DNA of 64,000 nucleotides from Chloracidobacterium sp. (GTDB lineage: Bacteria; Acidobacteriota; Blastocatellia; Chloracidobacteriales; Chloracidobacteriaceae). Below, piece by piece: positions 1-64,000 of this stretch (within the stretch, counting starts at the first letter, position 1; each line of letters starts with the position of its first letter). The notes below the pieces were generated by a model. The model was not told the DNA's origin. It was given only the letters and a program-made list of their open reading frames with translations, and searched no databases. Location of the stretch: NCBI GenBank assembly GCA_025057975.1, contig JANWUV010000007.1:124001-188000 (forward strand). Direction: 5' to 3'. Both the position numbers and the translations under genes were made by a program.

Positions 1-1563
1 GAAGTCGGCGAACTGCGTCCGCTGCGCCTTGGGGTTGACTTTCGTCCACACTTCATCGAGGAAGTCACGGTCGCCCCACTTGCCGCGTTGCGCCGAGCCT
101 TCCGGGTTATGCCGGGCGATGTTTTCCAGCTCTTCGTCGCTGCGCTTGAGCGGCGTTTCGGGATACATCAGCCGTCCGTCGGTTTCGTTGTCCCACCACA
201 TGAAGCCCTGATAGGTCGTGAGCATGTTCGTGCCGGGATGCATGTGGCAGACCATGCACTGGCTGGTCGGGATGGCGTTGGTTAAAACGTGGCGGACGGG
301 ATGCCCCGGCTCGTCCTTGGGAATCGTCGGGTCGTCCGTTTTGGTCGTCCCGCGATTCGTATGCGCGTAGTCGAACTTCGTGGATGAGTGCACCGGCGAG
401 CGGTCGTTGGCGTAGGGCGTGTGACAGGCGGTGCAACCGCTGGAGCGATAGTCGCCCGGATGGTCGTTCGTGCCCAGCAGCGACGTAAGCGGATCGAGCA
501 GGCGCGTTTTTTGCAAGCCCAAAAACACCGGATCGGTGCGCAAGAGCGTCCCAAAGCCGCGCGGACTGAGTTTGACTTCCGGCAAACCGGCCAGGTCGGC
601 TTCCGGGTTTGGGTTGCCGACTTCCGACTGTTTCCGCCCGCCGCGTTCAAAGACGCGCAGGATGTTGCCCGGCTGGGTGACTTCCCAGCGCGGGAGCGGC
701 GTGATGAACGGCAGGATGCCGCGATACTTGCGCTCGGAGGGCGTCGGCGGCTTGAGGGAGACAATCGCCTGCGGCGCGCCGTCTTGGTTGTAGCTTTCGC
801 CCCAGCGCGTGTCCTTGTAGGGATAGGCCCCGTTGTTGTAGAGCGCCGCGCCCCACAGCATCGCGCCGTGGGTCATCATGCTGGTTTTGACCTTGTCCAC
901 AATGAAAGCCTGCCCGTCGAACCGCTCAGCCTTGTTGTGGCACTCGCCGCAGGCGATGTCTGCGACGCGCAAATCGCCCGGATTGACGAAGCGGACGAAC
1001 TCAAGGTCTTCCTTGAGCAGCGCCGTGTAGGAAAGCTCCGGGTTGCCCGACCGCGCCGAGCCGTCCTTCCGCTTCCACAGTTTGGGATTCTTCGGCTGCG
1101 GGTGGGCTTCGTTTTGCGCTTTGATGTAGGCGGGTTGCCCCTTTTCGCTGCCGGACGGCTTCATGACTGCGCCGTTCCCACCGTGGCAATACACACAGGT
1201 GATGTTGCGGCCGATGTTGAGCGCGCTCCCGTCCGGGGCAATGTGGGCTGTCTTGTAGCCGCCCTCGTAGCCGGTATGACAACTCAAGCAACCGGCGTCA
1301 TTGGCGTTTTGAAGCTTCCAATCGTCTTCGGTTTTGTCCTTGGAGGCACGGTAAATCCGAGCACGCGCCGTCGCCGGGTCCACCGGCGCGGCGGGCTTGG
1401 CGGAAGGCGTGTTGTCCTGTCCGGCGGCCGGCGTCGGGTTGGTCGGCGGCGGCGCATTGTCGCCCGCCACCGAACGCAGCGCCGGCAGTCCGCTAAAACC
1501 AAGGAAGGCGACGGCGACCGTCGCGCCGAGAACAAAAGCTTTGAGTCTGAAAGCCGTGGCCAT
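1..1563 (-). CDS. Multihaem cytochrome c, partial (C-terminus off left edge)
   Basis: Reading the minus strand from ATG at 1563, the frame stays open to the window edge, so the C-terminus is missing. The N-terminus is a basic start plus a hydrophobic stretch ending near SGLPALRSVAG, a likely Sec signal. Five CXXCH haem c-binding motifs are visible: CLSCH (1276-1290), CVYCH (1183-1197), CGECH (937-951), CTACH (421-435) and CMVCH (244-258). Between them lie soluble stretches with no membrane segment, so the product is probably periplasmic or surface-exposed and carries electrons through several covalently bound haems. It starts 60 bases after an outer-membrane barrel gene on the same strand, so the two are probably co-transcribed. 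The exact family (for example DmsE/MtrA-like or a reductase-type multihaem protein) cannot be set without the C-terminus. Confidence 0.85.
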   Translation of the reverse strand, partial: MATAFRLKAFVLGATVAVAFLGFSGLPALRSVAGDNAPPPTNPTPAAGQDNTPSAKPAAPVDPATARARIYRASKDKTEDDWKLQNANDAGCLSCHTGYEGGYKTAHIAPDGSALNIGRNITCVYCHGGNGAVMKPSGSEKGQPAYIKAQNEAHPQPKNPKLWKRKDGSARSGNPELSYTALLKEDLEFVRFVNPGDLRVADIACGECHNKAERFDGQAFIVDKVKTSMMTHGAMLWGAALYNNGAYPYKDTRWGESYNQDGAPQAIVSLKPPTPSERKYRGILPFITPLPRWEVTQPGNILRVFERGGRKQSEVGNPNPEADLAGLPEVKLSPRGFGTLLRTDPVFLGLQKTRLLDPLTSLLGTNDHPGDYRSSGCTACHTPYANDRSPVHSSTKFDYAHTNRGTTKTDDPTIPKDEPGHPVRHVLTNAIPTSQCMVCHMHPGTNMLTTYQGFMWWDNETDGRLMYPETPLKRSDEELENIARHNPEGSAQRGKWGDRDFLDEVWTKVNPKAQRTQFADF

Positions 1564-1623
1564 GGCCGTACCCTTGGCGCGCCGGACCCGGATTGGGGGC
1601 TTTCGCCGCCGGCGCGAGTGTCG

Positions 1624-3513
1624 TCAGAACGTGAAGATCGCCTTGGCGTAGAGCGAGAACAGGAAGCGCGACTGCGCCCCGCAGTTCAGCCCGGAACAGT
1701 TCGAGGTGAAAATGTCCTTGAAACCATCGAGCGGGTGCATAACCGAGAATCCGCTCTTGATGATCATGTTTTCGCTCAGCAGCGGCCGATAGATGACGCC
1801 CGCGCCGTAATCAATCCCGACATTGTTGCGAATGCGCCGCTGGAAGGTCAGCAGTTGCAGGGATTCCGTATGGTGGAACCGCAGGTAGTTAAGGTTCGCC
1901 AAAAGCTTCAGCTTAGGCGTCAGGTTGGCTTCATAGCCGACGTTGGCCACGATGATGCCCGGATTGACGAAGTTGGCCTGCCCCTGCAACTTGCTGCTGC
2001 GCAAACTGGGGATCAGACTTTCCTGTGTGACAAGGGCGACGCCGGCGCGGGTCAAACGAATTTCCTGACTGTTCCAGAAGCTGTTTTCACCGCCCGCAAA
2101 AAACTGCTTGTCAAGGATGGAGTCAAAGCCGCGCGCGACGCGGTCGGTCGGGTTCGAGTCGCCCGACGAGAAAAAGCCCGACACCTGAAAGCGTTGCCAA
2201 TCGCGGTCGTAGGACAACTCCAGCGCGGCGAGTTGCGCGTTGATGCGCGTCGGACGGCCGGCGATGGGTTGCAGCGAATCCCGCCCCAATACTTGGTAAA
2301 ACGCATGGTTGATGTTGAGTCGCCGGAAGTGACCGTTGCCGGTCCAACCAAGGTAACCGGCCTTGACGCTATGCGGCGTAACAAGACCAACCTGTACCGG
2401 GCGCACTAGAAAGCGGTTCTGGTCAAACCTGACGCTCGGCTGGTCGTCGTTGTAGTGGACACTCAACTGCATCGTATAGCCCGGCTTGATAAAATCCTGC
2501 CGGTAAAGGTTGGCAATCCACACGCGCTGGTTACGCTGGTCAAAAGTGTTGATGCCGCTGTTGGTGTCCTTTTCCAGCATGTAGAAGAACGCCGCGTTGA
2601 ACTGCCACTTGTTGTCGCGGAAGTTCCCGAACAGGCGCGCGCCCAGATTGAAATCGTCAAAAATCAGCCCGCGAAAGTCGCTGTTGAACTGCTGAATCCC
2701 AACGCGCAGCGAGGTGAAGTCAAAAAATGGGCTGTGTCCGCCGCGGCTCCCCCGGCCCCGCAAGAAGGGCAATAACTGCGGTGTGTCGCCTAACCGAACC
2801 TCGACAAACGCTTCCTGAAAGCCGATGTGTGTGTCAAAGCGGGTCGTCCCCTTACGCACATCGCGGTTAACGATGCCGTTTTCGCGTACGGCGAGGTAGT
2901 TCAGGTTGAACACCGGCGTGAACTTGATGCGCCAGTCGGGCGGCTTGAACGCCGTGTCGCCGTGAAAGAGTTCAACCGATGCGATGAAGTTTTGCTGGTT
3001 GAGGAACTGGCCGCCGCGTCCGAAGAACTCCGCCGCGCCGGGCCGCCGGGCGTTGATGTCCTGCGGCAGCGGCGTCCGCCGGCCGTCCACGAAGGTGATG
3101 CTCTCAAAGGTCAGCACAAGAAACGTATGCTGCCCAATGATGGGGTAGTCCCCCTTGAGGACATTAAGCCGATAGGGATTCAGGAGGCTCCCCTTCTCGT
3201 AGCGATTCCATTCGGGGAAACCGATGCGCCAGCGGTCTTCCACCGGCACGCCAACGTCGCTTTCACGCCGCTCGCTGCGCGGCTTGACGCTACTCGGTCC
3301 TTCCGCGCCAGGTACAGTCAGATCGCGTAGGTCAGGGATGTCGGCGACCGTCCGCGGGACACGCGGGCCCTCCTGCCCTGCGCGTGATTCTTGCGCCGCC
3401 GCCGTCAAGGCGTCTTCGGAAGCCGTTATGAGATTTTGCGCGGTCACGGTCAAGCCCGACCACGCCGCCAACCACCCAACAACGAGAGCAAGCACACGGC
3501 AAGCGCATCTCAT
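1624..3513 (-). CDS. Outer-membrane beta-barrel protein upstream of multihaem cytochrome
   Basis: 629 residues. The N-terminus is a signal peptide (hydrophobic VLALVVGWLAAW, cleavage near TVTAQ). Most of the protein alternates polar and aromatic residues in strand-like stretches. It ends in ...SLYAKAIFTF, with the terminal phenylalanine expected of a BAM-assembled barrel. There is no lipobox or TonB plug signature, so a porin-like barrel fits better than a TonB receptor. The gene sits directly before the multihaem cytochrome (60-base gap), which suggests a porin-cytochrome electron conduit, but no sequence feature proves that the two interact. A perfect TTGACA lies upstream on the minus strand (3640-3635) with no convincing -10 partner. 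A long plus-strand frame (388-2409) across this gene is a shadow. Confidence 0.75.
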   Translation of the reverse strand: MRCACRVLALVVGWLAAWSGLTVTAQNLITASEDALTAAAQESRAGQEGPRVPRTVADIPDLRDLTVPGAEGPSSVKPRSERRESDVGVPVEDRWRIGFPEWNRYEKGSLLNPYRLNVLKGDYPIIGQHTFLVLTFESITFVDGRRTPLPQDINARRPGAAEFFGRGGQFLNQQNFIASVELFHGDTAFKPPDWRIKFTPVFNLNYLAVRENGIVNRDVRKGTTRFDTHIGFQEAFVEVRLGDTPQLLPFLRGRGSRGGHSPFFDFTSLRVGIQQFNSDFRGLIFDDFNLGARLFGNFRDNKWQFNAAFFYMLEKDTNSGINTFDQRNQRVWIANLYRQDFIKPGYTMQLSVHYNDDQPSVRFDQNRFLVRPVQVGLVTPHSVKAGYLGWTGNGHFRRLNINHAFYQVLGRDSLQPIAGRPTRINAQLAALELSYDRDWQRFQVSGFFSSGDSNPTDRVARGFDSILDKQFFAGGENSFWNSQEIRLTRAGVALVTQESLIPSLRSSKLQGQANFVNPGIIVANVGYEANLTPKLKLLANLNYLRFHHTESLQLLTFQRRIRNNVGIDYGAGVIYRPLLSENMIIKSGFSVMHPLDGFKDIFTSNCSGLNCGAQSRFLFSLYAKAIFTF

Positions 3514-3788
3514 GCTGAGACTCCTGTCCGTTCCAAAATCAACGTCACCGCAACAGTGAGCGTTGCATTGGACACCCTATGTAGCAGGGCAGGCTACTTG
3601 AGCTTGTTTGTAAGGAATCACACCTTTTGGTAAGTGTCAAACCCTAGTTTTTTCGGCGTGTGTGGTGGTTGAACAAACGTCGCGCCGCGCCAATTTTTTC
3701 GTTTCAGACGCAACATGCCGATCACCGATCCGAAAACCAAAATAGGCGGTCCTACGCCTTTATGCTTAGCTCAGCGGAGTAACGCGCC

Positions 3789-4550
3789 ATGCAGGTCAAC
3801 CCATCCACAACGACGGTATCCTCCTCGTCGTCACGTTCAGCGTCGAAGCCGACGCCTGCTCGCCAAGCTTCGAATCAGGATTTTGACGCTCTCCTCAACC
3901 AAGCCGACGCCTTACAGGAATCCGTCGGTCTTGGGCAGGCTGCCGATGCTTCACCTCGTGACGGTTACGCCGTCACCGATGAGATGGGACAGCTTGAGCA
4001 GGGACGTGAAGACAACCAAGCACCAACAGCCGCCGCCGAGGAAGCCGCTCGCGCAAACCTGTATCCCGCCAATCAGCCGTTGCGCACAGAGATGGCCTCG
4101 GAGGTCACACCCCGGCGCATCCTACACGTGGTGGATATGGAAAGAATCGTCGCTACGGTGCGCGCCCAGACGTTTTCCGGCAATGAGGCCCAAGCGACGA
4201 TTCAACTAACCCATTCCATCCTTAATGGATTGAGCATCAAGCTGCAAACCGACGCCCGTGGGCGTGTCTCGGCGGAGATCACCGCCACGACGGAAGCCGC
4301 TAAGCGCATTGTGGACGCCCACGCCCGTGAACTCCATGAAATGCTGCAGGCGCGTGGTCTCGACGTGACTTCGTTCTCGACATCGCTGGCTGAAGACGGT
4401 GGCGGCCCATTGACCGGCGGCGACGGCAGCGCAGCAGGGCAATCAGCGTTTGGACGGCGTGACTTCACTGAGCTTGCGGCCGAAGTCGCTGAAGCGGTCT
4501 CCGAAACGCCTGCGCCGTCCGTCGGCGGCGACAGCATTTACACGGCTTGA
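3789..4550 (+). CDS. FliK/SctP-like hook or needle length-control protein
   Basis: 253 residues. The N-terminal half is low-complexity, rich in Ser, Ala and Gln. The C-terminal part (about residues 115-200) has the pattern of the FliK/SctP C-terminal domain: a stretch ending SIKLQTDARGRVSAEI, then a helix ending ELHEMLQARGLDVTSFS. In that family this domain binds the export-gate protein FlhB/SctU and switches substrate specificity. The start is supported by GGAG at 3776-3779, nine bases before ATG. The gene stands alone, converging with trpA (13-base overlap of the 3' ends), but other type III secretion genes lie at 46.3 and 56.3-60 kb. FliK proteins are poorly conserved, so the name rests on domain pattern and genomic context. 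Confidence 0.55.
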   Translation: MQVNPSTTTVSSSSSRSASKPTPARQASNQDFDALLNQADALQESVGLGQAADASPRDGYAVTDEMGQLEQGREDNQAPTAAAEEAARANLYPANQPLRTEMASEVTPRRILHVVDMERIVATVRAQTFSGNEAQATIQLTHSILNGLSIKLQTDARGRVSAEITATTEAAKRIVDAHARELHEMLQARGLDVTSFSTSLAEDGGGPLTGGDGSAAGQSAFGRRDFTELAAEVAEAVSETPAPSVGGDSIYTA

Positions 4551-5350
4551 GCGGCGTCGTCCACCGCCTGCCGCATCGCGGCGCAAAACGTCCCGACGGC
4601 TGTTGATACGTCGTGACCGGCTTCACGGATGATTTCAATAATCCGCGAGCCAGTCACAACCCCGTCTGCGCCAAGAGCAATCATCTGGCGGGCCGCTTCT
4701 GGAGTTGAAACGCCGAAGCCGACACAGAGCGGCAACTTAGCTACGGCGCGCGCGCGGGCGAGCGTCGCCCGGAGTTGGTCGTCAAAGTTGGTATCGCTGC
4801 CGGTTGTTCCCAACCGCGACACCACGTAGAGAAACCCTTCTGCCAACGTGCTAATCCGACGCAGACGTTCCACACTCGTCAGTGGGGAAACCATAAAGAT
4901 TGGGGCGACGCCGACGGCTTTGGCTGCTTCCACTGCCGCGACAGCCGTTTCCGGCGGTAGATCGGCGATAAGGACGCCGTCCGCGCCAGCTTCCTTGACT
5001 TCGCTAAAGAAGCGCGCTGGGCTGCGCGCTGCGACGGTGTTGTGATAAACCAGCAAGCCAATGGGGATGTCGGCATCTAGTGCGCGAATGTCGCGGATGA
5101 GCGCAAAGGCGTCATGAACCCTGAAACCGGACGTTAAGACCTCATGCGTCGCTTGCTGAATCACCGGCCCGTCCGCGAGCGGATCGCTGAAGGCGACGCC
5201 AAGCTCCAGCGCCGTGGCGCCCGCGGCCAGCATGGCTGCAACGCTCGCCAGACAGCGAGCGCGGTCAGGAAAGCCCAGTATGGTGAAGGGAATAAAGGCT
5301 CTGCGGCCGGCTCTGTGGAGCGCAGCAAACCGCGCATCGTAGCGGTTCAT
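4538..5350 (-). CDS. trpA: Tryptophan synthase alpha chain
   Basis: 270 residues, the usual TrpA length. The alpha subunit cleaves indole-3-glycerol phosphate to indole and glyceraldehyde-3-phosphate and passes indole to TrpB. Characteristic segments are [11 protein letters not shown] near the N-terminus, [17 protein letters not shown] (with the catalytic Glu), [13 protein letters not shown] (with the catalytic Asp) and a late [13 protein letters not shown] phosphate-binding motif. ATG at 5350 is preferred over an open extension to 5479 because it gives the family N-terminus and makes an ATGA overlap with the queC stop, implying translational coupling. trpB is not adjacent; trpF lies at 42.4-43.1 kb. 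Confidence 0.96.
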
Positions 5351-6072
5351 AGGGGGGCCTCTGAGTACGGCGCATAGGCGATGGGGTCGGTCACACCGGC
5401 CTCGGTGAATCCTTTCAAACGGAGTCGGCAACTGTCGCAGCGCCCGCAAGCCAAGCCGTCGGGTGTTGGATCGTAACAACTGTGCGTAAGGCTGTAGTCC
5501 ACACCCAGCGTTAGACCGCGCCGAATAATCTCCGCCTTGGTCATTTCAATCAGCGGCGCGTGAATCGTCAGCCGTTGCCCGCCTTCCACGCCAGCGCGGG
5601 TTGCGAGACGCGCCATGCTTTCGTACGCGCGCAGGTATTCGGGGCGACAGTCTGGGTAACCCGAATAGTCATAGACGTTGACGCCGATGAAGATGTCGGC
5701 GGCATTGAGCGTCTCAGCCCAAGCCAGCGCGAACGAGAGAAAAATCGTGTTGCGCGCTGGGACATAGGTTATGGGAATGCCTTCCGCCATAGCCGCCGGT
5801 GAGCGGTCTTTCGGTACAGGCAGGTCTGACGTGAGCGCCGAGCCGCCGATGGCGCGCAGGTCGAAAGCGACAACTAGATGAGCTTCGGCACCTATGGCGG
5901 CGGCGACACGCCGCGCGGCATCGAGTTCGCGCCGGTGGCGCTGGCCGTAATCAAACGAGAGCGCGTAGCAGGCAAAGCCTTCGGCGCGGGCGATTGCCAG
6001 CGTGGTGGCAGAATCGAGGCCGCCGCTAAGCAGCACTACCGCCCGACGCGGCGCGGCGTTCATCTTGGTCAT
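5347..6072 (-). CDS. queC: 7-cyano-7-deazaguanine synthase
   Basis: 241 residues. QueC converts 7-carboxy-7-deazaguanine to preQ0 using ATP and ammonia in queuosine and deazapurine biosynthesis. The N-terminus carries the PP-loop ATP-pyrophosphatase motif [39 protein letters not shown] and [15 protein letters not shown] are typical QueC segments. Near the C-terminus the zinc-binding cysteines appear as [20 protein letters not shown]. Two in-frame starts (6072 and 6063) are possible; both precede the PP-loop. The stop codon overlaps the trpA start. No other queuosine genes are seen in the window. Confidence 0.96.
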
Positions 6073-6285
6073 CGCCGCCTTACCAGCATAGCTATGTGAC
6101 CAATCCGTGGGACGGACAAGCGGGTCTTCATCCGTCGCGCTTGGCGTCCGTACAAAATGGTTTTCGCGTTACTCCACTTCATCCATATCCCTGGCTTACA
6201 CCTACTCGTACCAAGGCACAGCGACACCTGCGCCAGACTGGGACCCGCGTCCAAGCGCGTCAGGCGGGGCATGCCGGCCTCATCC

Positions 6286-6708
6286 TCACTCCTCGTCGGA
6301 GAAGACGATTTCATCCACATCGCTGAAAGGTTCCGGTAGAGCGTGGCGCTTGAGGTCTTCGAGTGAAACGACTTCAAGCGCCTTTTCATGCGTCGCTTCC
6401 AGAATGACCGGCGGTGCGACGCCAGCGTCCAGTGCTTCTTTCCACCGGGAAACGCAAAGGCACCACTGGTCGCCCGGCTTGAGGCCGGGAAACCGATACC
6501 ACGGCGCCGGTGTGGACAGATCGTTTCCACGCGACTTCGTAAACGCCAAGAATTCCGCCGTCATCCGAGCGCAGACGACATGCGTCCCAAGGTCGTCGGG
6601 ACCGGTTTCGCACTTGCCCGTACGATAAAAGCCTGTCAGCGGCGAGGTACAGCAGATTTCAAGCGGACCGCCAAGCACGTTACGGGGCGCTTTCTCCGTT
6701 TGGGACAT
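6286..6708 (-). CDS. DUF2237 family protein
   Basis: 140 residues from ATG at 6708. The DUF2237 signature is nearly complete: NVLGGPLE, SPLTGFYRTGKCETGPDD, HVVCARMTAEFL, RGNDLSTP, FPGLKPGDQWCLCVSRW and APPVILEATHEKALEVV. The family is small, soluble and widespread in bacteria, with several conserved cysteines; its function is unknown. A longer frame from 6777 adds 23 residues unlike the family, so the shorter start is preferred. It lies between queC and a plus-strand hypothetical gene. The 213 bases between it and queC show nothing I can name. Confidence 0.93.
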   Translation of the reverse strand: MSQTEKAPRNVLGGPLEICCTSPLTGFYRTGKCETGPDDLGTHVVCARMTAEFLAFTKSRGNDLSTPAPWYRFPGLKPGDQWCLCVSRWKEALDAGVAPPVILEATHEKALEVVSLEDLKRHALPEPFSDVDEIVFSDEE

Positions 6709-6849
6709 GCACGTGACCTCAAGCGGCAAAATCTGAAATGATAGCTTTCCAGCGGAAATTCTTGGGCGAGGAGCCAACAGCCGTCAAGTTGTGAAAACTC
6801 GCCTGGCTTCCGCCGCTGGGAAACCAGTGTTGGGAACGCGGAGGGGGCA

Positions 6850-7209
6850 ATGGCCAGTCCGATTTTTGAGTACACGGCGCCGGTTGCGCCGATCATGCCC
6901 AACGAGGCGGCGCAGCTCGCCAAGAACTTCGCCTGCGCCGATCCGAACCAAAAGACGTTTGTTGGGTTGCCGCCTTCAATCAAGGATGCGCACGGCCTGC
7001 CTTCGGCGACCTGCATCACGGTCACGTTTGAGGTTGCGGCCGCGGCGAGAAGCGTCACGGCGTATGTCGCCGGTGGACGCGGGGGCCTTCTGCGGCTTTC
7101 GACCGACCTGATGGACGCCCTGCGCCTGACGCCGAACGCCAAAGCGACGGTGCGCTTGCTGTCGCGGGACGGCGACCGGCCGCACATGGAAATCTCCGCT
7201 GCGGGCTGA
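6850..7209 (+). CDS. Hypothetical protein, unrecognised
   Basis: 119 residues, preceded by a GGAGGGGG purine tract ending at 6848, which supports ATG at 6850. The protein is soluble, has no signal peptide or membrane segment, and has a mixed alpha/beta composition with TCITVTFEVAA in the middle and ATVRLLSRDGD near the end. I do not recognise the family. It is coding rather than a shadow because the ribosome-binding site fits and the competing minus-strand frame (6636-7637) is Arg/Ser-rich with no domain. It converges on the glycosyltransferase array across a hairpin at 7240-7259. Confidence 0.55.
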   Translation: MASPIFEYTAPVAPIMPNEAAQLAKNFACADPNQKTFVGLPPSIKDAHGLPSATCITVTFEVAAAARSVTAYVAGGRGGLLRLSTDLMDALRLTPNAKATVRLLSRDGDRPHMEISAAG

Positions 7210-7239
7210 CCGTACATTCCGACCCTGAAAACAACGCCT

Positions 7240-7259
7240 GCGGCGCGGAGGAGCGCCGC
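7240..7259. terminator. GC-rich hairpin between convergent genes
   Basis: GCGGCGC and GCGCCGC form a perfect 7-bp stem around a 6-base loop. Flanking ACAAC and GTTGT could lengthen the stem with an internal mismatch. It lies between the ends of a plus-strand and a minus-strand gene. There is no strong T-run, so intrinsic termination is only possible, not shown. Confidence 0.35.
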
Positions 7260-7269
7260 TGCATGTTGT

Positions 7270-8808
7270 TCACGGTGTTCGCCGCCACTCATAAACGATA
7301 TAGTTCGGCGTCTCGCGTACGATGGGATAGCCGCGTCGTTGGAACTCACCAAACCAATGCCGCATGTAGGTTTTGTGGCAGACGAAATAAAAGTTTCCCG
7401 CCCATCGGCTGAAAAACTCGTTTTCGTCAAGCCAGTCCGGGACGCGCGGATGGCGTTGCAGGGCCCATAAGCCGGTTTCGGCGTCCGGTGTCGGGCGCTT
7501 TTTCGTTGCGACATAAAGGAGTTGTTCAAATCGTCCGGGATAGTAGTGACGGATAGGGAAGTACAGGTGGGCCGCTGCAACAATCGGATATTCAAGCTGC
7601 GGCAGCGCGATGATTTCCGCAACGCTTGGCGGTACAAGTCGCCAAGGCTGCATGGCGGCGCCAGCGACGGGGACGCCCATCAAGCACCACGCTGCGACGG
7701 ACACCAAAGCCGTTCGCTCCTCGGGCAGACGGCGCAGCGCGTACGCCGCCAGTCCGCCGCAACCGATGAGTGTCGAAAGAAAGTACCGGTCCTGAAACGC
7801 CGTTTGACGAGTCATTTTCAAGACGATCATCCAAAGGATTGGGAAGAGGAGAAAGCTCAAACTTGTCGTCAGCCAGATGCGGTCGCCGTCGGGGCAGGTA
7901 CTTGAATCGAATCCATGAACATTCGCCAACGCCCGTTTGCGCCGGACGACCAAGAGACCGACAACCGCACACAAGCCGAGGTACGGCGGAGCGCCGATCA
8001 GCCAGTGGTAGAAGTCAAGGAGTTCGCGCCACGCAAGGGTGATTTTCCAAAAGCCTTGTTGCGCCTGCTGGTGGAAAAAGGGGAGATGCGTCGGCAGCAC
8101 AAGCATGGGGGCGCATAGCGCCGCCCACCGTGCGCGGTCGAACCGCCGCGTAGCCCAAGTCAGTCCCCCTTCAACGAGCCACAGCAGCCCGATGGGGAGC
8201 GCCGCAAGGTAGTGGAGCGCCGCGACAAACGTCAGGCTCAAACCCAAGCTCACTAATCCCAAGCGCCGCTGGCGCGGTTGCCGTGTCAGTTGCCAACCGA
8301 CCAGCCCCAAGCCTAACCCTCCCAGAACCGGTCCGTACGGGCGCGCTTCGCCGGCGTAATACACCGCCGCCGTCAACACCGGCGTGACCATGGCGACCAG
8401 CGCCGCCGCCCGTCCGCCGCCCAGCAGGCGCACCCACACATAGAGCGACACGCAAAACACCCAGTAGCCGACCATGGCCGGCAGCCGAAAAACCCACTCG
8501 CTTTCGCCGAAGCAGCCGACCAGCAGGCGCGCGACGACGTAAAACAGCGGCGGGTTCTGGTCGGGGCCGCGCCGAATGAGATCAAGCATCCCGGCCCAGT
8601 CGGGCATCGTCACGATGTAGTAGGTGAACAACTCATCCAACCAGAACGCGCGCGTGGCGGCGGCGTGGACTACATGGGGAACGTAAAGCAGGGTGAAGAC
8701 GGCGACGGTCAGGCAATCTTGGCGCAGGCTGCGCCCGTCGTCGCCATCAAAGACAAGATTTGGGGCGGCTGACGAATCCGCCAATGCCTGACTAATAGGC
8801 GTAGTCAT
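7270..8808 (-). CDS. GT39/PMT-like membrane glycosyltransferase, array copy 4
   Basis: About 512 residues, a GT-C type polytopic membrane protein with roughly ten hydrophobic segments. AFWLDELFTYYIVTMPDW near residues 50-70 carries the acidic DE pair that serves as catalytic or metal site in GT39/ArnT-type enzymes. It is followed by RRGPDQNPPLFYV. Such enzymes transfer a sugar from a polyprenyl-phosphate donor on the periplasmic side; the donor and acceptor here are unknown. It is last of four tandem paralogues. ATG at 8808 gives a short MTT start like its neighbours and overlaps the stop of copy 3 by 17 bases. The C-terminal domain ends YIVYEWRR, matching the YFVYDY-type ends of the other copies. 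Confidence 0.85.
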   Translation of the reverse strand: MTTPISQALADSSAAPNLVFDGDDGRSLRQDCLTVAVFTLLYVPHVVHAAATRAFWLDELFTYYIVTMPDWAGMLDLIRRGPDQNPPLFYVVARLLVGCFGESEWVFRLPAMVGYWVFCVSLYVWVRLLGGGRAAALVAMVTPVLTAAVYYAGEARPYGPVLGGLGLGLVGWQLTRQPRQRRLGLVSLGLSLTFVAALHYLAALPIGLLWLVEGGLTWATRRFDRARWAALCAPMLVLPTHLPFFHQQAQQGFWKITLAWRELLDFYHWLIGAPPYLGLCAVVGLLVVRRKRALANVHGFDSSTCPDGDRIWLTTSLSFLLFPILWMIVLKMTRQTAFQDRYFLSTLIGCGGLAAYALRRLPEERTALVSVAAWCLMGVPVAGAAMQPWRLVPPSVAEIIALPQLEYPIVAAAHLYFPIRHYYPGRFEQLLYVATKKRPTPDAETGLWALQRHPRVPDWLDENEFFSRWAGNFYFVCHKTYMRHWFGEFQRRGYPIVRETPNYIVYEWRRTP

Positions 8809-10342
8809 AAACGAAGTAGTTCGCTGTTTCCCGCACAATCGGGACATTGCGCCGCTTGAACAGAGGAATCAGTGAGTCCGCGCCGTAGACCTTGTGGCAA
8901 ACGACGTATAGACGGTTGTATCGCTGAAGGAACGATTTGTCCTCAAAGCGCGGCGTGCGCGGGTTGCGCAACAGCGCACGCAATCCGCGTTCCGGGTCCT
9001 GAGGCTGGGGGTAGCTCAACACTCCGAAGACATAAACAACTTGCGGCAACCGTGAGCCGAAGTAGTGCTTGAGCGGAAGATACTCCAAGACGCTGACGAT
9101 GACCGGTTGCGAGGGATTGGGGAGATTCACCACCTCCTCGGTGCTCGGCGGAACAAGCCGCCACGGTTGCAGGCTGACCCACAGCGTGGACGTTGCCAAG
9201 ATGACCCAAACCCCCACCGCCAGTCGTTGCGCGTTGCGCGCCGTCAGCCGTCGGGTGACATAGACGAGCCAAATGGACAGTCCGACCACGGCCGGCAATA
9301 GATAGCGTTGGGTGAACATTGTTTTGCCTGTGATCTGCATCAACACCATCCACCCGATTGGAAAAACGAAGATCGAGACGACGCCCATCGCCGGCCATTC
9401 CGGGGCGAGGTCCTTCTGAAACCAGACTGAACGGGCGGCTGTGCGAGGTTCTTGCCAATTGCGCAGAACAATAACCGCCAAAAGCGTCAACAAGGCGAGG
9501 CAGGCCGGTGGGTTGATCAACCACCAGTAGAAATCAGGTAGCTCCGACCAACGGAGCGTCGTTTTCCAGTATGGGATTTGGGCCTGCTCAATGAAAAGCG
9601 GCCAGTTGTATGCCAAAACCCCCAATGGGGCTAGCAGCGCCGCCCATACCGCCCACCGGTGCTGCCGGGTGCGCTGTGTCCGATACAGCTCAACCAACCA
9701 CAAGCAGGTAAGCGGAAGGAGCATCATGTAGTGAAACGCCATGCCTAGCGACAAACCACCACCTAGGCCGAGTAAAGCGCTGCGCCGGCGGTCGGGCGGC
9801 AAGGATGCGTCGCCGGTCAGGTGATAGCAGACCAGACCGAGGCCGAAGCAGCCGAGCATCAGCCCGTAGGGCCGGGCCTCGCTGGCGTAGAAGACGACGC
9901 CCGTGACCAAGGGCGTCGCCATAGCGACAAGCCCCGACGCTGAACCACCTCCGAGCCGGCGGCCAAGGATGTAGAGCGACAGGCATAGCAGCCAATAGCC
10001 GCCTATGGCGGGCAGGCGAAACGCCCATTCGCTTTCGCCAAAGCAGCCGACCAGCAGGCGCGTGACGACGTAAAACAGCGGCGGGTTCTGGTCGGGGCCG
10101 CGCCGAATGAGGTCAAACATCCCGGCCCAGTCGGGCATCGTCACGATGTAGAAGGTGAACAACTCGTCCAGCCAGAAGGCCCGCGTCACCGCCGCGTGCG
10201 TTACTTGGACACCGTACAAAAGCGTGAACCCAACGAGCACCGGGACATCCGTGGAGACAAGCCGTAGCCGTCCGTCCGGGACGAGGTCGCCGGACGCCTC
10301 TGCCGTGGAACTACTCGTGGTTTGGCTGTTGGACGTAGTCAT
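8792..10342 (-). CDS. GT39/PMT-like membrane glycosyltransferase, array copy 3
   Basis: About 516 residues, the same architecture as its neighbours: AFWLDELFTFYIVTMPDW, RRGPDQNPPLFYVVTRLL, multiple membrane spans, a conserved LQPWRLVPPS segment after the membrane region and a periplasmic C-terminal domain ending YFVYDYAY. Start ATG 10342 (MTTSNSQ) lies inside the 3' end of copy 2 (32-base overlap), so expression is probably coupled. The N-terminal third is much closer to the other copies than the loops are, suggesting recent exchange. Substrate unknown; cell-surface glycan or glycoprotein modification is the likely role. Confidence 0.85.
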   Translation of the reverse strand: MTTSNSQTTSSSTAEASGDLVPDGRLRLVSTDVPVLVGFTLLYGVQVTHAAVTRAFWLDELFTFYIVTMPDWAGMFDLIRRGPDQNPPLFYVVTRLLVGCFGESEWAFRLPAIGGYWLLCLSLYILGRRLGGGSASGLVAMATPLVTGVVFYASEARPYGLMLGCFGLGLVCYHLTGDASLPPDRRRSALLGLGGGLSLGMAFHYMMLLPLTCLWLVELYRTQRTRQHRWAVWAALLAPLGVLAYNWPLFIEQAQIPYWKTTLRWSELPDFYWWLINPPACLALLTLLAVIVLRNWQEPRTAARSVWFQKDLAPEWPAMGVVSIFVFPIGWMVLMQITGKTMFTQRYLLPAVVGLSIWLVYVTRRLTARNAQRLAVGVWVILATSTLWVSLQPWRLVPPSTEEVVNLPNPSQPVIVSVLEYLPLKHYFGSRLPQVVYVFGVLSYPQPQDPERGLRALLRNPRTPRFEDKSFLQRYNRLYVVCHKVYGADSLIPLFKRRNVPIVRETANYFVYDYAY

Positions 10343-10763
10343 AAACGAGGTACTCCGGCGTTTCTCGAACGACCGGAGCATGACGTTGTGTGAGTTCCGG
10401 GATTAGTTTTCCGGCTCCGTATGCCTTGTGACAAACGATATAGAACCGAGTGTGCGCCGAAAAGAAGCGCGCCGGCTCCTCAAAACGCGGTGCGCGTGGG
10501 TTAAGTGTTAGGGCGCGCAATCCACGGGTTGGGTCGGCGGGCTGTTGGTAGGTCATCGTGCCAAACACATGCACCACCTGCGGGAACCGGTCGCCAAGGT
10601 AGTGCTTGAGCGGAAAAAATTGACCAACGTCCACGAGGATCGGCTGTGATGGATTAGGCAAGTCGGCGACTTCGGCGACGCTTGGCGGCGTGAGTCGCCA
10701 CGGTCGTTGCATGGTCGTTACGCAAAGCAGAGCCGGCACGGTCAAGACGCCAATCCCAACCAG

Positions 10764-10766
10764 TCA
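10764..10766 (-). other. In-frame TGA splitting glycosyltransferase copy 2
   Basis: The TGA follows the codons for VRHG and is followed in the same frame by CTG GTT GGG. Copies 1 and 3 have Arg and Gln at this point. There is no selenocysteine-type hairpin that I can recognise just downstream. Confidence 0.85.
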
Positions 10767-11420
10767 TCCATGGCGGACCTCGATGCGGCGTAAGGGATAC
10801 GCCGCCAGCAACGCCAGTCCGGCGCTCGTCGCCAGCAAATAACGGTCGGCGAAAAATGTTTTACCGGTAAGCTTGAGAACGAACATCCACCCAATCGGCG
10901 GCAAAAGCGCGAATGACAGGCCGGCCGCCGTCCATTCGTAGGCATTAGGACAGGCTGGCGGTGACAGGGCTGTCCGCTGCGCCAGCACCGTCGCGCCGCC
11001 GACCATCAGCGCCAGCCAAAGGCACTCCGGCGGGCTGAGCAGCCAGTGGTAGAAATCCCAAACCTCTCTCCAAGACAGCGCCGTTTTCCAAAAAGGCAAC
11101 CTGGCCTGCCCGTGAAGCCAAGGCCAGTGCAGGGCTAAGACAAGAAGCGGCGACAACAATCCACCCCAAATTGCCCATGAAACCCGCCGCCGTCGCCGAC
11201 TTTGAATCACTTCCAAAACCCAGAGTACCGCGACAGGCAGCAGAGCCAAGTAATGGAGAGCAACGGCCAAACCAAGACCGCCGGCCAGCCCGGCTGTCGC
11301 CCATGGTCGCCAAGTTCGAACCTCGGCAAGCCGACGGCAAGCTGCCCCAAAACCAACCGCTCCTAACGCCAGTCCGTAGGGACGCGCTTCACCGGCGTAG
11401 TACACCGCCGCCGTCAACAC

Positions 11421-11735
11421 CGGCGTCGCCATGGCGACCAACCCGACCGGCGACCCGCCGAGACGCCGACCGAGGAAGTAGAGCGCCACGCACAGCACCC
11501 AGTAGCCGACCATCGCCGGCAAGCGGAAAACCCACTCGCTTTCGCCGAAGCAGCCGACCAGTAGGCGCGTGACGACGTAAAACAGCGGCGGGTTCTGGTC
11601 GGGGCCGCGCCGAATGAGGTCAAACATCCCGGTCCAGTCGGGCATCGTCACGATGTAGAAGGTGAACAACTCGTCCAGCCAGAACGCCCGCGTCACCGCC
11701 GCGTGCGCCACGTACGGCGCATAGAGCGCCGTAAA
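11421..11735. repeat. Near-identical 315-bp block in GT39 copy 2
   Basis: This block matches 12925-13239 at a constant offset of 1504 bases; by eye about five bases differ. It encodes the catalytic N-terminal third. Outside it the two genes diverge strongly, which points to gene conversion or selection on this segment. Shorter parts of the block recur in copies 3 and 4 (about 10030-10200 and 8500-8650). Confidence 0.85.
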
Positions 11736-11793
11736 GCCTGCCATCACCAGCAAATCACGGCGCACGTCGCGGGTTGCCAAACCGACCGAGCCG

Positions 11794-13293
11794 CTAGTCG
11801 GAGAAGTCATAAACGAAGTACTTGTCGGTGGCGCGCACCAGCTTTGGGGCGTGTTGTTCAAACAAGGTCAGCAGCAGGTCGGCTTCGTGCAGGACGGACT
11901 GCTTGCGATAGACGACGTAGAAGCGGTGGTGGCGGCGGAAGAAGGCGTTTGGGTCTTCAAAGCGTGGGGTGCGGGGATTATTCAGCAGGGCGCGCAGTCC
12001 GCGTGTGGGGTCGTCGGGTTGCGGGTAGGTCATCACCCCAAAGACGTAAACCACCTGTGGAAGTTGAGCGCCAAAATAGTGCTTCAGTGGCAGGTAATTC
12101 TGGATACCGACGATAATCGGCCGATTTCGGTCGGGAAGGTCGGCGACGCCTTCAGTGCTTGGCGGTGTGAGTCGCCACGGCTGAAGCGTTGCCGTGAGCG
12201 TCAGCGTGGTGAGAGTCGCCCACACCCCCAGCGTCAGTCGCCGAGCGTTGTGCGCCGTCAGCCGCCGTATGGCGTGAACAATCAGAATGGATAGTCCCAC
12301 GACGGCCGGCAGCAAATACCGTCGGGTGAACAGGGTCTGACCGGTCAGTTGCATCAGCGTCATCCATCCGACGGGCAGGACGACGACCAACAGCACCCCC
12401 AACGCCGACCACTCCGGACCGGGAACCGCCGCAGGTGGTTCGACAGGGTTGAGCGTGCGGCATGTGCGCCAATCAAGCCAACCCACAACCGCCATCAGCG
12501 CCAACAACGCCAAACAGGCCGGCGTGTTGCAGAGCCAGTCATAAAAGTACGGCAACTCCAGCCAGAGCAGTTGCTCACGCCAGTAAGGCAGCTTGGTCTG
12601 TTCCGTCAGGAGCATCCAGTTGGACGCAAGAACGCCCAGCGGCGTAACCAACGCCGCCCACACCGCCCAGCGCCGCCGCCCCGTACGCCACGTGCGATAC
12701 AACTCCGCCAGCCCCAAACACACCATCGGAAGCACCGCAAAGTAGTGAAACGCCGCCGCCAGCGTCAGCGCGCCGCCCAGCCCCAAAACGGCGCTGCGCC
12801 GCCGGGCGGGCGACTGGGCCGCGTCGGCGACCAAGGCATAGCAAACAAGACCGACGCCGAAACAGCCCAGCATCAGGCTGTAGGGACGCGCTTCCGTCGC
12901 ATAAAACACTGCGCCCGTAACGACCGGCGTCGCCATGGCGACCAGCCCGACCGGCGACCCGCCGAGACGCCGACCGAGGAAGTAGAGCGCCACGCACAGC
13001 ACCCAGTAGCCGACCATCGCTGGCAAGCGGAAAACCCACTCGCTTTCGCCGAAGCAGCCGACCAGTAGGCGCGTGACGACGTAAAACAGCGGCGGGTTCT
13101 GGTCGGGGCCGCGCCGAATGAGGTCAAACATCCCGGCCCAGTCGGGCATCGTCACGATGTAAAAGGTGAACAACTCGTCCAGCCAGAACGCCCGCGTCAC
13201 CGCCGCGTGCGCCACGTACGGCGCATAAAGCGCCGTAAAAACGCCGACAGTCGCCAAGTCCGCCAAAGCGATGTGTGACGTACCGGTTGTCAC
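11794..13293 (-). CDS. GT39/PMT-like membrane glycosyltransferase, array copy 1
   Basis: About 499 residues from a GTG start at 13293. This start makes a GTGA overlap with the upstream GT87 stop and gives an N-terminus (TTGTSH) aligned with the MTT/MTS starts of the other copies. The annotatable ATG at 13332 would overlap the upstream gene by 43 bases. It contains AFWLDELFTFYIVTMPDW, RRGPDQNPPLFYV, about ten membrane segments, LQPWRLTPPS and a C-terminal end YFVYDFSD. The N-terminal block (13239-12925) is almost identical in DNA to that of copy 2. It transfers an unknown sugar on the periplasmic face. Confidence 0.85.
   Translation of the reverse strand: MTTGTSHIALADLATVGVFTALYAPYVAHAAVTRAFWLDELFTFYIVTMPDWAGMFDLIRRGPDQNPPLFYVVTRLLVGCFGESEWVFRLPAMVGYWVLCVALYFLGRRLGGSPVGLVAMATPVVTGAVFYATEARPYSLMLGCFGVGLVCYALVADAAQSPARRRSAVLGLGGALTLAAAFHYFAVLPMVCLGLAELYRTWRTGRRRWAVWAALVTPLGVLASNWMLLTEQTKLPYWREQLLWLELPYFYDWLCNTPACLALLALMAVVGWLDWRTCRTLNPVEPPAAVPGPEWSALGVLLVVVLPVGWMTLMQLTGQTLFTRRYLLPAVVGLSILIVHAIRRLTAHNARRLTLGVWATLTTLTLTATLQPWRLTPPSTEGVADLPDRNRPIIVGIQNYLPLKHYFGAQLPQVVYVFGVMTYPQPDDPTRGLRALLNNPRTPRFEDPNAFFRRHHRFYVVYRKQSVLHEADLLLTLFEQHAPKLVRATDKYFVYDFSD
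12925..13239. repeat. Near-identical 315-bp block in GT39 copy 1
   Basis: Partner of 11421-11735 in the same orientation. The differences are scattered single bases, for example C/T in the codons for the first and second membrane segments. Confidence 0.85.
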
Positions 13294-14552
13294 CGAGGCC
13301 GTCCCGGACGGCCCATCTGTCCTTTGTTGCATGCGGTGAACAGCGCAGGCGCGGATGACGCCTCTTCATCCGCCGCCCGACACAGGTCTAATCTGAGCGC
13401 CAAAGCGAGCGCCAGCATAATCGCCATACCCGCCCCGGCAAAGAGCGACCACGCTTCAACCGTGCAGCGGAGCGCCGATGGTACGACCTGAAAACCCGAC
13501 CACGCGCAAAGCGCAAAGCCCACCACGCCTGCCTCAGCCGCCCAACGGCGCGCCCGGCCGCCGAGTGCAACCGCGACCGGCAACGCCAACAACGCGAAAT
13601 GGACGACCCAACTCAGTTTCGCTCCCAAAACGCACCAAGCGCCCGCCGTCGCCGCCGCTGGATACGCCGCCGGCTCAATCGCCCGACGACTGACCCAGCC
13701 CACGCTGAAAAGCCACACAGCCCCCAGCGCCGCCAACGGCCAATACGAGAGCCGACCCGGTATGCCAAGCCACAGTTCAACCCGCAGCAGCGCGCCGTAA
13801 AGCGACTGATTGCTCGGTACGGCGAAATCAAAGCGCCAACCCTGAACAATGACCTCCCGGTACCAGCCTTGAATAATGTCTCGGCTGTGTTCGCCAAGCA
13901 GGCTCAACGACAAGCTGTTGACAAGCAACACCCAAAACGCGCACCAGCCAAGGAGTCGCCAAGCGCGGCGCCCGACGAAATAGGGCAAAAGCAATACCGG
14001 GGACACCTTGACGCTCAGCGCCAAAGCCAAGGCGAATCCGGCCGCCGGGCTGCGTCGCCGCTCCGCGTCCGCCGACAACGCGAACGTTACGGCGACGGCG
14101 ATCCAAAGATTGACCTGCCCCAGCAGGATGTTGCCGACAAAAACCGGCGCAAGCGCCGCCCACCACAGCCAAGCGCGAGTTGCACGAGTTGCATTAGCAT
14201 GAGGCGGCGTCAGCGCCGGCTGCGCTAAACGCCACAACCAGAGAACGGCGACCACGTTGCCGACCGCCCAAACGCCGGCGGCGACCGGAAGTGGAAACAG
14301 CGCCAACGGCGTCAGAAGCTGGGCGAACAGCGGCGGGTAGAGATACGGCGTCGCCGCCCGTATCGCAGTATCGTACGGATTGCCCGTTAGGATGACTTGC
14401 CGGGCGGCGGCGTAAAACACCGTGAAGTCATTGCCGTACACGTCCGGCGTCACGCCGCTGCGCGCCGCGCCGAGACCACACAGCGCCGCCGCGCAACTCC
14501 AAAAGACCGCCCGGCCGACAAGCGGCGACCACGTTGGCGACGGCGTACGCAA
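13290..14552 (-). CDS. GT87-type (DUF2029) membrane glycosyltransferase
   Basis: 420 residues with about ten membrane segments. DVYGNDFTVFYAAARQ, TGNPYD and TPYLYPPLFAQLLTPL match the GT87 N-terminal signature, a GT-C family that includes polyprenyl-phosphate-mannose-dependent alpha-mannosyltransferases of actinobacterial lipoglycans. It begins two bases after the stop of the Spy-like gene and overlaps the next glycosyltransferase by GTGA, so it is in the middle of one operon. The sugar and acceptor cannot be told from sequence. Together with the GT39 array it suggests a surface-glycan or protein-glycosylation locus. Confidence 0.82.
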   Translation of the reverse strand: MRTPSPTWSPLVGRAVFWSCAAALCGLGAARSGVTPDVYGNDFTVFYAAARQVILTGNPYDTAIRAATPYLYPPLFAQLLTPLALFPLPVAAGVWAVGNVVAVLWLWRLAQPALTPPHANATRATRAWLWWAALAPVFVGNILLGQVNLWIAVAVTFALSADAERRRSPAAGFALALALSVKVSPVLLLPYFVGRRAWRLLGWCAFWVLLVNSLSLSLLGEHSRDIIQGWYREVIVQGWRFDFAVPSNQSLYGALLRVELWLGIPGRLSYWPLAALGAVWLFSVGWVSRRAIEPAAYPAAATAGAWCVLGAKLSWVVHFALLALPVAVALGGRARRWAAEAGVVGFALCAWSGFQVVPSALRCTVEAWSLFAGAGMAIMLALALALRLDLCRAADEEASSAPALFTACNKGQMGRPGRPR

Positions 14553-14554
14553 GG

Positions 14555-15085
14555 CTACGGTGTCGGCCGTCGAATCGGCCGTCCGGGACGCTCCGGCCTA
14601 CGTCGTAGGAAGTCCTCACGCGGCTCGGCGCGCAGTTCGTTCAGGGTGCGCAGTTGTTCAACCGTCAGCACAGCCCGAATGCGATATTGCATCCGCGCGC
14701 GCAGTTGCGTGAGTTCGGCTTCGGCCGCCGCCAGTTCGCGGGCGCGCTGGTCAACAAGGGCGTCGCTCGTCTCCTCACCGTAGATGGCGTCGTTGAGCAG
14801 CCGCCGGCACGCCACGACCTTCCGTCGGGCAGCCTGCATCGCCGGCCCTTCCTGCCGCCGCACCTCCTGCATGCGGCGTACTTGGTCGGGCGTCAATCCA
14901 AGCGCCCGCGCCAGCAGACGCGATTCGTACAGCGCCGCTGGCAACGCCGTCTCCTGACGCAGCAGCGCCGCGTCCGGGTCGTCCGGCGGCGGGGGTGGGG
15001 AGGGCTGCTGCGCAACAGCCGTCCCGACCAAAACGCCGTATAAGAGGAAACCGCCGAACACTCCCAACCGCAACCGCTGTGGCAT
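14555..15085 (-). CDS. Spy/CpxP-like periplasmic protein
   Basis: 176 residues. It has a signal peptide (GVFGGFLLYGVLVGTAVAQ, cleavage after AQ), a proline-rich linker, then a helical body rich in Arg, Glu and Gln with LGLTPDQVRRMQEVRRQ and LTVEQLRTLNELRA. These two LTxxQ-type motifs mark the Spy/CpxP/zinc-resistance family of periplasmic chaperone or stress sensor proteins. The C-terminal tail is Arg/Pro-rich. It is the first gene of the glycosyltransferase operon and is divergent from htrA (231-base gap), itself an envelope-stress protease, so a shared envelope-stress control region is plausible. Confidence 0.72.
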   Translation of the reverse strand: MPQRLRLGVFGGFLLYGVLVGTAVAQQPSPPPPPDDPDAALLRQETALPAALYESRLLARALGLTPDQVRRMQEVRRQEGPAMQAARRKVVACRRLLNDAIYGEETSDALVDQRARELAAAEAELTQLRARMQYRIRAVLTVEQLRTLNELRAEPREDFLRRRPERPGRPIRRPTP

Positions 15086-15316
15086 GATGAAACTCCGTTT
15101 GGACTGATTTGGCCTAAGGCCGACGTGGTGTTCGCCGACATGGACCCGTCACGATAGACGCGCGCCGGAGAAAAAAAGTCGGAAAACGCGGACACGCTTG
15201 CTCATCAGCCGGGCGTTGGAGCGACCGTTGTTGACAGCCGACCCGGCGCGCTCCACACTCGGAGTCACGCCTCCGCTTTGCCGCGACTCTCCTCACTTTG
15301 CCTGATTCTCAAATCT

Positions 15317-16825
15317 ATGAGTACACGTCGCAAGCTGTTTGGTTTCGCCGTCCAGTCGGTCTTGGTCGCCGCCGTCGGCTTTGCGCTGGTGGTGGGCGGA
15401 TGGATGGTGTTGGCCCGTACGGCGCGTCCGGCTGCGCCGGACCTCTCAAAGCTGACCCTTGTCTCGCACCACGGCGAGGCGCTCAGCGGCGCGGCCGCCG
15501 ATCTTTCGACGGCGTTTCGGAAAATCGGCAAACTCGTCAAGCCGTCGGTGGTCAGCATTCGGGTGATTGAGACGGTTTCCGCCGATGCGCTTGGTCTGGG
15601 ACGCAACCATCCGCCCATCCCCGGTTTGGAGGGCGGTCTCAAACAGCGCGGCTCCGGTTCCGGTTTTGTCATCAGTTCCGACGGCTACATCGTGACCAAT
15701 GAACATGTCGTCGGCAAGGCCGACAAAATCCGGGTGACCTTCGACGACGGCCGGCAAGCGACGGCGAAGCTCGTCGGCGTTGACCCGCCGACCGACTTGG
15801 CCGTGATCAAGGTTGAGGCGACAGGCCTGACGCCGGTCACCCTCGGCGACCCGACGGAGATGGAGCAGGGCGATTGGGTGATGGCGATTGGCGCGCCGTT
15901 CGGCCTTGAACAAACGATGACGGTCGGCGTCATTAGCGCGACCGGACGCAACCTGCCCAGTTCACGGACGAATCGGTTCGCCCAGTACAACAACTACCTG
16001 CAGACCGACGCCTCGATCAATCCGGGCAACTCCGGCGGGCCACTCGTGAACCTGCGCGGGGAGGTCATCGGCGTCAACACGATGATTTTGTCCGAGTCGG
16101 GCGGCAGCGAGGGAATTGGGTTCGCTATTCCGTCCGATTTGGTTGAACGCATCTGCCGGAAGCTGATTTTGGAAGGGCGTGTCCGGCGTGGCTGGCTTGG
16201 CGTAAGTCTGCCGGTACAACCAATGACGGAAGCGCAGGCAAAGTCGCTGGGTTTGCCAAACGCGGAAGGCGCACTCGTGCAGGACACGGTCGGGCCGGAC
16301 AGTCCGGCGGCGCGCGCTGGGCTGCGCAGCGGCGATTTCATCGTTCGGTTTGACGGCGCACCCATTCGCAACGAGCGCGAACTGACAACCAAGGTCGCCG
16401 ACACGGAAGTGGGTAAAACCGTCACAGTGGAGTTTATCCGCGACGGCCAGCGCCGGAGCGTCCAAGTGACGATTGCCGAGCGTCCGGCGGTAGAAACCAC
16501 CCGCCTGTCTCCAAAGACCGAATCCACAAACGGCGACAACCTGCTCGGATTGAAGACGGCGCCGTTACCGGAAAGCCTCATCCCCAAACTGCGTCAGCCG
16601 AACGGCGTGCTGATTGAATCAGTTGTCTCCGGCAGTCCAGCCGATGAGGCGGGGCTGGCCAAAGGGATGGTGATCCACAGCCTCAATCGGCGTCCGGTCA
16701 TGTCGCCTGAAGATATGACGCGGCTGACGCAAGAACTTCGTCTTGGCGATACGGTGGTAGTGGGCGTCGAGGTGCAGGTGGGCGGACGCTGGGAGTTTCG
16801 CTTTGTGTCGGTCAATATTGAGTAA
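15317..16825 (+). CDS. HtrA/DegP-family serine protease with two PDZ domains
   Basis: 502 residues. A single N-terminal hydrophobic segment (residues about 8-30) acts as signal or anchor. The trypsin-like domain has the triad His in TNEHVVGKAD, Asp in PTDLAVIKVE and Ser in NPGNSGGPLV. Two PDZ domains follow, each starting around GWLGVSLPVQP and NLLGLKTAPLP, with ALVQDTVGPDSPAARAGL and LIESVVSGSPADEAGL. It degrades or refolds damaged periplasmic proteins. ATG 15317 (MSTRRK) is preferred to an extension to 15278. No clear ribosome-binding site is seen. It is followed 34 bases later by a membrane glycosyltransferase. Confidence 0.94.
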   Translation: MSTRRKLFGFAVQSVLVAAVGFALVVGGWMVLARTARPAAPDLSKLTLVSHHGEALSGAAADLSTAFRKIGKLVKPSVVSIRVIETVSADALGLGRNHPPIPGLEGGLKQRGSGSGFVISSDGYIVTNEHVVGKADKIRVTFDDGRQATAKLVGVDPPTDLAVIKVEATGLTPVTLGDPTEMEQGDWVMAIGAPFGLEQTMTVGVISATGRNLPSSRTNRFAQYNNYLQTDASINPGNSGGPLVNLRGEVIGVNTMILSESGGSEGIGFAIPSDLVERICRKLILEGRVRRGWLGVSLPVQPMTEAQAKSLGLPNAEGALVQDTVGPDSPAARAGLRSGDFIVRFDGAPIRNERELTTKVADTEVGKTVTVEFIRDGQRRSVQVTIAERPAVETTRLSPKTESTNGDNLLGLKTAPLPESLIPKLRQPNGVLIESVVSGSPADEAGLAKGMVIHSLNRRPVMSPEDMTRLTQELRLGDTVVVGVEVQVGGRWEFRFVSVNIE

Positions 16826-16859
16826 GCGCAGCGACCGGGCGGCGTCAAACCAAGTCACC

Positions 16860-18629
16860 ATGGAAGACGCTTGCGGAATCTCTCCGGTCGGTCGGCACTG
16901 TATCCCGTGTAGTCATGGCGTGGGCGCACGGGCATGGAACCACATCCCGCCAATCCTCCGTCGCTCCAGTGCTTTCGCTGTCGTCGGATTGTTTACGGCC
17001 AGTCTGGTCGCCTTATGGTTTGGTTGGCGGGCGTTTTGGTTTCTCACTGACGACGCCTACATTGCGTTTCGTTACGTCAGCAACCACCAGCTGGGCTACG
17101 GTCTGGTCTGGAATCCGCCGCCGTTTCGGCCGGTCGAGGGCTACACAAGTTTCTTGTGGGTGATGGTGCTAAGCGCCATCTGGGAGGTCACAGGTTATGA
17201 CCCACCGACGGCGGCCAACTACATCACGCTTGTCTTTGCCGCCTTGACGCTGCTGCTGACCGGCGTCGCCGTCCTGAAGCTGCCGCTGGGAAGCCAATTG
17301 GCCCCATTCCGGTTGTCCATCCTAGCCGCCGTTTTCGTAGGCGTCCTCAGCAACCGGACGTTCCTCGCGTGGGCAAGTTCGGGGCTGGAGACGGCGATGT
17401 TCAACGCGCTGCTGGCGGCGTGGATGTGCGTTTGGTGGTGGCTACCGCGACACACCCCGATGCGCTTGGCAGCCACTGCTACGCTCGCGGCGTTGGTCTA
17501 TTTGACGCGCCCCGACGGGTTGCTTTTCGCCTTGGCGTCGGTGGCGCTTTTCGTCGGCGACGCTTGGTTTCGAGAGGGAAAATGGCGGGCGGTGGATTGG
17601 CTCGCCGTCGCGCCGCTGCTGGCGATTCCGGCGCATGTGCTCTGGCGTAAGTCATTTTATGGTGAGTGGCTTCCCAACACGTACTACGCTAAGTCCGACC
17701 CGCGCTGGCTCTGGGTGACGAGCGGCGTCCGCTACGCGCTCAGTTTCATCATGGAGTACGCCCTCTGGTTCTGGCTCGGCTTAGCGGCGGCCGCCGTCTG
17801 GGTGGGCGTCCGACGTTGGCGAATGATTCTCGATTGGTTGCGACGCGACCCAGCACATCTGGAGACGACCCTGAGCGCGGCGGTCATCGGATTAAGCCTT
17901 GCGGCGCAGGTCGCCTACTACACGCTGGTCATCGGCGGCGACCACTTTGAGTTTCGGGTGTACAGTCACTTGATTCCGCTCATCTTTGTCAGCGCTGCAT
18001 GGATGCTTAGCGCCGTCGGCGCGAGCCCGCGCCGCGCCGCCGTCTTTGGAGTGCTGTTCCTGTCCTGTTCGTTGGTTATTCCGTGGACGCACTGGCTGGC
18101 GACAAAGGGGCTGACCAGCCGTGAGGAGACGAGTTACCTGAAAGTTTCCGTGGCGGATGTTCTGGCGCGGCGCATCCCCGGCATCCCTGACTTCGCGTTG
18201 GCGTATGTCCGCTGGTACGACCGCTTACAGTTCTGGCTCATTGACCATGCCGTATGCATGCGTCATCAGGAGCACAAGAGCTTCCATCTGTTCCTAATGC
18301 GCGTTCTGCCGCCGCGCACCGTTGGCGAACAGCTCCGGGACGACCAGTACCCGGTCGTGACGCAAACTTCAGTCGGCGTCTTGGCATGGGCGCTCCCTCA
18401 CGTCAACGTCATTGACGAGCATGGACTGAACGATTACGTCATTGCGCGCAACACACAAGCCACCGGCGACTTGATGGCACACTTTCGCCGTCCGCCGCCC
18501 GGCTATTTGGAATGTTTCCGGCCCAACGTAGCAATTCGGGACAGACAAGCGGCAATTCTGCCGCGTCGCGTTCCGCTCACCGCCGCCGACATCCGCCGCT
18601 GCGAGGAAACATTCAGTCCCCCGCAGTAA
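16860..18629 (+). CDS. GT-C family membrane glycosyltransferase (AftB-like type)
   Basis: 589 residues. After a short cytosolic start come about ten membrane segments. The first periplasmic loop carries LTDDAYIAFRYVSNHQLGYG, then NPPPFRPVEGYTSFLWV. The DDAYI...VEGYT pattern is characteristic of a GT-C group that includes actinobacterial arabinosyltransferase AftB-like proteins; the DD pair is the presumed catalytic/metal site. A periplasmic C-terminal domain has DEHGLNDYVIA and PPPGYLECF. Chosen start ATG 16860; an extension to 16803 would overlap htrA. Substrate unknown. It does not resemble the GT39 array closely. Confidence 0.78.
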   Translation: MEDACGISPVGRHCIPCSHGVGARAWNHIPPILRRSSAFAVVGLFTASLVALWFGWRAFWFLTDDAYIAFRYVSNHQLGYGLVWNPPPFRPVEGYTSFLWVMVLSAIWEVTGYDPPTAANYITLVFAALTLLLTGVAVLKLPLGSQLAPFRLSILAAVFVGVLSNRTFLAWASSGLETAMFNALLAAWMCVWWWLPRHTPMRLAATATLAALVYLTRPDGLLFALASVALFVGDAWFREGKWRAVDWLAVAPLLAIPAHVLWRKSFYGEWLPNTYYAKSDPRWLWVTSGVRYALSFIMEYALWFWLGLAAAAVWVGVRRWRMILDWLRRDPAHLETTLSAAVIGLSLAAQVAYYTLVIGGDHFEFRVYSHLIPLIFVSAAWMLSAVGASPRRAAVFGVLFLSCSLVIPWTHWLATKGLTSREETSYLKVSVADVLARRIPGIPDFALAYVRWYDRLQFWLIDHAVCMRHQEHKSFHLFLMRVLPPRTVGEQLRDDQYPVVTQTSVGVLAWALPHVNVIDEHGLNDYVIARNTQATGDLMAHFRRPPPGYLECFRPNVAIRDRQAAILPRRVPLTAADIRRCEETFSPPQ

Positions 18630-18707
18630 GTCTCTGCCCCGTCCTAGAGCCCGCGCTCAGACCATTCGCTGAACCTGCGCGGAGTGCCGCTTCAGGCTTC
18701 TCAGCGT

Positions 18708-19109
18708 TTACTCGAGGCCGGCTGCCCTCTTGGCCGCCGCCGAGATGACAAACTTGAGACGTTTACGGGCTTTGATTTTGATTTTTTCGCCGGTGCGCGG
18801 ATTGCGTCCTTCGCGCGCCTTATATTCCCGAACGACCAGTTTACCAATGCCCGGAATGTTGAATCCGACTTTGGCTTGCGCCGCCGCCAGCTGGGCCTGT
18901 TCGTCAAAAAAGGCGCGCACCGTCGCTTTGGGAAGCGCAAATTTATCAGCAAAGTGGTTGATGATTTCGGTTTTCGTCATTGGTTTGGCCGACGCTTTTT
19001 TCGCCGGGGCCTTTTTCGCTGGGGCGTCGGTCTTCGCTGAAGCCGTCGCCTTCGCCGAAGTCGTGTCTTTCGCCTTAGGGGTCGTCGGTTTTGCAGCTTT
19101 GGCAGCCAT
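18708..19109 (-). CDS. HU/IHF-like DNA-binding protein with Lys/Ala tail
   Basis: 133 residues. The first 45 or so are a Lys/Ala/Pro/Thr-rich tail (repeats such as PAKKAPAKKASAK) resembling eukaryotic histone H1-like tails. The rest is an HU-type fold: MTKTEIINHFADKF, AFFDEQAQLAAAQAKVGFNIPGIGKL, and the DNA-binding arm GRNPRTGEKIKIKARKRLKF. It compacts or architecturally organises DNA. AGGAGG lies ten bases upstream of ATG 19109, fixing the start. It is convergent with the GT-C gene and divergent from nadE. Tailed HU proteins occur in several phyla, so the tail is notable but not unique. Confidence 0.93.
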   Translation of the reverse strand: MAAKAAKPTTPKAKDTTSAKATASAKTDAPAKKAPAKKASAKPMTKTEIINHFADKFALPKATVRAFFDEQAQLAAAQAKVGFNIPGIGKLVVREYKAREGRNPRTGEKIKIKARKRLKFVISAAAKRAAGLE

Positions 19110-19318
19110 GAATGTGGGTCCTCCTAAGCGCAAGCGCGCGAAGTATGTGGTTTACCCTTGTCATAATGCGGATTGGCGCAGAGCGTAGCTGGGAACCCGC
19201 ATGAAATCAAGCTGTTTTTAATACCTACGCGATAGGTAGTGGCTAAATCAAAAAAATCCGCCATGCATAGTGTCCATTGCCTTGTAGCCGCCCGCCGCCT
19301 GACCACAACATCCAGCCG

Positions 19319-19346
19319 GTGACAACCGGGCGTGGACGTGTACAAT
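19319..19346 (+). promoter_or_regulatory. Candidate sigma70-type promoter of nadE
   Basis: GTGACA (19319-19324) and TACAAT (19341-19346) are separated by 16 bases, 45 bases before the nadE start. This is a consensus match only. The same intergenic region has a short inverted repeat, ACCTA/TAGGT, at about 19221-19235. Confidence 0.4.
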
Positions 19347-19390
19347 TTAGGCTTTTCCCCTTCACGCCGTACAAGCCAGAGGAAGTCCCA

Positions 19391-21034
19391 ATGAAAATCG
19401 CGCTCGCCCAGATCAACACCACTGTCGGCGCTTTTGTCGCCAACGCCGCCAAGGTTCGTCAGTACGCCATCCGCGCTGCGTCGCAAGGCGCCGACCTGGT
19501 CGTCTTCCCCGAACTGACTCTGCCCGGCTATCCGCCCCTTGATTTGCTTGACCGCCCCGCCTTTGTCGCGCGGAATCTAGCGGCGCTCGACGATCTGGCG
19601 CGGTTTTCAGCCACGATTGACGCGGCGTTGCTGGTGGGCTTTGCGGCGGAAAATCCCGATGATTTCGGCAAACCGCTCTACAACGCGGTGGCTTTGCTGG
19701 AGGGCGGCGAGTTGCGGGCGATTCGCTACAAAACCCTGCTTCCGACCTACGATGTCTTTGACGAAGCGCGCCACTTCGAGCCGGCCGAACGTCGGGAGAT
19801 TATGGCGTGGCGCGGTCATCGCCTCGGGGTGTGCATTTGTGAGGATGCTTGGAACAGCCGGGAGTTCTGGGAGGCGCACCTATACGAACTTGATCCTGTG
19901 CGCGAGTTGGCCGAGCAGGGCGCACAGGTCATCATTAATGTCTCCGCGTCGCCTTTTCATCGCGGTAAATCCGCGCTTCGGCGGGCGATGCTGGCGCACC
20001 ATGCTGCGGCGCTTCAGTTGCCGGTAGTTTTGGTCAACCAGGTCGGCGGCAACGACAGCCTTGTCTTTGACGGCCGCAGCATGGTGCTTGACGCGCGCGG
20101 TGAGTTGGTGCTGGAAGCCAACGCTTTTGAGGAAGACCTGCGGATTGTTGATTTAGCCAATCTGCCGTCCCCTATCACGCCCAAGAGTTCCGACGAAATC
20201 GGCGATATCCATGACGCGCTGGTGCTAGGCGTTAGGGACTACTTGGCGAAATGCGGCTTCCGCCAAGCGGTAATCGGCTTGAGCGGTGGGATTGATTCGG
20301 CCGTGACGGCGGCCATCGCTGTGCGCGCGCTCGGCCGTGAAAACGTCACGGGCGTCGCTATGCCCTCGAAATACTCCTCGCAACACAGCCTTGAGGACGC
20401 CGCCGAACTGGCGCGCAATCTCGGCATTGCCTTTCATGTCGTGCCAATTGAGCCAGCTGTCGAGGCGATGATGCGGATGTTGACGCCCGCCTTCGGCTTC
20501 GCGCCGCACGGCGTGACGGAAGAGAATATCCAGGCGCGGTTGCGCGGCTTGACGCTCATGGCGTTTTCGAACCAGCACGGCTGCATGGTGCTCACGACCG
20601 GCAACAAATCGGAGTTGGCGGTTGGCTACTGCACGCTTTACGGCGATATGTGCGGCGGATTGGCAGTGATTTCCGATGTACCTAAAACGGATGTCTATCG
20701 GCTGGCGGCCTACATCAACCGGCATCAGACCATCATCCCGACGCGCACCATCACGAAGCCGCCTTCGGCCGAGTTGCGTCCCAACCAAACCGATCAGGAT
20801 TCATTACCGCCTTACGACCTGCTTGATGCAATTCTGGAGCGATACATCGAACGCTATCAGAGCGTTCAGGAAATCATTGCGGACGGGTTCGAGCCGGCCG
20901 TCGTTGAGCAGGTCGTCAAAATGGTCAACCGCAATGAGTACAAGCGACAGCAGGCCGCGCCGGGCATTAAAGTGACGCCAAAAGCGTTTGGTCGCGGGCG
21001 GCGCGTGCCCATTGCCGCCGTGATCGAAGACTAA
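19391..21034 (+). CDS. nadE: Glutamine-dependent NAD+ synthetase
   Basis: 547 residues. It makes NAD from nicotinate adenine dinucleotide, ATP and glutamine. The N-terminal nitrilase-type glutaminase domain (residues 1-260) has Glu in FPELTLPGYPP, Lys in RYKTLLPTYDVF and the nucleophile Cys in LGVCICEDAW. The C-terminal synthetase domain has the PP-loop GLSGGIDSAVTAAIAV, then TTGNKSELAVGYCTLYGDMCGG and PPSAELRPNQTDQDSLPPYD. ATG 19391 is set by a GAGGAAG site; an upstream open extension to 19277 runs into the likely promoter. pncB at 47.8 kb belongs to the same Preiss-Handler route. Confidence 0.96.
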   Translation: MKIALAQINTTVGAFVANAAKVRQYAIRAASQGADLVVFPELTLPGYPPLDLLDRPAFVARNLAALDDLARFSATIDAALLVGFAAENPDDFGKPLYNAVALLEGGELRAIRYKTLLPTYDVFDEARHFEPAERREIMAWRGHRLGVCICEDAWNSREFWEAHLYELDPVRELAEQGAQVIINVSASPFHRGKSALRRAMLAHHAAALQLPVVLVNQVGGNDSLVFDGRSMVLDARGELVLEANAFEEDLRIVDLANLPSPITPKSSDEIGDIHDALVLGVRDYLAKCGFRQAVIGLSGGIDSAVTAAIAVRALGRENVTGVAMPSKYSSQHSLEDAAELARNLGIAFHVVPIEPAVEAMMRMLTPAFGFAPHGVTEENIQARLRGLTLMAFSNQHGCMVLTTGNKSELAVGYCTLYGDMCGGLAVISDVPKTDVYRLAAYINRHQTIIPTRTITKPPSAELRPNQTDQDSLPPYDLLDAILERYIERYQSVQEIIADGFEPAVVEQVVKMVNRNEYKRQQAAPGIKVTPKAFGRGRRVPIAAVIED

Positions 21035-21213
21035 GCGCGCAGCGGCGGCTTTGGCGTCACGGCGCGATGTTGGGCATAGCCGCGCTTTCAAGGCGTGGCT
21101 TCTGGGAAACTTCCGCTGAACCGATGCGCGCGGTTTCCAGCGCGGAACGCCACCGCATCCAAACCGTTGATGTGATTCAACCGGGGCATCGCTCTACTTA
21201 CACGGAAACTGCT

Positions 21214-24200
21214 CTAGAGCGCCCCGTCCCAGTTGCCCACCAGCGGCAAGTCGCCCTCTGCGCCGTACACCAGCAGAAAGTCGGCCGTCCCCGGCAGGTT
21301 CGTGTTGCGTAGGAAAAACGTCTGGACGCGATAGACGCCGACCGTATCCACGCCGTCGCCGTCGAAGTCGCCGACAACCGCCTGATCGTCAGGATTGCCG
21401 AAAGCAAACGCCAGATCGGCGAAGCCCCCACTGTTGTCGTTGCGGAGAAGGAATGTGTTACCACGGACGACACCGATGGTCGTCGTCCCATTGCCGTCCC
21501 AGTCGCCGACAATTGGCCGGTCGCCTGCTTCGCCGTAGGTTATGATGATGTCTGGGTTGCCGGGTGTATTGCTGTTGCGGAGAAAGAACGTTTGCTCGGC
21601 CGGGCGATAGACGCCAATGGTCGTCGTCCCATTGCCGTCCCAGTCGCCGACCAACGGAATGTCTTCGGCTCCGCCGTAGGCTGCGGCCACGTCGGCGACC
21701 CCAGCGCTGTTGCTGTTGCGGAGGAAAAAAACGCCGCGCCGGAAGACGCCGACAGTTGTTACGCCATCGCCGTCCCAGTCGCCCGCCAGCGGAACGTCGT
21801 CCTCTGCGCCAAAGGCGAATGCAAGGTCGGCGTCGCCGGAGGTGTTTGAGTTACGCAGGAAGAATTGACCTCGCCGGAAGACGCCCACCGTGTCGCCCTG
21901 TTCGCCGCGCGCGCCATATGCGCCAAGAACCTTGGACAACCCGCCGCCGCCGCGACCGCCCCAGACAATCATCCGACTGCGCGTTGTGTCCCAGATCGCC
22001 GTGTGTCCAGCGGTCAAATCCGGTGCGCCCTCTGTCTCAACCGGACGCCAGAAGTTGAACGTTGGATTGTAGCGTCCGCCAGTCGCGCCAGCGTCACCCC
22101 AGACAATCATCTCGCGTCCCGTCCACACCGCCGTATGCCCAGAACGCGCCGTCGGAACGCCGACCGCCGCCGTTGCAGCCCAAGTGTCGGTCGTCGGGTT
22201 GTAGAGCGCACCAGAGTTGAAAACGCGCGCCGCCGTGGTCGTTCCACCCCAGACGATCATTCGGTCGCCCGTCCAGACAGCTGTATGGTCAAAGCGGGCG
22301 TCGGGAGCACCGTCTGTTCCGCCGGAAGCCGTCGGGTCGGTGCGCGTCGCTGTCCAACTGTTCGTGGCCGGATTGTAGCGCCCGCCGGTGCGCAGTTCAG
22401 AAAGGCGGTTGCCGGCAAACGTGACGCCGCCCCAGACGATCATTTCTGTCCCCGTCCACACGGCCGTATGCCGCGCACGCGGCGCCGGACGCCCGTCGGC
22501 GGCTGTTGCAGTCCAAGTGTCCGCCACTGGGTTGTAGCGCCCGCCGTTGTCAAAGTAGGTGGTTTGATTGTTGGCGGGATTTGTAAAGCGCCCACCCCAG
22601 ACAATCATTTCCGTCCCCGTCCACACGGCGGTGTGTTCCTCGCGGGCGCTAGGCGCATTCGTCAGGGAGGTCGGCGTCCATTGGTCGGTCAGCGGGTTGT
22701 AGCGACCGCCTGCATTTGTCTGCCCGCCCCAGATAATCATTTCGCTACCCGTCCACACGGCTGTATGACCGACCGGCGGCAGGTTGTTCGCCGAACCGGG
22801 CGCATTTTGCGTCGCGGTTGGCGTCCACTGCGCCGTAGCGAGATTGTATCGGCCGCCGGTTAATGTCCGGACGCCGGCCGCCGCGCCGCCCCAGATGATC
22901 ATTTCGACGCCGGTGTTGACCGCCGTATGTAACTCGCGCCCTGACGGGACGGGCGTCGTCGCCGTCGGCAGCCAAGCGTTAGTTAGCGGGTCGTACCGCC
23001 CGCCAGTGTCGTCGCCGCCCTGTCCACCCCAGACAATCATGTACTTTGTCGCGTTTTGGTTGGGCGCAGCGTAAGCGTCCGTCCAAACGGCTGTATGATT
23101 GTCACGTCCGGCCGGAGCCCCGACAGTCGTCACCGGCGTCCACGTATTGGTCGCTGGATTGTACCGCCCCCCGTCGTTGAAGCGCCTTCCCTGCGCCGAG
23201 CCACCCCAGACGATCATTTCCGTCCCCGTCCAGACCGCCGTCTGGTCAACGCGCGGCGTCGGCGCGCCGACCGTGGCGATGGGCGTCCAGCTATTAGCGC
23301 TTGGGTTGTACCGCGCACCCGCGACGGTCGGCGTCGCTGTGCCTGCAACACTCCCCCAAACGATGAGTTCCGAGCCCGTCCAGACGGCGCTGGGCGTGAA
23401 CAGACCTGGCGCGTTGGTCGTGCTCGTCGCCGTCCAGGTGTTGTTGCTGGGCGTGTAGATCCCTCCACTGTTGAGCCGGCCGCCATCGGCGTTGACCCCC
23501 CCGAAGACAATCATTGCCGCGCCGGTTGAGACAGCGATGTGATCCGTCCGGGCCGCCGGCGCGCCAGCCGTCGCCGTAGCGCTCCAGGTGTTGGTTTCAG
23601 GGTTATAGACGCCGCCGGTGTTCGTCGGGAGCAGAACGTTGCCACCAGCAAAGTTGAGGTTGCCGCCCCAGACGACCATGCGCCCGGCCTGGGCCACCCA
23701 GACGGCGACATGGCCAAAGCGCGCCGCTGGCGCACCGTCGTTCGCCGTCGAGGAACTGGGGTCGGTGCGTGTCGCCACCCATTTATCTTCCACCGGGTCA
23801 TAGAGCGCGCCGGAGTTGACCGGCGCGCCGCTGACGCCGCCCCAGATGATCATGCGCGTACCGGTCCACACAGCCGTATGGTTGACGCGCGGAGCCGGAG
23901 CGCCGTCGGTCGCGCCAGGGGCGCTAGGCGCAACGCGCGTCGGCGTCCATGTGTCGGTAATAGGGTTATAACGCCCGCCGGTGTTGAGCGGCCCGCCGCC
24001 GCTGAACGTTCCGCGAAAGCCGCCCCAGACAATCATCTCCACACCCGTCCAGACAGCCGTGTGACGAAAACGCGGCGCAGGAACGGCGTCCACTGGGTCT
24101 AGGACCCACCGATTGTCAGTGCCGGCGACGGCTTCGGGCGCAGCGTTATCCATAACAACAGGCGGAAATGATCCCGCCATTGTTGGGACAACGGGACTGT

Positions 24201-25131
24201 AGCCCGCCTTCACCTGCGCCCACCACGTATCAAAATCCATCTTGCGCCACTCGGCCGTGCCAATCCGCAGCCGCCCCTCTTCAACCGTGTAAAGGCGTTG
24301 GACGAAAAACCGTTCGTCGTCTTCGCACAGCGCCGTCGTTGCGCCGGGCGCCAGTTTATCCGCCGGCATGTTGAAGCGTTCCGCAAGCCGGTTGAGTTCC
24401 GCGTCCCAGTCGGCGGCGGCAATAAGCAGACGGTCGGAACGTCGCCGGTCGGCTGGCGCGTCGCCCGTATCCCGGATCAGTTCGATTTCGCTGTAGAGCG
24501 CGCCGAAGTTAGGCGTCTGTTCAAGCGCTGGCGTGTTTTCAAGCGCACGTCGAGCCTGAGCCTCGGTCTGGGCGTGAAAGCGTCGGTCGCGGGCGTAGTC
24601 GGCATGAATCCGCTGTTTGATAAGGGCCGGGCGGGCCAGGCATTCGGCGACAGCAATCGGGTCATTGTCGAGCGCGGCAAACAGTTCGCGCAAAACCTCC
24701 GGCTGCTTAGATTGCCGCACCATCCGGGTCACTTCGGCGTGAAGTTCGGCCGCCGTCGGCGCGTGCCGCCACAGCAGCTCAAGCGCATGCTGTTGGCGCA
24801 GCTCGTCTTCAACCAATGCTCGTAGCCGCGCTAGCGGCAGAACACTCTCCAAGGCAGGTTTTGGCGTTGCTGCTTCCCAGCGCCGCCGCTTCCAGTAAAC
24901 CTTTTCAATCGCCTGCCGGTAACGCACGCGCTCGTCAAGCGTAAGCGTCCGCCACTGAGCGACGCCTGGCAGCGCGACAACCAGTGTGTGGCTTCCACCG
25001 GACCGCTGAAGGGGAGAAACCATAGCCGACGATGCTGCGGACGGTTCGGCCGCCGGCGTCGCCAATGGCGACACGGAAGCCATGCACAACATCACAGCGA
25101 AGCAGACGTTGACAAAAGAGAAGGACGACAT
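21214..25131 (-). CDS. Secreted Kelch-repeat protein with FG-GAP-like C-terminal repeats
   Basis: 1305 residues from ATG 25131. The signal peptide is FSFVNVCFAVMLCMASVSPLA. Residues about 40-290 form a helical, Arg/Glu/Ala-rich region that loosely resembles the SurA/parvulin-type chaperone N-domain. Then come 14 Kelch-like units of about 50 residues, each with HTAVWTGxEMIVWGG and a following GGRYNPxTxxW. The last 220 residues are five repeats with the core FFLRNSN...GDWDGDGTTTIGV, ending VGNWDGAL. Kelch units form beta-propellers, so 14 could give two. It is presumably extracellular; function unknown. The C-terminal repeat module recurs in the gene at 40163-42325. A start at 25182 is possible but gives a poorer signal peptide. 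Confidence 0.88.
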   Translation of the reverse strand: MSSFSFVNVCFAVMLCMASVSPLATPAAEPSAASSAMVSPLQRSGGSHTLVVALPGVAQWRTLTLDERVRYRQAIEKVYWKRRRWEAATPKPALESVLPLARLRALVEDELRQQHALELLWRHAPTAAELHAEVTRMVRQSKQPEVLRELFAALDNDPIAVAECLARPALIKQRIHADYARDRRFHAQTEAQARRALENTPALEQTPNFGALYSEIELIRDTGDAPADRRRSDRLLIAAADWDAELNRLAERFNMPADKLAPGATTALCEDDERFFVQRLYTVEEGRLRIGTAEWRKMDFDTWWAQVKAGYSPVVPTMAGSFPPVVMDNAAPEAVAGTDNRWVLDPVDAVPAPRFRHTAVWTGVEMIVWGGFRGTFSGGGPLNTGGRYNPITDTWTPTRVAPSAPGATDGAPAPRVNHTAVWTGTRMIIWGGVSGAPVNSGALYDPVEDKWVATRTDPSSSTANDGAPAARFGHVAVWVAQAGRMVVWGGNLNFAGGNVLLPTNTGGVYNPETNTWSATATAGAPAARTDHIAVSTGAAMIVFGGVNADGGRLNSGGIYTPSNNTWTATSTTNAPGLFTPSAVWTGSELIVWGSVAGTATPTVAGARYNPSANSWTPIATVGAPTPRVDQTAVWTGTEMIVWGGSAQGRRFNDGGRYNPATNTWTPVTTVGAPAGRDNHTAVWTDAYAAPNQNATKYMIVWGGQGGDDTGGRYDPLTNAWLPTATTPVPSGRELHTAVNTGVEMIIWGGAAAGVRTLTGGRYNLATAQWTPTATQNAPGSANNLPPVGHTAVWTGSEMIIWGGQTNAGGRYNPLTDQWTPTSLTNAPSAREEHTAVWTGTEMIVWGGRFTNPANNQTTYFDNGGRYNPVADTWTATAADGRPAPRARHTAVWTGTEMIVWGGVTFAGNRLSELRTGGRYNPATNSWTATRTDPTASGGTDGAPDARFDHTAVWTGDRMIVWGGTTTAARVFNSGALYNPTTDTWAATAAVGVPTARSGHTAVWTGREMIVWGDAGATGGRYNPTFNFWRPVETEGAPDLTAGHTAIWDTTRSRMIVWGGRGGGGLSKVLGAYGARGEQGDTVGVFRRGQFFLRNSNTSGDADLAFAFGAEDDVPLAGDWDGDGVTTVGVFRRGVFFLRNSNSAGVADVAAAYGGAEDIPLVGDWDGNGTTTIGVYRPAEQTFFLRNSNTPGNPDIIITYGEAGDRPIVGDWDGNGTTTIGVVRGNTFLLRNDNSGGFADLAFAFGNPDDQAVVGDFDGDGVDTVGVYRVQTFFLRNTNLPGTADFLLVYGAEGDLPLVGNWDGAL
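21930..24070. repeat. Tandem Kelch-coding DNA repeats (14 units)
   Basis: Units of about 150 bases carry the recurring plus-strand string CCCCAGACAATCAT or a close variant, which encodes MIVWGG on the minus strand. Spacing varies, and the intervening sequence differs, so these are coding repeats rather than a CRISPR. Confidence 0.9.
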
Positions 25132-25430
25132 CAAAGGCGTGACTTCGCACAAGCTTTTGGGGTCTTCAACACTCTGCTCCAAGCCTACCGCAGAGCGCGG
25201 AACAGGCGCGCATTCTTATCCCGACGCCACTGGAAGGCCAAGTGGAAGGCCTCCGTGCACCTTCTTTAGACAAGGCACAGGACGCCCGCCGAGCCGGTTT
25301 AGTGAGGAAGGGCGCTAAAATTTTCCGCCGAGTTACCAGAAAAAAACACGAATTTTGCAACATTCCTACTATACCATACAGGCATAAATGCCAGACCTCG
25401 TGATTACTAACTCTTTGAACTCTGTGAACT

Positions 25431-25730
25431 GTGAACAAAATCATTGAAAAACTGCCTTGTGTGGTACGCCGCATCGCCGGCGAAACCTTGGTGATCCCTA
25501 TTCGCGGACAAGCCGCCGACCTCGACGCCATTTACGTTCTCAATGACACGGCCGCCTTCCTCTGGGCGCAGCTTGACCACAATGACAGTCCGGCGGCGCT
25601 AGCAGCTGCGCTCTGCCAAGCGTTTGATGTGTCGCTTGCACAGTCCATCCGGGATGTCACCGATTTCCTCAGCGACCTTGGCAAAGCCGGCCTGATTCGC
25701 GCCAAAGACGCCGCTGAACAAGCTGCGTAA
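25431..25730 (+). CDS. PqqD-like peptide chaperone
   Basis: 99 residues from GTG at 25431; a TGA two codons upstream makes this the earliest start. The pattern YVLNDTAAFLWAQLD followed by VSLAQSIRDVTDFLSDLGKAGLI matches the winged-helix PqqD/RRE fold, which binds the leader of a precursor peptide and presents it to a radical SAM enzyme. It lies nine bases before such an enzyme, which strongly supports this role. It heads the cassette ending at 33070. The 300 bases upstream are locally AT-rich (about 25315-25430), the expected place for a promoter, but I cannot identify convincing -35 and -10 boxes. Confidence 0.88.
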   Translation: MNKIIEKLPCVVRRIAGETLVIPIRGQAADLDAIYVLNDTAAFLWAQLDHNDSPAALAAALCQAFDVSLAQSIRDVTDFLSDLGKAGLIRAKDAAEQAA

Positions 25731-25739
25731 GGGCTTGAG

Positions 25740-27002
25740 ATGGGGGGCGTTATGGTGGAGCGTGTGTCCTACGCGGAGTTCAGTCGCCGACTGCACCATC
25801 GGCTATTGCAGGAACGGATTCCGCTTGAGGCGACATTTGAGGTGAGCCGGCGGTGTCCCCTGGCCTGCCGCCACTGCTACAACAACCTGCCGATGAACAA
25901 CCATGCGGCGCGGCGGCGGGAATTATCGCTGGATGAGTACCGGCGGATTTTCGACGAGATCGCTGAAGCCGGTACGCTCTGGGTGCTGTTTACCGGCGGC
26001 GAAATCTTTGCCCGCGCCGATTTTCTTGAGATTTACACCGAGGCCAAAAAGCGCGGGTTTCTCATCACGCTCTTCACCAACGGGACGCTTGTGACGCCGC
26101 GCATCGCAGATTACTTGGCCGAGTGGCGTCCGTTTGCGATTGAGATCACGTTGTACGGCCACACCCGTGAGACCTATGAACGCCTGACGCGCGTTCCCGG
26201 CTCCTACGACCGGTGTCACCGGGGGATTCAGTTGCTTCTGGAGCGTCAACTGCCCCTCAAGCTCAAAACGGTTGGGACGACCATCACCAAGGACGAAATC
26301 TTCGCCATGCGCGACTGGGCGGAGAGCCTGGGTGTGCCGTTCAAGTTTGACAGCATGCTCAATCCGCGCATTGACTGCTCGCAGTCACCGTTGGAAGTGC
26401 GCCTAACGCCGGAGGAGGTCGTTGAGCTGGACCTCCGCGATCCGCGTCGTTTGCCGGCATGGCGGGAGTTGAACGACCGCTACCAAACGGCGGTCATGGC
26501 TCCTTACGTGACGAATACCGTCTATGACTGCGGCGGCGGCGTCGGATCGTTTGCGGTCAACCCGTACGGCGAGATGTCCATCTGCGTGCTGTCGCAGGTG
26601 GACACCTACGATTTACGGCGGGGCAGCTTTCGGGACGGCTGGGAGCATTTCCTGCGCCACGTGCGCCTGCAACAGCGAACGCGCCCGGTCAAGTGCCAAA
26701 CCTGCGAGATTCGTCCGATGTGCGGAAGCTGCGCCGCCGTCAACGAGCTGGAAAACGGCGACAAGGAAGCGCCGATTGATTTCGCCTGTCGCGTCAATCA
26801 TTTGCGTGCCTACCTGCTTGGCATTCCACTCAAGCCCAACCCGCTGTGCGAATACCGCCCCGGCAGTGGACGTTACGATGACATCCAAGCTTCAGTCGCA
26901 GCCCTGCGCTCACGCGCCCGCGAATTGGGCGTCGCTCTGCCCTCTCGTCCGCGCCGCAGTCTGCCCGTTATGCCGGCGGCGGCGCTTCCGGCAGCCGGGT
27001 GA
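25740..27002 (+). CDS. Radical SAM/SPASM peptide-modifying enzyme
   Basis: 420 residues (416 if ATG 25752 is used; both have purine-rich upstream sequence). The 4Fe-4S/SAM site CPLACRHC is at residues 39-46. TGGEIFARADF is the usual GGE SAM-binding motif. The C-terminal SPASM domain has Cys in YDCGGGVGS and MSICVLS, then CQTCEIRPMCGSC and a final Cys in DFACRVNH, the expected ligands for two further clusters. Such enzymes install thioether, carbon-carbon or epimer modifications on ribosomal peptides. The adjacent PqqD-like protein and the small cysteine-containing peptide gene 66 bases downstream give its likely partner and substrate. The chemistry cannot be told from sequence. Confidence 0.93.
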   Translation: MGGVMVERVSYAEFSRRLHHRLLQERIPLEATFEVSRRCPLACRHCYNNLPMNNHAARRRELSLDEYRRIFDEIAEAGTLWVLFTGGEIFARADFLEIYTEAKKRGFLITLFTNGTLVTPRIADYLAEWRPFAIEITLYGHTRETYERLTRVPGSYDRCHRGIQLLLERQLPLKLKTVGTTITKDEIFAMRDWAESLGVPFKFDSMLNPRIDCSQSPLEVRLTPEEVVELDLRDPRRLPAWRELNDRYQTAVMAPYVTNTVYDCGGGVGSFAVNPYGEMSICVLSQVDTYDLRRGSFRDGWEHFLRHVRLQQRTRPVKCQTCEIRPMCGSCAAVNELENGDKEAPIDFACRVNHLRAYLLGIPLKPNPLCEYRPGSGRYDDIQASVAALRSRARELGVALPSRPRRSLPVMPAAALPAAG

Positions 27003-27068
27003 AGGTTTTTTGCTGGCAACCAAAAAATTTGCACTGACGCATAGAAAGCCACCGAGGTGTCAATATCC

Positions 27069-27263
27069 ATGGAGAACCAAGACAAACCAGCGATTCCCAC
27101 CCCAAGCGATGCGCAGGGGCGACGTCCCTACACGAAACCTGCCATTGTGCGTGTTGAACTGCGCGCTGAAGAAGCCGTTCTTGGCGCATGCAAGACGATG
27201 ACCACGGCTGGGCCGGCCAGCCCGCAGTGTGGGGCGCTGGGTTGCAGCGCAATTGCCTCATAA
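27069..27263 (+). CDS. Candidate radical SAM-modified precursor peptide
   Basis: 64 residues from ATG 27069 with GAGGTG nine bases upstream; a GTG at 27057 is an alternative. It is a charged, proline-rich N-terminal leader (PYTKPAIVRVELRAEEAVLG, residues 20-39) followed by a small core with Cys41, Cys54 and Cys59, many Ser/Thr/Ala/Gly and a C-terminal Ser64. Size, position between a radical SAM/PqqD pair and an HprK-like kinase, and the leader/core contrast all fit a RiPP precursor. The leader pattern KPxIxxVELRxEEAVL looks like a recognition element. The mature product is unknown. Confidence 0.75.
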   Translation: MENQDKPAIPTPSDAQGRRPYTKPAIVRVELRAEEAVLGACKTMTTAGPASPQCGALGCSAIAS

Positions 27264-27274
27264 GCCAAGACGCC

Positions 27275-28162
27275 ATGACAGAAGAAACACTCTCCATCGG
27301 CGACTTGACCATCGCCGTTCGGCGGGAAGCCACCGACTTGCCTTCGGCGACGGACGGCCCGCTGGCACTGTTTACAACGCCGACGCGACCCACAACGCCG
27401 ACGGCGACTGTTTCGGTGGTGTGGTGGGATGATCGCCGGTCGCCGGTGAGACGTACGGAACAACTCTTCGCGTCGGGCGGAACGTGGACGCTCTACCGCA
27501 GCGCCGACGGCGGCTACGTCTATGACATCAGTTCGCCGGTTTTTGGGGCACAGCCGTATCGTACAGCGTGGTTCGACGCCAGTTACCAAACCGGTTGGAT
27601 CGCCTACCGACCGGACGCCGTTGTGCGTCGCGCCATGCGCGCCGCGCTCGAATATCCGTTGGACGAGTTACTCGTGACGAATCTGCTGGCGCGCGGGCGT
27701 GGGGCCGAACTCCACGCCTGCGCCGTCAGGGATGTGGACGGGCGCGGCTTTTTGTTCGTCGGCCAATCGGGCGACGGCAAGACGACGACGGCCCGCCTGT
27801 GGGCGGCGGCCGGCGCGACGATTCTGAGCGACGACCGCGTGATTGTCCGCCGGATTCATGGTCAGTGGCGCATGTTCGGCACGCCGTGGCATGGCGAAGC
27901 CGACTACGCCTGCCCTGATTCGGCGGTGATCACCGGCGTTTTTGTTCTGCGCCGGGGACGCGAAAACGTCATCGAGCCTGTTTCAAGCGGGCTGCTCTCT
28001 GCGTTGCTGTTCGCGCGCGCCTTCCCGCCTTTTTACGATCCCGAAGCAATGGATTTTACGGCGGGGTTTCTGGCGGAACTGGCGACATCCGTCCCCGGTG
28101 GTTGGTTGGCGTTTACGCCGACTATGGAAGTTGTGGACTTTATTCGCAGGTGGACGCCATGA
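27275..28162 (+). CDS. HprK-like serine kinase
   Basis: 295 residues from ATG 27275, 11 bases after the peptide gene. The N-terminal half is a beta-rich domain typical of HprK-related proteins in peptide and polysaccharide clusters. The kinase core has the P-loop FVGQSGDGKTTTARLW (about residues 165-180), ILSDDRVIVRR with the Asp pair expected of HprK, and TPWHGEADYA. True HPr kinases phosphorylate a serine on HPr; relatives in some lasso-peptide clusters phosphorylate the C-terminal serine of the precursor. The precursor here ends in Ser, so it is a plausible substrate, though this is inference. The stop overlaps the next start by ATGA. Confidence 0.85.
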   Translation: MTEETLSIGDLTIAVRREATDLPSATDGPLALFTTPTRPTTPTATVSVVWWDDRRSPVRRTEQLFASGGTWTLYRSADGGYVYDISSPVFGAQPYRTAWFDASYQTGWIAYRPDAVVRRAMRAALEYPLDELLVTNLLARGRGAELHACAVRDVDGRGFLFVGQSGDGKTTTARLWAAAGATILSDDRVIVRRIHGQWRMFGTPWHGEADYACPDSAVITGVFVLRRGRENVIEPVSSGLLSALLFARAFPPFYDPEAMDFTAGFLAELATSVPGGWLAFTPTMEVVDFIRRWTP

Positions 28163-28683
28163 CGATCAACCTGTACGAACTAGCAGGTGAGTTACTGGCG
28201 CAGGGGCAGCCTATACGTTTTCGCGCGCCGGGACGGAGTATGGAGCCGACCATCCCGGACGGCGCGGAGATTGTGGTCGAGCCGTTGTCGCCGGACGTGC
28301 CGGTACAGGTCGGCGATATCGTGCTGGCTCGCGTCGGTGACCGGCTCATTGCGCACCGCGTCATCGCCGTCGAGGGCGACGGCGCAACAGCGCGATTGTT
28401 CCTGCGTGGCGATGCGCAACGTGAGGTTGTGGACTGTGTGTCGCGCGTTGCGCTTCTGGGCAGAGTGACTCCAACGTTCGGCGGCCGGACGCCGGAGAGC
28501 GCCAGGCAATGCGAACGAGGGCACTTTTGGCATACAATCGCGCCGCCGGCGCTTGGGCGGGTTGCCGCGTCTTATAAACAACTGCTCTCCCGACATCTCC
28601 GAGAACAACCACACGCGAACACCGCAAAAGCGGCAAGGCTTTTCGCCGCCTGCCTGATGACTTTCCTATTGGAGAAAAGAAAA
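28159..28683 (+). CDS. S26/S24-type (signal peptidase-like) domain, in frame with downstream C25 protease
   Basis: Starts at ATG 28159, overlapping the kinase stop by ATGA. Residues about 1-120 form the peptidase: the serine in GRSMEPTIPDG, then GDIVLARVGDRLIAHRVIAV, where His replaces the Lys of bacterial signal peptidase I as in archaeal/ER-type enzymes, and LRGDAQREVV. It probably cleaves a leader or signal. There is no stop codon before the start of the next protein at 28684, so the open frame continues to 32985. The end given here is the last base before that internal start, not a stop codon. The product is either this domain fused to the protease (1608 residues) or two proteins made from one frame. 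Confidence 0.7.
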
Positions 28684-31600
28684 ATGCCGACACTTGTCCG
28701 ATACGCCGCATTCCATATTGCGCAACAGGTTGGCTCTTACCTACAGCGCGGCTTCCTGGCGCGTAACGCTATTGCCCAAAGGGTATCGGTCGCAGCGGCT
28801 TTCGTAACCACCGTGGCGCTGATGCTAAACGGCATGGTTTTTGGGCAGCGATGCGATAACGCCACCCCGGTCACGCGCATTACTCCGATAGCCCCACTGA
28901 CCGGCGTCGTCAACTCCTACTATCCCGGCCAGTCCGTTGTGAACGGACCAAACAGCAGCACCATTACTATCAAGAACACGGTGTCAGGACAGGGCGTCAA
29001 TGTCGGCATTGCCGTCGGCGATATGGTGCTGGTTATGCAGATGCAGGACGCCACGATTGACAGTAGCAACAACGCCAACTATGGCGCAGGGACAGGTACC
29101 GGCAGCGGCCAGACTTCACAGGGTAACGCCGGGCGGTATGAATTCGCTCGCGTCATTGCCAGCACAGTTACGTCGCTGACGAGCGGCGGAACCATCACGG
29201 TACGCACGAGCGACAGCGGCGGCGGCACGCCTTTAGCCAACACATACACGGACGCTAACGCCACGGCTACTCAGGGGCAGCGGCGGTTTCAGGTTATTCG
29301 GGTGCCGCAGTATACCAGCGTCGGGATCGGCGTCGGACTCACCTGCGCGCCGTGGGACGGCAACACCGGCGGTGTGTTGGCGATTGACGTGCAAAACGTC
29401 TGTCAATTCACGATCGGCTCAACCAACGGCGTCATTGATGTCAGCGGTCGTGGCTTTCGCGGCGGCGGCGGCAAGCGGTTCACCGGAAGTGGCGGTTACG
29501 CCAACACCGACTTCCGCAATACGACGCCAGCTTCGGCAGCCTCGTTAGCCGCAGCTCATGCCTCAAAGGGTGAAGGCATCGCCGGCACACCGCGTTATGT
29601 GGTGAGAATTGTCAATCCCAACGCCAACTACGCTGCGCCGGCGTTCGCCGACATGATTGTCGCCGATACTGGCGTTGAGGGCTACCCGAACGGCAGCTTG
29701 GGCTACGGCGCGCCGGGGAACGCTGGCGGCGGCGGCACTGATGGCAATGCCTCTGCTAACGATCAAAACACCGGCGGTGGTGGTGGGAGTAACGCTGGTG
29801 CTGGCGGTCAGGGAGGGTTCGCATGGAGTAGCGCCTTGGATCGCGGAGGGCGTGGTGGGGCGGCGCAGTCGCCGACCTTGACGCGTATCTTTATGGGCGG
29901 CGGGGGCGGCGCCGGCACCAGCAACAACGGCGCGGGAAACAACGCAAATAACAACGACGACGTCGGCACAAACGACACCAGCAGGGGCGCTAAAGCTAGC
30001 AGCGGCGCGGCCGGCGGCGGTATTGTCTTCATCCGGGCCGGGACAATTCTAGGAACTGGAACCATTCGCGCCAACGGCGCTAACGCACAACTGGTCTCAA
30101 CGGCAAGCGGCATGTCTAGTGCCTCTGACAGCAGCGGCGGCGGCGGCGGCGGCGGGAGCATCGTGCTGACGGCAACCCAACCCAGCCCAGCGACGCTTAC
30201 CATTCAGGCGCAGGGCGGCAATGGCGGCAGCAATAGCCCAAATGACACAGGCGCGAAAACCAGCGCAAATGCCCATGGTCCCGGCGGCGGTGGCGGCGGC
30301 GGCGTGGTTTTTCTAACCTCGACCATCACTGGCGCATCAGTTTCAACAACCGGTGGGCAGAATGGCATAACGCTTTTCAACGGCCCTCCACCCCCATTTC
30401 CATTTGCATATGGCGCGACGCCCGGCGCAGACGGCACGAACAATAACTTTAACATCACCATCACCGACGTGCCGGGGCTGTCATCGAGCGCCGAGTGCGA
30501 TCCACCCGTGTTGACGGACGCGCGATTTACGAACGCTTCAGCGACGCGCTACGCGACGGGCGCGGCAGTGGTGGAGTGGGCGACCGGGTATGAAGCCAAT
30601 AACCTTGGCTTCCACGTCTGGCGGGAGATCGGCGGCAAGCGCGAGCGAATCACGCCGGAACTCATCGCCGGCAGCGCCCTGCTCACCAGTGACGCGCTCA
30701 CCGCCGGACAACACTACGTCTGGCGTGACGACGCGCTGCGTCTGACGCGCGCGCCGGTCAACTACTGGCTGGAAGCCTACGACGTGGACGGCTCGCGCCA
30801 GTGGTACGGCCCGATCACGCTGCGCGAGACGCGCGAAGCGTTCCCGCTGCATCTGCGCAACTCGCCGCTCCTCGGACGAGGCGCGGCGGCGACCGGCGGG
30901 CGACAAATCGAAGTCGCGCCGAACGACTTGACAACGCCGCCGGCAAGCCCTGGGCGCAAGAGCGCAACCGGCGACTTGGCAATGCAGCAACGGCTGGCCG
31001 GGCGAGCGGCCGTCAAGCTCTACGTCGGACAAACCGGCTGGCAGCGCGTTACGTGGGCGGCGCTGTGGGCGGCCGGTCTGTCGCGGATGGCCGACCCGGC
31101 GAACCTGCAACTCTACGTCGAAGGTCGTGAAACGCCCCTGCGCGTCACGTCGGAAGGCGTCGAGTTTTACGGCGTCGCGGCGGATACGCTCGACAGCGGC
31201 GAAGCCGTCTATTGGCTCATCGAGGGCGACCGTCCGGGGCGGCGCGTTGAACTGGGCGCGTCGTTCCCGCTGCTGCGCCCGACGCTGCAAAGCTTCTGGT
31301 CGGCGACAACGCGCGCCGATAAAAGCGTCTATTTTGCGGCGCTGCTCAACGGTGACGAAGACAACTTCTTCGGCAGCGTGGTGACGACGACGCCCGTGGA
31401 GCAGACCGTCACGGTGCGCGACCCCGACCCGTCCGGTCGGCGGCCGGTTGAGGTGACGGTTGAGCTACAAGGCGTGTCGTTGGGTGAGCACGCCGTGTCG
31501 GTGGCGTGGAACGGCCGACCGCTCGGCGTGGTGAACTACAGTGGACGCACGGTTGGGCGCGGCGTCTGGACGCTGCCGGCCGACCAAGTGATGAACGGCA

Positions 31601-32985
31601 TCAACACGATCACACTCCATGCGCCGACGGCCGGCGATGTCAACCTCGTCAAATCGTTGACGGTCGCCTACGAGCGCCGCTTGCGGGCGGCGGACAACCG
31701 GCTGGTGGTGAACGTCCCGCGCGACGGCGCGGGGCTGGGGCGACACATTTTGGCGATTGACGGCTTCACGGCGGCGGCGCGCGCCTTCGATGTGACCGAC
31801 GCGACCGCGCCGGTCGAACTGCCCGTGCGGATGACGGGCGAGACGGCGACCATCGCCGCCGCGCCGGGACGGCAGGTGATCGTGACGACTTCGGCGGCGA
31901 TGGCGACGCCGCGCGCTGAAGCCAATCGGCCGTCACACTGGCATCGCGGCGACCATGCGGTGGATTTCGTCATCATCACGCATGAGGCGTTTCGTCCGGC
32001 GGCTGATCGGCTGGCGCGGGCGCGGCAAGCCGAGGGGCTGCGGACGGCGGTCGTGGACATCACCGACGTGTACGACGAGTGGAGCTACGGCGTGAAGTCG
32101 GCCGGCGCAGTGCGCGATTTTCTGCGACACGCGGCGACGGCGTGGGCGCGGCCGGCGCGGTACGCCCTGCTGGTTGGCAACGCGACCTTTGATCCGCGCG
32201 ACTATCTTGGGTTTGGCGGGAACTTCATTCCGACGAAGCTCATCGGCGTCGGCGCGCTGGAAACGGCCGTGGACGACTGGCTCGGCGATCTGGACGAGGC
32301 CGGACTCGCCCGGTTGGCGGTGGGCCGCCTGCCGGTCAAGACCTTGGCTGAAGCGGAACTGGTCGTGTCGAAGATTCTGGCGTATGAGCAGGCTGGCGAC
32401 GCCGACTGGAAGCGGCGGGCGCTGGTCGTGGCGGATAATCCCGACGGCGGCGGCGACTTTGACGCGGCGGCGAGCGACGTGCTGGAACTGCTGCCGCATC
32501 CGGGGGAAGCGACGCCGATTCGCCTGAGCGCGCTGGGCGCGGGTGGCGCGCGGGCGGCGCTGCTGGCGGGTCTCAACGCTGGCGCGGGGCTGGTCAACTA
32601 CATCGGCCACGGCTCGGTTCAGAACTGGGCGGCGGAAAACGTGCTGACGAGCGGCGACGCGGCGACGCTGGGCAACCACGACCGCGCCGGGCTGGTGGTG
32701 AGTATGACCTGCCTGACCGGTTTCCACCACGACCTGTACACGACGGCGCTGGGCAAGGCGTTGATGCTTGCGCCGGGCGGGGCGGCGGCGGTGTGGGCGT
32801 CGTCGGCGCTGACGCCAAGCGACGGTCAGCACTGGGCGAATCTGGCGCTGCTGGACGCGATATACGGCCTAAATCCGGTGGCGCGGTTGGGGGAAGCCGT
32901 TCAGCGGGCGAAAGCGGCGACGGGCGATCCACAGGTGCGGCAATCGTGGACGCTGTTGGGCGACCCGACCATGCGCCTGCGGTGA
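28684..32985 (+). CDS. Secreted C25 (gingipain-type) cysteine protease with glycine-rich domain
   Basis: 1433 residues from ATG 28684, which has GGAGA eight bases upstream and a long signal peptide (hydrophobic VSVAAAFVTTVALML, then GMVFGQ). A beta-rich N-terminal domain leads into a Gly/Asn/Ser-rich region (about 29440-30330). A segment with VEWATGYEANNLGFHVWRE follows, often seen before gingipain-type domains. The C-terminal C25 peptidase starts near DFVIITHEAF and has the catalytic His (32608-32610) in YIGHGS and Cys (32710-32712) in SMTCLTGFH. It ends WTLLGDPTMRL, as C25 proteins do. No type IX C-terminal secretion domain is seen. It is last in the peptide cassette, before a strong terminator. 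Confidence 0.82.
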   Translation: MPTLVRYAAFHIAQQVGSYLQRGFLARNAIAQRVSVAAAFVTTVALMLNGMVFGQRCDNATPVTRITPIAPLTGVVNSYYPGQSVVNGPNSSTITIKNTVSGQGVNVGIAVGDMVLVMQMQDATIDSSNNANYGAGTGTGSGQTSQGNAGRYEFARVIASTVTSLTSGGTITVRTSDSGGGTPLANTYTDANATATQGQRRFQVIRVPQYTSVGIGVGLTCAPWDGNTGGVLAIDVQNVCQFTIGSTNGVIDVSGRGFRGGGGKRFTGSGGYANTDFRNTTPASAASLAAAHASKGEGIAGTPRYVVRIVNPNANYAAPAFADMIVADTGVEGYPNGSLGYGAPGNAGGGGTDGNASANDQNTGGGGGSNAGAGGQGGFAWSSALDRGGRGGAAQSPTLTRIFMGGGGGAGTSNNGAGNNANNNDDVGTNDTSRGAKASSGAAGGGIVFIRAGTILGTGTIRANGANAQLVSTASGMSSASDSSGGGGGGGSIVLTATQPSPATLTIQAQGGNGGSNSPNDTGAKTSANAHGPGGGGGGGVVFLTSTITGASVSTTGGQNGITLFNGPPPPFPFAYGATPGADGTNNNFNITITDVPGLSSSAECDPPVLTDARFTNASATRYATGAAVVEWATGYEANNLGFHVWREIGGKRERITPELIAGSALLTSDALTAGQHYVWRDDALRLTRAPVNYWLEAYDVDGSRQWYGPITLRETREAFPLHLRNSPLLGRGAAATGGRQIEVAPNDLTTPPASPGRKSATGDLAMQQRLAGRAAVKLYVGQTGWQRVTWAALWAAGLSRMADPANLQLYVEGRETPLRVTSEGVEFYGVAADTLDSGEAVYWLIEGDRPGRRVELGASFPLLRPTLQSFWSATTRADKSVYFAALLNGDEDNFFGSVVTTTPVEQTVTVRDPDPSGRRPVEVTVELQGVSLGEHAVSVAWNGRPLGVVNYSGRTVGRGVWTLPADQVMNGINTITLHAPTAGDVNLVKSLTVAYERRLRAADNRLVVNVPRDGAGLGRHILAIDGFTAAARAFDVTDATAPVELPVRMTGETATIAAAPGRQVIVTTSAAMATPRAEANRPSHWHRGDHAVDFVIITHEAFRPAADRLARARQAEGLRTAVVDITDVYDEWSYGVKSAGAVRDFLRHAATAWARPARYALLVGNATFDPRDYLGFGGNFIPTKLIGVGALETAVDDWLGDLDEAGLARLAVGRLPVKTLAEAELVVSKILAYEQAGDADWKRRALVVADNPDGGGDFDAAASDVLELLPHPGEATPIRLSALGAGGARAALLAGLNAGAGLVNYIGHGSVQNWAAENVLTSGDAATLGNHDRAGLVVSMTCLTGFHHDLYTTALGKALMLAPGGAAAVWASSALTPSDGQHWANLALLDAIYGLNPVARLGEAVQRAKAATGDPQVRQSWTLLGDPTMRLR
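29700..30330 (+). repeat. Glycine-rich coding region
   Basis: Runs of GGCGGC, GGTGGT and similar encode stretches of five to seven glycines alternating with Asn/Ser-rich linkers. This is a low-complexity region within the C25 protease gene, before the catalytic domain. Confidence 0.85.
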
Positions 32986-33034
32986 GCGGTCACGGCGGCG
33001 GATAGGCGTTGCCCGCGCCGCCGCCTTTGTGAAG

Positions 33035-33070
33035 AATGACACCGTGTGGTAACGCACGGTGTCATTTTTT
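33035..33070 (+). terminator. Intrinsic terminator of the peptide cassette
   Basis: AATGACACCGTG (33035-33046) and CACGGTGTCATT (33055-33066) form a perfect 12-bp stem with an 8-base loop, followed by six T (33065-33070). It is the clearest terminator in the window, 50 bases after the C25 stop. Confidence 0.92.
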
Positions 33071-33106
33071 GATTTCGCCTCCGGGCGCGCTTGTGGAGCA
33101 ACCGTT

Positions 33107-33502
33107 ATGTCCCTTCCCATGCCTTTGATTTCCATCGGCAACGGCGTCGCGCTCATCGTGTTGAGCGTCGTCGGGTACGTCCTCAAAGACCCGGCCAACA
33201 GCGGTGTGACGGCGTTCATTCCGGCTGCCTTTGGGCTGTTGTTTGTGATTTTCGGCGCGTTGGCTCACAAGGAGAACCTACGCAAGCACGCCATGCATGC
33301 GGTGTCGGCGGCGGCGCTGCTGGGCGTGCTGGGCGGTCTGACACCGATTCTGATGAGCCTCGTCAAAGGCAATTTCGGGGCGCGGCCGCTGGCGCTAGCG
33401 CTGCAAATCGGCATGGTTGTGTTGTGCGGTGAAATGCTGGCGTTGTGCGTCAACTCGTTCATTCAGGCGCGGCGGCGGCGCGCGCAGGAAGCCGCCGGAT
33501 AG
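33107..33502 (+). CDS. Small four-helix membrane protein, unknown
   Basis: 131 residues from ATG 33107. Four hydrophobic segments are visible: IGNGVALIVLSVVGYVL, FIPAAFGLLFVIFGAL, VSAAALLGVLGGLTPIL and LALQIGMVVLCGEMLAL. A basic tail (ARRRRAQ) would sit in the cytoplasm. I do not recognise a functional family. It begins after the terminator at 33035-33070, so it is a separate unit from the peptide cassette. The next gene starts two bases after its stop, so the two may be co-transcribed. Confidence 0.7.
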   Translation: MSLPMPLISIGNGVALIVLSVVGYVLKDPANSGVTAFIPAAFGLLFVIFGALAHKENLRKHAMHAVSAAALLGVLGGLTPILMSLVKGNFGARPLALALQIGMVVLCGEMLALCVNSFIQARRRRAQEAAG

Positions 33503-33504
33503 CC

Positions 33505-34302
33505 ATGGCGACGGCCGCCGTCGGCTCAATTGACGTTTGCCGCCGGACTTTCCTGGCCGGGCTGCGTTCGGAGACGACGCGCCGCGTCTATCGCGCGGCG
33601 CTCGACCAGTTTGAGCACTGGCTGCGTTCGCAGGGGAAACACTGGCTGGACGCTACGCCGGACGACATCTGCGCCTTTCGTGCGGCGTTGTTGGCGCGGG
33701 TTGCGCCGCCGACGGTAGGCGTGAGGCTTGTGGCACTGCGCCGGTTTTACGCCGAACTCGTCGCGCAGCGGCTGACGGCCGACAACCCGGCGCAGATGAC
33801 GCCTGGGCCGTCAACCAGCGGCGCAAGGCTGACTCCCGCTGCCGACCCGCAGTTGATGCAACGGCTTCTGACCTTACCGGATACGCGGACGCTCGTCGGT
33901 GCGCGCGACGCGCTAGTGTTGCGCCTGTTGGGTGAGATGGGGTTGCGCGTGTCGGAAATCTGTGGCCTGCGCCAGCGCGATGTCGTCCGCCTGCCGGAAG
34001 CGACTGAAACCGGATTGGGGCTGATAGTCGGCGACGGGACGCGCCGAGTGCGGATGGTTGACCTGTCGTTGCCGACCAAAACCACGCTGGACGCTTACCT
34101 GCGGCTAGACTTGCCGCTGCGCCGGGCAGCGAAGGGCGATGGGCCTCATGCGGCGCTCATCCAGCGGACAGCCGCCAACCGTCCTGTCGGAGGTTGCGCG
34201 TTGACGCCGCGCTATGTCTTCAAACTAGTTCGGCGGTATGGAGCGCTGCTTGACTGTCCCGATCTCAATCCCCGAATGGTGCGGCTTGCCGCACGTAGCT
34301 GA
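33505..34302 (+). CDS. Truncated tyrosine recombinase (Xer/integrase-like)
   Basis: 265 residues. The N-terminal SAM-like core-binding domain is present (FLAGLRSETTRRVYRAALDQ, then VGVRLVALRRFYAELV). The catalytic domain begins with the first Arg in LLGEMGLRVSEICGLRQRDV. The protein stops at LNPRMVRLAARS, where family members have the HxLRH box; that His and second Arg are replaced, and the later H/W and the tyrosine nucleophile are absent. No continuation is visible in the other frames before ctaA starts eight bases later. It cannot be a normal recombinase: it is a decayed element remnant or a DNA-binding derivative. Confidence 0.75.
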   Translation: MATAAVGSIDVCRRTFLAGLRSETTRRVYRAALDQFEHWLRSQGKHWLDATPDDICAFRAALLARVAPPTVGVRLVALRRFYAELVAQRLTADNPAQMTPGPSTSGARLTPAADPQLMQRLLTLPDTRTLVGARDALVLRLLGEMGLRVSEICGLRQRDVVRLPEATETGLGLIVGDGTRRVRMVDLSLPTKTTLDAYLRLDLPLRRAAKGDGPHAALIQRTAANRPVGGCALTPRYVFKLVRRYGALLDCPDLNPRMVRLAARS

Positions 34303-34309
34303 GCATCCG

Positions 34310-35299
34310 ATGAGTGCATCGAACAAAACCTTGTCTCCGGCGACGGACTTTCCAACAACAGACGGCCGCCTACGTCGTTTTGCGTGGGGCGTCGTCGGCT
34401 GGAATGTCATTGTCATCATCTGGGGTGCCTATGTTCGGGCGTCCAAATCCGGCGACGGTTGCGGGAGTCACTGGCCGTTGTGCAACGGCGAAGTCGTTCC
34501 ACCGACTGGACAGTTTGCCGCCTTCGTGGAGTTTATGCACCGGGCGACGAGCGGCCTTGCGCTGCTGGGCGTCATTGGGCTGGTCGTCTGGTCGTTCAGA
34601 CGGTTTGCGCGCGGGCACGTTGTCCGCACGGCGGCTGTCTGGTCGCTAGTCTTTATTCTCATTGAGGCGCTCATCGGCGCGTTACTTGTCAAGCTGGAAC
34701 TGGTCGCCGAAAACCGCTCGGTCGCACGTGCGGTCTATATGTCGGTGCATCTGGTCAACACGTTTCTGCTGCTGGGCGCGCTGACCTTGACGGCCTACTG
34801 GATCAGCGGTTTCCGTCCGCCGCGCCTCATCGGGCAAGGGACAAAGCCAGGACTCTTGGCGGCGGCGCTCGTCTCGGCGTTGGTCGTCGGCGTGACGGGC
34901 GCGATTGCGGCGCTGGGTGATACGCTGTTTCCGGCAAGCTCGCTGGCGCAGGGTATCCGGGAAGAATTTTCAAGCCTTTCACACTTCACGGTTCGGTTGC
35001 GGTGGTTGCATCCCGTCGCGGCGCTGGCGGCGAGCGCTGTCATCGTGGCGGTGGCGGTCAAACTCCGCTCATCCGTAACAACCACCCGCGCCGCAAATGC
35101 CGTCGTCGCCATCGTCAGCGCGCAGTTCGCGCTGGGCGTCATCAACGTTTGGCTGCTTGCTCCGATCTGGATGCAGCTTGTTCACCTGTTTTTCGCCGAT
35201 GCGCTGTGGGTGGCGCTCGTGTGGCTGGCGGCGACGGCGCTGGCCGACGCCACCGAACCCGTGCCCCTATCGGCCGAGCCGACTTACGCCACGGTATGA
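34310..35299 (+). CDS. ctaA: Haem A synthase (COX15/CtaA)
   Basis: 329 residues from ATG 34310, with eight predicted membrane helices. The enzyme oxidises haem O to haem A for aa3-type cytochrome oxidase. Histidines expected to bind haem are visible in [30 protein letters not shown] and [36 protein letters not shown] near the N-terminus is a strong family signature with the conserved Cys pair. An upstream extension to 34238 overlaps the recombinase and is not needed. The stop overlaps the next start (ATGA). ctaB and oxidase subunit genes are not in the window. Confidence 0.95.
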
Positions 35300-35709
35300 C
35301 CCCCTTTCACTTAGCTTTTCCAGTGACGGATTTGGCCGCGACACGGCGCTTCTACGTTGACTTGCTTGGCTGTCGCGTCGGACGCGAAAGCGACGACTGG
35401 ATTGATTTCGATTTCTGGGGTCACCAGATTACGGCGCACCGCGTCGCCGGTCCTCTCGGCGTCGCCGGACGCAACGCAGTGGACGGCAAGACGATTCCCA
35501 TTCCCCACTTCGGCGTCGTGTTGTCGTGGGAGGCGTTTCACGCGCTGGCTGAACGACTGACGCAGGCGCAGGTCACGTTCATTGTACCGCCCTACATCCG
35601 TTTCGCCGGACAAGCGGGGGAACAGGCGACGATGTTTTTCCAAGATCCGTCAGGCAACCATCTGGAGTTCAAAGCCTTCCGTAACACGGCCGACTTATTT
35701 GCACGCTAA
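35296..35709 (+). CDS. VOC (glyoxalase/dioxygenase) family protein
   Basis: 137 residues from ATG 35296, overlapping the ctaA stop by [27 protein letters not shown] is the usual first beta-alpha-beta unit. The metal-ligand positions appear as His in the first strand (FHLAF), His in [11 protein letters not shown] and Glu near the end in [32 protein letters not shown] starts the second unit. VOC proteins are metal-dependent lyases, dioxygenases or binding proteins; this one is close to the small dioxygenase-like members with unknown substrate. A long upstream extension of the frame is a shadow of ctaA. Confidence 0.9.
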
Positions 35710-35828
35710 CATCTCGGCAAACTGAAAAACTAAAACCACCGTAAGAAACTTCCCTCGGCGTCGGCGCGTACTGCGCTACAAACAGGTTGCCTAGTGCTAC
35801 CTCACATCCCTGCAAAGGAGCTTCGTGC

Positions 35829-36593
35829 ATGCTTCGTCGTTTGTCTTGGCCGGTGTTTGTACCGGCGATTTTGGTCGTTTTGATGTCATCCGCCGGTCTG
35901 CGCGCAGCGGCGGGGTCGCCTTCCGGCGACAAACCCACTTTGGAAGCCGTCGTGGCGCAGATCGTCAAAGCGCAGGGCGGCGAAAAGCTCAAGAGCGTCA
36001 AATCATCCAAGGCCACTGGGAAAGTGGTTATCGGCGGCGGTCAGGCGGAAGGCAAACTGACCATCGTGCTGGCCCGCCCCAATAAGATGCGCCAAGAAAT
36101 CGACTTGGGCGGCGCAAAATTGGTACAGGCATACGACGGTACGACCGTCTGGCAAATCAACCCCTTCACCGGCTCGAGCAAGCCTGAAAAAGTGAGCGGT
36201 GAGGAAGCCGACAGCCTCATTGAGTCGGCCGATCTGGACGGCCCCTTCATTGATTCGGAAAAGAAGGGCTACAAGTTGGCGCTGGGGGAAGACGAAGAAA
36301 TTGACGGGACGCCTGTTCACGTTGTCAAAGTCACCAACAAGCGCGGGGAAACCGACACTTACTACGTGGACGCCGCCACGGGTCTTATCCTCAAGACGCG
36401 GGGCAAAGAAAAAATGCAGGGCGCCGAAGTCGAGATGGAGACAGTGTTCTCCAACTATAAGGAAGTCAACGGCATTATGACGGCTCATGCAGTTGACCGC
36501 TTGATTGACGGGCGGCCGTTCATACAAATCGTCCTTGAACGTCTTGAATACGACGTGGCGGTTGACGACGCCATGTTCTCAATGCCGGAATAG
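35829..36593 (+). CDS. LolA-like secreted/outer-membrane lipoprotein-sorting type protein
   Basis: 254 residues from ATG 35829, with AAAGGAG eight bases upstream. The signal peptide is WPVFVPAILVVLMSSAGLRAAA. The body shows the half-barrel pattern of the LolA/LppX/YP_-type family: KSSKATGKVVIGGGQAEGKL, RPNKMRQEIDLGG, QAYDGTTVWQINPFTG, VHVVKVTNKRGETDTYYVD and LILKTRGKEKM. Such proteins bind lipids or lipoproteins in the periplasm; the exact ligand is unknown. It stands between the VOC gene and the BNR gene, followed by a hairpin at 36620-36649. Confidence 0.75.
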   Translation: MLRRLSWPVFVPAILVVLMSSAGLRAAAGSPSGDKPTLEAVVAQIVKAQGGEKLKSVKSSKATGKVVIGGGQAEGKLTIVLARPNKMRQEIDLGGAKLVQAYDGTTVWQINPFTGSSKPEKVSGEEADSLIESADLDGPFIDSEKKGYKLALGEDEEIDGTPVHVVKVTNKRGETDTYYVDAATGLILKTRGKEKMQGAEVEMETVFSNYKEVNGIMTAHAVDRLIDGRPFIQIVLERLEYDVAVDDAMFSMPE

Positions 36594-36619
36594 CCCCCCG
36601 AAAACGGCATTCATTGGAT

Positions 36620-36649
36620 GTGAGCCGGCGGCGATGGTCGTCGGCTCAC
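36620..36649 (+). terminator. Hairpin after LolA-like gene
   Basis: GTGAGCCG pairs with CGGCTCAC, and the stem extends inward by five more pairs including two G-U pairs, closing on a GATG loop. Only three T follow, so this is a weak or Rho-assisted terminator at best. Confidence 0.45.
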
Positions 36650-36713
36650 GTCTTTGCAGGCTTTTCGTCACTGCCTTCCAAAATTCTCCAGAAGATCACC
36701 TCAAGAAACAGTT

Positions 36714-39700
36714 ATGTTCGTTTGGAAGCCACATGCTTTGGCGGCCCTTGGATGGTGCTGCCTGTTGTTAATATTTGGAACGGCGCAGGAGCGCCCCGCC
36801 GCTCCCCCTGCCGCAACGACCAAGACGGCGGCGCCGCCGAAGTTGGATTCGTCTATGCTAGGCGCCTGGACGGCGCGGGCGATCGGCCCAGCGACCATGA
36901 GCGGCCGCATTGCGGCGCTCGATGTCGTCAACACAAATCCCAAAATCATCTATGTCGGCGCGGCGAGCGGCGGCGTGTGGAAGTCGTCCGACGGTGGACT
37001 AACATTCAAGCCGGTGTTCGACAAACACACGCAATCCATCGGCGCGATTGCGATTGACCAGACGCGCCCGGATACAGTTTGGGTTGGGACGGGCGAAGGT
37101 TGGACGCGCAACTCGGTGTCGGTCGGGACGGGGCTTTACAAGACGACCGATGGCGGCGAGACGTGGACGCGCGTTGGGCTGGAAAAGACCGAGCGCATTG
37201 CCCGCATCGTCATTGATCCGCGCAAGTCGGATACGGTCTATGTCGCAGCGTTAGGGCCGCTCTGGGCGTCCGGCGAAGAGCGGGGTCTGTACAAAACGAC
37301 CGACGGCGGCAAGACGTGGACGAAAATCCTCTACATCAACGCTGATACGGGCTGCGCCGACGTCGCCATTGACCCACAAGAGCCGGACATCCTCTACGCT
37401 GCGATGTGGCAGTTCCGGCGGCTGCCGTGGACGTTCACGTCCGGCGGCCCCGGCAGCGGCCTGCACAAGTCCACCGACGGCGGCAAGACATGGAAAAAAC
37501 TCACGAAGGGGCTGCCGGAAGGCGAGTTGGGGCGGATCGCCGTCGCCGTCGCGCCGTCGCGCCCGAACACGGTCTATGCCAACGTGGAAAGCCGCAAAAC
37601 GGCGCTCTACGTTTCAGACGATTTGGGCGAGAGTTGGACGAAAGTCAACGACGTCAACGCGAGCGTCAAATCGCGCCCGTTTTACTTCAGTCTGGTGGTG
37701 GTTGACCCCAAGCACTACCGGCGCGTGTATAAGCCTGCAACAACGCTGGCGCGCAGCGAAGACGGCGGCAAGACGTTTGAAGTCATCGCCGGCGGGACGC
37801 ACAGCGACCACCACGCGCTCTGGATCAACCCCAACAACAGCGATCACTTGCTGCTCGGCACGGACGGCGGCGTGTATGAATCCAAAAACGGCGGTCGGAC
37901 ATTCCGCCTGCTGCGTTCCCTGCCGGTGTCGCAGTTTTACCACGTCGCAGCCGACAACGCGCGTCCCTACAACGTCTATGGCGGGTTGCAGGACAACGGG
38001 ACCTGGATGGCTCCGTCGCACAAGCCGGGCGGCATCACCAACGCCGACTGGCAAAACATCGGCTTCGGCGACGGGTTCTGGGCTGTCCCCGATCCGACCG
38101 ACGACAACCTTGTATACCTCGAATCCCAGGGTGGGAATCTCGCCCGTTGGCATCGGCGGACAGGCGAAACGAAGTTCATTGCGCCGCCGGAGCCGCCCGG
38201 CGAGAAGCTGCGGTTCAACTGGAACTCACCCATCGCCGTCGGACGCAAAAATCCGGCGAACCTCTACTTCGGCGCACAGTATCTGTTTCTGTCGCGCGAC
38301 AAGGGCGAATCGTGGACGCGCATTTCGCCCGACCTGACGACCAACGATCCCACCAAACAGAAGCAGGAGGAATCCGGCGGGCTGACCGTGGACAACACCA
38401 CGGCTGAGAACCACTGCACAATTTTCACCATTAGCGAGTCGCCGCTGGATGAGAAAGTCATCTGGGTGGGTACGGACGACGGCAACCTGCAAGTGACCCG
38501 CGACGGCGGCAGGACATGGACGAACGTCGTACGCAACATTCCGGGACTGCCGCCTAATACGTGGTGCAGTTGCGTGGAGGCGTCGCGGTTTGCCATCGGA
38601 ACAGCCTACGCCACCTTTGACGGCCACCGGACAGGCGATATGGCGACGTACGTTTACCGTACGGACGATTTCGGCCAAACGTGGCGGCGCATCACCGACG
38701 GCGACGCGACCGGCTTTGCGCATGTCGTCCGCGAGGATACGGTCATGCGCAACTTGCTCTTTCTGGGGACGGAGTTTGGCTTTTTTGTCTCGCTTGACCG
38801 AGGTGAGCGGTGGGTGAAGTTTACCGGCGGCTTGCCGAACAACCTGCCGGTTTATGACTTGTTCGTTCATCCACGCGAGGGCGACGTGATTTTGGCGACG
38901 CACGGGCGCGGCGTGTACATCGTGGACGACCTGACGCCACTGCGACGGCTCACGCCGGAAGTTTTGGCCCAGGATGTCGCTTTTCTAGAAACGCGCCCGT
39001 CGGTTTTACAGACGCCAGTCATCAGCCAGCGCTTTTCGGGCGACGATGAGTTTCGCGGGACGCCGCTGCCGGACGCGGCAATTATCGCCTACTACCTGAA
39101 GGAGCGGCATGTGGTCGGTGACTTTCGAGTGGAGATTTACAACCTAGCCGGCGAACTGGTGACGACGCTGCCGGGCGGCAAGCGCAAGGGCATTAATCGT
39201 GTTGAATGGCCAACGCGCCTCAAGCCGCCGCGCGTCCCGCGTTCGGAGGCTGCGCCGTTCCCGCTGCCGGGACCGTCGGTACTCGAAGGCACGTACACCG
39301 TCAAGCTCATCAAGGACAAACAAGTGTACACCGGTACCATCACACTGATCGCCGACCCGACTTCGCCGCATCGTCCAGCCGATCGCCGGTTGAAGCAGCA
39401 GACGCAGCTTGAGCTGTACGCTCTGCTGGAGCGGCTGGCCTACGTGGACGCGGCGCTGACCGATGCGCGTGATACGGCGCAGGCGCGCGCCAAGGGGCTG
39501 CCGACCGATGACACTTTGGCCAAACAACTGACGGCGTTTGCCGACCGCTGTCAGGCCCTACGGGCGTCGCTGGTGGCGACCCGCGAGGGCGGCATTACCG
39601 GCGAGGAGCAGCTGCGGGAAAAACTAGCCGACCTCTACGGCAAGATTAGCTACTACGGCGGGCGGCCGTCGGCATCGCAGCTGGCGTTGGTTGAGCCGTA

Positions 39701-39839
39701 CCGGCGAGCGGTCGAGCAGGCGGAAGCGCAGCACAAGGCGCTAGTGGACGGCGAGTTGGCGGCCGTTAACGCCGAACTGAAGAAGCGTAACCTTGCGCCG
39801 ATTGAGCCTTTGACGCGCGAAGCCTACGACAAGCGGTAG
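36714..39839 (+). CDS. Secreted BNR/sortilin-like beta-propeller protein
   Basis: 1041 residues from ATG 36714 with signal peptide ALGWCCLLLIFGTAQ. About ten BNR/Asp-box-like units occur, such as GLYKTTDGGETWTRVG, GLYKTTDGGKTWTKI, GLHKSTDGGKTWKKL, YVSDDLGESWTKV, FLSRDKGESWTRI and QVTRDGGRTWTNV. This is the VPS10/sortilin-like propeller often annotated as glycosyl hydrolase, but no catalytic residues can be assigned. After residue about 760 a beta-sandwich segment (VEIYNLAGELVTTLPGG) and a helical C-terminal region of about 150 residues follow. It is probably periplasmic or extracellular; substrate unknown. A long minus-strand frame across it (37614-38153) is a shadow. Confidence 0.87.
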   Translation: MFVWKPHALAALGWCCLLLIFGTAQERPAAPPAATTKTAAPPKLDSSMLGAWTARAIGPATMSGRIAALDVVNTNPKIIYVGAASGGVWKSSDGGLTFKPVFDKHTQSIGAIAIDQTRPDTVWVGTGEGWTRNSVSVGTGLYKTTDGGETWTRVGLEKTERIARIVIDPRKSDTVYVAALGPLWASGEERGLYKTTDGGKTWTKILYINADTGCADVAIDPQEPDILYAAMWQFRRLPWTFTSGGPGSGLHKSTDGGKTWKKLTKGLPEGELGRIAVAVAPSRPNTVYANVESRKTALYVSDDLGESWTKVNDVNASVKSRPFYFSLVVVDPKHYRRVYKPATTLARSEDGGKTFEVIAGGTHSDHHALWINPNNSDHLLLGTDGGVYESKNGGRTFRLLRSLPVSQFYHVAADNARPYNVYGGLQDNGTWMAPSHKPGGITNADWQNIGFGDGFWAVPDPTDDNLVYLESQGGNLARWHRRTGETKFIAPPEPPGEKLRFNWNSPIAVGRKNPANLYFGAQYLFLSRDKGESWTRISPDLTTNDPTKQKQEESGGLTVDNTTAENHCTIFTISESPLDEKVIWVGTDDGNLQVTRDGGRTWTNVVRNIPGLPPNTWCSCVEASRFAIGTAYATFDGHRTGDMATYVYRTDDFGQTWRRITDGDATGFAHVVREDTVMRNLLFLGTEFGFFVSLDRGERWVKFTGGLPNNLPVYDLFVHPREGDVILATHGRGVYIVDDLTPLRRLTPEVLAQDVAFLETRPSVLQTPVISQRFSGDDEFRGTPLPDAAIIAYYLKERHVVGDFRVEIYNLAGELVTTLPGGKRKGINRVEWPTRLKPPRVPRSEAAPFPLPGPSVLEGTYTVKLIKDKQVYTGTITLIADPTSPHRPADRRLKQQTQLELYALLERLAYVDAALTDARDTAQARAKGLPTDDTLAKQLTAFADRCQALRASLVATREGGITGEEQLREKLADLYGKISYYGGRPSASQLALVEPYRRAVEQAEAQHKALVDGELAAVNAELKKRNLAPIEPLTREAYDKR

Positions 39840-40162
39840 TCAAGAAACCGTAAGTCGTTGGCGTTAAGACCTTCCACAGAAGCCTATGGGGAGCGTCCGC
39901 AGCCGACCACGCCGGACGGCGCGCGGAGGCTCTCCAAGCGTCGCCAGGGGAGTTTCCGAAGAGACATCGCGCCGTACCGGCGGCGTCAGGGCGAGCGCTG
40001 TAGGCCCGCTAGCCTCCCGGCTGCAAGCGCAGGCGACACATCGCTCCCTCGCCAGAAAGGGCGGAAGGGACACCGACTTTTCCGCTGCGCGGGACCGCCG
40101 CCGTTCCGCCGTCAAAATGCGCTTCTCCGCAAAGTCCCTTCTGAACTGCACGCCGCAGCGCG
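39840..40162. other. Intergenic region, nothing identified
   Basis: About 320 bases between the converging BNR and delta-60 genes. Short frames on both strands exist but are Arg/Ser-rich, lack ribosome-binding sites and match no family I know. I see no tRNA fold, no riboswitch and no clear terminator. Confidence 0.6.
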
Positions 40163-42325
40163 CTACGGGCGACCGTTCCAGTTCCCTACCACCGGTAGGT
40201 CGCCCGCATTGCCGTAGTTGAACGACACATCGGCGAAACCGGCGCTTAGCTCATTTTTCAGAAAAAACCGCCAACTGCCCTCCGTCAGCCGAACCACGCC
40301 GATGCCGTCGCGGCCGTCGCCGTTCCAGTCGCCGGCAAAGGGAATGTCGTCCGCCAGTCCGTAAAAGAACGACGCCTCGGCAACGCCCGACAGCAAATCG
40401 TTCCGGTAGTAGAAAAAGCCGTTGGCGCGGCGGTAGCACCCGACGGTCGTTGTCCCATTGCCGTCCCAGTCACCGACGACCGGGACATCCGTCCCCAAAC
40501 CGAAGTTGACGACCACATCCGGCGCACCGGCGCTGTTCGTGTTGCGGAGGAAAAAGACGCCGTTCCGAAAGACGCCGACCGTATCGCGGCCGTCGCCGTT
40601 CCAGTCGCCGGCGATGGGGATGTCGCCGGGCGCGCCGAACGGAAACGACACATCGGCGAAGCCGGGGCTGTTGCTGTTCTTGAGGAAAAACGTCGCCGTC
40701 TCACCTGTCACACGAAAAACGCCGATGGTCGTCGTTCCGTCGCCGTCCCAGTCACCCGAAAGCGGGATATCATTGCCCAAACCAAAGAAAAACGCCGTAT
40801 CCGCGACGCCGCTTGTCAAACTGTTGCGTAGGTAGAAAAAGCCATCCGACCGCCGAAACAGCCCTACACTTTCAAAAGCCGAGACGGCCTGCGTAATCGT
40901 GACAGCACGGCCGGCGACGGTGATCATTCCAGTCCGCTGTCGTCCGCGATGCGCCGCCACGCGATATGTCACCGTCCCATTGCCGCCGCCGGAAGCACCG
41001 CCCGTAATCGTGATCCACGGGACATTGCTGACGGCCCGCCACGTACAGTCGCCGGCCGCCGTCACCGTCACGATGCCATCGCCGCCCAGTGCGGAGAAAT
41101 TCGCCGTCGTCGGCGCGACGGCCGAGGCGCAACCGGGATCGTCCCCCAGCAGACGCGCTACGCCGGCGCGCGGCGTTCCGTTGAACGAAGCAAACGCGCC
41201 GCCCAGCAGAATCTTGCCGTCCGCCTGAAGCGCCAGCGCATAGACGGCGCTGCTGGCACCGCTTCCGGGGTCAAAGCCGGTATCGAGCGAACCATCCGTC
41301 GGATTGAGCCGGGCGATCCGGTTGCGAGCTGTTCCATTGACCGTTGTGAAGTCGCCGGCGACAAGGATGCGGCCATTCGGCTGAATAACGAGCGCGTAGA
41401 CCACGGGCAGTAGTCCGCCGGCGACGCCGCCAAATGCTCCAAAGGTTGTGTCTAATGCTCCGCCCGGCTCCAAGCGGGCAATTCCACCGCGCGCCACGCC
41501 GTTGACGAAACGAAAATCACCGCTGATGAGAATGCGACCGTCAGGTTGGACGCCGAGCGCATTCACCACACCGTCCGTCTCACTGTTTTGTGAAAAGGTC
41601 AGATCAAGTGCGCCGTCAGCCGTCAAGCGCGCCAGTCGGCTACGCGGAATGCCGTTCACCTGCGTAAACGCGCCGCCCAGCAGAATGCGTCCGTTAGGCT
41701 GGATGGCTAGGGCAAAGATCGGGCCGTTGGCGGCGGCGTTGGGATTAAAATCGGTATCCACCGAACCATCGGCGTTGAGGCGGGCGAGGCGCTCGCGGCG
41801 GACATTAGCCAAGTTTGTAAAATCGCCTGCAATGAGAAGCTTGCCGTCCCCCTGTCGCGCCAACGCATAGACGACGCCAGCGGCGTCCGTCCCCGTGGTG
41901 AACGATGAATCCACCGAGCCGTCCGCGTTGAGACGGGCGAGGCTGCGGCGCGGGACGCCGTTGACGCTGGAGAATGCGCCGCCGATGACCACTCTGCCAT
42001 CCGGTTGTATTAGCAGCGCCTCGACGCGGCCATTAACGCCGCTACCGGGATCGAACGCGACATCAAGCGAGCCATCAGGGTTGAGGCGGGCGACATTGTT
42101 GCGTGGAAGGCCGTTGACGGCGCTGAACTCGCCGCCAATCACGACCTTACCGTCGGGCTGGACGGCGATGGCGTACACTGCGCCGCTGACGCCTCCGCCC
42201 GGATTGAAGGTGACATCAAGCGCTCCCGCCTGCGCTAAGGCGTTAACGGTCATGAAGCCGAACGTCGCTGCGAGCCACATGAAAACGCCCGGCCGCCACC
42301 GATATCGTTTGACCAGCGCCTTCAT
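40163..42325 (-). CDS. Secreted delta-60 / BACON / FG-GAP-like repeat protein
   Basis: 720 residues with signal peptide VFMWLAATFGFMTVNALAQ. Seven delta-60 repeats of about 52 residues follow (core VYALAIQPDGRILIGGAF...VNG...RLARLNADGSLD), forming a likely beta-propeller. Next is an all-beta BACON-like domain (ANFSALGGDGIVTVTAAGDC, WITITGGASGGGNGTVTYRV). The C-terminus is five FG-GAP-like repeats (FFLRNTNSAG...VVGDWDGNGTTTVG), ending VGNWNGRP. This last module is the same as that ending the Kelch protein at 21214. BACON domains often bind glycans or mucin, but that is not proven here. It begins 28 bases after trpF and could be co-transcribed. Confidence 0.88.
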   Translation of the reverse strand: MKALVKRYRWRPGVFMWLAATFGFMTVNALAQAGALDVTFNPGGGVSGAVYAIAVQPDGKVVIGGEFSAVNGLPRNNVARLNPDGSLDVAFDPGSGVNGRVEALLIQPDGRVVIGGAFSSVNGVPRRSLARLNADGSVDSSFTTGTDAAGVVYALARQGDGKLLIAGDFTNLANVRRERLARLNADGSVDTDFNPNAAANGPIFALAIQPNGRILLGGAFTQVNGIPRSRLARLTADGALDLTFSQNSETDGVVNALGVQPDGRILISGDFRFVNGVARGGIARLEPGGALDTTFGAFGGVAGGLLPVVYALVIQPNGRILVAGDFTTVNGTARNRIARLNPTDGSLDTGFDPGSGASSAVYALALQADGKILLGGAFASFNGTPRAGVARLLGDDPGCASAVAPTTANFSALGGDGIVTVTAAGDCTWRAVSNVPWITITGGASGGGNGTVTYRVAAHRGRQRTGMITVAGRAVTITQAVSAFESVGLFRRSDGFFYLRNSLTSGVADTAFFFGLGNDIPLSGDWDGDGTTTIGVFRVTGETATFFLKNSNSPGFADVSFPFGAPGDIPIAGDWNGDGRDTVGVFRNGVFFLRNTNSAGAPDVVVNFGLGTDVPVVGDWDGNGTTTVGCYRRANGFFYYRNDLLSGVAEASFFYGLADDIPFAGDWNGDGRDGIGVVRLTEGSWRFFLKNELSAGFADVSFNYGNAGDLPVVGNWNGRP

Positions 42326-42353
42326 AAACCGTTCCCTCGGTTGAACCCTATCG

Positions 42354-43061
42354 TTACTTTCTCAGAGTATGCCGCGTGGGACAGACGGCTGCACCGCCGG
42401 GCCCGGACGCACGAACAGCCCGACAAAACGCCCGCATCTTCTCCGTATCCTTCCAGCCCGGCGCTGTTTCGACCCCGGACGCTACATCTACCCCGAACGG
42501 CTGCCAGCGGCGCACCACCTCCCCAACGTTATCGGACGACAGTCCGCCTGCGAGAAAACTTCTCCGGCCCGCCGGCGTCGCCTGCGCCGCTGCCCATAGC
42601 CGCTCTAGGCTTGCCGCCCAGCACCCATCTTTCCCGTCTTTTGGCCGGTCAAAGAGTAAATGTGCGACATTGTCCGCCGTCGCCCAAGCCGTCACCTCCG
42701 CCTCGTCGGTTTCCGCCGTTACCGTCACGGCGCGAATCACCGGCCGCATCAACCGCGCAGCCATAACCGGCGTTTCGCGGCCATGGAGCTGAACTAAATC
42801 GCAACCAAGCGCCGTCGCTACGGCATTGACGGTTTCCACCGAGGCGTCCTGAAAGACGGCGACCGTCAGACATCGCCCACGAACGGCGGCGACAATCTCC
42901 CGCCCTGTTTCCACCGTGACACACCGTGGACTGGTCGGCGCGAAAATGATTCCCAGCAGGTCGGCGCCAGCCGCTGCGGCCGCTTCCGCATCGGCGATAT
43001 TCGTTACGCCGCAGATTTTGATTTGCGGCGTCCAAGGCGGCTGCCCATCTTTCACACGCAT
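42354..43061 (-). CDS. trpF: Phosphoribosylanthranilate isomerase
   Basis: 235 residues from ATG 43061. It performs the Amadori rearrangement of phosphoribosylanthranilate in tryptophan synthesis. QIKICGVTNIADAEAAAAAGADLLGIIFAPTS-type start has the catalytic Cys in KICG; VAVFQDASVETV, LVQLHGRE with the substrate-binding region, LLFDRPKDG with the catalytic Asp, FLAGGLSSDNV and GVDVASGVETAPGWKD complete the barrel. The frame is open to 43157, but that extension is not family-like. It is not linked to trpA at 4.5 kb. The short arginine-rich C-terminal tail varies in this family. Confidence 0.95.
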   Translation of the reverse strand: MRVKDGQPPWTPQIKICGVTNIADAEAAAAAGADLLGIIFAPTSPRCVTVETGREIVAAVRGRCLTVAVFQDASVETVNAVATALGCDLVQLHGRETPVMAARLMRPVIRAVTVTAETDEAEVTAWATADNVAHLLFDRPKDGKDGCWAASLERLWAAAQATPAGRRSFLAGGLSSDNVGEVVRRWQPFGVDVASGVETAPGWKDTEKMRAFCRAVRASGPGGAAVCPTRHTLRK

Positions 43062-43153
43062 CGCGCAGCCTAATTTTGGGAACAAGCGGGAAGGTGGTCT
43101 GCGTGCGCAGGGCTTAGTCGCTTCCCGCTCAGGTGTTTTCACAGCCGGTATTC

Positions 43154-43789
43154 TCACGAACGCTCGTTATGGAGGCCCAACGTCGTCACTTGCTGCGCTT
43201 GCAACCAACGGGACGCCAGAAGCCACCCAACAACGGCGGCAAACGCCACCGGTAGAGTCGTGTCGGCTTTGACAAACAGGTAAAAGTGCGCTACCCCGGC
43301 GACGGCGGCAATGTAGGTCAAACGATGCAGCCGTTTCCAGCGCCGCGCGCCCAAGCGTTTGATCATCCGGTTGGTTGACGTAACGGCAAGCGGAACCATG
43401 ACGACAAAGCTCAGCATGCCGAAAAAAATAAACGGTCGCTGCAGCACATCCACACTGACGGCTGCAAGGTCAAACATCTTGTCAAACCAGAGATAACAAA
43501 CTAGGTGCAGCGCCGCGTAAAAGAAGGCGAACAGCCCCAGCGTTCGGCGCAACCGGATAAGCCATGCCGGCCCAAACCACATCACGATAGGCGTGACCAT
43601 CAACGTGAGCGTCAGGAACACCAGCGACAGCATGCCGGTCAGCCGCAGAATAAACTCCAATGGATTCGCGCCCAAGCGACCCGCCGCGCCATCCCAACTG
43701 CACAACGCCAGCGGCAGCAGCCCGTTGATCAGAATCAGCCGTTGCAGAAAAACCGGCGTGAGCGCGCCGTTCGCCGAGGTCATGGTCAT
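43154..43789 (-). CDS. msrQ: MsrQ-like haem b membrane subunit
   Basis: 211 residues with six hydrophobic segments. MsrQ (YedZ) passes electrons from the respiratory chain to the periplasmic methionine sulfoxide reductase MsrP. Features include [43 protein letters not shown] with a haem-ligand His, [25 protein letters not shown] with two more His, and the ferric-reductase-like helix pattern. Its start overlaps the stop of the histidine kinase by ATGA. The partner msrP is not next to it and is not seen in the window. Confidence 0.9.
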
Positions 43790-46173
43790 ACCGATTGTTT
43801 TTCCCGTTCACGTTGGGCGAGAGGCCGCGTCGCCTCGATCACTTTCACGAGGTCAACGACCGTGAATGGTTTGCACAGGTAATCGTCCACGCCGGCCGCA
43901 AACGCCGCCTGCCGCTCTTCGGGCATCGCCGCCGCCGTCAACGCCACAAACCGGGGGCGTTTGGACGGCGGCAGCGCCTGATGAACATCCCGAATCGCCT
44001 CCAGTCCATCCTTCTCCGGCATGTGAATGTCCATAAACACCAAGTCGTAGGGCTTGTCGCAGGCGACTGCGCCAAGAATCGCTTCCACCGCTTCCACGCC
44101 GTCGGAAGCCAGCTCGGCCTGATAGCCGAGTTTTTCCAGCATGCGGGCGGCCAGCTTGCGGTTTACGGCGTTGTCTTCGGCGATGAGCACCCGCAACGGG
44201 TGTCGCCGCCCAAGCTCGGCGTCAAACTGCGGCTTCGCCGTCGCCTGAACCGACTCAGAGCGGACGGCGAAAAGCTCTTCCAAGCTGCGCCGGAAGCTTG
44301 TCGGCTTGAGCGGTTTGGAGAGCAACTGCGCCGGAGGCAACGCCGCCACAGCGGACCGAACGGCTTCCTCCGTGACGGAGCCGAAAAACAGAATCGGCGT
44401 CTTGGCGTGCGCCGGCTGCCGGCGAATCTCCCGCGCCAACGCCAAACCGTCCATGTCCGGCAAATGGATGTCGAGAATCAAAACATCCACCTTGGTTTCA
44501 GCTCGCAAACAGCGCAGCCCCTCCTCCGCTGTTGCGGCCAAGATTGGCGTCACCTGCCAGGCGCGGAGTTGGGCCTCCAACACACGCCGATTCGTCGCAT
44601 TGTCGTCCACAACCAACACAACCTTCCCTTCCAATCCGGGCAATGAGCCGCGCACATACAAGCGAGGCTGGCTCGGTGAGGCTTCGCACTGGATGGTGAA
44701 GTGAAAGGTTGTCCCCACGCCTACTTCGCTGTCGAACCAGATTTCGCCGCCAAGCATTTCAACCAGCCGCTTGGAAATCGCCAACCCAAGGCCGGTACCG
44801 CCGTACACGCGGGCCGTGGTGTCGGTCGCCTGCTCAAAGTCCCGAAACACACGCTCGCGGGCTTCCGGCGGGATGCCGATCCCAGTGTCCCGTACGTCAA
44901 ACCGCAACTCATACCGGCGGCGCTCTTCTCCGACCGGCACCGGCTCGTCGAGTGGCTCGGCGCAGACCGTCACAACAATTTCACCCCGCTGCGTGAACTT
45001 CACTGCATTGCTTAGCAAGTTCAGCAAAATCTGCCGCAGGCGGGTTGGGTCGCTGACGATGGTCGGCGGAACGTTGTCCTCAATCAGGTATGCCACGTCC
45101 AAGCGCTTCCGTCCGGCCGCTTCGGCGATCAGGTCGAGCGCGCTCTCGACACATTCACGCAAATCAAAGGGCAATCGTTCAATCTGGAGCGCGCCGGCCT
45201 CAATCTTTGAAAAATCGAGAATGTCGTTGATGATGACCAGCAAGCTCTGGGCGCTGGCGCGAATGGTCTCAACGTACTCGCTCTGTTCTTTGGAAAGCGG
45301 CGTCGCAGCCAGTAAGTCGGCCATCCCAATGACGCCGTTCATCGGCGTCCGAATCTCATGGCTCATGTTGGCGAGAAACGCTGACTTAGCGCGAACGGCA
45401 GCCTGCGCCTCGTCGCGGGCGCGTTCCAGTCGCCGGTTCAACCCCGCAAGGCGGTCACGCGCCAGTGAAATTTCCCGAATGACGGCGACGGTTTTAGAAA
45501 GCGCCCGCCGGACAATCAAGCCGCTTTCCAAACTGAAGATGCTCAGGACAACCACCAGCCACACCCAACCAAACGTCTGAAGCCGCAGCCGGCGCTGGTT
45601 GGACTCCGCCTCCAACGTATCCACCACCTGCTCCATTGCGGCCAGAAACAGCTTTTGGCGCTCCAACACGGTTTGAATCTGGTCGGCGGAAGGCGGACGC
45701 GGCGCACCGGTCGCGTCGGTCGCCGCCAACGCCTGCTCCAACGCAGCGACCATCGCGTTGAAGTGCGGCAGCGTCGCCGCCATCGCCTTTTGCGCCGCTG
45801 GCGTGCGACAAGCCGAGACGCCGGTTTCAGGGTCCCCTTCCTGCAGGGCACGATGCGCTGTTTTCCATTGCGCGAGGATTTCGCGCAGTTCGTCCACGTA
45901 GGCTTGGCGTTCCGCTGGCGTCTCAGCCAGTCGCCAAGCTAACAAACACTTCGTAAGGCGCTGGCTTCGCATGCGCTGTCGGCCAGCGACGTTGATGCTC
46001 CGCGCGTCGTCACGCTGTTCGGCAATAAAATCCTGCACGGCGATTTGCCCGCCGATGGTCAGCGCCGCCAGTGTGGCAAGCGCCGCAATGTATAGCCAAC
46101 GCAACCGTCGCACAAACGACAGGTCGCGTTTGAGCGCCGCCGTGTCAGGCGTCCAAGAAGGGTTGGTTGACAT
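43786..46173 (-). CDS. Hybrid sensor histidine kinase with PilJ-type sensor and two receiver domains
   Basis: 795 residues. Two membrane segments ([17 protein letters not shown] near 35 and [14 protein letters not shown] near 205) bracket a periplasmic PilJ/type IV pilus-type sensor domain with [18 protein letters not shown]. After a coiled-coil the HisKA domain has the phospho-acceptor His in [15 protein letters not shown], and the HATPase has the N, G1 and G2 boxes ([35 protein letters not shown]). Two REC domains follow with phospho-Asp in [13 protein letters not shown] and [13 protein letters not shown]. There is no HPt domain, so a partner is needed. It is translationally coupled to msrQ. 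A signal is not deducible; PilJ sensors in nitrate sensors bind nitrate, but that is not implied here. Confidence 0.92.
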
Positions 46174-46306
46174 TGGGCGGGTGATTCTTCCTCATAATGT
46201 CCGAAGCATTGGATTCTAGGAAGTATGGTTGCGTTGTGCGGAGGTCCTAGGAGAGGAAATTGCCACACTATATCAGAGCGTCTGCGCCACAAAACAGCCC
46301 CCATAA

Positions 46307-47149
46307 CTACGGGGCCAGTTGACGCATCAATACCTCAAACGCCTGAAGCGCCTCTTTGAAGGCCGCTTGGTACTGCTCGGCGTACACCGGCAGCGCCAGC
46401 ATCACGATGAAAATCCCCAGCGCCATCTTGACTGGCATGCTGAGGAAAAACACATTGAGCTGGGGCGCAACGCGATTGACCAACCCAAAGAACACATCCG
46501 TCAGCAACAACGCCGCCATCGCCGGTGCCGCCAGACGTACGCCCAGCGTGAAGATTTCACCCGTCAGCAGCATCACGCTGGTCAGCCCCGGCGAGAGACC
46601 GACGCCGAGCTTGGGAAAGTCGGTAACGGGAATGAGTTCGAAGCTGCGAAAGAGGGCTTCGATGACAAAACGGTGCGCGCCCAGCGCGAGAAAAATCACG
46701 ACGGCGACTTGAAGCTTGAACTGTCCCAACTCAGAGACTTGTTCCTGAAGCATGGGATTGAGCATCTCACCCATCATCGCGCCACGTTGGGCGTCAATAA
46801 TGCGCCCGGCGACTTGAATCGCCTCAAACACAAGCGAAGCCACAAACCCCAGTGTGAAGCCGACGGCGACCTCTTTGACGACCAGAATGGCGAAACCAAA
46901 CGCGCCACCCCGAACAGCAAGTTCCGGCACGCTCGCGCTCAGACCCGGCGCAATGATGAGGACGAAGGCCACCGCTTCCGCCACCTTGACCTGATTCGGA
47001 ACGCTCCGCCCACCGAAAAACGGCACAACCGTCACAAACGCCAGCATGCGCGCAAAGACCAACCCGCCCAGCACCAGCAGCGCCGCGACGGAAATCTGTA
47101 CGTCGAGCAACCGCAGCAGGGCGTCAATGAAGCCGATGGGGTCATTCAT
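46307..47149 (-). CDS. Type III secretion export-gate protein FliR/SctT
   Basis: 280 residues from ATG 47149, the usual SctT/FliR length. Six to seven hydrophobic helices include FARMLAFVTVVPFFGG, GFAILVVKEVAVGFTLGFVASLVF, EAIQVAGRIIDAQRGAMMGEM, LFRSFELIPV and LAAPAMAALLLTDVFFGLVNRVAPQLNVFFLSMPVK. These match the conserved export-gate motifs. With SctR and SctS it builds the membrane gate for substrate export. It lies 19 bases after the DUF427 gene and is 10 kb from the other type III genes. FliR and SctT cannot be told apart by eye; the SctJ in this window suggests a non-flagellar system. Confidence 0.9.
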   Translation of the reverse strand: MNDPIGFIDALLRLLDVQISVAALLVLGGLVFARMLAFVTVVPFFGGRSVPNQVKVAEAVAFVLIIAPGLSASVPELAVRGGAFGFAILVVKEVAVGFTLGFVASLVFEAIQVAGRIIDAQRGAMMGEMLNPMLQEQVSELGQFKLQVAVVIFLALGAHRFVIEALFRSFELIPVTDFPKLGVGLSPGLTSVMLLTGEIFTLGVRLAAPAMAALLLTDVFFGLVNRVAPQLNVFFLSMPVKMALGIFIVMLALPVYAEQYQAAFKEALQAFEVLMRQLAP

Positions 47150-47168
47150 GGCGCGAAAACGGGGCGCT

Positions 47169-47663
47169 CTACCAACCCCACGAACCGGGGACGCCTTTGA
47201 ACGGCCCCACAATGTCACTCGTGATCCACCCGCCGTAGAACCCACCCGGCTGTGGGATCACCTGCTCGTCGTCCACATAGCAGGCGTCCATTAGCCCGGC
47301 GTAGAAGGCAACGTAACCAGCGATAGGCGCAAACGCTGCCGTTGGTTGCGGATAGCTCCAAGCGGCGTCTGGCGCTACCCGCTGGCCGACGCGGACGGCG
47401 TAGTACTGCGCCGCGCCCTTCCATTCGCAGTACGATGTGCGCTGGCTGGCGATGAGCACATCCGGGAGAATGTCGTCAGGTGGAAAGTAGTACGTCGGCG
47501 GATGGCTGGTTTCAAGCACCCGCCACCCGCGCGTTGTGTCAGCGATGGTCGTCCCGGCAAAGACGACACGCAGCCGCTTCGCAGTACGCTCTAGGCGCGG
47601 CGGGCGCGGATAGTCCCACACGGATTCCTGTCCCGGTTGAGGCTGAAGAGGTTCGGGGCGCAT
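47169..47663 (-). CDS. DUF427 family protein
   Basis: 164 residues. The DUF427 pattern is clear: SVWDYPRPPRLE, RLRVVFAGTTIADTTRGWRVLETSHPPTYYFP-type core (conserved ETSHPPTYY), SYCEWKGAAQYY, WSYPQPTAAFAPIAGYVAFYA and the C-terminal GFYGGWITSDIVGPFKG. The family is small and beta-rich with no established reaction. It lies just upstream of sctT on the same strand with a 19-base gap, which may be chance co-transcription. Divergent from nicotinate phosphoribosyltransferase across 94 bases. Confidence 0.93.
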   Translation of the reverse strand: MRPEPLQPQPGQESVWDYPRPPRLERTAKRLRVVFAGTTIADTTRGWRVLETSHPPTYYFPPDDILPDVLIASQRTSYCEWKGAAQYYAVRVGQRVAPDAAWSYPQPTAAFAPIAGYVAFYAGLMDACYVDDEQVIPQPGGFYGGWITSDIVGPFKGVPGSWGW

Positions 47664-47757
47664 AAACGTAATGTGGAAAGAATGGCTTGCGAAAATGACG
47701 CCGACGCGAAACAGTTACGTCCCCTGCCGGCCCCGTTGAACAACTTTCACCGAAGTT

Positions 47758-49263
47758 ATGGAGCGCAACCCGATGCCGACGATATGGCCGACCTCGTCGC
47801 TGCTGCTGACGGATTTATACCAGCTCACGATGGCGCAAGCTTACTGGAAGTCCGGGCGTGGTGAAAAGGAAGCCGTCTTCCAGATGTTCTTTCGCCGCCA
47901 TCCCTTTGACGGGGGCTTTACAGTGGCGTGCGGACTGCACACGCTGATTGAGACCTTGACGCAGGCGACTTTCGAGGAAAGTGACCTAGCGTATCTGGCG
48001 ACGCTGGAAGGACGTGATGGGCGGCCGCTATTTGAGACGGCGTTTCTTGAGACGCTGCGCGGCTTTCGGTTGGCCTGCGACATTGACGCCGTACCGGAAG
48101 GAACGGTGGTTTTCCCGTTCGAGCCGCTGGTTCGCGTGACAGGGCCATTGATGCAGGCCCAACTGTTGGAAACGATTATCCTCAATATCATCAACTTTCA
48201 GACGCTCATCGCCACCAAGGCTGCGCGGATTTGCATCGCAGCGCAGGGCGAGCCGGTCATTGAGTTCGGGTTGCGACGAGCGCAGGGGCCGGACGGCGGA
48301 CTCTCGGCCAGCCGCGCTGCCTATGTCGGCGGCTGCGCGGCGACCTCCAACGTCTTGGCGGGGAAGGTGTACGGCATCCCCGTCCGTGGGACGCATGCCC
48401 ATAGCTGGGTCATGTCGTTTGACGATGAACGCGAGGCGTTTCGAACGTACGCCGAGGTCATGCCCAACAACTGCATCTTTCTCGTGGACACCTACGATAC
48501 GCTGGAAGGCGTCCGGCATGCGATTGAGGTCGGGCGGTGGCTGCGTGAGCAGGGCCATGAAATGGTTGGCATCCGGCTTGATTCGGGCGATCTGGCGTAC
48601 CTGAGCATTGAAGCGCGTAAGCTGTTGGACGCCGCTGGCTTTCCCGACGCCGTCATCGTCGCCAGCAACGACCTTGACGAAACCATCATCAACAGCCTCA
48701 AGCAGCAGGGGGCATGCATCAATGTGTGGGGCGTCGGGACAAAGCTTGTCACCGGGTATGACCAACCAACGCTGGGCGGCGTGTACAAGTTGACGGCGCT
48801 GCGCGACCGCGACGCCGACGACTGGCGCTACTGTCTCAAACTCTCGGAACAGGCCGTCAAAATTTCGACGCCGGGCATCCACCAGGTACGACGCTTTAGC
48901 GTGGACGGCGAACTGCTTGCCGACGCGATTTACGACGTTCGGCTGGGCGTCACCGAACCATGCGTCATCATTGACCCACTTGATCCAACGCGGCGCAAGC
49001 GGATTCCGGCTGAAGCCGCCTATGAAGACCTGCTTGTGCCGGTGTTTCGGGGCGGCGCGTGCGTGTATGACCCACCGGATTTGGAAACCGTCCGCCGGCG
49101 GGCGCAATCGGCTGTGGCACGGCTGTCGCCAGGACTGAAGCGGTTCGTCAATCCACACATTTACCCAACGGGGTTGGAGCAATCGCTGTACGACCTCAAG
49201 ATGCGGCTCATCCTACAGGCGCGCAACGGTGGTCAGCCCGTCACGCGCCCGAAGTCGTCCTGA
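47758..49263 (+). CDS. pncB: Nicotinate phosphoribosyltransferase
   Basis: 501 residues from ATG 47758 (or 496 from 47773). It condenses nicotinate and PRPP to nicotinate mononucleotide in NAD salvage. LLTDLYQLTMAQAYW near the N-terminus, FFRRHPFDGGFTVACG, EFGLRRAQGPDGGLSASRAA, GTHAHSWVMSFDDE with the catalytic His, LVDTYDTLEGV, GIRLDSGDLAYLS and WGVGTKLVTGYD are family signatures. Together with nadE it forms part of the Preiss-Handler pathway. Its end overlaps the convergent cupin gene by 31 bases. Confidence 0.95.
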   Translation: MERNPMPTIWPTSSLLLTDLYQLTMAQAYWKSGRGEKEAVFQMFFRRHPFDGGFTVACGLHTLIETLTQATFEESDLAYLATLEGRDGRPLFETAFLETLRGFRLACDIDAVPEGTVVFPFEPLVRVTGPLMQAQLLETIILNIINFQTLIATKAARICIAAQGEPVIEFGLRRAQGPDGGLSASRAAYVGGCAATSNVLAGKVYGIPVRGTHAHSWVMSFDDEREAFRTYAEVMPNNCIFLVDTYDTLEGVRHAIEVGRWLREQGHEMVGIRLDSGDLAYLSIEARKLLDAAGFPDAVIVASNDLDETIINSLKQQGACINVWGVGTKLVTGYDQPTLGGVYKLTALRDRDADDWRYCLKLSEQAVKISTPGIHQVRRFSVDGELLADAIYDVRLGVTEPCVIIDPLDPTRRKRIPAEAAYEDLLVPVFRGGACVYDPPDLETVRRRAQSAVARLSPGLKRFVNPHIYPTGLEQSLYDLKMRLILQARNGGQPVTRPKSS

Positions 49264-49628
49264 AGACGTATGATGTCGTCTTCGCCGAGGTAATCGCCGC
49301 GCTGGATTTCAATCAGCACCAGCAGTTCCGCGCCGGGGTTGGCGATGCGATGCGCCGCGCCGATGGGTACGTCAACGGCTTCACCTACGCGAACCAACCG
49401 CTCGTCGCCGTCAAGCGTGACCTGAGCGCAGCCTTGGACGACCATCCAGTGTTCGTGCCGCCGCGCGTGTTTCTGGTAACTCATGCGCTTACCGGGCAGC
49501 ACTTCGATGCGCTTGACCTTGTATCCCGGCCCGGCGTCGAGAACGGCGTACTGCCCCCATGGGCGCGTTTCACGTTCCAGCGCCGACCGCTGCTCCGTGC
49601 TGTCGAGGTTTGCCGTCACTGTGTTCAT
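49233..49628 (-). CDS. Cupin, mannose-6-phosphate isomerase type II C-terminal-like
   Basis: 131 residues from ATG 49628. The cupin core RETRPWGQYAVLDAGPGYKVKRIEV, RMSYQKHARRHEHWMVVQG, VPIGAAHRIANPG and LIEIQRGDYLGEDDIIRLQDD matches the C-terminal isomerase domain of GMP-PMI fusion proteins, with the expected His residues for zinc. The stand-alone domain either interconverts mannose- and fructose-6-phosphate or another hexose phosphate. It could supply mannose for the GT87/GT39 enzymes, but that is inference. It overlaps pncB at the 3' end. An upstream extension to 49679 is not family-like. Confidence 0.9.
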   Translation of the reverse strand: MNTVTANLDSTEQRSALERETRPWGQYAVLDAGPGYKVKRIEVLPGKRMSYQKHARRHEHWMVVQGCAQVTLDGDERLVRVGEAVDVPIGAAHRIANPGAELLVLIEIQRGDYLGEDDIIRLQDDFGRVTG

Positions 49629-49857
49629 AGGTGGGCTTGTCGGCGGCGGGATGATGCCCGACACGCATCGCGATTGCAACCGCTCCGGCGGACGACCTAG
49701 GCCGCGCGGAGTGAACGCGCAAGCTCACGGTGAACGCACGACGGATGACGCAACGCGCTCTCCACCGATAGCGGGCCGGGAAGGCCATCCGCCCGCACCG
49801 AACCAGATACAGCCCCACCGACGCCGGAAAGACGTACCGCGCCCGTACCGAAAGCGC

Positions 49858-52044
49858 CTACTTGATGACCGTCTCGGCGTCACCGTCCTTTGACTGATTT
49901 CGGCCGCTGCGGGCGCGCTCCATCATCTCAATGACTTGGTTGATCCACTGCTCGCCCGGCAAACGGAAACCAAGCTGCTCCATGTGCAGCACGCCATCGG
50001 GGCTGATCAGCCAGTTGCGCGGGATTGAAAGCTGCGGCACAACCTGCTCAACATAGGCTTTGGCCGGCACCACCGGAAAGGTGTAGCCCTGCTTCTTCAC
50101 GAAAGGTTCAATCAAGCCGACATCCTCATCCACGTTGAAGGAAAGAATCACCACGTCTTGTCGGTTCTTGACCCGCTCGTAGAGTTTCTGTATGTGCGGC
50201 AACTCCTGCTTACACGGGCCGCACCACGTCGCCCAGATGTTGATGAGCGCCGTCTTGCCGCGCAGGTCGGCCAACTTCCACGTCCTGCCCCCTAAGTCGC
50301 TGAGGGTGAAATCCGGCAACGGCGTATCGCGTTTCATCCAACCGATGGTCGCCGGCGCCGGCGGCGGCGTTTTTGGCGGCGAAGGCAGGTGGCTCAAACC
50401 GAAAGCCTTCCATCCATCCTCCGTCCCGCCCGCCGCCGACCATAGCGTTTGGGCTTTCTCCGGCCGCCCGGCGCGTTGGTAAAACACGATGGCATCCAGC
50501 TTACGACCTTCGGCTTCCGCCAGCCGCCCCGACCACTCCCAGAACAGCCGTTCCAAGCGGACCTTCCAAACCGGCGACGAACCGCCCACCGCCGGTTCGG
50601 ACGCCTCCCGCCCCGGCGTCAGCGCCGCTCTCATCTCGGTCAAGATGTCCCGCGCTTGGTCGTACCGCTGCATTTCCAAGTACAGGTCAAACAGCAGCGA
50701 CCAACCTTCCTCACGAGCAAGAGCCATGTTGTTTTCAAAAATTTTCTTCATCTCCGGCGTCGCCGCTTGGCTTTCCCCATGACGCTCAAGCTGTCGCAGT
50801 CCGGCCTGAATCAGTCCGGGGATTTGATCCAGCCGAAGTTTGCGCTTGGCGTACTGCCGTGCAATGCGCATTTGAATGGGCGGTACGGCGTACACCACCT
50901 CCGATGGTCGATCAAGGACGCGCAGCAACGCATCGGCGGCGCGTAGCACCTGCGCATCGGGGCTGTCCGGCAGCATCGCCAACGCCTCAAAGTGTTGCAG
51001 CCGGGCGTAAAAGTCATCTGGTAGGACGCGAATCTTCTGTTCCGTATGCTGTAAAAGCGCCCGGTAATAGGACTGAAGTTGCTCCGGGGTCGCCGACGCA
51101 TCGGGATAGGGATGCTCAGCCTGCCACCGTTTGTCCAGAATTTCCCACCGCCACTTGGAATAGGGAAAAAACTGTTCGAGTTGTGCTTCAACCCATCGCC
51201 GGCCGTCTTCATCCGAGATGTAGCCGTAGCCTTCGTAGAGCGTTCGCAGCCAAGGCTCATCTACGACGCGATGTTGCGCCCGCAGGCGTTGCAAATCGCT
51301 TTGAATCATGCGGCGCAGTTGCGCGTGCTCGGCGACCGTCCGCGCGCGAAATTCGATGCGCCACAGTTGGACATACGCCGCCGCCGCTTCGCGGTCTTGC
51401 GCTTTCCGCAGTCGCGCCCGCAGGCGCTCCGCCGTTGTCTGTAGTTCCGTCGGGTCGGTGATGAGTGAAGCGTAGGCGTAGCCCGCCAAACTGTTCGGGC
51501 AAAGCCGCATAAACTCGCTCAAATGGCGACGCGCACGCTCTTTGTCTCGATACTGGTAAAGCTTCGTCATCAGGAGATGCAGTTGTGGACAGGTCGGCGC
51601 CGTCGCCAGCGCACGCTCACCGACGGCGGCGGCCGCCTCCCACTGCTGAGGCCCCAGCGCACAGGCGTACAGGTACTGGGCGACCGGATTGTGCGGCTCC
51701 CGTTCGGCCCAGGCTTGATACTCGGCGATTAGACGCGGGCGCGCGTCCGAGTTCTCCGAATCAGCCAAAACCACCGTCTGGTAGCGCCGATGAACAAACG
51801 GATCGCTGGGATGCTGCTTCAGCAACGCCTGCAACCGCTGAAGTCGCCGGTGGTAAAACGCTTCGTGCGGCTTGTCGCCCTGTTCATCGGCGGAGGACAG
51901 CCGTTCCAACGCCGCCTTGACCTTCGGCGACGGTTCGCACGGACAGCCCACAGCCTGCGCCCGGCCGTGACTGTGAAGTGACGCCACGACGACAAAGGCC
52001 GCCAAGCCCCGTGGCGCGCCAGACAACCAGCGTTTGAAAGCCAT
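49858..52044 (-). CDS. Secreted TPR-rich protein with C-terminal TlpA-like thioredoxin domain
   Basis: 728 residues with signal peptide GLAAFVVVASLHSHGRAQA. Residues about 40-540 are helical with TPR-like units (for example ALATAPTCPQLHLLMTKLYQ and HLSEFMRLCPNSLAGYAYAS). The C-terminal 150 residues are a thioredoxin-fold TlpA/ResA domain: PDFTLSDLGGRTWKLADLRG, INIWATWCGPCKQELPHI with the WCGPC redox site and LSIPRNWLISPDG with the cis-Pro loop. It is probably a periplasmic thiol-disulfide protein that reduces disulfides, for example in cytochrome maturation or damage repair. It follows an M61 peptidase on the same strand. Confidence 0.88.
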   Translation of the reverse strand: MAFKRWLSGAPRGLAAFVVVASLHSHGRAQAVGCPCEPSPKVKAALERLSSADEQGDKPHEAFYHRRLQRLQALLKQHPSDPFVHRRYQTVVLADSENSDARPRLIAEYQAWAEREPHNPVAQYLYACALGPQQWEAAAAVGERALATAPTCPQLHLLMTKLYQYRDKERARRHLSEFMRLCPNSLAGYAYASLITDPTELQTTAERLRARLRKAQDREAAAAYVQLWRIEFRARTVAEHAQLRRMIQSDLQRLRAQHRVVDEPWLRTLYEGYGYISDEDGRRWVEAQLEQFFPYSKWRWEILDKRWQAEHPYPDASATPEQLQSYYRALLQHTEQKIRVLPDDFYARLQHFEALAMLPDSPDAQVLRAADALLRVLDRPSEVVYAVPPIQMRIARQYAKRKLRLDQIPGLIQAGLRQLERHGESQAATPEMKKIFENNMALAREEGWSLLFDLYLEMQRYDQARDILTEMRAALTPGREASEPAVGGSSPVWKVRLERLFWEWSGRLAEAEGRKLDAIVFYQRAGRPEKAQTLWSAAGGTEDGWKAFGLSHLPSPPKTPPPAPATIGWMKRDTPLPDFTLSDLGGRTWKLADLRGKTALINIWATWCGPCKQELPHIQKLYERVKNRQDVVILSFNVDEDVGLIEPFVKKQGYTFPVVPAKAYVEQVVPQLSIPRNWLISPDGVLHMEQLGFRLPGEQWINQVIEMMERARSGRNQSKDGDAETVIK

Positions 52045-52153
52045 GCTCGCCTCCTAACTTGTCGCGTTCCGTCTGCAAGACGGGCGGCAGAATACTGTGG
52101 CGGCGCAACGGCTTCAACCGACTGGAACGCTGCACGCCGTACGCGATCAACGG

Positions 52154-53974
52154 TTACTCGCCGCGCAACGCCGTCCGAATCGCCTTCTGCGCCGGCGTCG
52201 GATTTGGCGCAGGACCGACCGCGACATCCAACGTCGTCACGACTTCCGGCGTCAGCGTGACCGTCACGGGACGTTTGTCGCGCAGGACGGTCAGTTTGAC
52301 CGGCGTGTTGGGGCGTAATGTCGCCAAGACGGTTTCAAAGTCGTCTTCACTGCGTACGGGCTTACCGGCGACCGTGCGCAGCAGGTCGCCCTCTTCCAGC
52401 TCGGAGGCGCCGGCCGGGGAATCCGGTTCAATTTCAACGATTTCCAAACCGGCCGGCGTCGCTTCCCACTCGAAGCCGAAATCCAGTTCGGTCAATGGTT
52501 CGACAAGCATCGTCATCCCGGCCTGAGCCAGCGCGGTTTCCATCGGCAGGTCGTCCGTCCCTTCGACAAAACGCTGGAAGAACGGCCTCAGGTCGCCGTC
52601 CGCCAGTTCGCCGGCCAGTCGCACGATGTCGGCGGCGCAGTAGCCGGGGCCGTTCGCTGGAAACTCGCGCAACAGCCGCTGCATGAGATCATCAAGGCCG
52701 CGCGCATTCGCCGTGCGGACGCGCAGTTCGATGTCCAGCAGCAAACCGACCAAAAAGCCCTTGCGGTAGTAATCCAGCGGAATGTCCTCAAAGTTGCTCG
52801 TTCCGGTCAGCCACGTCGCCAGCGAAGCGTCGGCGAGGCTGACGGCTTTGGCGGCCGGGTTGTTGATCACGTAGGCCAGCGCATTCTGAACGGCCTCGTC
52901 AAAGTCGGCGGCGGTGATGAGACCCGCCCGCCGCAAACCACGCCAAGCGTAGTATTCCGTCACGCCCTCGGCGAACCACAACTGCGGCGTGTACAACTCA
53001 CGGTCGAGCGCGTAGTCGGCGAACTCGCACGGTTTGAGGCGCTTGACGTTCCACGCATGAAAAAACTCATGCGCCGTCACGGCCAGGAAGTTTTTGGCGC
53101 GCGGGTTGTCAAGCAAAGTTTCGGGCGCATAGTTGATGAGCGTCCCGTTGGCATGTTCGAGACCCTCCAGCCGTTCCTCGTCTTCGTCTTCAAGCGGGGC
53201 ATACTGGAACATGTACCGCTCGAAGGGCAGTCCGCCCATCAGATCGGCGTAGGTCTCAACAAGCTTGGCGACCACAGCCTTCAAACCCGCCGGGTCTTTG
53301 GGCGGACGTGCTGTGACGACGCTGATGGGCTTGTCGCGGACGGTGAAATCCAAGCGCGTCAGGCGGCCGACAAGCAGCGGCGCGTCAATCAGCGCGTCGT
53401 AGCTTTCCGCTGCATAGTCGCCCTCCGGCCGTTGGTTGAGCGGGACAGCCGCCTGCCAACCCGGCGGCAGGCGCAGGGTCAGCGTGGCGGGCAGACGCCG
53501 ACTATCGGGCAAGTACAGGAACGTCGCCGCCCCGACCAATTGACCGTAATCGTCGCCCAACCAGTTGGAATCCACGCTTTGCCGGTCGCACAGCACACTG
53601 TAGCGCAGAACGACAGTAGGTTGGTTGCGGCACGTCACACGCCAAGTTTGTTTGTCGCGGCGCTGCACGGGCAGCGGCTTGCCGTCCGGGGTTTGCGCCG
53701 TCAGGTCGAAGAGGTTTTTAGCGTGGTTAAGGATTTCGTACGAACCGGGCGTCCAAGCCGGCAACGCCACATCGAAGGCGTCGCGGTTGGCGAGGTTGCG
53801 GATGGTCATTTCAATCTCGGCTTCGGCGTCGCCGGACGCGGTGATGGTCACGCGATAAGCGATTGCCGGCTGCGCCGCCGCCGGTGATGGCCAGCCCAGA
53901 ACGCCGAGCCAGAGCACAAACCAAACGCCGGAGCGGTACGGCAGCCCCCGTACCCAACAGTGGAGAAAAGACAT
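52154..53974 (-). CDS. M61 glycyl aminopeptidase-like protein with PDZ domain
   Basis: 606 residues with signal peptide YRSGVWFVLWLGVLGWPSPAAAQ. An N-terminal beta-domain (AIAYRVTITASGDAEAEIEM) is followed by the metallopeptidase core, with zinc ligands in TAHEFFHAWNVKRLKP and a Glu further on (LWFAEGVTEYYAWRG). A PDZ domain near the C-terminus has LEIVEIEPDSPAGASELEEG and LRTVAGKPVRSEDDFETVL. M61 members cleave N-terminal Gly/Ala peptides. It probably works in the periplasm. Its stop lies 109 bases before the TPR-thioredoxin gene. Confidence 0.93.
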   Translation of the reverse strand: MSFLHCWVRGLPYRSGVWFVLWLGVLGWPSPAAAQPAIAYRVTITASGDAEAEIEMTIRNLANRDAFDVALPAWTPGSYEILNHAKNLFDLTAQTPDGKPLPVQRRDKQTWRVTCRNQPTVVLRYSVLCDRQSVDSNWLGDDYGQLVGAATFLYLPDSRRLPATLTLRLPPGWQAAVPLNQRPEGDYAAESYDALIDAPLLVGRLTRLDFTVRDKPISVVTARPPKDPAGLKAVVAKLVETYADLMGGLPFERYMFQYAPLEDEDEERLEGLEHANGTLINYAPETLLDNPRAKNFLAVTAHEFFHAWNVKRLKPCEFADYALDRELYTPQLWFAEGVTEYYAWRGLRRAGLITAADFDEAVQNALAYVINNPAAKAVSLADASLATWLTGTSNFEDIPLDYYRKGFLVGLLLDIELRVRTANARGLDDLMQRLLREFPANGPGYCAADIVRLAGELADGDLRPFFQRFVEGTDDLPMETALAQAGMTMLVEPLTELDFGFEWEATPAGLEIVEIEPDSPAGASELEEGDLLRTVAGKPVRSEDDFETVLATLRPNTPVKLTVLRDKRPVTVTLTPEVVTTLDVAVGPAPNPTPAQKAIRTALRGE

Positions 53975-54186
53975 AAGCCGGTGGAACTCGCTGGGAGACG
54001 AAGATGGGATGATACTTTGGTGAAATCGGAGCGGCCGGCGCGACGGACGCCGACGCCAGTGAACGTGTCAAGCGGCGACGCGCCTACGGCGGTTGGTGGA
54101 CGCCGGCGGCGGCCTGTGAAAAACTCGCACTCCCATCACCTTATCGCGGATTAACGCTGTTCTTCCAAGACACGCACAACAAAAGC

Positions 54187-54996
54187 ATGCTCATGGAACG
54201 CGCCATCGAAAAATACATCCTTGAGAAAGAACCGTTCTACCTGCCGGTCGGCAACGAAGTCGAGTTGTTCACGGCGGCGTATCAGGCGAAGTTGCCGGTG
54301 ATGTTGAAAGGCCCGACGGGCTGTGGGAAGACCCGCTTTGTCGAACATATGGCGTGGCGCTTCAAGCGGCCGCTGGTGACGGTCGCCTGTCACGAAGACC
54401 TGTCGGCGACCGATCTGGTCGGGCGTTACCTACTGGAGGGTGAAGAGACCGTCTGGCACGACGGGCCGCTGACGTTGGCCGTCAAGCACGGCGCAATGTG
54501 CTACTTGGATGAAGTTGTCGAGGCGCGCAAAGACACGCTGGTGCTGATCCACCCGCTGACGGATGACCGGCGCATTCTGCCGGTCGAGAAGCGCCGCATC
54601 GTCATTGAAGCGCCCGACGAGTTTCAGTTTGTTATTTCCTACAATCCGGGCTACCAGAGCGTGCTGAAGGATTTGAAGCAGTCCACGCGGCAGCGTTTCG
54701 TGGCGATTGAGTTCGACTACCCGCCGTTTGAAATCGAGACGGCGATTGTCGTCCGCGAAGGCGGGGTGGATGAAGCGACAGCGCGCGACTTGGTGACGAT
54801 TGGCCAGAAGGTTCGCAACCTGCGCGGCCACGGGCTTGAAGAAGGGGTCTCCACACGCCTGCTGGTTTACGCGGCGCAGCTTATCCGAGGCGGCGTTGCG
54901 CCGGTCAGCGCCTGTCAAGCGGCGATTGTCAACCCGATTACCGACGACCGTGACCTCCAACGCAGCATTCAGGAAATCATCACAACCGTGATGTAG
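54187..54996 (+). CDS. CbbQ/NirQ/NorQ-like AAA+ ATPase
   Basis: 269 residues, ATG 54187 or 54193. The Walker A motif is [18 protein letters not shown], Walker B is [13 protein letters not shown] and [30 protein letters not shown] carries the sensor and arginine-finger region. In related systems the ATPase works with a VWA-domain partner (CbbO/NorD) to activate Rubisco or nitric oxide reductase. No VWA gene lies next to it, so its target is unknown. It is divergent from the M61 gene and convergent with the phosphatase. Confidence 0.88.
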
Positions 54997-55003
54997 CGCG
55001 CGG

Positions 55004-55498
55004 TCACATAAGGTCGCCGCCCGCTGATGTCTGCCGGCTGCGGATGTGCGCCAAGAGGTTGCGCGCCGCCATCTCAAGCGCACCGTACACCAACTCAAAA
55101 CCTTCCTCGCCGCCGGCGTATGGATCGGGAACTTCAGCCACGCCAAGGGAGGGCGCAAACTCCAGCATCATGTAGAGCTTATGTTCACAGCCCTTTGGAC
55201 AGAGCGAGCGCAGGTAGGCATGGTTGGCGCGGTCCATCGCTAGTAGGTAATCAAACCGCTGAAAGTCATCCCGCTGAACCTCGCGTGACCGCAAATCGCT
55301 GATGTCTATGCCACGCTTGAGCATCGTCCGTTGCGCGCGTGGGTCAGGGGGTTCGCCAATCCGCAGGGGTGAAATGGCGGCTGAGTCAGTTTCGATCACG
55401 TCGGCAAGGCCAGCCTCAGCGACGAGGTGACGGAAAATACCTTCCGCCATTGGCGACCGACAAATATTGGCAGTGCAAACAAACAAAACTCGAATCAT
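55004..55498 (-). CDS. Low-molecular-weight protein-tyrosine phosphatase
   Basis: 164 residues. The phosphate loop is FVCTANICRSPMAEGIF (CX5R), and the catalytic Asp lies in VPDPYAGGEEGFELVY. MDRANHAYLRSLCP and LEFAPSL are conserved. Such enzymes dephosphorylate tyrosine kinases of capsule and exopolysaccharide synthesis or act on other phosphotyrosines; they can also act as arsenate reductases when extra cysteines are present, but the second Cys pattern is not seen. It converges with the ATPase gene (seven bases between stops) and is divergent from the L,D-transpeptidase. Confidence 0.94.
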   Translation of the reverse strand: MIRVLFVCTANICRSPMAEGIFRHLVAEAGLADVIETDSAAISPLRIGEPPDPRAQRTMLKRGIDISDLRSREVQRDDFQRFDYLLAMDRANHAYLRSLCPKGCEHKLYMMLEFAPSLGVAEVPDPYAGGEEGFELVYGALEMAARNLLAHIRSRQTSAGGDLM

Positions 55499-55546
55499 TA
55501 TGCGTTACTTCAAACCAGACTTTGAATATGTTTGATGGAGCTTGAT

Positions 55547-56230
55547 ATGGAGCAAGCTGGAATTGCAAGCGGGGCCAACCGTCCCGACCAAGGGACGATT
55601 TCTGCGACGCGCCAGTCGCCGTTGGTGTTGCTTGCGCCGCTTTCGCTTCAGTCCTGCGCCGCTGCATCGCTGCGTCCGCCGACGACGCCCGCCCCCACCG
55701 CTTCTGAGCGCCTGCGCGCGGCGGCAACGGAAGCCGGCGTCCCGTTCCCGCTTGAGCAGGTTGCGCTGCGCGTCTGTAAGCGCTTACGCCGGCTTGAGTT
55801 ATGGTCTGGTGGGGTTTGCGTCAAAACCTACCGCGTCGCCTTAGGCGCTGAACCCAATCTGGATAAGGAATGGGAGGGTGATCAGCGAACGCCGGTGGGT
55901 GATTTCTACGTTTGCACGCGCAATGAGCGCAGCCGTTTCCACTTGTTTTTGGGGTTGAGTTACCCAAACGCAGAAGATGCCGTGCGCGGGCTGCGCGCTG
56001 GACTCATCAGCCGCGAGCAGCATGACGCCATCCTGCAGGCGCAGCGCGCGCGGGCGCGTCCGCCGTGGGATACGCCGCTGGGTGGGGAAATCGGCATCCA
56101 CGGCGGGGGCGTCAACACCGACTGGACTGCGGGATGCGTGGCGTTGGACAACGCCGACATCGAGGAACTGTGGTTGGCCTGCCCGCTCGGGACACCGGTC
56201 ACCATCACGCTTCCACCCGCACCGGGTTGA
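55547..56230 (+). CDS. L,D-transpeptidase (YkuD) family protein
   Basis: About 227 residues; starts at 55532, 55535 and 55547 are open, and ATG 55547 has GGAG a few bases before it. A hydrophobic segment (SPLVLLAPLSLQSCAAAS) acts as signal, with a possible lipobox cysteine. The catalytic domain has FRVALGAEPN-like YRVALGAEPN, RTPVGDFYVCTRN and the YkuD signature GIHGGGVNTDWTAGCVAL with His and nucleophile Cys. It crosslinks or links proteins to peptidoglycan. It is 81 bases upstream of sctJ, so it may help assemble the secretion apparatus through the cell wall. Confidence 0.9.
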   Translation: MEQAGIASGANRPDQGTISATRQSPLVLLAPLSLQSCAAASLRPPTTPAPTASERLRAAATEAGVPFPLEQVALRVCKRLRRLELWSGGVCVKTYRVALGAEPNLDKEWEGDQRTPVGDFYVCTRNERSRFHLFLGLSYPNAEDAVRGLRAGLISREQHDAILQAQRARARPPWDTPLGGEIGIHGGGVNTDWTAGCVALDNADIEELWLACPLGTPVTITLPPAPG

Positions 56231-56311
56231 CTTTCGGCGCTCAGTCGCCAAGCTTACTTGCCAATGTTCACCGGCGACGCCTGATTCCATCCTGTACCAC
56301 GGTATTCCAGT

Positions 56312-57178
56312 ATGTCCTCTGTCATGCTCCGCTCGACGCCTCGCCCGTCCCCGGCTCGTCGCAACGCTTGGCGCCGGCTGTCTTTGGTGGGTTTGTGGAT
56401 GGTTCTGTTGCTGACGACCGCCTGTCAGAAGCAGGAACCGGTGGTGACGGTACAAACGGAACCTGAAGCCAACGAGATCATCGCCGTCCTCCAAGACCGC
56501 GGTATTGAAGCCAAAAAGGAACCCGCTGGGGGCGAAGACCAAAAGGGTTGGCGCATCCTCGTTATTGAAGACGCCTTCGCTTCGGGTAAGGCGGCGCTGG
56601 CCATTCGCATCCTACAGGAACTAGGGCTACCGCGCCCCACGGGGACAGGGCTAGGTGAAGATACCGGCGGCGGGACGTTCGGCGGTCTTTCGCCTACGGC
56701 GGAAGAGGCTAAGAAAATCAAACAAATCAAAACGGAAATCGAGCGCCAGTTACGCCAGTTGCCGGACGTGGCGCGGGTGAGCGTCAACATTGTGCTGCCG
56801 GAAAAGGACATCGCCAGCTTGCAGCCGACGCCGGCCAAAGCTTCGGTGCTGTTGGTGACAACATCCGCCGAAACCCGCTTCAAAGAAGACGACGTGAAAC
56901 GGCTTGTCACTGGCGGCGTTCCCAACTTGGACGCTAACAACGTGGTGGTGACGATCTTCTCCGAGCCGCCGCGTCAGCTTGAGGCGCAACTGGCCGACAT
57001 CGAGAAACGGGCGAAAATCAACAAGCTGGTGACGCTGGTCGGCGTTTCAATCGTGGTCACTGTCCTTGGGCTGGGCGGTTTCCTGTTCTACGCCAAACGT
57101 CGTCAAGCGGCCGCCGGGACAACGAACGCAGCGCCCGCGCCGGCCGCCAGCGGTGAACGTAAACAGTTACAGGCGTGA
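56312..57178 (+). CDS. Type III secretion inner-ring lipoprotein SctJ
   Basis: 288 residues. The N-terminal signal (LVGLWMVLLLTTAC) ends in a lipobox-type Cys at about residue 38. Two ring-building domains follow: TEPEANEIIAVLQDRGIEAKK with VIEDAFASGKAALAIRILQELGLPRP, and EIERQLRQLPDVARVSVNIVLP with VKRLVTGGVPNLDANNVVVT. One membrane segment (LVGVSIVVTVLGLGGFLFYA) lies near the C-terminus. This is the YscJ/PrgK/SctJ arrangement; flagellar FliF is about twice as long and has two membrane segments. It converges with the export-gate operon, 22 bases between stops. Confidence 0.9.
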   Translation: MSSVMLRSTPRPSPARRNAWRRLSLVGLWMVLLLTTACQKQEPVVTVQTEPEANEIIAVLQDRGIEAKKEPAGGEDQKGWRILVIEDAFASGKAALAIRILQELGLPRPTGTGLGEDTGGGTFGGLSPTAEEAKKIKQIKTEIERQLRQLPDVARVSVNIVLPEKDIASLQPTPAKASVLLVTTSAETRFKEDDVKRLVTGGVPNLDANNVVVTIFSEPPRQLEAQLADIEKRAKINKLVTLVGVSIVVTVLGLGGFLFYAKRRQAAAGTTNAAPAPAASGERKQLQA

Positions 57179-57200
57179 TTGGAAGCCGCGATAGTGCAGC

Positions 57201-57470
57201 TCAGCGCAAGGCGGCGACCCTCGGAATGTACGCCATGACCTGTTGGGTGAACGTGATCAACTGCGTGAACGTCCAACTGCCGAAGAAAATCAAGGTAAGG
57301 ATGGTGGCGATCATCTTTGGCACGAACGTCAGGGTTTGTTCCTGAATTTGCGTCAGCGCCTGCAACAGGCTAATGACCAGCCCCACGATGAGACTGACGG
57401 TCAACGCCGGCAGCGACAGAAGCAAAATCAACCAGAGCGTCTGATTGGCAAGCGTTAGAAACGTCTGCAT
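57201..57470 (-). CDS. Type III secretion export-gate protein SctS/FliQ
   Basis: 89 residues, the normal size. Two hydrophobic hairpin helices (TLWLILLLSLPALTVSLIVGL and MIATILTLIFFGSWTFTQLI) with LLQALTQIQEQTLTFVPK between them are the family hallmark. With SctR and SctT it forms the helical export gate. It starts 24 bases after sctR and ends the operon sctQ-fliO-sctR-sctS. Confidence 0.95.
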   Translation of the reverse strand: MQTFLTLANQTLWLILLLSLPALTVSLIVGLVISLLQALTQIQEQTLTFVPKMIATILTLIFFGSWTFTQLITFTQQVMAYIPRVAALR

Positions 57471-57494
57471 AGGCGTACCTTGGCGCGAAAGCCG

Positions 57495-58259
57495 TCAAGC
57501 GTAACTCACCACAAGATTCTGGATGAGCGTCACCCAGCCTTTGACCAACACAAAAAGCAACAACTTGAAAGGCAGCGAGATGATCGTCGGCGAAAGCATG
57601 AACATCCCCATCGCCTGAAGGATGTTCGACACCAGCATGTCAATGACGAGAAACGGAATAAACAGCAGGAAGCCAATCTGAAACGCCTCCGTCAGTTGGC
57701 TGGTGACGAACGCCGGAACAACAACGCGAAAATCGCGGGCGGTAATGGCGTTTGGGTCCTTGCCGTTCTTTTGCGCCAGCCGCTGCGCCAATCCCAGAAA
57801 CAACCGGCGGTCGGCTTCGTGGGCGTTGCGTTCGAGAAAGGCCCGCAGCGGTTCCTTGCCCTTATCAAGCGCCTTGAAGAGGGTTTCGGCGCGCATTTCC
57901 GTAAAGACCGGCGCTGTGGCGTCCGACAGGCCGGCTTCTTCCAGCATCTTCTCGGCCACCGGCGCCATAATGAAGATGGTCAAAATGAGCGAAATGCCCG
58001 TGATGACCTGATTGGGTGGAATCTGCTGTGTGCCGAGCGCGTTTCTCAAAATGGAGAGCACGACGGAAATCTTTACAAACGAGGTCATCATGATGAGCGC
58101 GAAGGGAGCGAGCGCGAGCGCACCCAGTGTCACCACCAAGACCACCGGATTCGCCTGCACCGGCCCCTGCGCCATCGCCGCCGACGACGATCCGACGCTG
58201 CAACCCACCAGTAGGAAGAATACGGCGACAACCTTGAGCAGACGCGCACGTAACGGCAT
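57495..58259 (-). CDS. Type III secretion export-gate protein SctR/FliP
   Basis: 254 residues from ATG 58259, eight bases after the fliO stop. A cleavable signal (LLKVVAVFFLLVGCSVG) precedes the conserved gate: ALAPFALIMMTSFVKISVVLSILRNALGTQQIPPNQVITG, FLERNAHEADRRLF and the C-terminal FLLFIPFLVIDMLVSNILQAMGMFMLSP-type helices (LVIDMLVSNILQAMGM). A signal peptide is more typical of FliP than of injectisome SctR, so the gate looks flagellar-like. It forms the export pore with SctS and SctT. Confidence 0.93.
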   Translation of the reverse strand: MPLRARLLKVVAVFFLLVGCSVGSSSAAMAQGPVQANPVVLVVTLGALALAPFALIMMTSFVKISVVLSILRNALGTQQIPPNQVITGISLILTIFIMAPVAEKMLEEAGLSDATAPVFTEMRAETLFKALDKGKEPLRAFLERNAHEADRRLFLGLAQRLAQKNGKDPNAITARDFRVVVPAFVTSQLTEAFQIGFLLFIPFLVIDMLVSNILQAMGMFMLSPTIISLPFKLLLFVLVKGWVTLIQNLVVSYA

Positions 58260-58267
58260 GGCTTTCC

Positions 58268-58669
58268 TCACTTTCGCAGAAACCACCGGCCGACGGCCTG
58301 CGCGAACGGCGGCAGCGGCGGTGCAGTCTCGCGGGCGGCCAACGCCTGCTCCACAGCCGCCGCATCCAGCGTTTCGATTATCTGAAGGCCGGCCTCGGAC
58401 GCGCCGACCAGCAGGTACTTTCCGTTGACTTCAATGACGTATAGCGTACGGCGGGGTTCAAGCGGAAGGGCGTCCACAACGTGGACAAGACCGGCCGACC
58501 GCCGCAGCCCAAGACCGCCCAGCTTCGGCAGGATCACGCGCAGCGTCACGTAGGCGACGGCGCAGACTATCCCCAGCGCGGCGAGCGTTTGAAGCAACGC
58601 CCAAAAGAAACCGCTGCCGGCCGGCGGGGGCGGCTCCACGGCGCTTTGCCATCCAACCAGCGCCAGCAT
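58268..58669 (-). CDS. FliO-like type III secretion assembly protein
   Basis: 133 residues. One membrane segment (LLQTLAALGIVCAVAYVTLRVILP) is followed by a small beta domain, SAGLVHVVDALPLEPRRTLYVIEVNGKYLLVGASEAGLQII, the standard FliO pattern. FliO helps assemble the FliP ring in flagellar systems and is usually absent from injectisomes. It begins five bases after the sctQ stop. Its presence next to an injectisome-type SctJ suggests a hybrid or early-branching apparatus. Confidence 0.82.
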   Translation of the reverse strand: MLALVGWQSAVEPPPPAGSGFFWALLQTLAALGIVCAVAYVTLRVILPKLGGLGLRRSAGLVHVVDALPLEPRRTLYVIEVNGKYLLVGASEAGLQIIETLDAAAVEQALAARETAPPLPPFAQAVGRWFLRK

Positions 58670-58674
58670 CGCAC

Positions 58675-59988
58675 CTAGCTCCGGGCTTGAGTGATACGGA
58701 CGCCCAAACGTCCCTCGATATCCACCAGTTCCCCACGCGCAATCGGGCGGCCGTCAAGCGTCAGCGTCACCGGATCGGTCGGCTTACAGCCAAGTTCCAG
58801 AACGTGGCCGACGCGCAACTGCGCAACTTCCTCCAAACGCATTCGGCGCGCGGCCAGCTCAACGCGCACCGTGACGGTCAAATCGTCGAGCGCCACAGCC
58901 GGCGCGGCGGTTTCCTCTACAGGCATGGCGACATTCTCCTCAAGCAGCGACAGCGGCGACGCCGGCAGAAGGTCTCGGACAATCAGGCGCAGTGTATCGT
59001 CAAAGTCGCCGAAGAGCCTCAGGTTTTCCGTTCCGCCAACCGTGACGCTGCCGGCCTCGCCCGGTTGAAGCACGGATTGTATCGTTTCCAAAACGACGAA
59101 GTCGCCGACTTCAAGCGTCTGCAACTCCCGGTAGGCGGCTTCAAAAGCTCCGACCTCCACCGCCATGGGCAGCGTCGGTTGGAGTTTTGCCAACTCCGCC
59201 AGACGTTTTTGGCGAATCAGCGCCAAGGCCGGGTCGGTAAGCGGCCGCGCCATCACCCGGCTGGCGAGCGTCCGCAGGGCGGACAGGGCAGCGGCGTCAA
59301 AGATAAATTCCGCAAAACCAACAACTTCCGCAAACTTCATGCTGACGGCCCCAACCAGCCGGCGGGTTGGCGCGTTGGGATCGGATGTAGCGGAGAGAAA
59401 GTGTCCGTATGACAGCCACCGCGCACAGGAGGTCAAGCGCAACGCCGGTTCGCCGAGAAAAGCGTTGACGTCCCAGGCCATGGCAAGCAACAAAAACTCC
59501 AGCGCCGCCGCCTCAGCCGAGGACACTTGGCGCACGCTGTCGGGCGGCGTCCCGCTCCCACCCAGCATGCGCTCAACAAGCGCCGCCGCGAAACCGGCGT
59601 CGGTTTGCAAAAACACGGCGGCGTCACCCTGACCGACGCCCAAAGTGGCGCAAAAACGGCGGTCTTCGGTGGCGCGACCAAGCTCGTTGGCGGCGACTTC
59701 GGCTAGACCAAAGGAGCTTATCCCGAACAGTTCCGGCGGCGTTCGTAAAATGGTTAGCAGCCGCGGGGCGGCCGCGCGAAACATCGCTCCAAACAGCCAA
59801 GTTGGAGCACCGCCTAATTCACGCCCGGAAGCCGCCTCGACCTGCGTTAGTTTAGGCAGCGCGTCGTACCAGCGCCGCTCACGCGGCGGCTCTGTTTCCG
59901 GCGCCGCCGCCACTTCCTCTTCGTCCGGCGCGACAACAGGCTGGGCGAAAAGGTCGAAAGCAAACGGATCGTCCGGGACCTCACTCAT
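58675..59988 (-). CDS. Type III secretion C-ring protein SctQ (FliM/FliN-like)
   Basis: 437 residues. The N-terminal and middle regions lack a clear FliM CheY-binding motif but have a CheC/FliM-type stretch (RFCATLGVGQGDAAVFLQ). The C-terminal SpoA domain is clear: LDDLTVTVRVELAARRMRLEEVAQLRVGHVLEL, TLDGRPIARGELVDIEGRLGVRIT. A second SpoA-like segment (LQTLEVGDFVVLE) lies before it. SctQ makes the cytoplasmic sorting platform. It is first of the operon, 62 bases after the alcohol dehydrogenase stop on the same strand. Confidence 0.85.
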   Translation of the reverse strand: MSEVPDDPFAFDLFAQPVVAPDEEEVAAAPETEPPRERRWYDALPKLTQVEAASGRELGGAPTWLFGAMFRAAAPRLLTILRTPPELFGISSFGLAEVAANELGRATEDRRFCATLGVGQGDAAVFLQTDAGFAAALVERMLGGSGTPPDSVRQVSSAEAAALEFLLLAMAWDVNAFLGEPALRLTSCARWLSYGHFLSATSDPNAPTRRLVGAVSMKFAEVVGFAEFIFDAAALSALRTLASRVMARPLTDPALALIRQKRLAELAKLQPTLPMAVEVGAFEAAYRELQTLEVGDFVVLETIQSVLQPGEAGSVTVGGTENLRLFGDFDDTLRLIVRDLLPASPLSLLEENVAMPVEETAAPAVALDDLTVTVRVELAARRMRLEEVAQLRVGHVLELGCKPTDPVTLTLDGRPIARGELVDIEGRLGVRITQARS

Positions 59989-60050
59989 GGCGCTTCCACC
60001 TTATCCCCCACTCGCTAAACCAACCGGCTAGGCCGGCGCTTACTAGGTGC

Positions 60051-61256
60051 TTATAACGTGCGCGTCACCAATGCCAGAATTGCGTCGCGTTCGGCTTTGA
60101 CCGGGTTGAACGACAAGCAGATGTCTTCAAGCGTCAAATCCGTGACAGCCGCAGCCGTGTCGGGGTCAGTCGGCACGCCGACTTCACGATACTGCGCAGG
60201 CACACCGCATCGCTGCTTCAAGGCGCGCACGGCCGCAATCCCCGCCTCCGCTAACGCCTCCGTGGATTGTCCGACATCCTTCACGCCCAAGGCGCGGGCG
60301 ACGGCGGCGTAGTACGCCGCCACGGCCGGCAGATTGAACTCCATCACAAAGGGTAAGGCAATCGCATTCGACAAGCCGTGGTGAATGCCGAAGAGTGCAC
60401 CCACCGAATGGGCAATGGCGTGGACAGCGCCAACCGGCGAGTTGGAAAACGCCATGGCAGCCATCGTCGCCGCGTACTGCATTTTGGCGCGGGCCTCCGT
60501 CGGCCCAGTTTCCTGCATAGCGGCTTCAAGGTTGTCGGCGATGAGTTCAATCGCGCCCAGCGCCAGCGCCGCCGAAATTGGTTCGCGCTCTGCACAGGAA
60601 TAGGCTTCAATCGCGTGGGTAAGGGCGTCAAAGCCCGTCCACGCAACCAGTTTGGCTGGTAGCGTGGCGACCATGTTGGGATCGAGCACCGCCATGCGCG
60701 GGAAAAGAAACGGGCTGCCGATGGTCAGCTTGCGTCGCCGTATGTTGTCCTTGACGACGGCGGCCAGCGTCACTTCGCTCCCCGTGCCGACGGTCGTCGG
60801 AATGGCGATGATGGGCGTAATGGGTCCTGGCACCATAAAGCCGCCCTCATAGTCGCCGGCTTCGCCGCCGTAGGCTGCAATCACCGCCGCAATCTTGGCC
60901 GTGTCCATGACGCTTCCGCCGCCAAGCGCCACGATGAGTGAAACTTCCTGTTCATTGAGCTTCGCGGCGGCCTGCTTGACAAACTCCGTGTCCGATTCAG
61001 GTGGTACGTCGGCGATGACGGCGACAATTGTGTAATCCGAGTCGGCGAACGCCTGCCGGACAACATCAAGCAAGCCGACCGCCGCCACCCCGGGGTCGGT
61101 GAAGACGGCGACCCGCGTTCGTTCGGCCAGATCGGGCGCAAGTTGGAGTTCAATCGTCAGGTTGCCGACCTTGCCGACGCCGTACTTGATTTCGGTCGGC
61201 GCAACGAAGGTGGCGTCGGGTCGGGTCAGGGGCGGGTTGCCGGTGATGAAACCCAT
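60051..61256 (-). CDS. Iron-containing alcohol dehydrogenase
   Basis: 401 residues from ATG 61256 with GAGGAAG upstream. The NAD(P)-binding part has IVALGGGSVMDTAKIAAVIA and ITPIIAIPTTVGTGSEVT. The metal site is provided by an Asp after the WTGFDALTHAIEAY helix and His residues in GAVHAIAHSVGALFGIHHGLSNAIALP. It oxidises or reduces a small alcohol or aldehyde; the substrate is unknown. The N-terminal extension up to 61322 is unlikely. It precedes sctQ on the same strand, but the 62-base gap and unrelated roles suggest no functional link. Confidence 0.95.
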   Translation of the reverse strand: MGFITGNPPLTRPDATFVAPTEIKYGVGKVGNLTIELQLAPDLAERTRVAVFTDPGVAAVGLLDVVRQAFADSDYTIVAVIADVPPESDTEFVKQAAAKLNEQEVSLIVALGGGSVMDTAKIAAVIAAYGGEAGDYEGGFMVPGPITPIIAIPTTVGTGSEVTLAAVVKDNIRRRKLTIGSPFLFPRMAVLDPNMVATLPAKLVAWTGFDALTHAIEAYSCAEREPISAALALGAIELIADNLEAAMQETGPTEARAKMQYAATMAAMAFSNSPVGAVHAIAHSVGALFGIHHGLSNAIALPFVMEFNLPAVAAYYAAVARALGVKDVGQSTEALAEAGIAAVRALKQRCGVPAQYREVGVPTDPDTAAAVTDLTLEDICLSFNPVKAERDAILALVTRTL

Positions 61257-61373
61257 TGGAACTTCCTCGGTTGCTGTGAGTGAACCGGCGCCGGCGGCGG
61301 ACGCCCTGCGCCGTGCGCGCACTATACCGTAGCGTCTAGCAAACGCACAGTGCGCGGCTACGCAGCGGCGGAA

Positions 61374-62468
61374 CTACTCGGCCAGCGTCTCGACCGGATC
61401 GAGCCGCGCTGCACGCCACGCCGGATACAACGCTCCCAACGCCGTGCTCGCCAAACTGATCAGGGCGGCGAAGCCCAGCCAGCGAAGTTCGATTTCCGGC
61501 CGTAAAGCCGTCAATGCCGTAATGCCGGCGACCGCCGCGTAGGCTGCGCCGACACCTAGTGCAAAGCCGACCAGTCCGACAAGCAGCGCCTCGGCTTCAA
61601 TCGCCTGAATAATCCACCACGGCGACGCGCCCAGTGATTTCAGAATGCCGATGTCGCGTTTGCGCTCAGCGACGGTGGTGTACATCGTCAGAAAAACAAA
61701 CGTCACGCCGACGGCGACCGCCAGCCCAATGACCAGCTTGAGAAACGTGTTGAGCGCCGGAATGCCCTGCGCGTAGGCGGCCGGCAGGTCGCGGACGAGA
61801 ATCACCGTGTTGTCGGGCAGTTCATCCTGAATGCGGGCGGCGACAGCTTCCTGTTCGTCCGGCTTGGCGCACTTAACGTAGATGAACGTGCAGCGTTCCG
61901 GCGCAGCCAACAGCTTCTGCATCGTGTCAAGCCGCATCTTGAAGCGCGCCGTGCCGGCTTCCGGCGCGTAGACGCCGGCAATCCGAAACGACCGCTCGAA
62001 CACCTTGACCGTGTCGCCAAGCTTAGCTCGGCGCGTACGGAGGAACTCCGCATCTACAACGGCGTCATATTCGTCCACTGGGGGCGTTCCCGCCTGCAAA
62101 CGAACGCCGGTCAGGCGCGCATAGCTTTCCCACTCGACACCCTCAACGATTTCCAGCCCGATGCCGTACTCGCTCGGCTTGAGGTATTGCCCGACTGGAG
62201 CGACATCGGCGACGCCGGCGATTTGCCGCAGGCGGTCGGCGTACTGAATCGGCATGACGAGAGCTGAGGTTGAAGTCAAGCTGAACTCGCGCCAGAACAT
62301 GAGTTCGGCCTGAACATTGGTTTCGCGTTGGGCGCGGCTGCGCTGAGAGCCGTTGACGAGACCAGCGTTAACGAGAATGAGCGTCACGGCCAGCGCAACG
62401 CCGAAAGCGCTGAGCGCCGTCCGTACCGGCCGGTGGCGTAGGTTTGACCAGACAAGGTGGAGCAGCAT
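61374..62468 (-). CDS. ABC transporter permease, FtsX/MacB type
   Basis: 364 residues. One N-terminal membrane segment (TALSAFGVALAVTLILVNAGLVNG), a periplasmic MacB-like domain of about 200 residues and three C-terminal segments (LVIGLAVAVGVTFVFLTMYT, GLVGFALGVGAAYAAVAGI, LGFAALISLASTALGALYPAWRAARLDPVETLAE) give the FtsX-type layout. The ending PAWRAARLDPVETL is diagnostic. The ATPase and any membrane-fusion partner are not seen next to it. It probably exports or extracts a lipid, peptide or macrolide-like substrate. Confidence 0.93.
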   Translation of the reverse strand: MLLHLVWSNLRHRPVRTALSAFGVALAVTLILVNAGLVNGSQRSRAQRETNVQAELMFWREFSLTSTSALVMPIQYADRLRQIAGVADVAPVGQYLKPSEYGIGLEIVEGVEWESYARLTGVRLQAGTPPVDEYDAVVDAEFLRTRRAKLGDTVKVFERSFRIAGVYAPEAGTARFKMRLDTMQKLLAAPERCTFIYVKCAKPDEQEAVAARIQDELPDNTVILVRDLPAAYAQGIPALNTFLKLVIGLAVAVGVTFVFLTMYTTVAERKRDIGILKSLGASPWWIIQAIEAEALLVGLVGFALGVGAAYAAVAGITALTALRPEIELRWLGFAALISLASTALGALYPAWRAARLDPVETLAE

Positions 62469-62482
62469 ACGAAAGGCCGGCG

Positions 62483-63235
62483 TTAGGGCTTACGGCCGAT
62501 GAGGATGACCCGGCGTGAGGCGTCCGGCACGTATGGCGACAGGTCATAGTCGCCGAAAACCGCCTCCACGTGCAAACCCGACGCTGCAAAGAAGCTTTGC
62601 AGCGTCGGCAGACGGATGTCCTTGACGCGCTCGACGAAGCGAAAGCGTCGCCCGGCGTCCTCAAAGGTGATGGTTTTGAGGATGAAGCCGTCCGCATACT
62701 CGCGTCGGATTTCAAAGCGAATGCCGCCAATGACTTGAACGCTGAAGGGCGTCAGACGCGGCACGATCCAGTGGGCGTTGAGAAAATCGAGAACAAAGCA
62801 GCCGCCCGGATCAAGGGCCTGCGCAGCGGCGGCGACGACGCGGGCGTTTTCGGCGTCATCCGCGAAATAACCAAAGCTAGTGAACATGTTGAGGGCGCAG
62901 CGGTAGCCGCCCACGGCGAACGGCCGGCGCATGTCGTGAACGTGAAATCGAAGCCTCTCCCCGGCATACCGTTGAGCGACGGCGATACAGGCCAGGGAAA
63001 TGTCAAAGGCGTCCACGTCGAGACCGTGTTCGTGCAGGCAGACGGCGTGGCGGCCGCGGCCGCAGCCGATGTCAAGCACGCGGTCGCCAGGACGCAGCGC
63101 CAAGTGACGGACGAGGTTGGCGATGAATAGGCAGGCCTCGGTTTCGTCCCGGTGGTGATAAAGCAGGGCGTAGTACGGCGTTCCAAACCAATCGTCACCG
63201 TTGGCTTGTGGGGCGGGTGATTCCGGCTGCGTCAT
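62483..63235 (-). CDS. Class I SAM-dependent methyltransferase
   Basis: 250 residues. The SAM-binding motif I is VLDIGCGRGRHAVCL, followed by DAFDISLACIAVAQR and a motif near ALNMFTSFGYFADD. The C-terminal part (RREYADGFILKTITFEDAGRRF, RLPTLQSFFAASGL) matches the UbiE/YcgJ-like group with a beta-rich insertion. Substrate unknown. It is 14 bases upstream of the ABC permease on the same strand, so the two are probably an operon. Confidence 0.92.
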   Translation of the reverse strand: MTQPESPAPQANGDDWFGTPYYALLYHHRDETEACLFIANLVRHLALRPGDRVLDIGCGRGRHAVCLHEHGLDVDAFDISLACIAVAQRYAGERLRFHVHDMRRPFAVGGYRCALNMFTSFGYFADDAENARVVAAAAQALDPGGCFVLDFLNAHWIVPRLTPFSVQVIGGIRFEIRREYADGFILKTITFEDAGRRFRFVERVKDIRLPTLQSFFAASGLHVEAVFGDYDLSPYVPDASRRVILIGRKP

Positions 63236-63415
63236 CGGATGAAAAGCTACCGAGAGTTAGTCGGCAGGCGCAAGTCGTCAGCGGACGGCCGTCGCCGAAG
63301 CCGGCGGTTTGGGTTTTGCAACATGGCGTTGAAACGATGGTTCGTGTACATTGCCCGGAATGCAACAGGCTTGCCTTGAGCAACGACATCACTTGTGGGT
63401 TGGGAGGTGTCCGGC

Positions 63416-63808
63416 ATGCGTGGGTTATCCGGGTTGGTCGGCGTCGGCTGTTTTCTCGCGGGGCTTTACGGGCTGGGACGCAAAATCGTTCTGACCGCCG
63501 GCGACAGTACGGTGTACTACAGCTCGCGCTGGGGCTGGTGGTACGGCTGGTGGTACGGCGTTGCCGCCGCTGGTACGGTGTTGCTGGCGATAGCCGGTTT
63601 GTTGGCCGTCGTCTTCCTTCGTGGACAAGCGCGCTGGATTGGCGGCGGGTTGCTGGCGTTGAGTGGCGTTCTTGTGGTCTTTTCAGGACGCGCCGTGTTG
63701 CTGCCCACAACCTTGTTCGAGTTTTTAGTGTCGGCTTTCCTGATGGCAATTGGCGTCAAGCTGTCTCTGAACTCGACGCTCGCCAACCGTGGCGTCGGCT
63801 ACTACTAG
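63416..63808 (+). CDS. Small membrane protein, unknown
   Basis: 130 residues from ATG 63416 with GGGAGG upstream. Four hydrophobic segments: LSGLVGVGCFLAGLYGLG, YGVAAAGTVLLAIAGLLAVVFL, WIGGGLLALSGVLVVFSG and FEFLVSAFLMAIGVKLSL. A Trp/Tyr-rich loop (SSRWGWWYGWWYG) lies after the first. I do not recognise the family. Confidence 0.65.
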   Translation: MRGLSGLVGVGCFLAGLYGLGRKIVLTAGDSTVYYSSRWGWWYGWWYGVAAAGTVLLAIAGLLAVVFLRGQARWIGGGLLALSGVLVVFSGRAVLLPTTLFEFLVSAFLMAIGVKLSLNSTLANRGVGYY

Positions 63809-63834
63809 GTCTCGACGACGCGAGTGGCCGGGCA

Positions 63835-64000
63835 ATGAACCCCTACTTTTGGAACGGACTTCAACACGCACTGGCCGGTCTGGGGTGCGCGTGGGCCTTT
63901 TTCTCGCTCGTGAGGTCGGCCGGCTCTGACCCGGCGGCGACGGCGTCTGCTTCTCCGAACCGGCAAGCGAGCCGGCTGTGGTTTTGGTTTGCGCTAGTCA
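63835..64000 (+). CDS. Partial hydrophobic protein, cut by right edge
   Basis: ATG 63835 opens a frame that runs through the window edge (55 codons seen). The start MNPYFWNGLQHALAGLGCAW is followed by a hydrophobic segment (CAWAFFSLV) and an Ala/Ser-rich linker, then another hydrophobic run beginning WFWFALV. It lies 26 bases after the preceding membrane-protein gene, so an operon is likely. No clear ribosome-binding site. Function cannot be told. Confidence 0.45.
   Translation, partial: MNPYFWNGLQHALAGLGCAWAFFSLVRSAGSDPAATASASPNRQASRLWFWFALV

Follow-up and report, generated by a model that had tools for sequence, protein, structure and literature searches.

A candidate radical SAM peptide cassette with an HprK-like kinase and an S26-C25 protein, conserved across Acidobacteriota

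Five functions encoded together on the plus strand of Chloracidobacterium sp. (Table 1) probably produce a small peptide, modify it chemically, phosphorylate it and process it. The reading favoured here, with fair but far from full confidence, is a self-contained RiPP pathway of a new type, in which lasso-like recognition and kinase modules are combined with a radical SAM maturase, an S26 leader peptidase and an exported C25 enzyme. Dozens of distantly related bacteria carry the five-function set, which therefore looks like an undescribed natural-peptide pathway and not a chance neighbourhood. If this is true, the cassette stands for a RiPP family that is widespread and apparently undescribed, within a phylum with little-known peptides, and could reveal the role of a fraction of the numerous C25 proteins in Acidobacteriota.

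Organization and conservation of the cassette

The cassette lies in a window of 64,000 nt (GCA_025057975.1, contig JANWUV010000007.1, positions 124,001-188,000, forward strand) from a genome placed by GTDB in Acidobacteriota; Blastocatellia; Chloracidobacteriales; Chloracidobacteriaceae. A preliminary description of this DNA had reported five functions separated by gaps of 9 (PqqD/radical SAM), 66 (radical SAM/peptide) and 11 bases (peptide/kinase), followed by an ATGA overlap (kinase/S26-C25 frame, at 28159) and a strong terminator, all of which was borne out to the base. A promoter scan of the cassette gave signal at background level.

Table 1. Features of the cassette (positions in the window)
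Feature	Position	Strand	Evidence and remarks
PqqD-like protein, leader-recognition (RRE) domain, 99 aa	25431..25730	+	GTG start; PF05402 1.5e-14
Radical SAM/SPASM maturase, 420 aa	25740..27002	+	PF04055 (Radical_SAM) 1.8e-20
Precursor peptide, 64 aa	27069..27263	+	YTKPAI...LRAEEAVLGACK leader block, 3-Cys core, C-terminal Ser
HprK-like kinase, 295 aa	27275..28162	+	Hpr_kinase_C 3e-4 (weak)
S26-C25 frame	28159..32985	+	
S24/S26-type peptidase domain (Ser27, His66, Asp85)	28204..28461	+	PF00717 3.1e-6
Exported PorU/gingipain-like part	28684..32985	+	28684 is a possible separate start
Hydrophobic internal signal segment	28783..28848	+	VSVAAAFVTTVALMLNGMVFGQ, between S26 domain and exported part
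AgmC-like Gly-rich region of exported part	about 29716-30360	+	
C25 domain	31966-32979	+	PF01364 7.7e-72; catalytic His codon 32608, Cys codon 32710
Intrinsic terminator	33031..33070	+	18-bp stem, -28.2 kcal/mol, z = -6.78

Conserved versions of the cassette occur in 79 loci, almost all of them from Acidobacteriota, and the order PqqD-radical SAM-peptide-HprK-S26-C25 is kept on one strand in dozens of them. Deeper relatives keep PqqD, radical SAM enzyme, peptide, kinase and S26, mostly with no C25 gene in the neighbourhood DNA examined. In one genome (G402) the operon is split, with HprK and S26 apart from PqqD-radical SAM-peptide-C25 and the parts remaining in the genome, and another (G395) holds two partial cassettes. 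The family survey around the loci found no further conserved same-strand protein family and no dedicated transporter conserved with the cassette, and a plasmid search with the radical SAM enzyme gave no match.

The preliminary description had proposed a new maturation, secretion or processing system, open to refutation by a gene order that varied among relatives, by a small peptide frame that was not conserved, or by a maturase falling in a family with a known unrelated substrate. Gene order is kept across Acidobacteriota, relatives retain the small frame with its three Cys and an invariant leader block, and the maturase reaches the curated cut-off of none of the NCBIfam families shown; the proposal thus withstands all three tests, with its function assigned by inference.

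The precursor peptide

The leader carries the Tyr and Pro of a YxxP motif in 76/76 distinct peptides, with Leu, Val or Ile two residues past the Pro in 69 of them, and the EAVLGxCK-type block and the three core Cys are nearly invariant. Synonymous sites of the leader are near saturation (pS about 0.7), while pN is about 0.02-0.2, and the peptide is a real gene under purifying selection at the protein level. This pattern of few protein changes at near-saturated synonymous divergence, together with the recurrence of the cassette in 79 loci, argues against a chance arrangement. The C-terminal residue is Ser in all 76 distinct peptides of the conserved loci; in a wider set of 91 it is Ser in 89 and Thr in two, both from G395, whereas ordinary frames end in Ser in 6.6% and in Thr in 4.0% of cases.

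As in RiPPs that use an RRE, a precursor with a conserved leader and a variable core adjoins an RRE and a modifying enzyme. The combination of PqqD, radical SAM enzyme and short peptide is also the logic of peptide-derived cofactors such as PQQ or mycofactocin, and weak matches to mycofactocin and PqqE models point the same way. It is nevertheless improbable that the product is such a cofactor instead of a RiPP that keeps its core, as the core varies in length and sequence and has three Cys and no fixed aromatic pair, the scores lie far under the curated cut-offs (82.6 vs 265 bits for MftC, on which mycofactocin was rejected; 67 vs 381), and no cofactor-using enzyme family is conserved nearby.

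The modifying enzymes

The maturase has a C39xxxC43xxC46 cluster, SPASM-type Cys at 264, 282, 319, 322, 328, 331 and 350, and further invariant Cys at 159, 213 and 370, all of them 100% conserved in 72 sequences. Assignment by curated models was rejected, since all NCBIfam models for maturases, kinases and PqqD proteins scored under their cut-offs; for PqqD the best model was the lasso PqqD NF033530 (29.7 vs cut-off 70). A reading as a defence system was likewise set aside, the radical SAM enzyme having given only generic viperin matches.

In the kinase, H147, G163xSGxGK169T, D186 and D187 are invariant or nearly so in 55-69 homologues, and the structural model (pLDDT 95.6) has HPr kinase/phosphatase as its best PDB matches. 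The motif H-G-G-G-K-S-D-D has been reported for the lasso-peptide kinase BsfK (PMC10368454), and H147, G163, G166, G168, K169, D186 and D187 match it, so that the cassette kinase carries the lasso-kinase pattern H...GxxGxGK(S/T)...DD. Most lasso-peptide kinases phosphorylate a C-terminal Ser, which the same study reports for the earlier ones, while BsfK acts on Ser3 and not on the C-terminus; the part played by the YxxPxL leader and by B1/RRE in phosphorylation was also tested there (PMC10368454). Two divergent relatives (L135, L144) have HprK-like proteins, yet their peptides end in Pro or Gly, and the kinase target may therefore differ there; in the L135 kinase the His is missing, as is one Asp.

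The S26 domain and its fusion to C25

The first domain of the S26-C25 frame is tentatively assigned as an S26 peptidase, on low profile scores (Peptidase_S24/S26, 3e-6 and 5e-4) and on residue conservation (S27 and H66 100%, D85 98% in 63 sequences). It had been described as a signal peptidase-like domain; a cytosolic leader peptidase is more likely, as no membrane segment lies ahead of the domain. The maturation protease of Ni-SOD offers an analogy for a cytosolic S26 peptidase, on which a literature search returned nothing usable.

In 46 loci a single frame encodes both the S26 domain and the C25-type exported protein, with an Arg-rich linker and an internal signal segment between them; fused relatives carry equivalent hydrophobic segments, in many followed by AxAQ-type sites. 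Within Chloracidobacterium the two are fused in some species and occupy separate overlapping frames in others. The junction in the window was considered as a mere missing stop; Terriglobia-type loci conserve the linker itself, so that the fusion is real there. An in-frame ATG lies at 28684 behind GGAG, and the exported C25 protein could also start alone at this codon.

The exported C25 protein and its link to the cassette

The protein belongs to Peptidase C25 by profile (243 bits vs cut-off 23). Over the exported part, NF033707 (3.2e-69) and NF047640 (3e-29) both match under their cut-offs, and fold comparison shows a resemblance to latent PorU (6za2, E 5e-31). A search for SprA of type IX secretion gave no match in the genome, and none in the controls either.

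C25 genes are widespread, occurring in 135 of the 396 genomes sampled from the phylum, and many of them lie away from any cassette, which would suit a C25 gene that is an independent neighbour, associated by local synteny or chance. That explanation is already disfavoured and very unlikely. The earlier suggestion of a C25-operon link proved real: C25 adjoins the cassette in 40 of the 48 loci with enough downstream DNA, and four more of the 48 show a giant C25-type frame running off the sequence, which makes them probable cases. Of 20 C25 genes picked away from any close radical SAM relative, 5 also adjoin divergent radical SAM cassettes. C25 is present in 20/26 cassette genomes vs 115/370 others, each of the six cassette-bearing genomes of the genus has a single C25, and linkage on the C25 tree needs 4 changes vs 12.6 for shuffles. 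The shared frame of the 46 fused loci and the divergent cassettes that carry C25 in other gene orders also speak against chance. C25 was not found in the neighbourhood DNA examined of L014, L030, L039, L051 and most deep relatives, so the core pathway does not depend on it.

The exported protein may alternatively be the destination and not a processing enzyme, with the matured peptide attached to, activating or inhibiting a giant surface protease that is otherwise a surface or gliding/adhesion protein. The size and domain variety of the C25 proteins (about 900 to >2900 aa; Gly-rich, DUF11, PATR or beta-propeller regions), the AgmC-like region and the likeness to latent PorU, a sortase, make this a possibility worth holding, though clearly a minority one, given that the catalytic His and Cys of C25 are invariant among homologues and that deep relatives keep the core cassette in the absence of C25.

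Proposed pathway

In the RiPP pathway favoured here, we infer the reactions, cleavage site, export route and C25 substrate as follows. The PqqD-like protein would bind the 64-aa precursor at its YxxP leader and present it to the enzymes, and the radical SAM/SPASM enzyme would then modify the three-Cys core, with thioether cross-links as the most likely result. By analogy with lasso-peptide kinases, the HprK-like kinase would phosphorylate the hydroxyl of the last residue, which is Ser in all but two peptides and Thr in those two. Leader removal would fall to the cytosolic S26-type domain with its Ser and His, the cut probably lying close to the invariant AVLG/xCK junction, and the exported PorU/gingipain-like C25 enzyme would act on the exported product outside the cytoplasm, in a final cut or in transfer to a carrier. 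This predicts a C-terminal phosphoserine, a radical SAM-modified three-Cys core, and a leader peptidase and an exported protease on one polypeptide. A bolder version, in which the modified and C-terminally phosphorylated peptide loses its leader to S26 and is processed or covalently transferred by the PorU-like C25 enzyme of the same polypeptide, would be a new RiPP class with a sortase-like step outside type IX secretion, and is considered unlikely.

Comparison with known systems

A literature search, with most subscription journals outside its scope, returned no description combining these parts. Among the closest known systems are phosphorylated lasso peptides (paeninodin/PadeK, ThcoK, SyanK and BsfK clusters), which share the PqqD-like RRE, the YxxPxL-type leader, an HprK-like kinase with the same motif and a phosphorylatable C-terminal Ser; a further shared feature is a nucleotidyltransferase gene (PF14907) in some relatives of the cassette (L014, L099). 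The lasso signature of a YxxPxL leader with a PqqD-like B1/RRE is present, and PqqD is closest to the lasso model though below its cut-off. No conserved B2 transglutaminase-like peptidase or Asn-synthetase-like cyclase was found around the loci, and the B2 copies of the genome lie on contig C2, the cassette on C7. Where lasso clusters have these enzymes, the cassette has a radical SAM/SPASM maturase, an S26-type peptidase and an exported C25 protein, and its peptide has a three-Cys core.

Radical SAM RiPPs (sactipeptides/ranthipeptides; maturases StsB, PapB, AlbA) have a radical SAM/SPASM enzyme with a PqqD-like partner and a Cys-containing peptide as seen here, but the cassette maturase falls under every family cut-off and, to our knowledge, neither the kinase nor the C25 protein is part of described systems of this kind. 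The SynChlorMet, GeoRSP and HPr-rel-A/B systems of NCBIfam also have radical SAM and PqqD, some with an HprK-related protein, whereas their peptide family, S26 and C25 differ. All were rejected on scores far under the cut-offs (bits/cut-off): ScmC/D/E/F 18/125, 22.6/100, 85/400 and 64.2/400; GeoRSP radical SAM 61.6/400; and, for HPr-rel-A/HprK_rel_B, TIGR04352/04353/04355 12.5/200, 17.8/35 and 24.9/200. With PorU and the gingipains the exported part shares a C25 domain with its His/Cys and a multi-domain fold matching latent PorU, but it scores 233.7 vs 420 for the PorU equivalog, it shares a frame with a cytosolic S26 domain, and its gene is linked to a peptide cassette. The cassette brings together lasso-type recognition and kinase modules, a radical SAM maturase, an S26 peptidase and a gingipain-like protease, all of them known from separate contexts.

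Cassette organization and conservation

The elements named in the preliminary description, namely a PqqD-like protein, a radical SAM enzyme (rSAM), a small peptide, an HprK-like kinase and an S26-type peptidase domain (S26) in frame with a gingipain-type protease (C25), were each found where it had placed them, with spacings of 9, 66 and 11 bases followed by an ATGA overlap, and the strong terminator closing the cassette was borne out (-28.2 kcal/mol). The assembly is 3.5 Mb, and the nearest named relative of the rSAM is from Chloracidobacterium (91% identity). The immediate neighbours are listed in the table.

A scan of genome contigs yielded 79 loci (the first tier), nearly all labelled Acidobacteriota, which represent a sample of close relatives because the query was the window's own rSAM; the few labelled Bordetella or Betaproteobacteria take their names from metagenome bins and are probably wrong. 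L017 and L018 (CALQLA020000050/25), titled Bordetella parapertussis, have Acidobacteriota-type cassettes and are probably such mislabelled bins. The gene order proposed as a check recurs unchanged in relatives (PqqD, rSAM, peptide, HprK, S26), and in a phylum sample a relative at E < 1e-80 is present in 26 of 396 genomes, some of which form a deeper tier, at 41-50% identity. When the flanks were compared all against all, no further conserved same-strand family emerged, and therefore no dedicated exporter. The cassette is genuine, and it is both conserved and subject to selection.

Some relatives differ in arrangement. The deep relatives L103-L109 keep PqqD-rSAM-peptide-HprK, with S26 about 3 kb off; in L107, the only one of these opened, a Wzz-like exopolysaccharide protein comes after S26, T2SSE/HD-domain and response-regulator-like genes lie in between, and the fetched DNA has no C25. 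In L014 and L099 an NTP_transf_5 nucleotidyltransferase gene (PF14907) follows the S26 gene in place of C25; some lasso clusters, too, have a nucleotidyltransferase gene. In the divergent version L119, peptide and HprK are encoded on the strand opposite to that of rSAM and PqqD.

Precursor peptide and kinase

The small frame taken for a precursor is conserved: the Tyr and Pro of YxxP, a Glu-(Ala/Val)-Val-(Leu/Phe/Met)-Gly block, a Cys-Lys pair and a C-terminal Ser occur in all 76 distinct first-tier peptides, and the core has three Cys in 71 of the 76 and four or five in the remainder. Within the genus, the peptide gene has few protein changes, more of them in the core than in the leader, with synonymous sites near saturation. 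Fifteen more distinct peptides from the deeper tier end in Ser (13) or Thr (2); in long frames of the same DNA Ser is last in 6.6%. The two that end in Thr belong to a single genome (G395), where the only kinase hit sits in one of two cassettes, which fits, and does not prove, a shared enzyme reading the last residue.

The weak Pfam score of the HprK-like kinase is resolved by its predicted structure (pLDDT 95.6), which in the PDB comes closest to HPr kinase/phosphatase, followed by PEP carboxykinase. Its invariant or nearly invariant H147, G163, G166, G168, K169, D186 and D187 match the residues listed for lasso kinases, of which the earlier ones target a C-terminal Ser and BsfK targets Ser3 (PMC10368454). 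By analogy, and from the invariant last residue, the kinase would phosphorylate the peptide C-terminus. In one genome (G402) the kinase and S26 genes are retained on a different contig from PqqD-rSAM-peptide-C25.

The S26 domain and the linked C25 protease

The S26 domain conserves S27, H66 and D85, as expected of a Ser-His type enzyme, with no membrane segment ahead of the domain. In 46 loci (frames running off the sequence included) it shares one frame with the C25-type protein, the two being joined by a linker rich in Arg and a hydrophobic segment, after which AxAQ often occurs; in 17 loci the two are separate or the frames broken. Cleavage by signal peptidase at this site would divide one polypeptide into a peptidase that stays in the cytosol and a protease that is exported. 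In both sequence and fold, the exported part matches latent PorU and gingipains, and its catalytic His and Cys are invariant.

Where at least 8.6 kb of DNA is available downstream of rSAM (48 loci), the proposed link of C25 to the cassette holds in 40 (38 downstream on the same strand, two upstream); of the other eight, four have a giant C25-type frame that extends past the end of the sequence, and four no C25. C25 is present in 20/26 cassette genomes, as opposed to 115/370 others. Within the genus, each of the six cassette genomes has one C25, at the cassette in five; in G006 a single contig has the cassette at one end and C25 at the other, so that they would be adjacent if the replicon is circular; the sole genome without rSAM (85% complete) also lacks C25. 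In the C25 tree linked genes cluster (4 changes versus 12.6 when shuffled), and cassette-free genes fall in one nested group, which also contains one linked gene.

Twenty C25 genes were also sampled at a distance from close rSAM hits; five of them adjoin a divergent rSAM cassette, in every case with a small peptide of YxxP type, which ends in Ser in three and not in the other two. The divergent cassettes L131, L135, L137, L141 and L144 combine C25 and rSAM with PqqD, HprK-like or S26 proteins in differing gene orders, and all five include a small peptide with a YxxP leader, which suggests that they are part of a wider C25-linked peptide superfamily.

Comparison with known systems

Contig C2 of the same genome holds a separate lasso-type cluster (L145) and a hybrid mixing lasso and radical SAM logic (L146), whose PqqD scores over the lasso PqqD cut-off.

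Features flanking the cassette and other peptide clusters of the genome
Feature	Position	Strand	Remarks
Kelch/beta-propeller protein, 1322 aa	window 21214-25182	minus	divergent from cassette; probable surface protein
Tyrosine-recombinase-like frame	window 33445-34302		partial match only to integrase catalytic domain; overlaps CtaA/COX15 gene start; may be truncated
L145	G000:C2:81000-92000, ~2339-6139	minus	cyclase-like (NF033535 3.8e-80), B2, PqqD/B1, HprK-like kinase
L145 precursor candidate, YRAPTL	3297-3500		last residue not Ser
L146	G000:C2:276000-287000, ~5319-8325	plus	lasso B2 domain, small FVEPEL peptide, HprK-like kinase, radical SAM enzyme, PqqD

Since neither precursor candidate of these two clusters ends in Ser, the invariant Ser sets the family of the window's cassette apart. 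Together the three clusters suggest that different modifying enzymes are paired with a YxxP/RRE/kinase front end. Lasso peptide, SynChlorMet, GeoRSP, HPr-rel-A and mycofactocin membership was considered, and the cassette is kept out of all five because defining features were looked for and not found; the best reading is a new RiPP variant in which lasso-like recognition and kinase modules would work with a radical SAM maturase and an S26 leader peptidase, joined in many species by an exported C25 partner.
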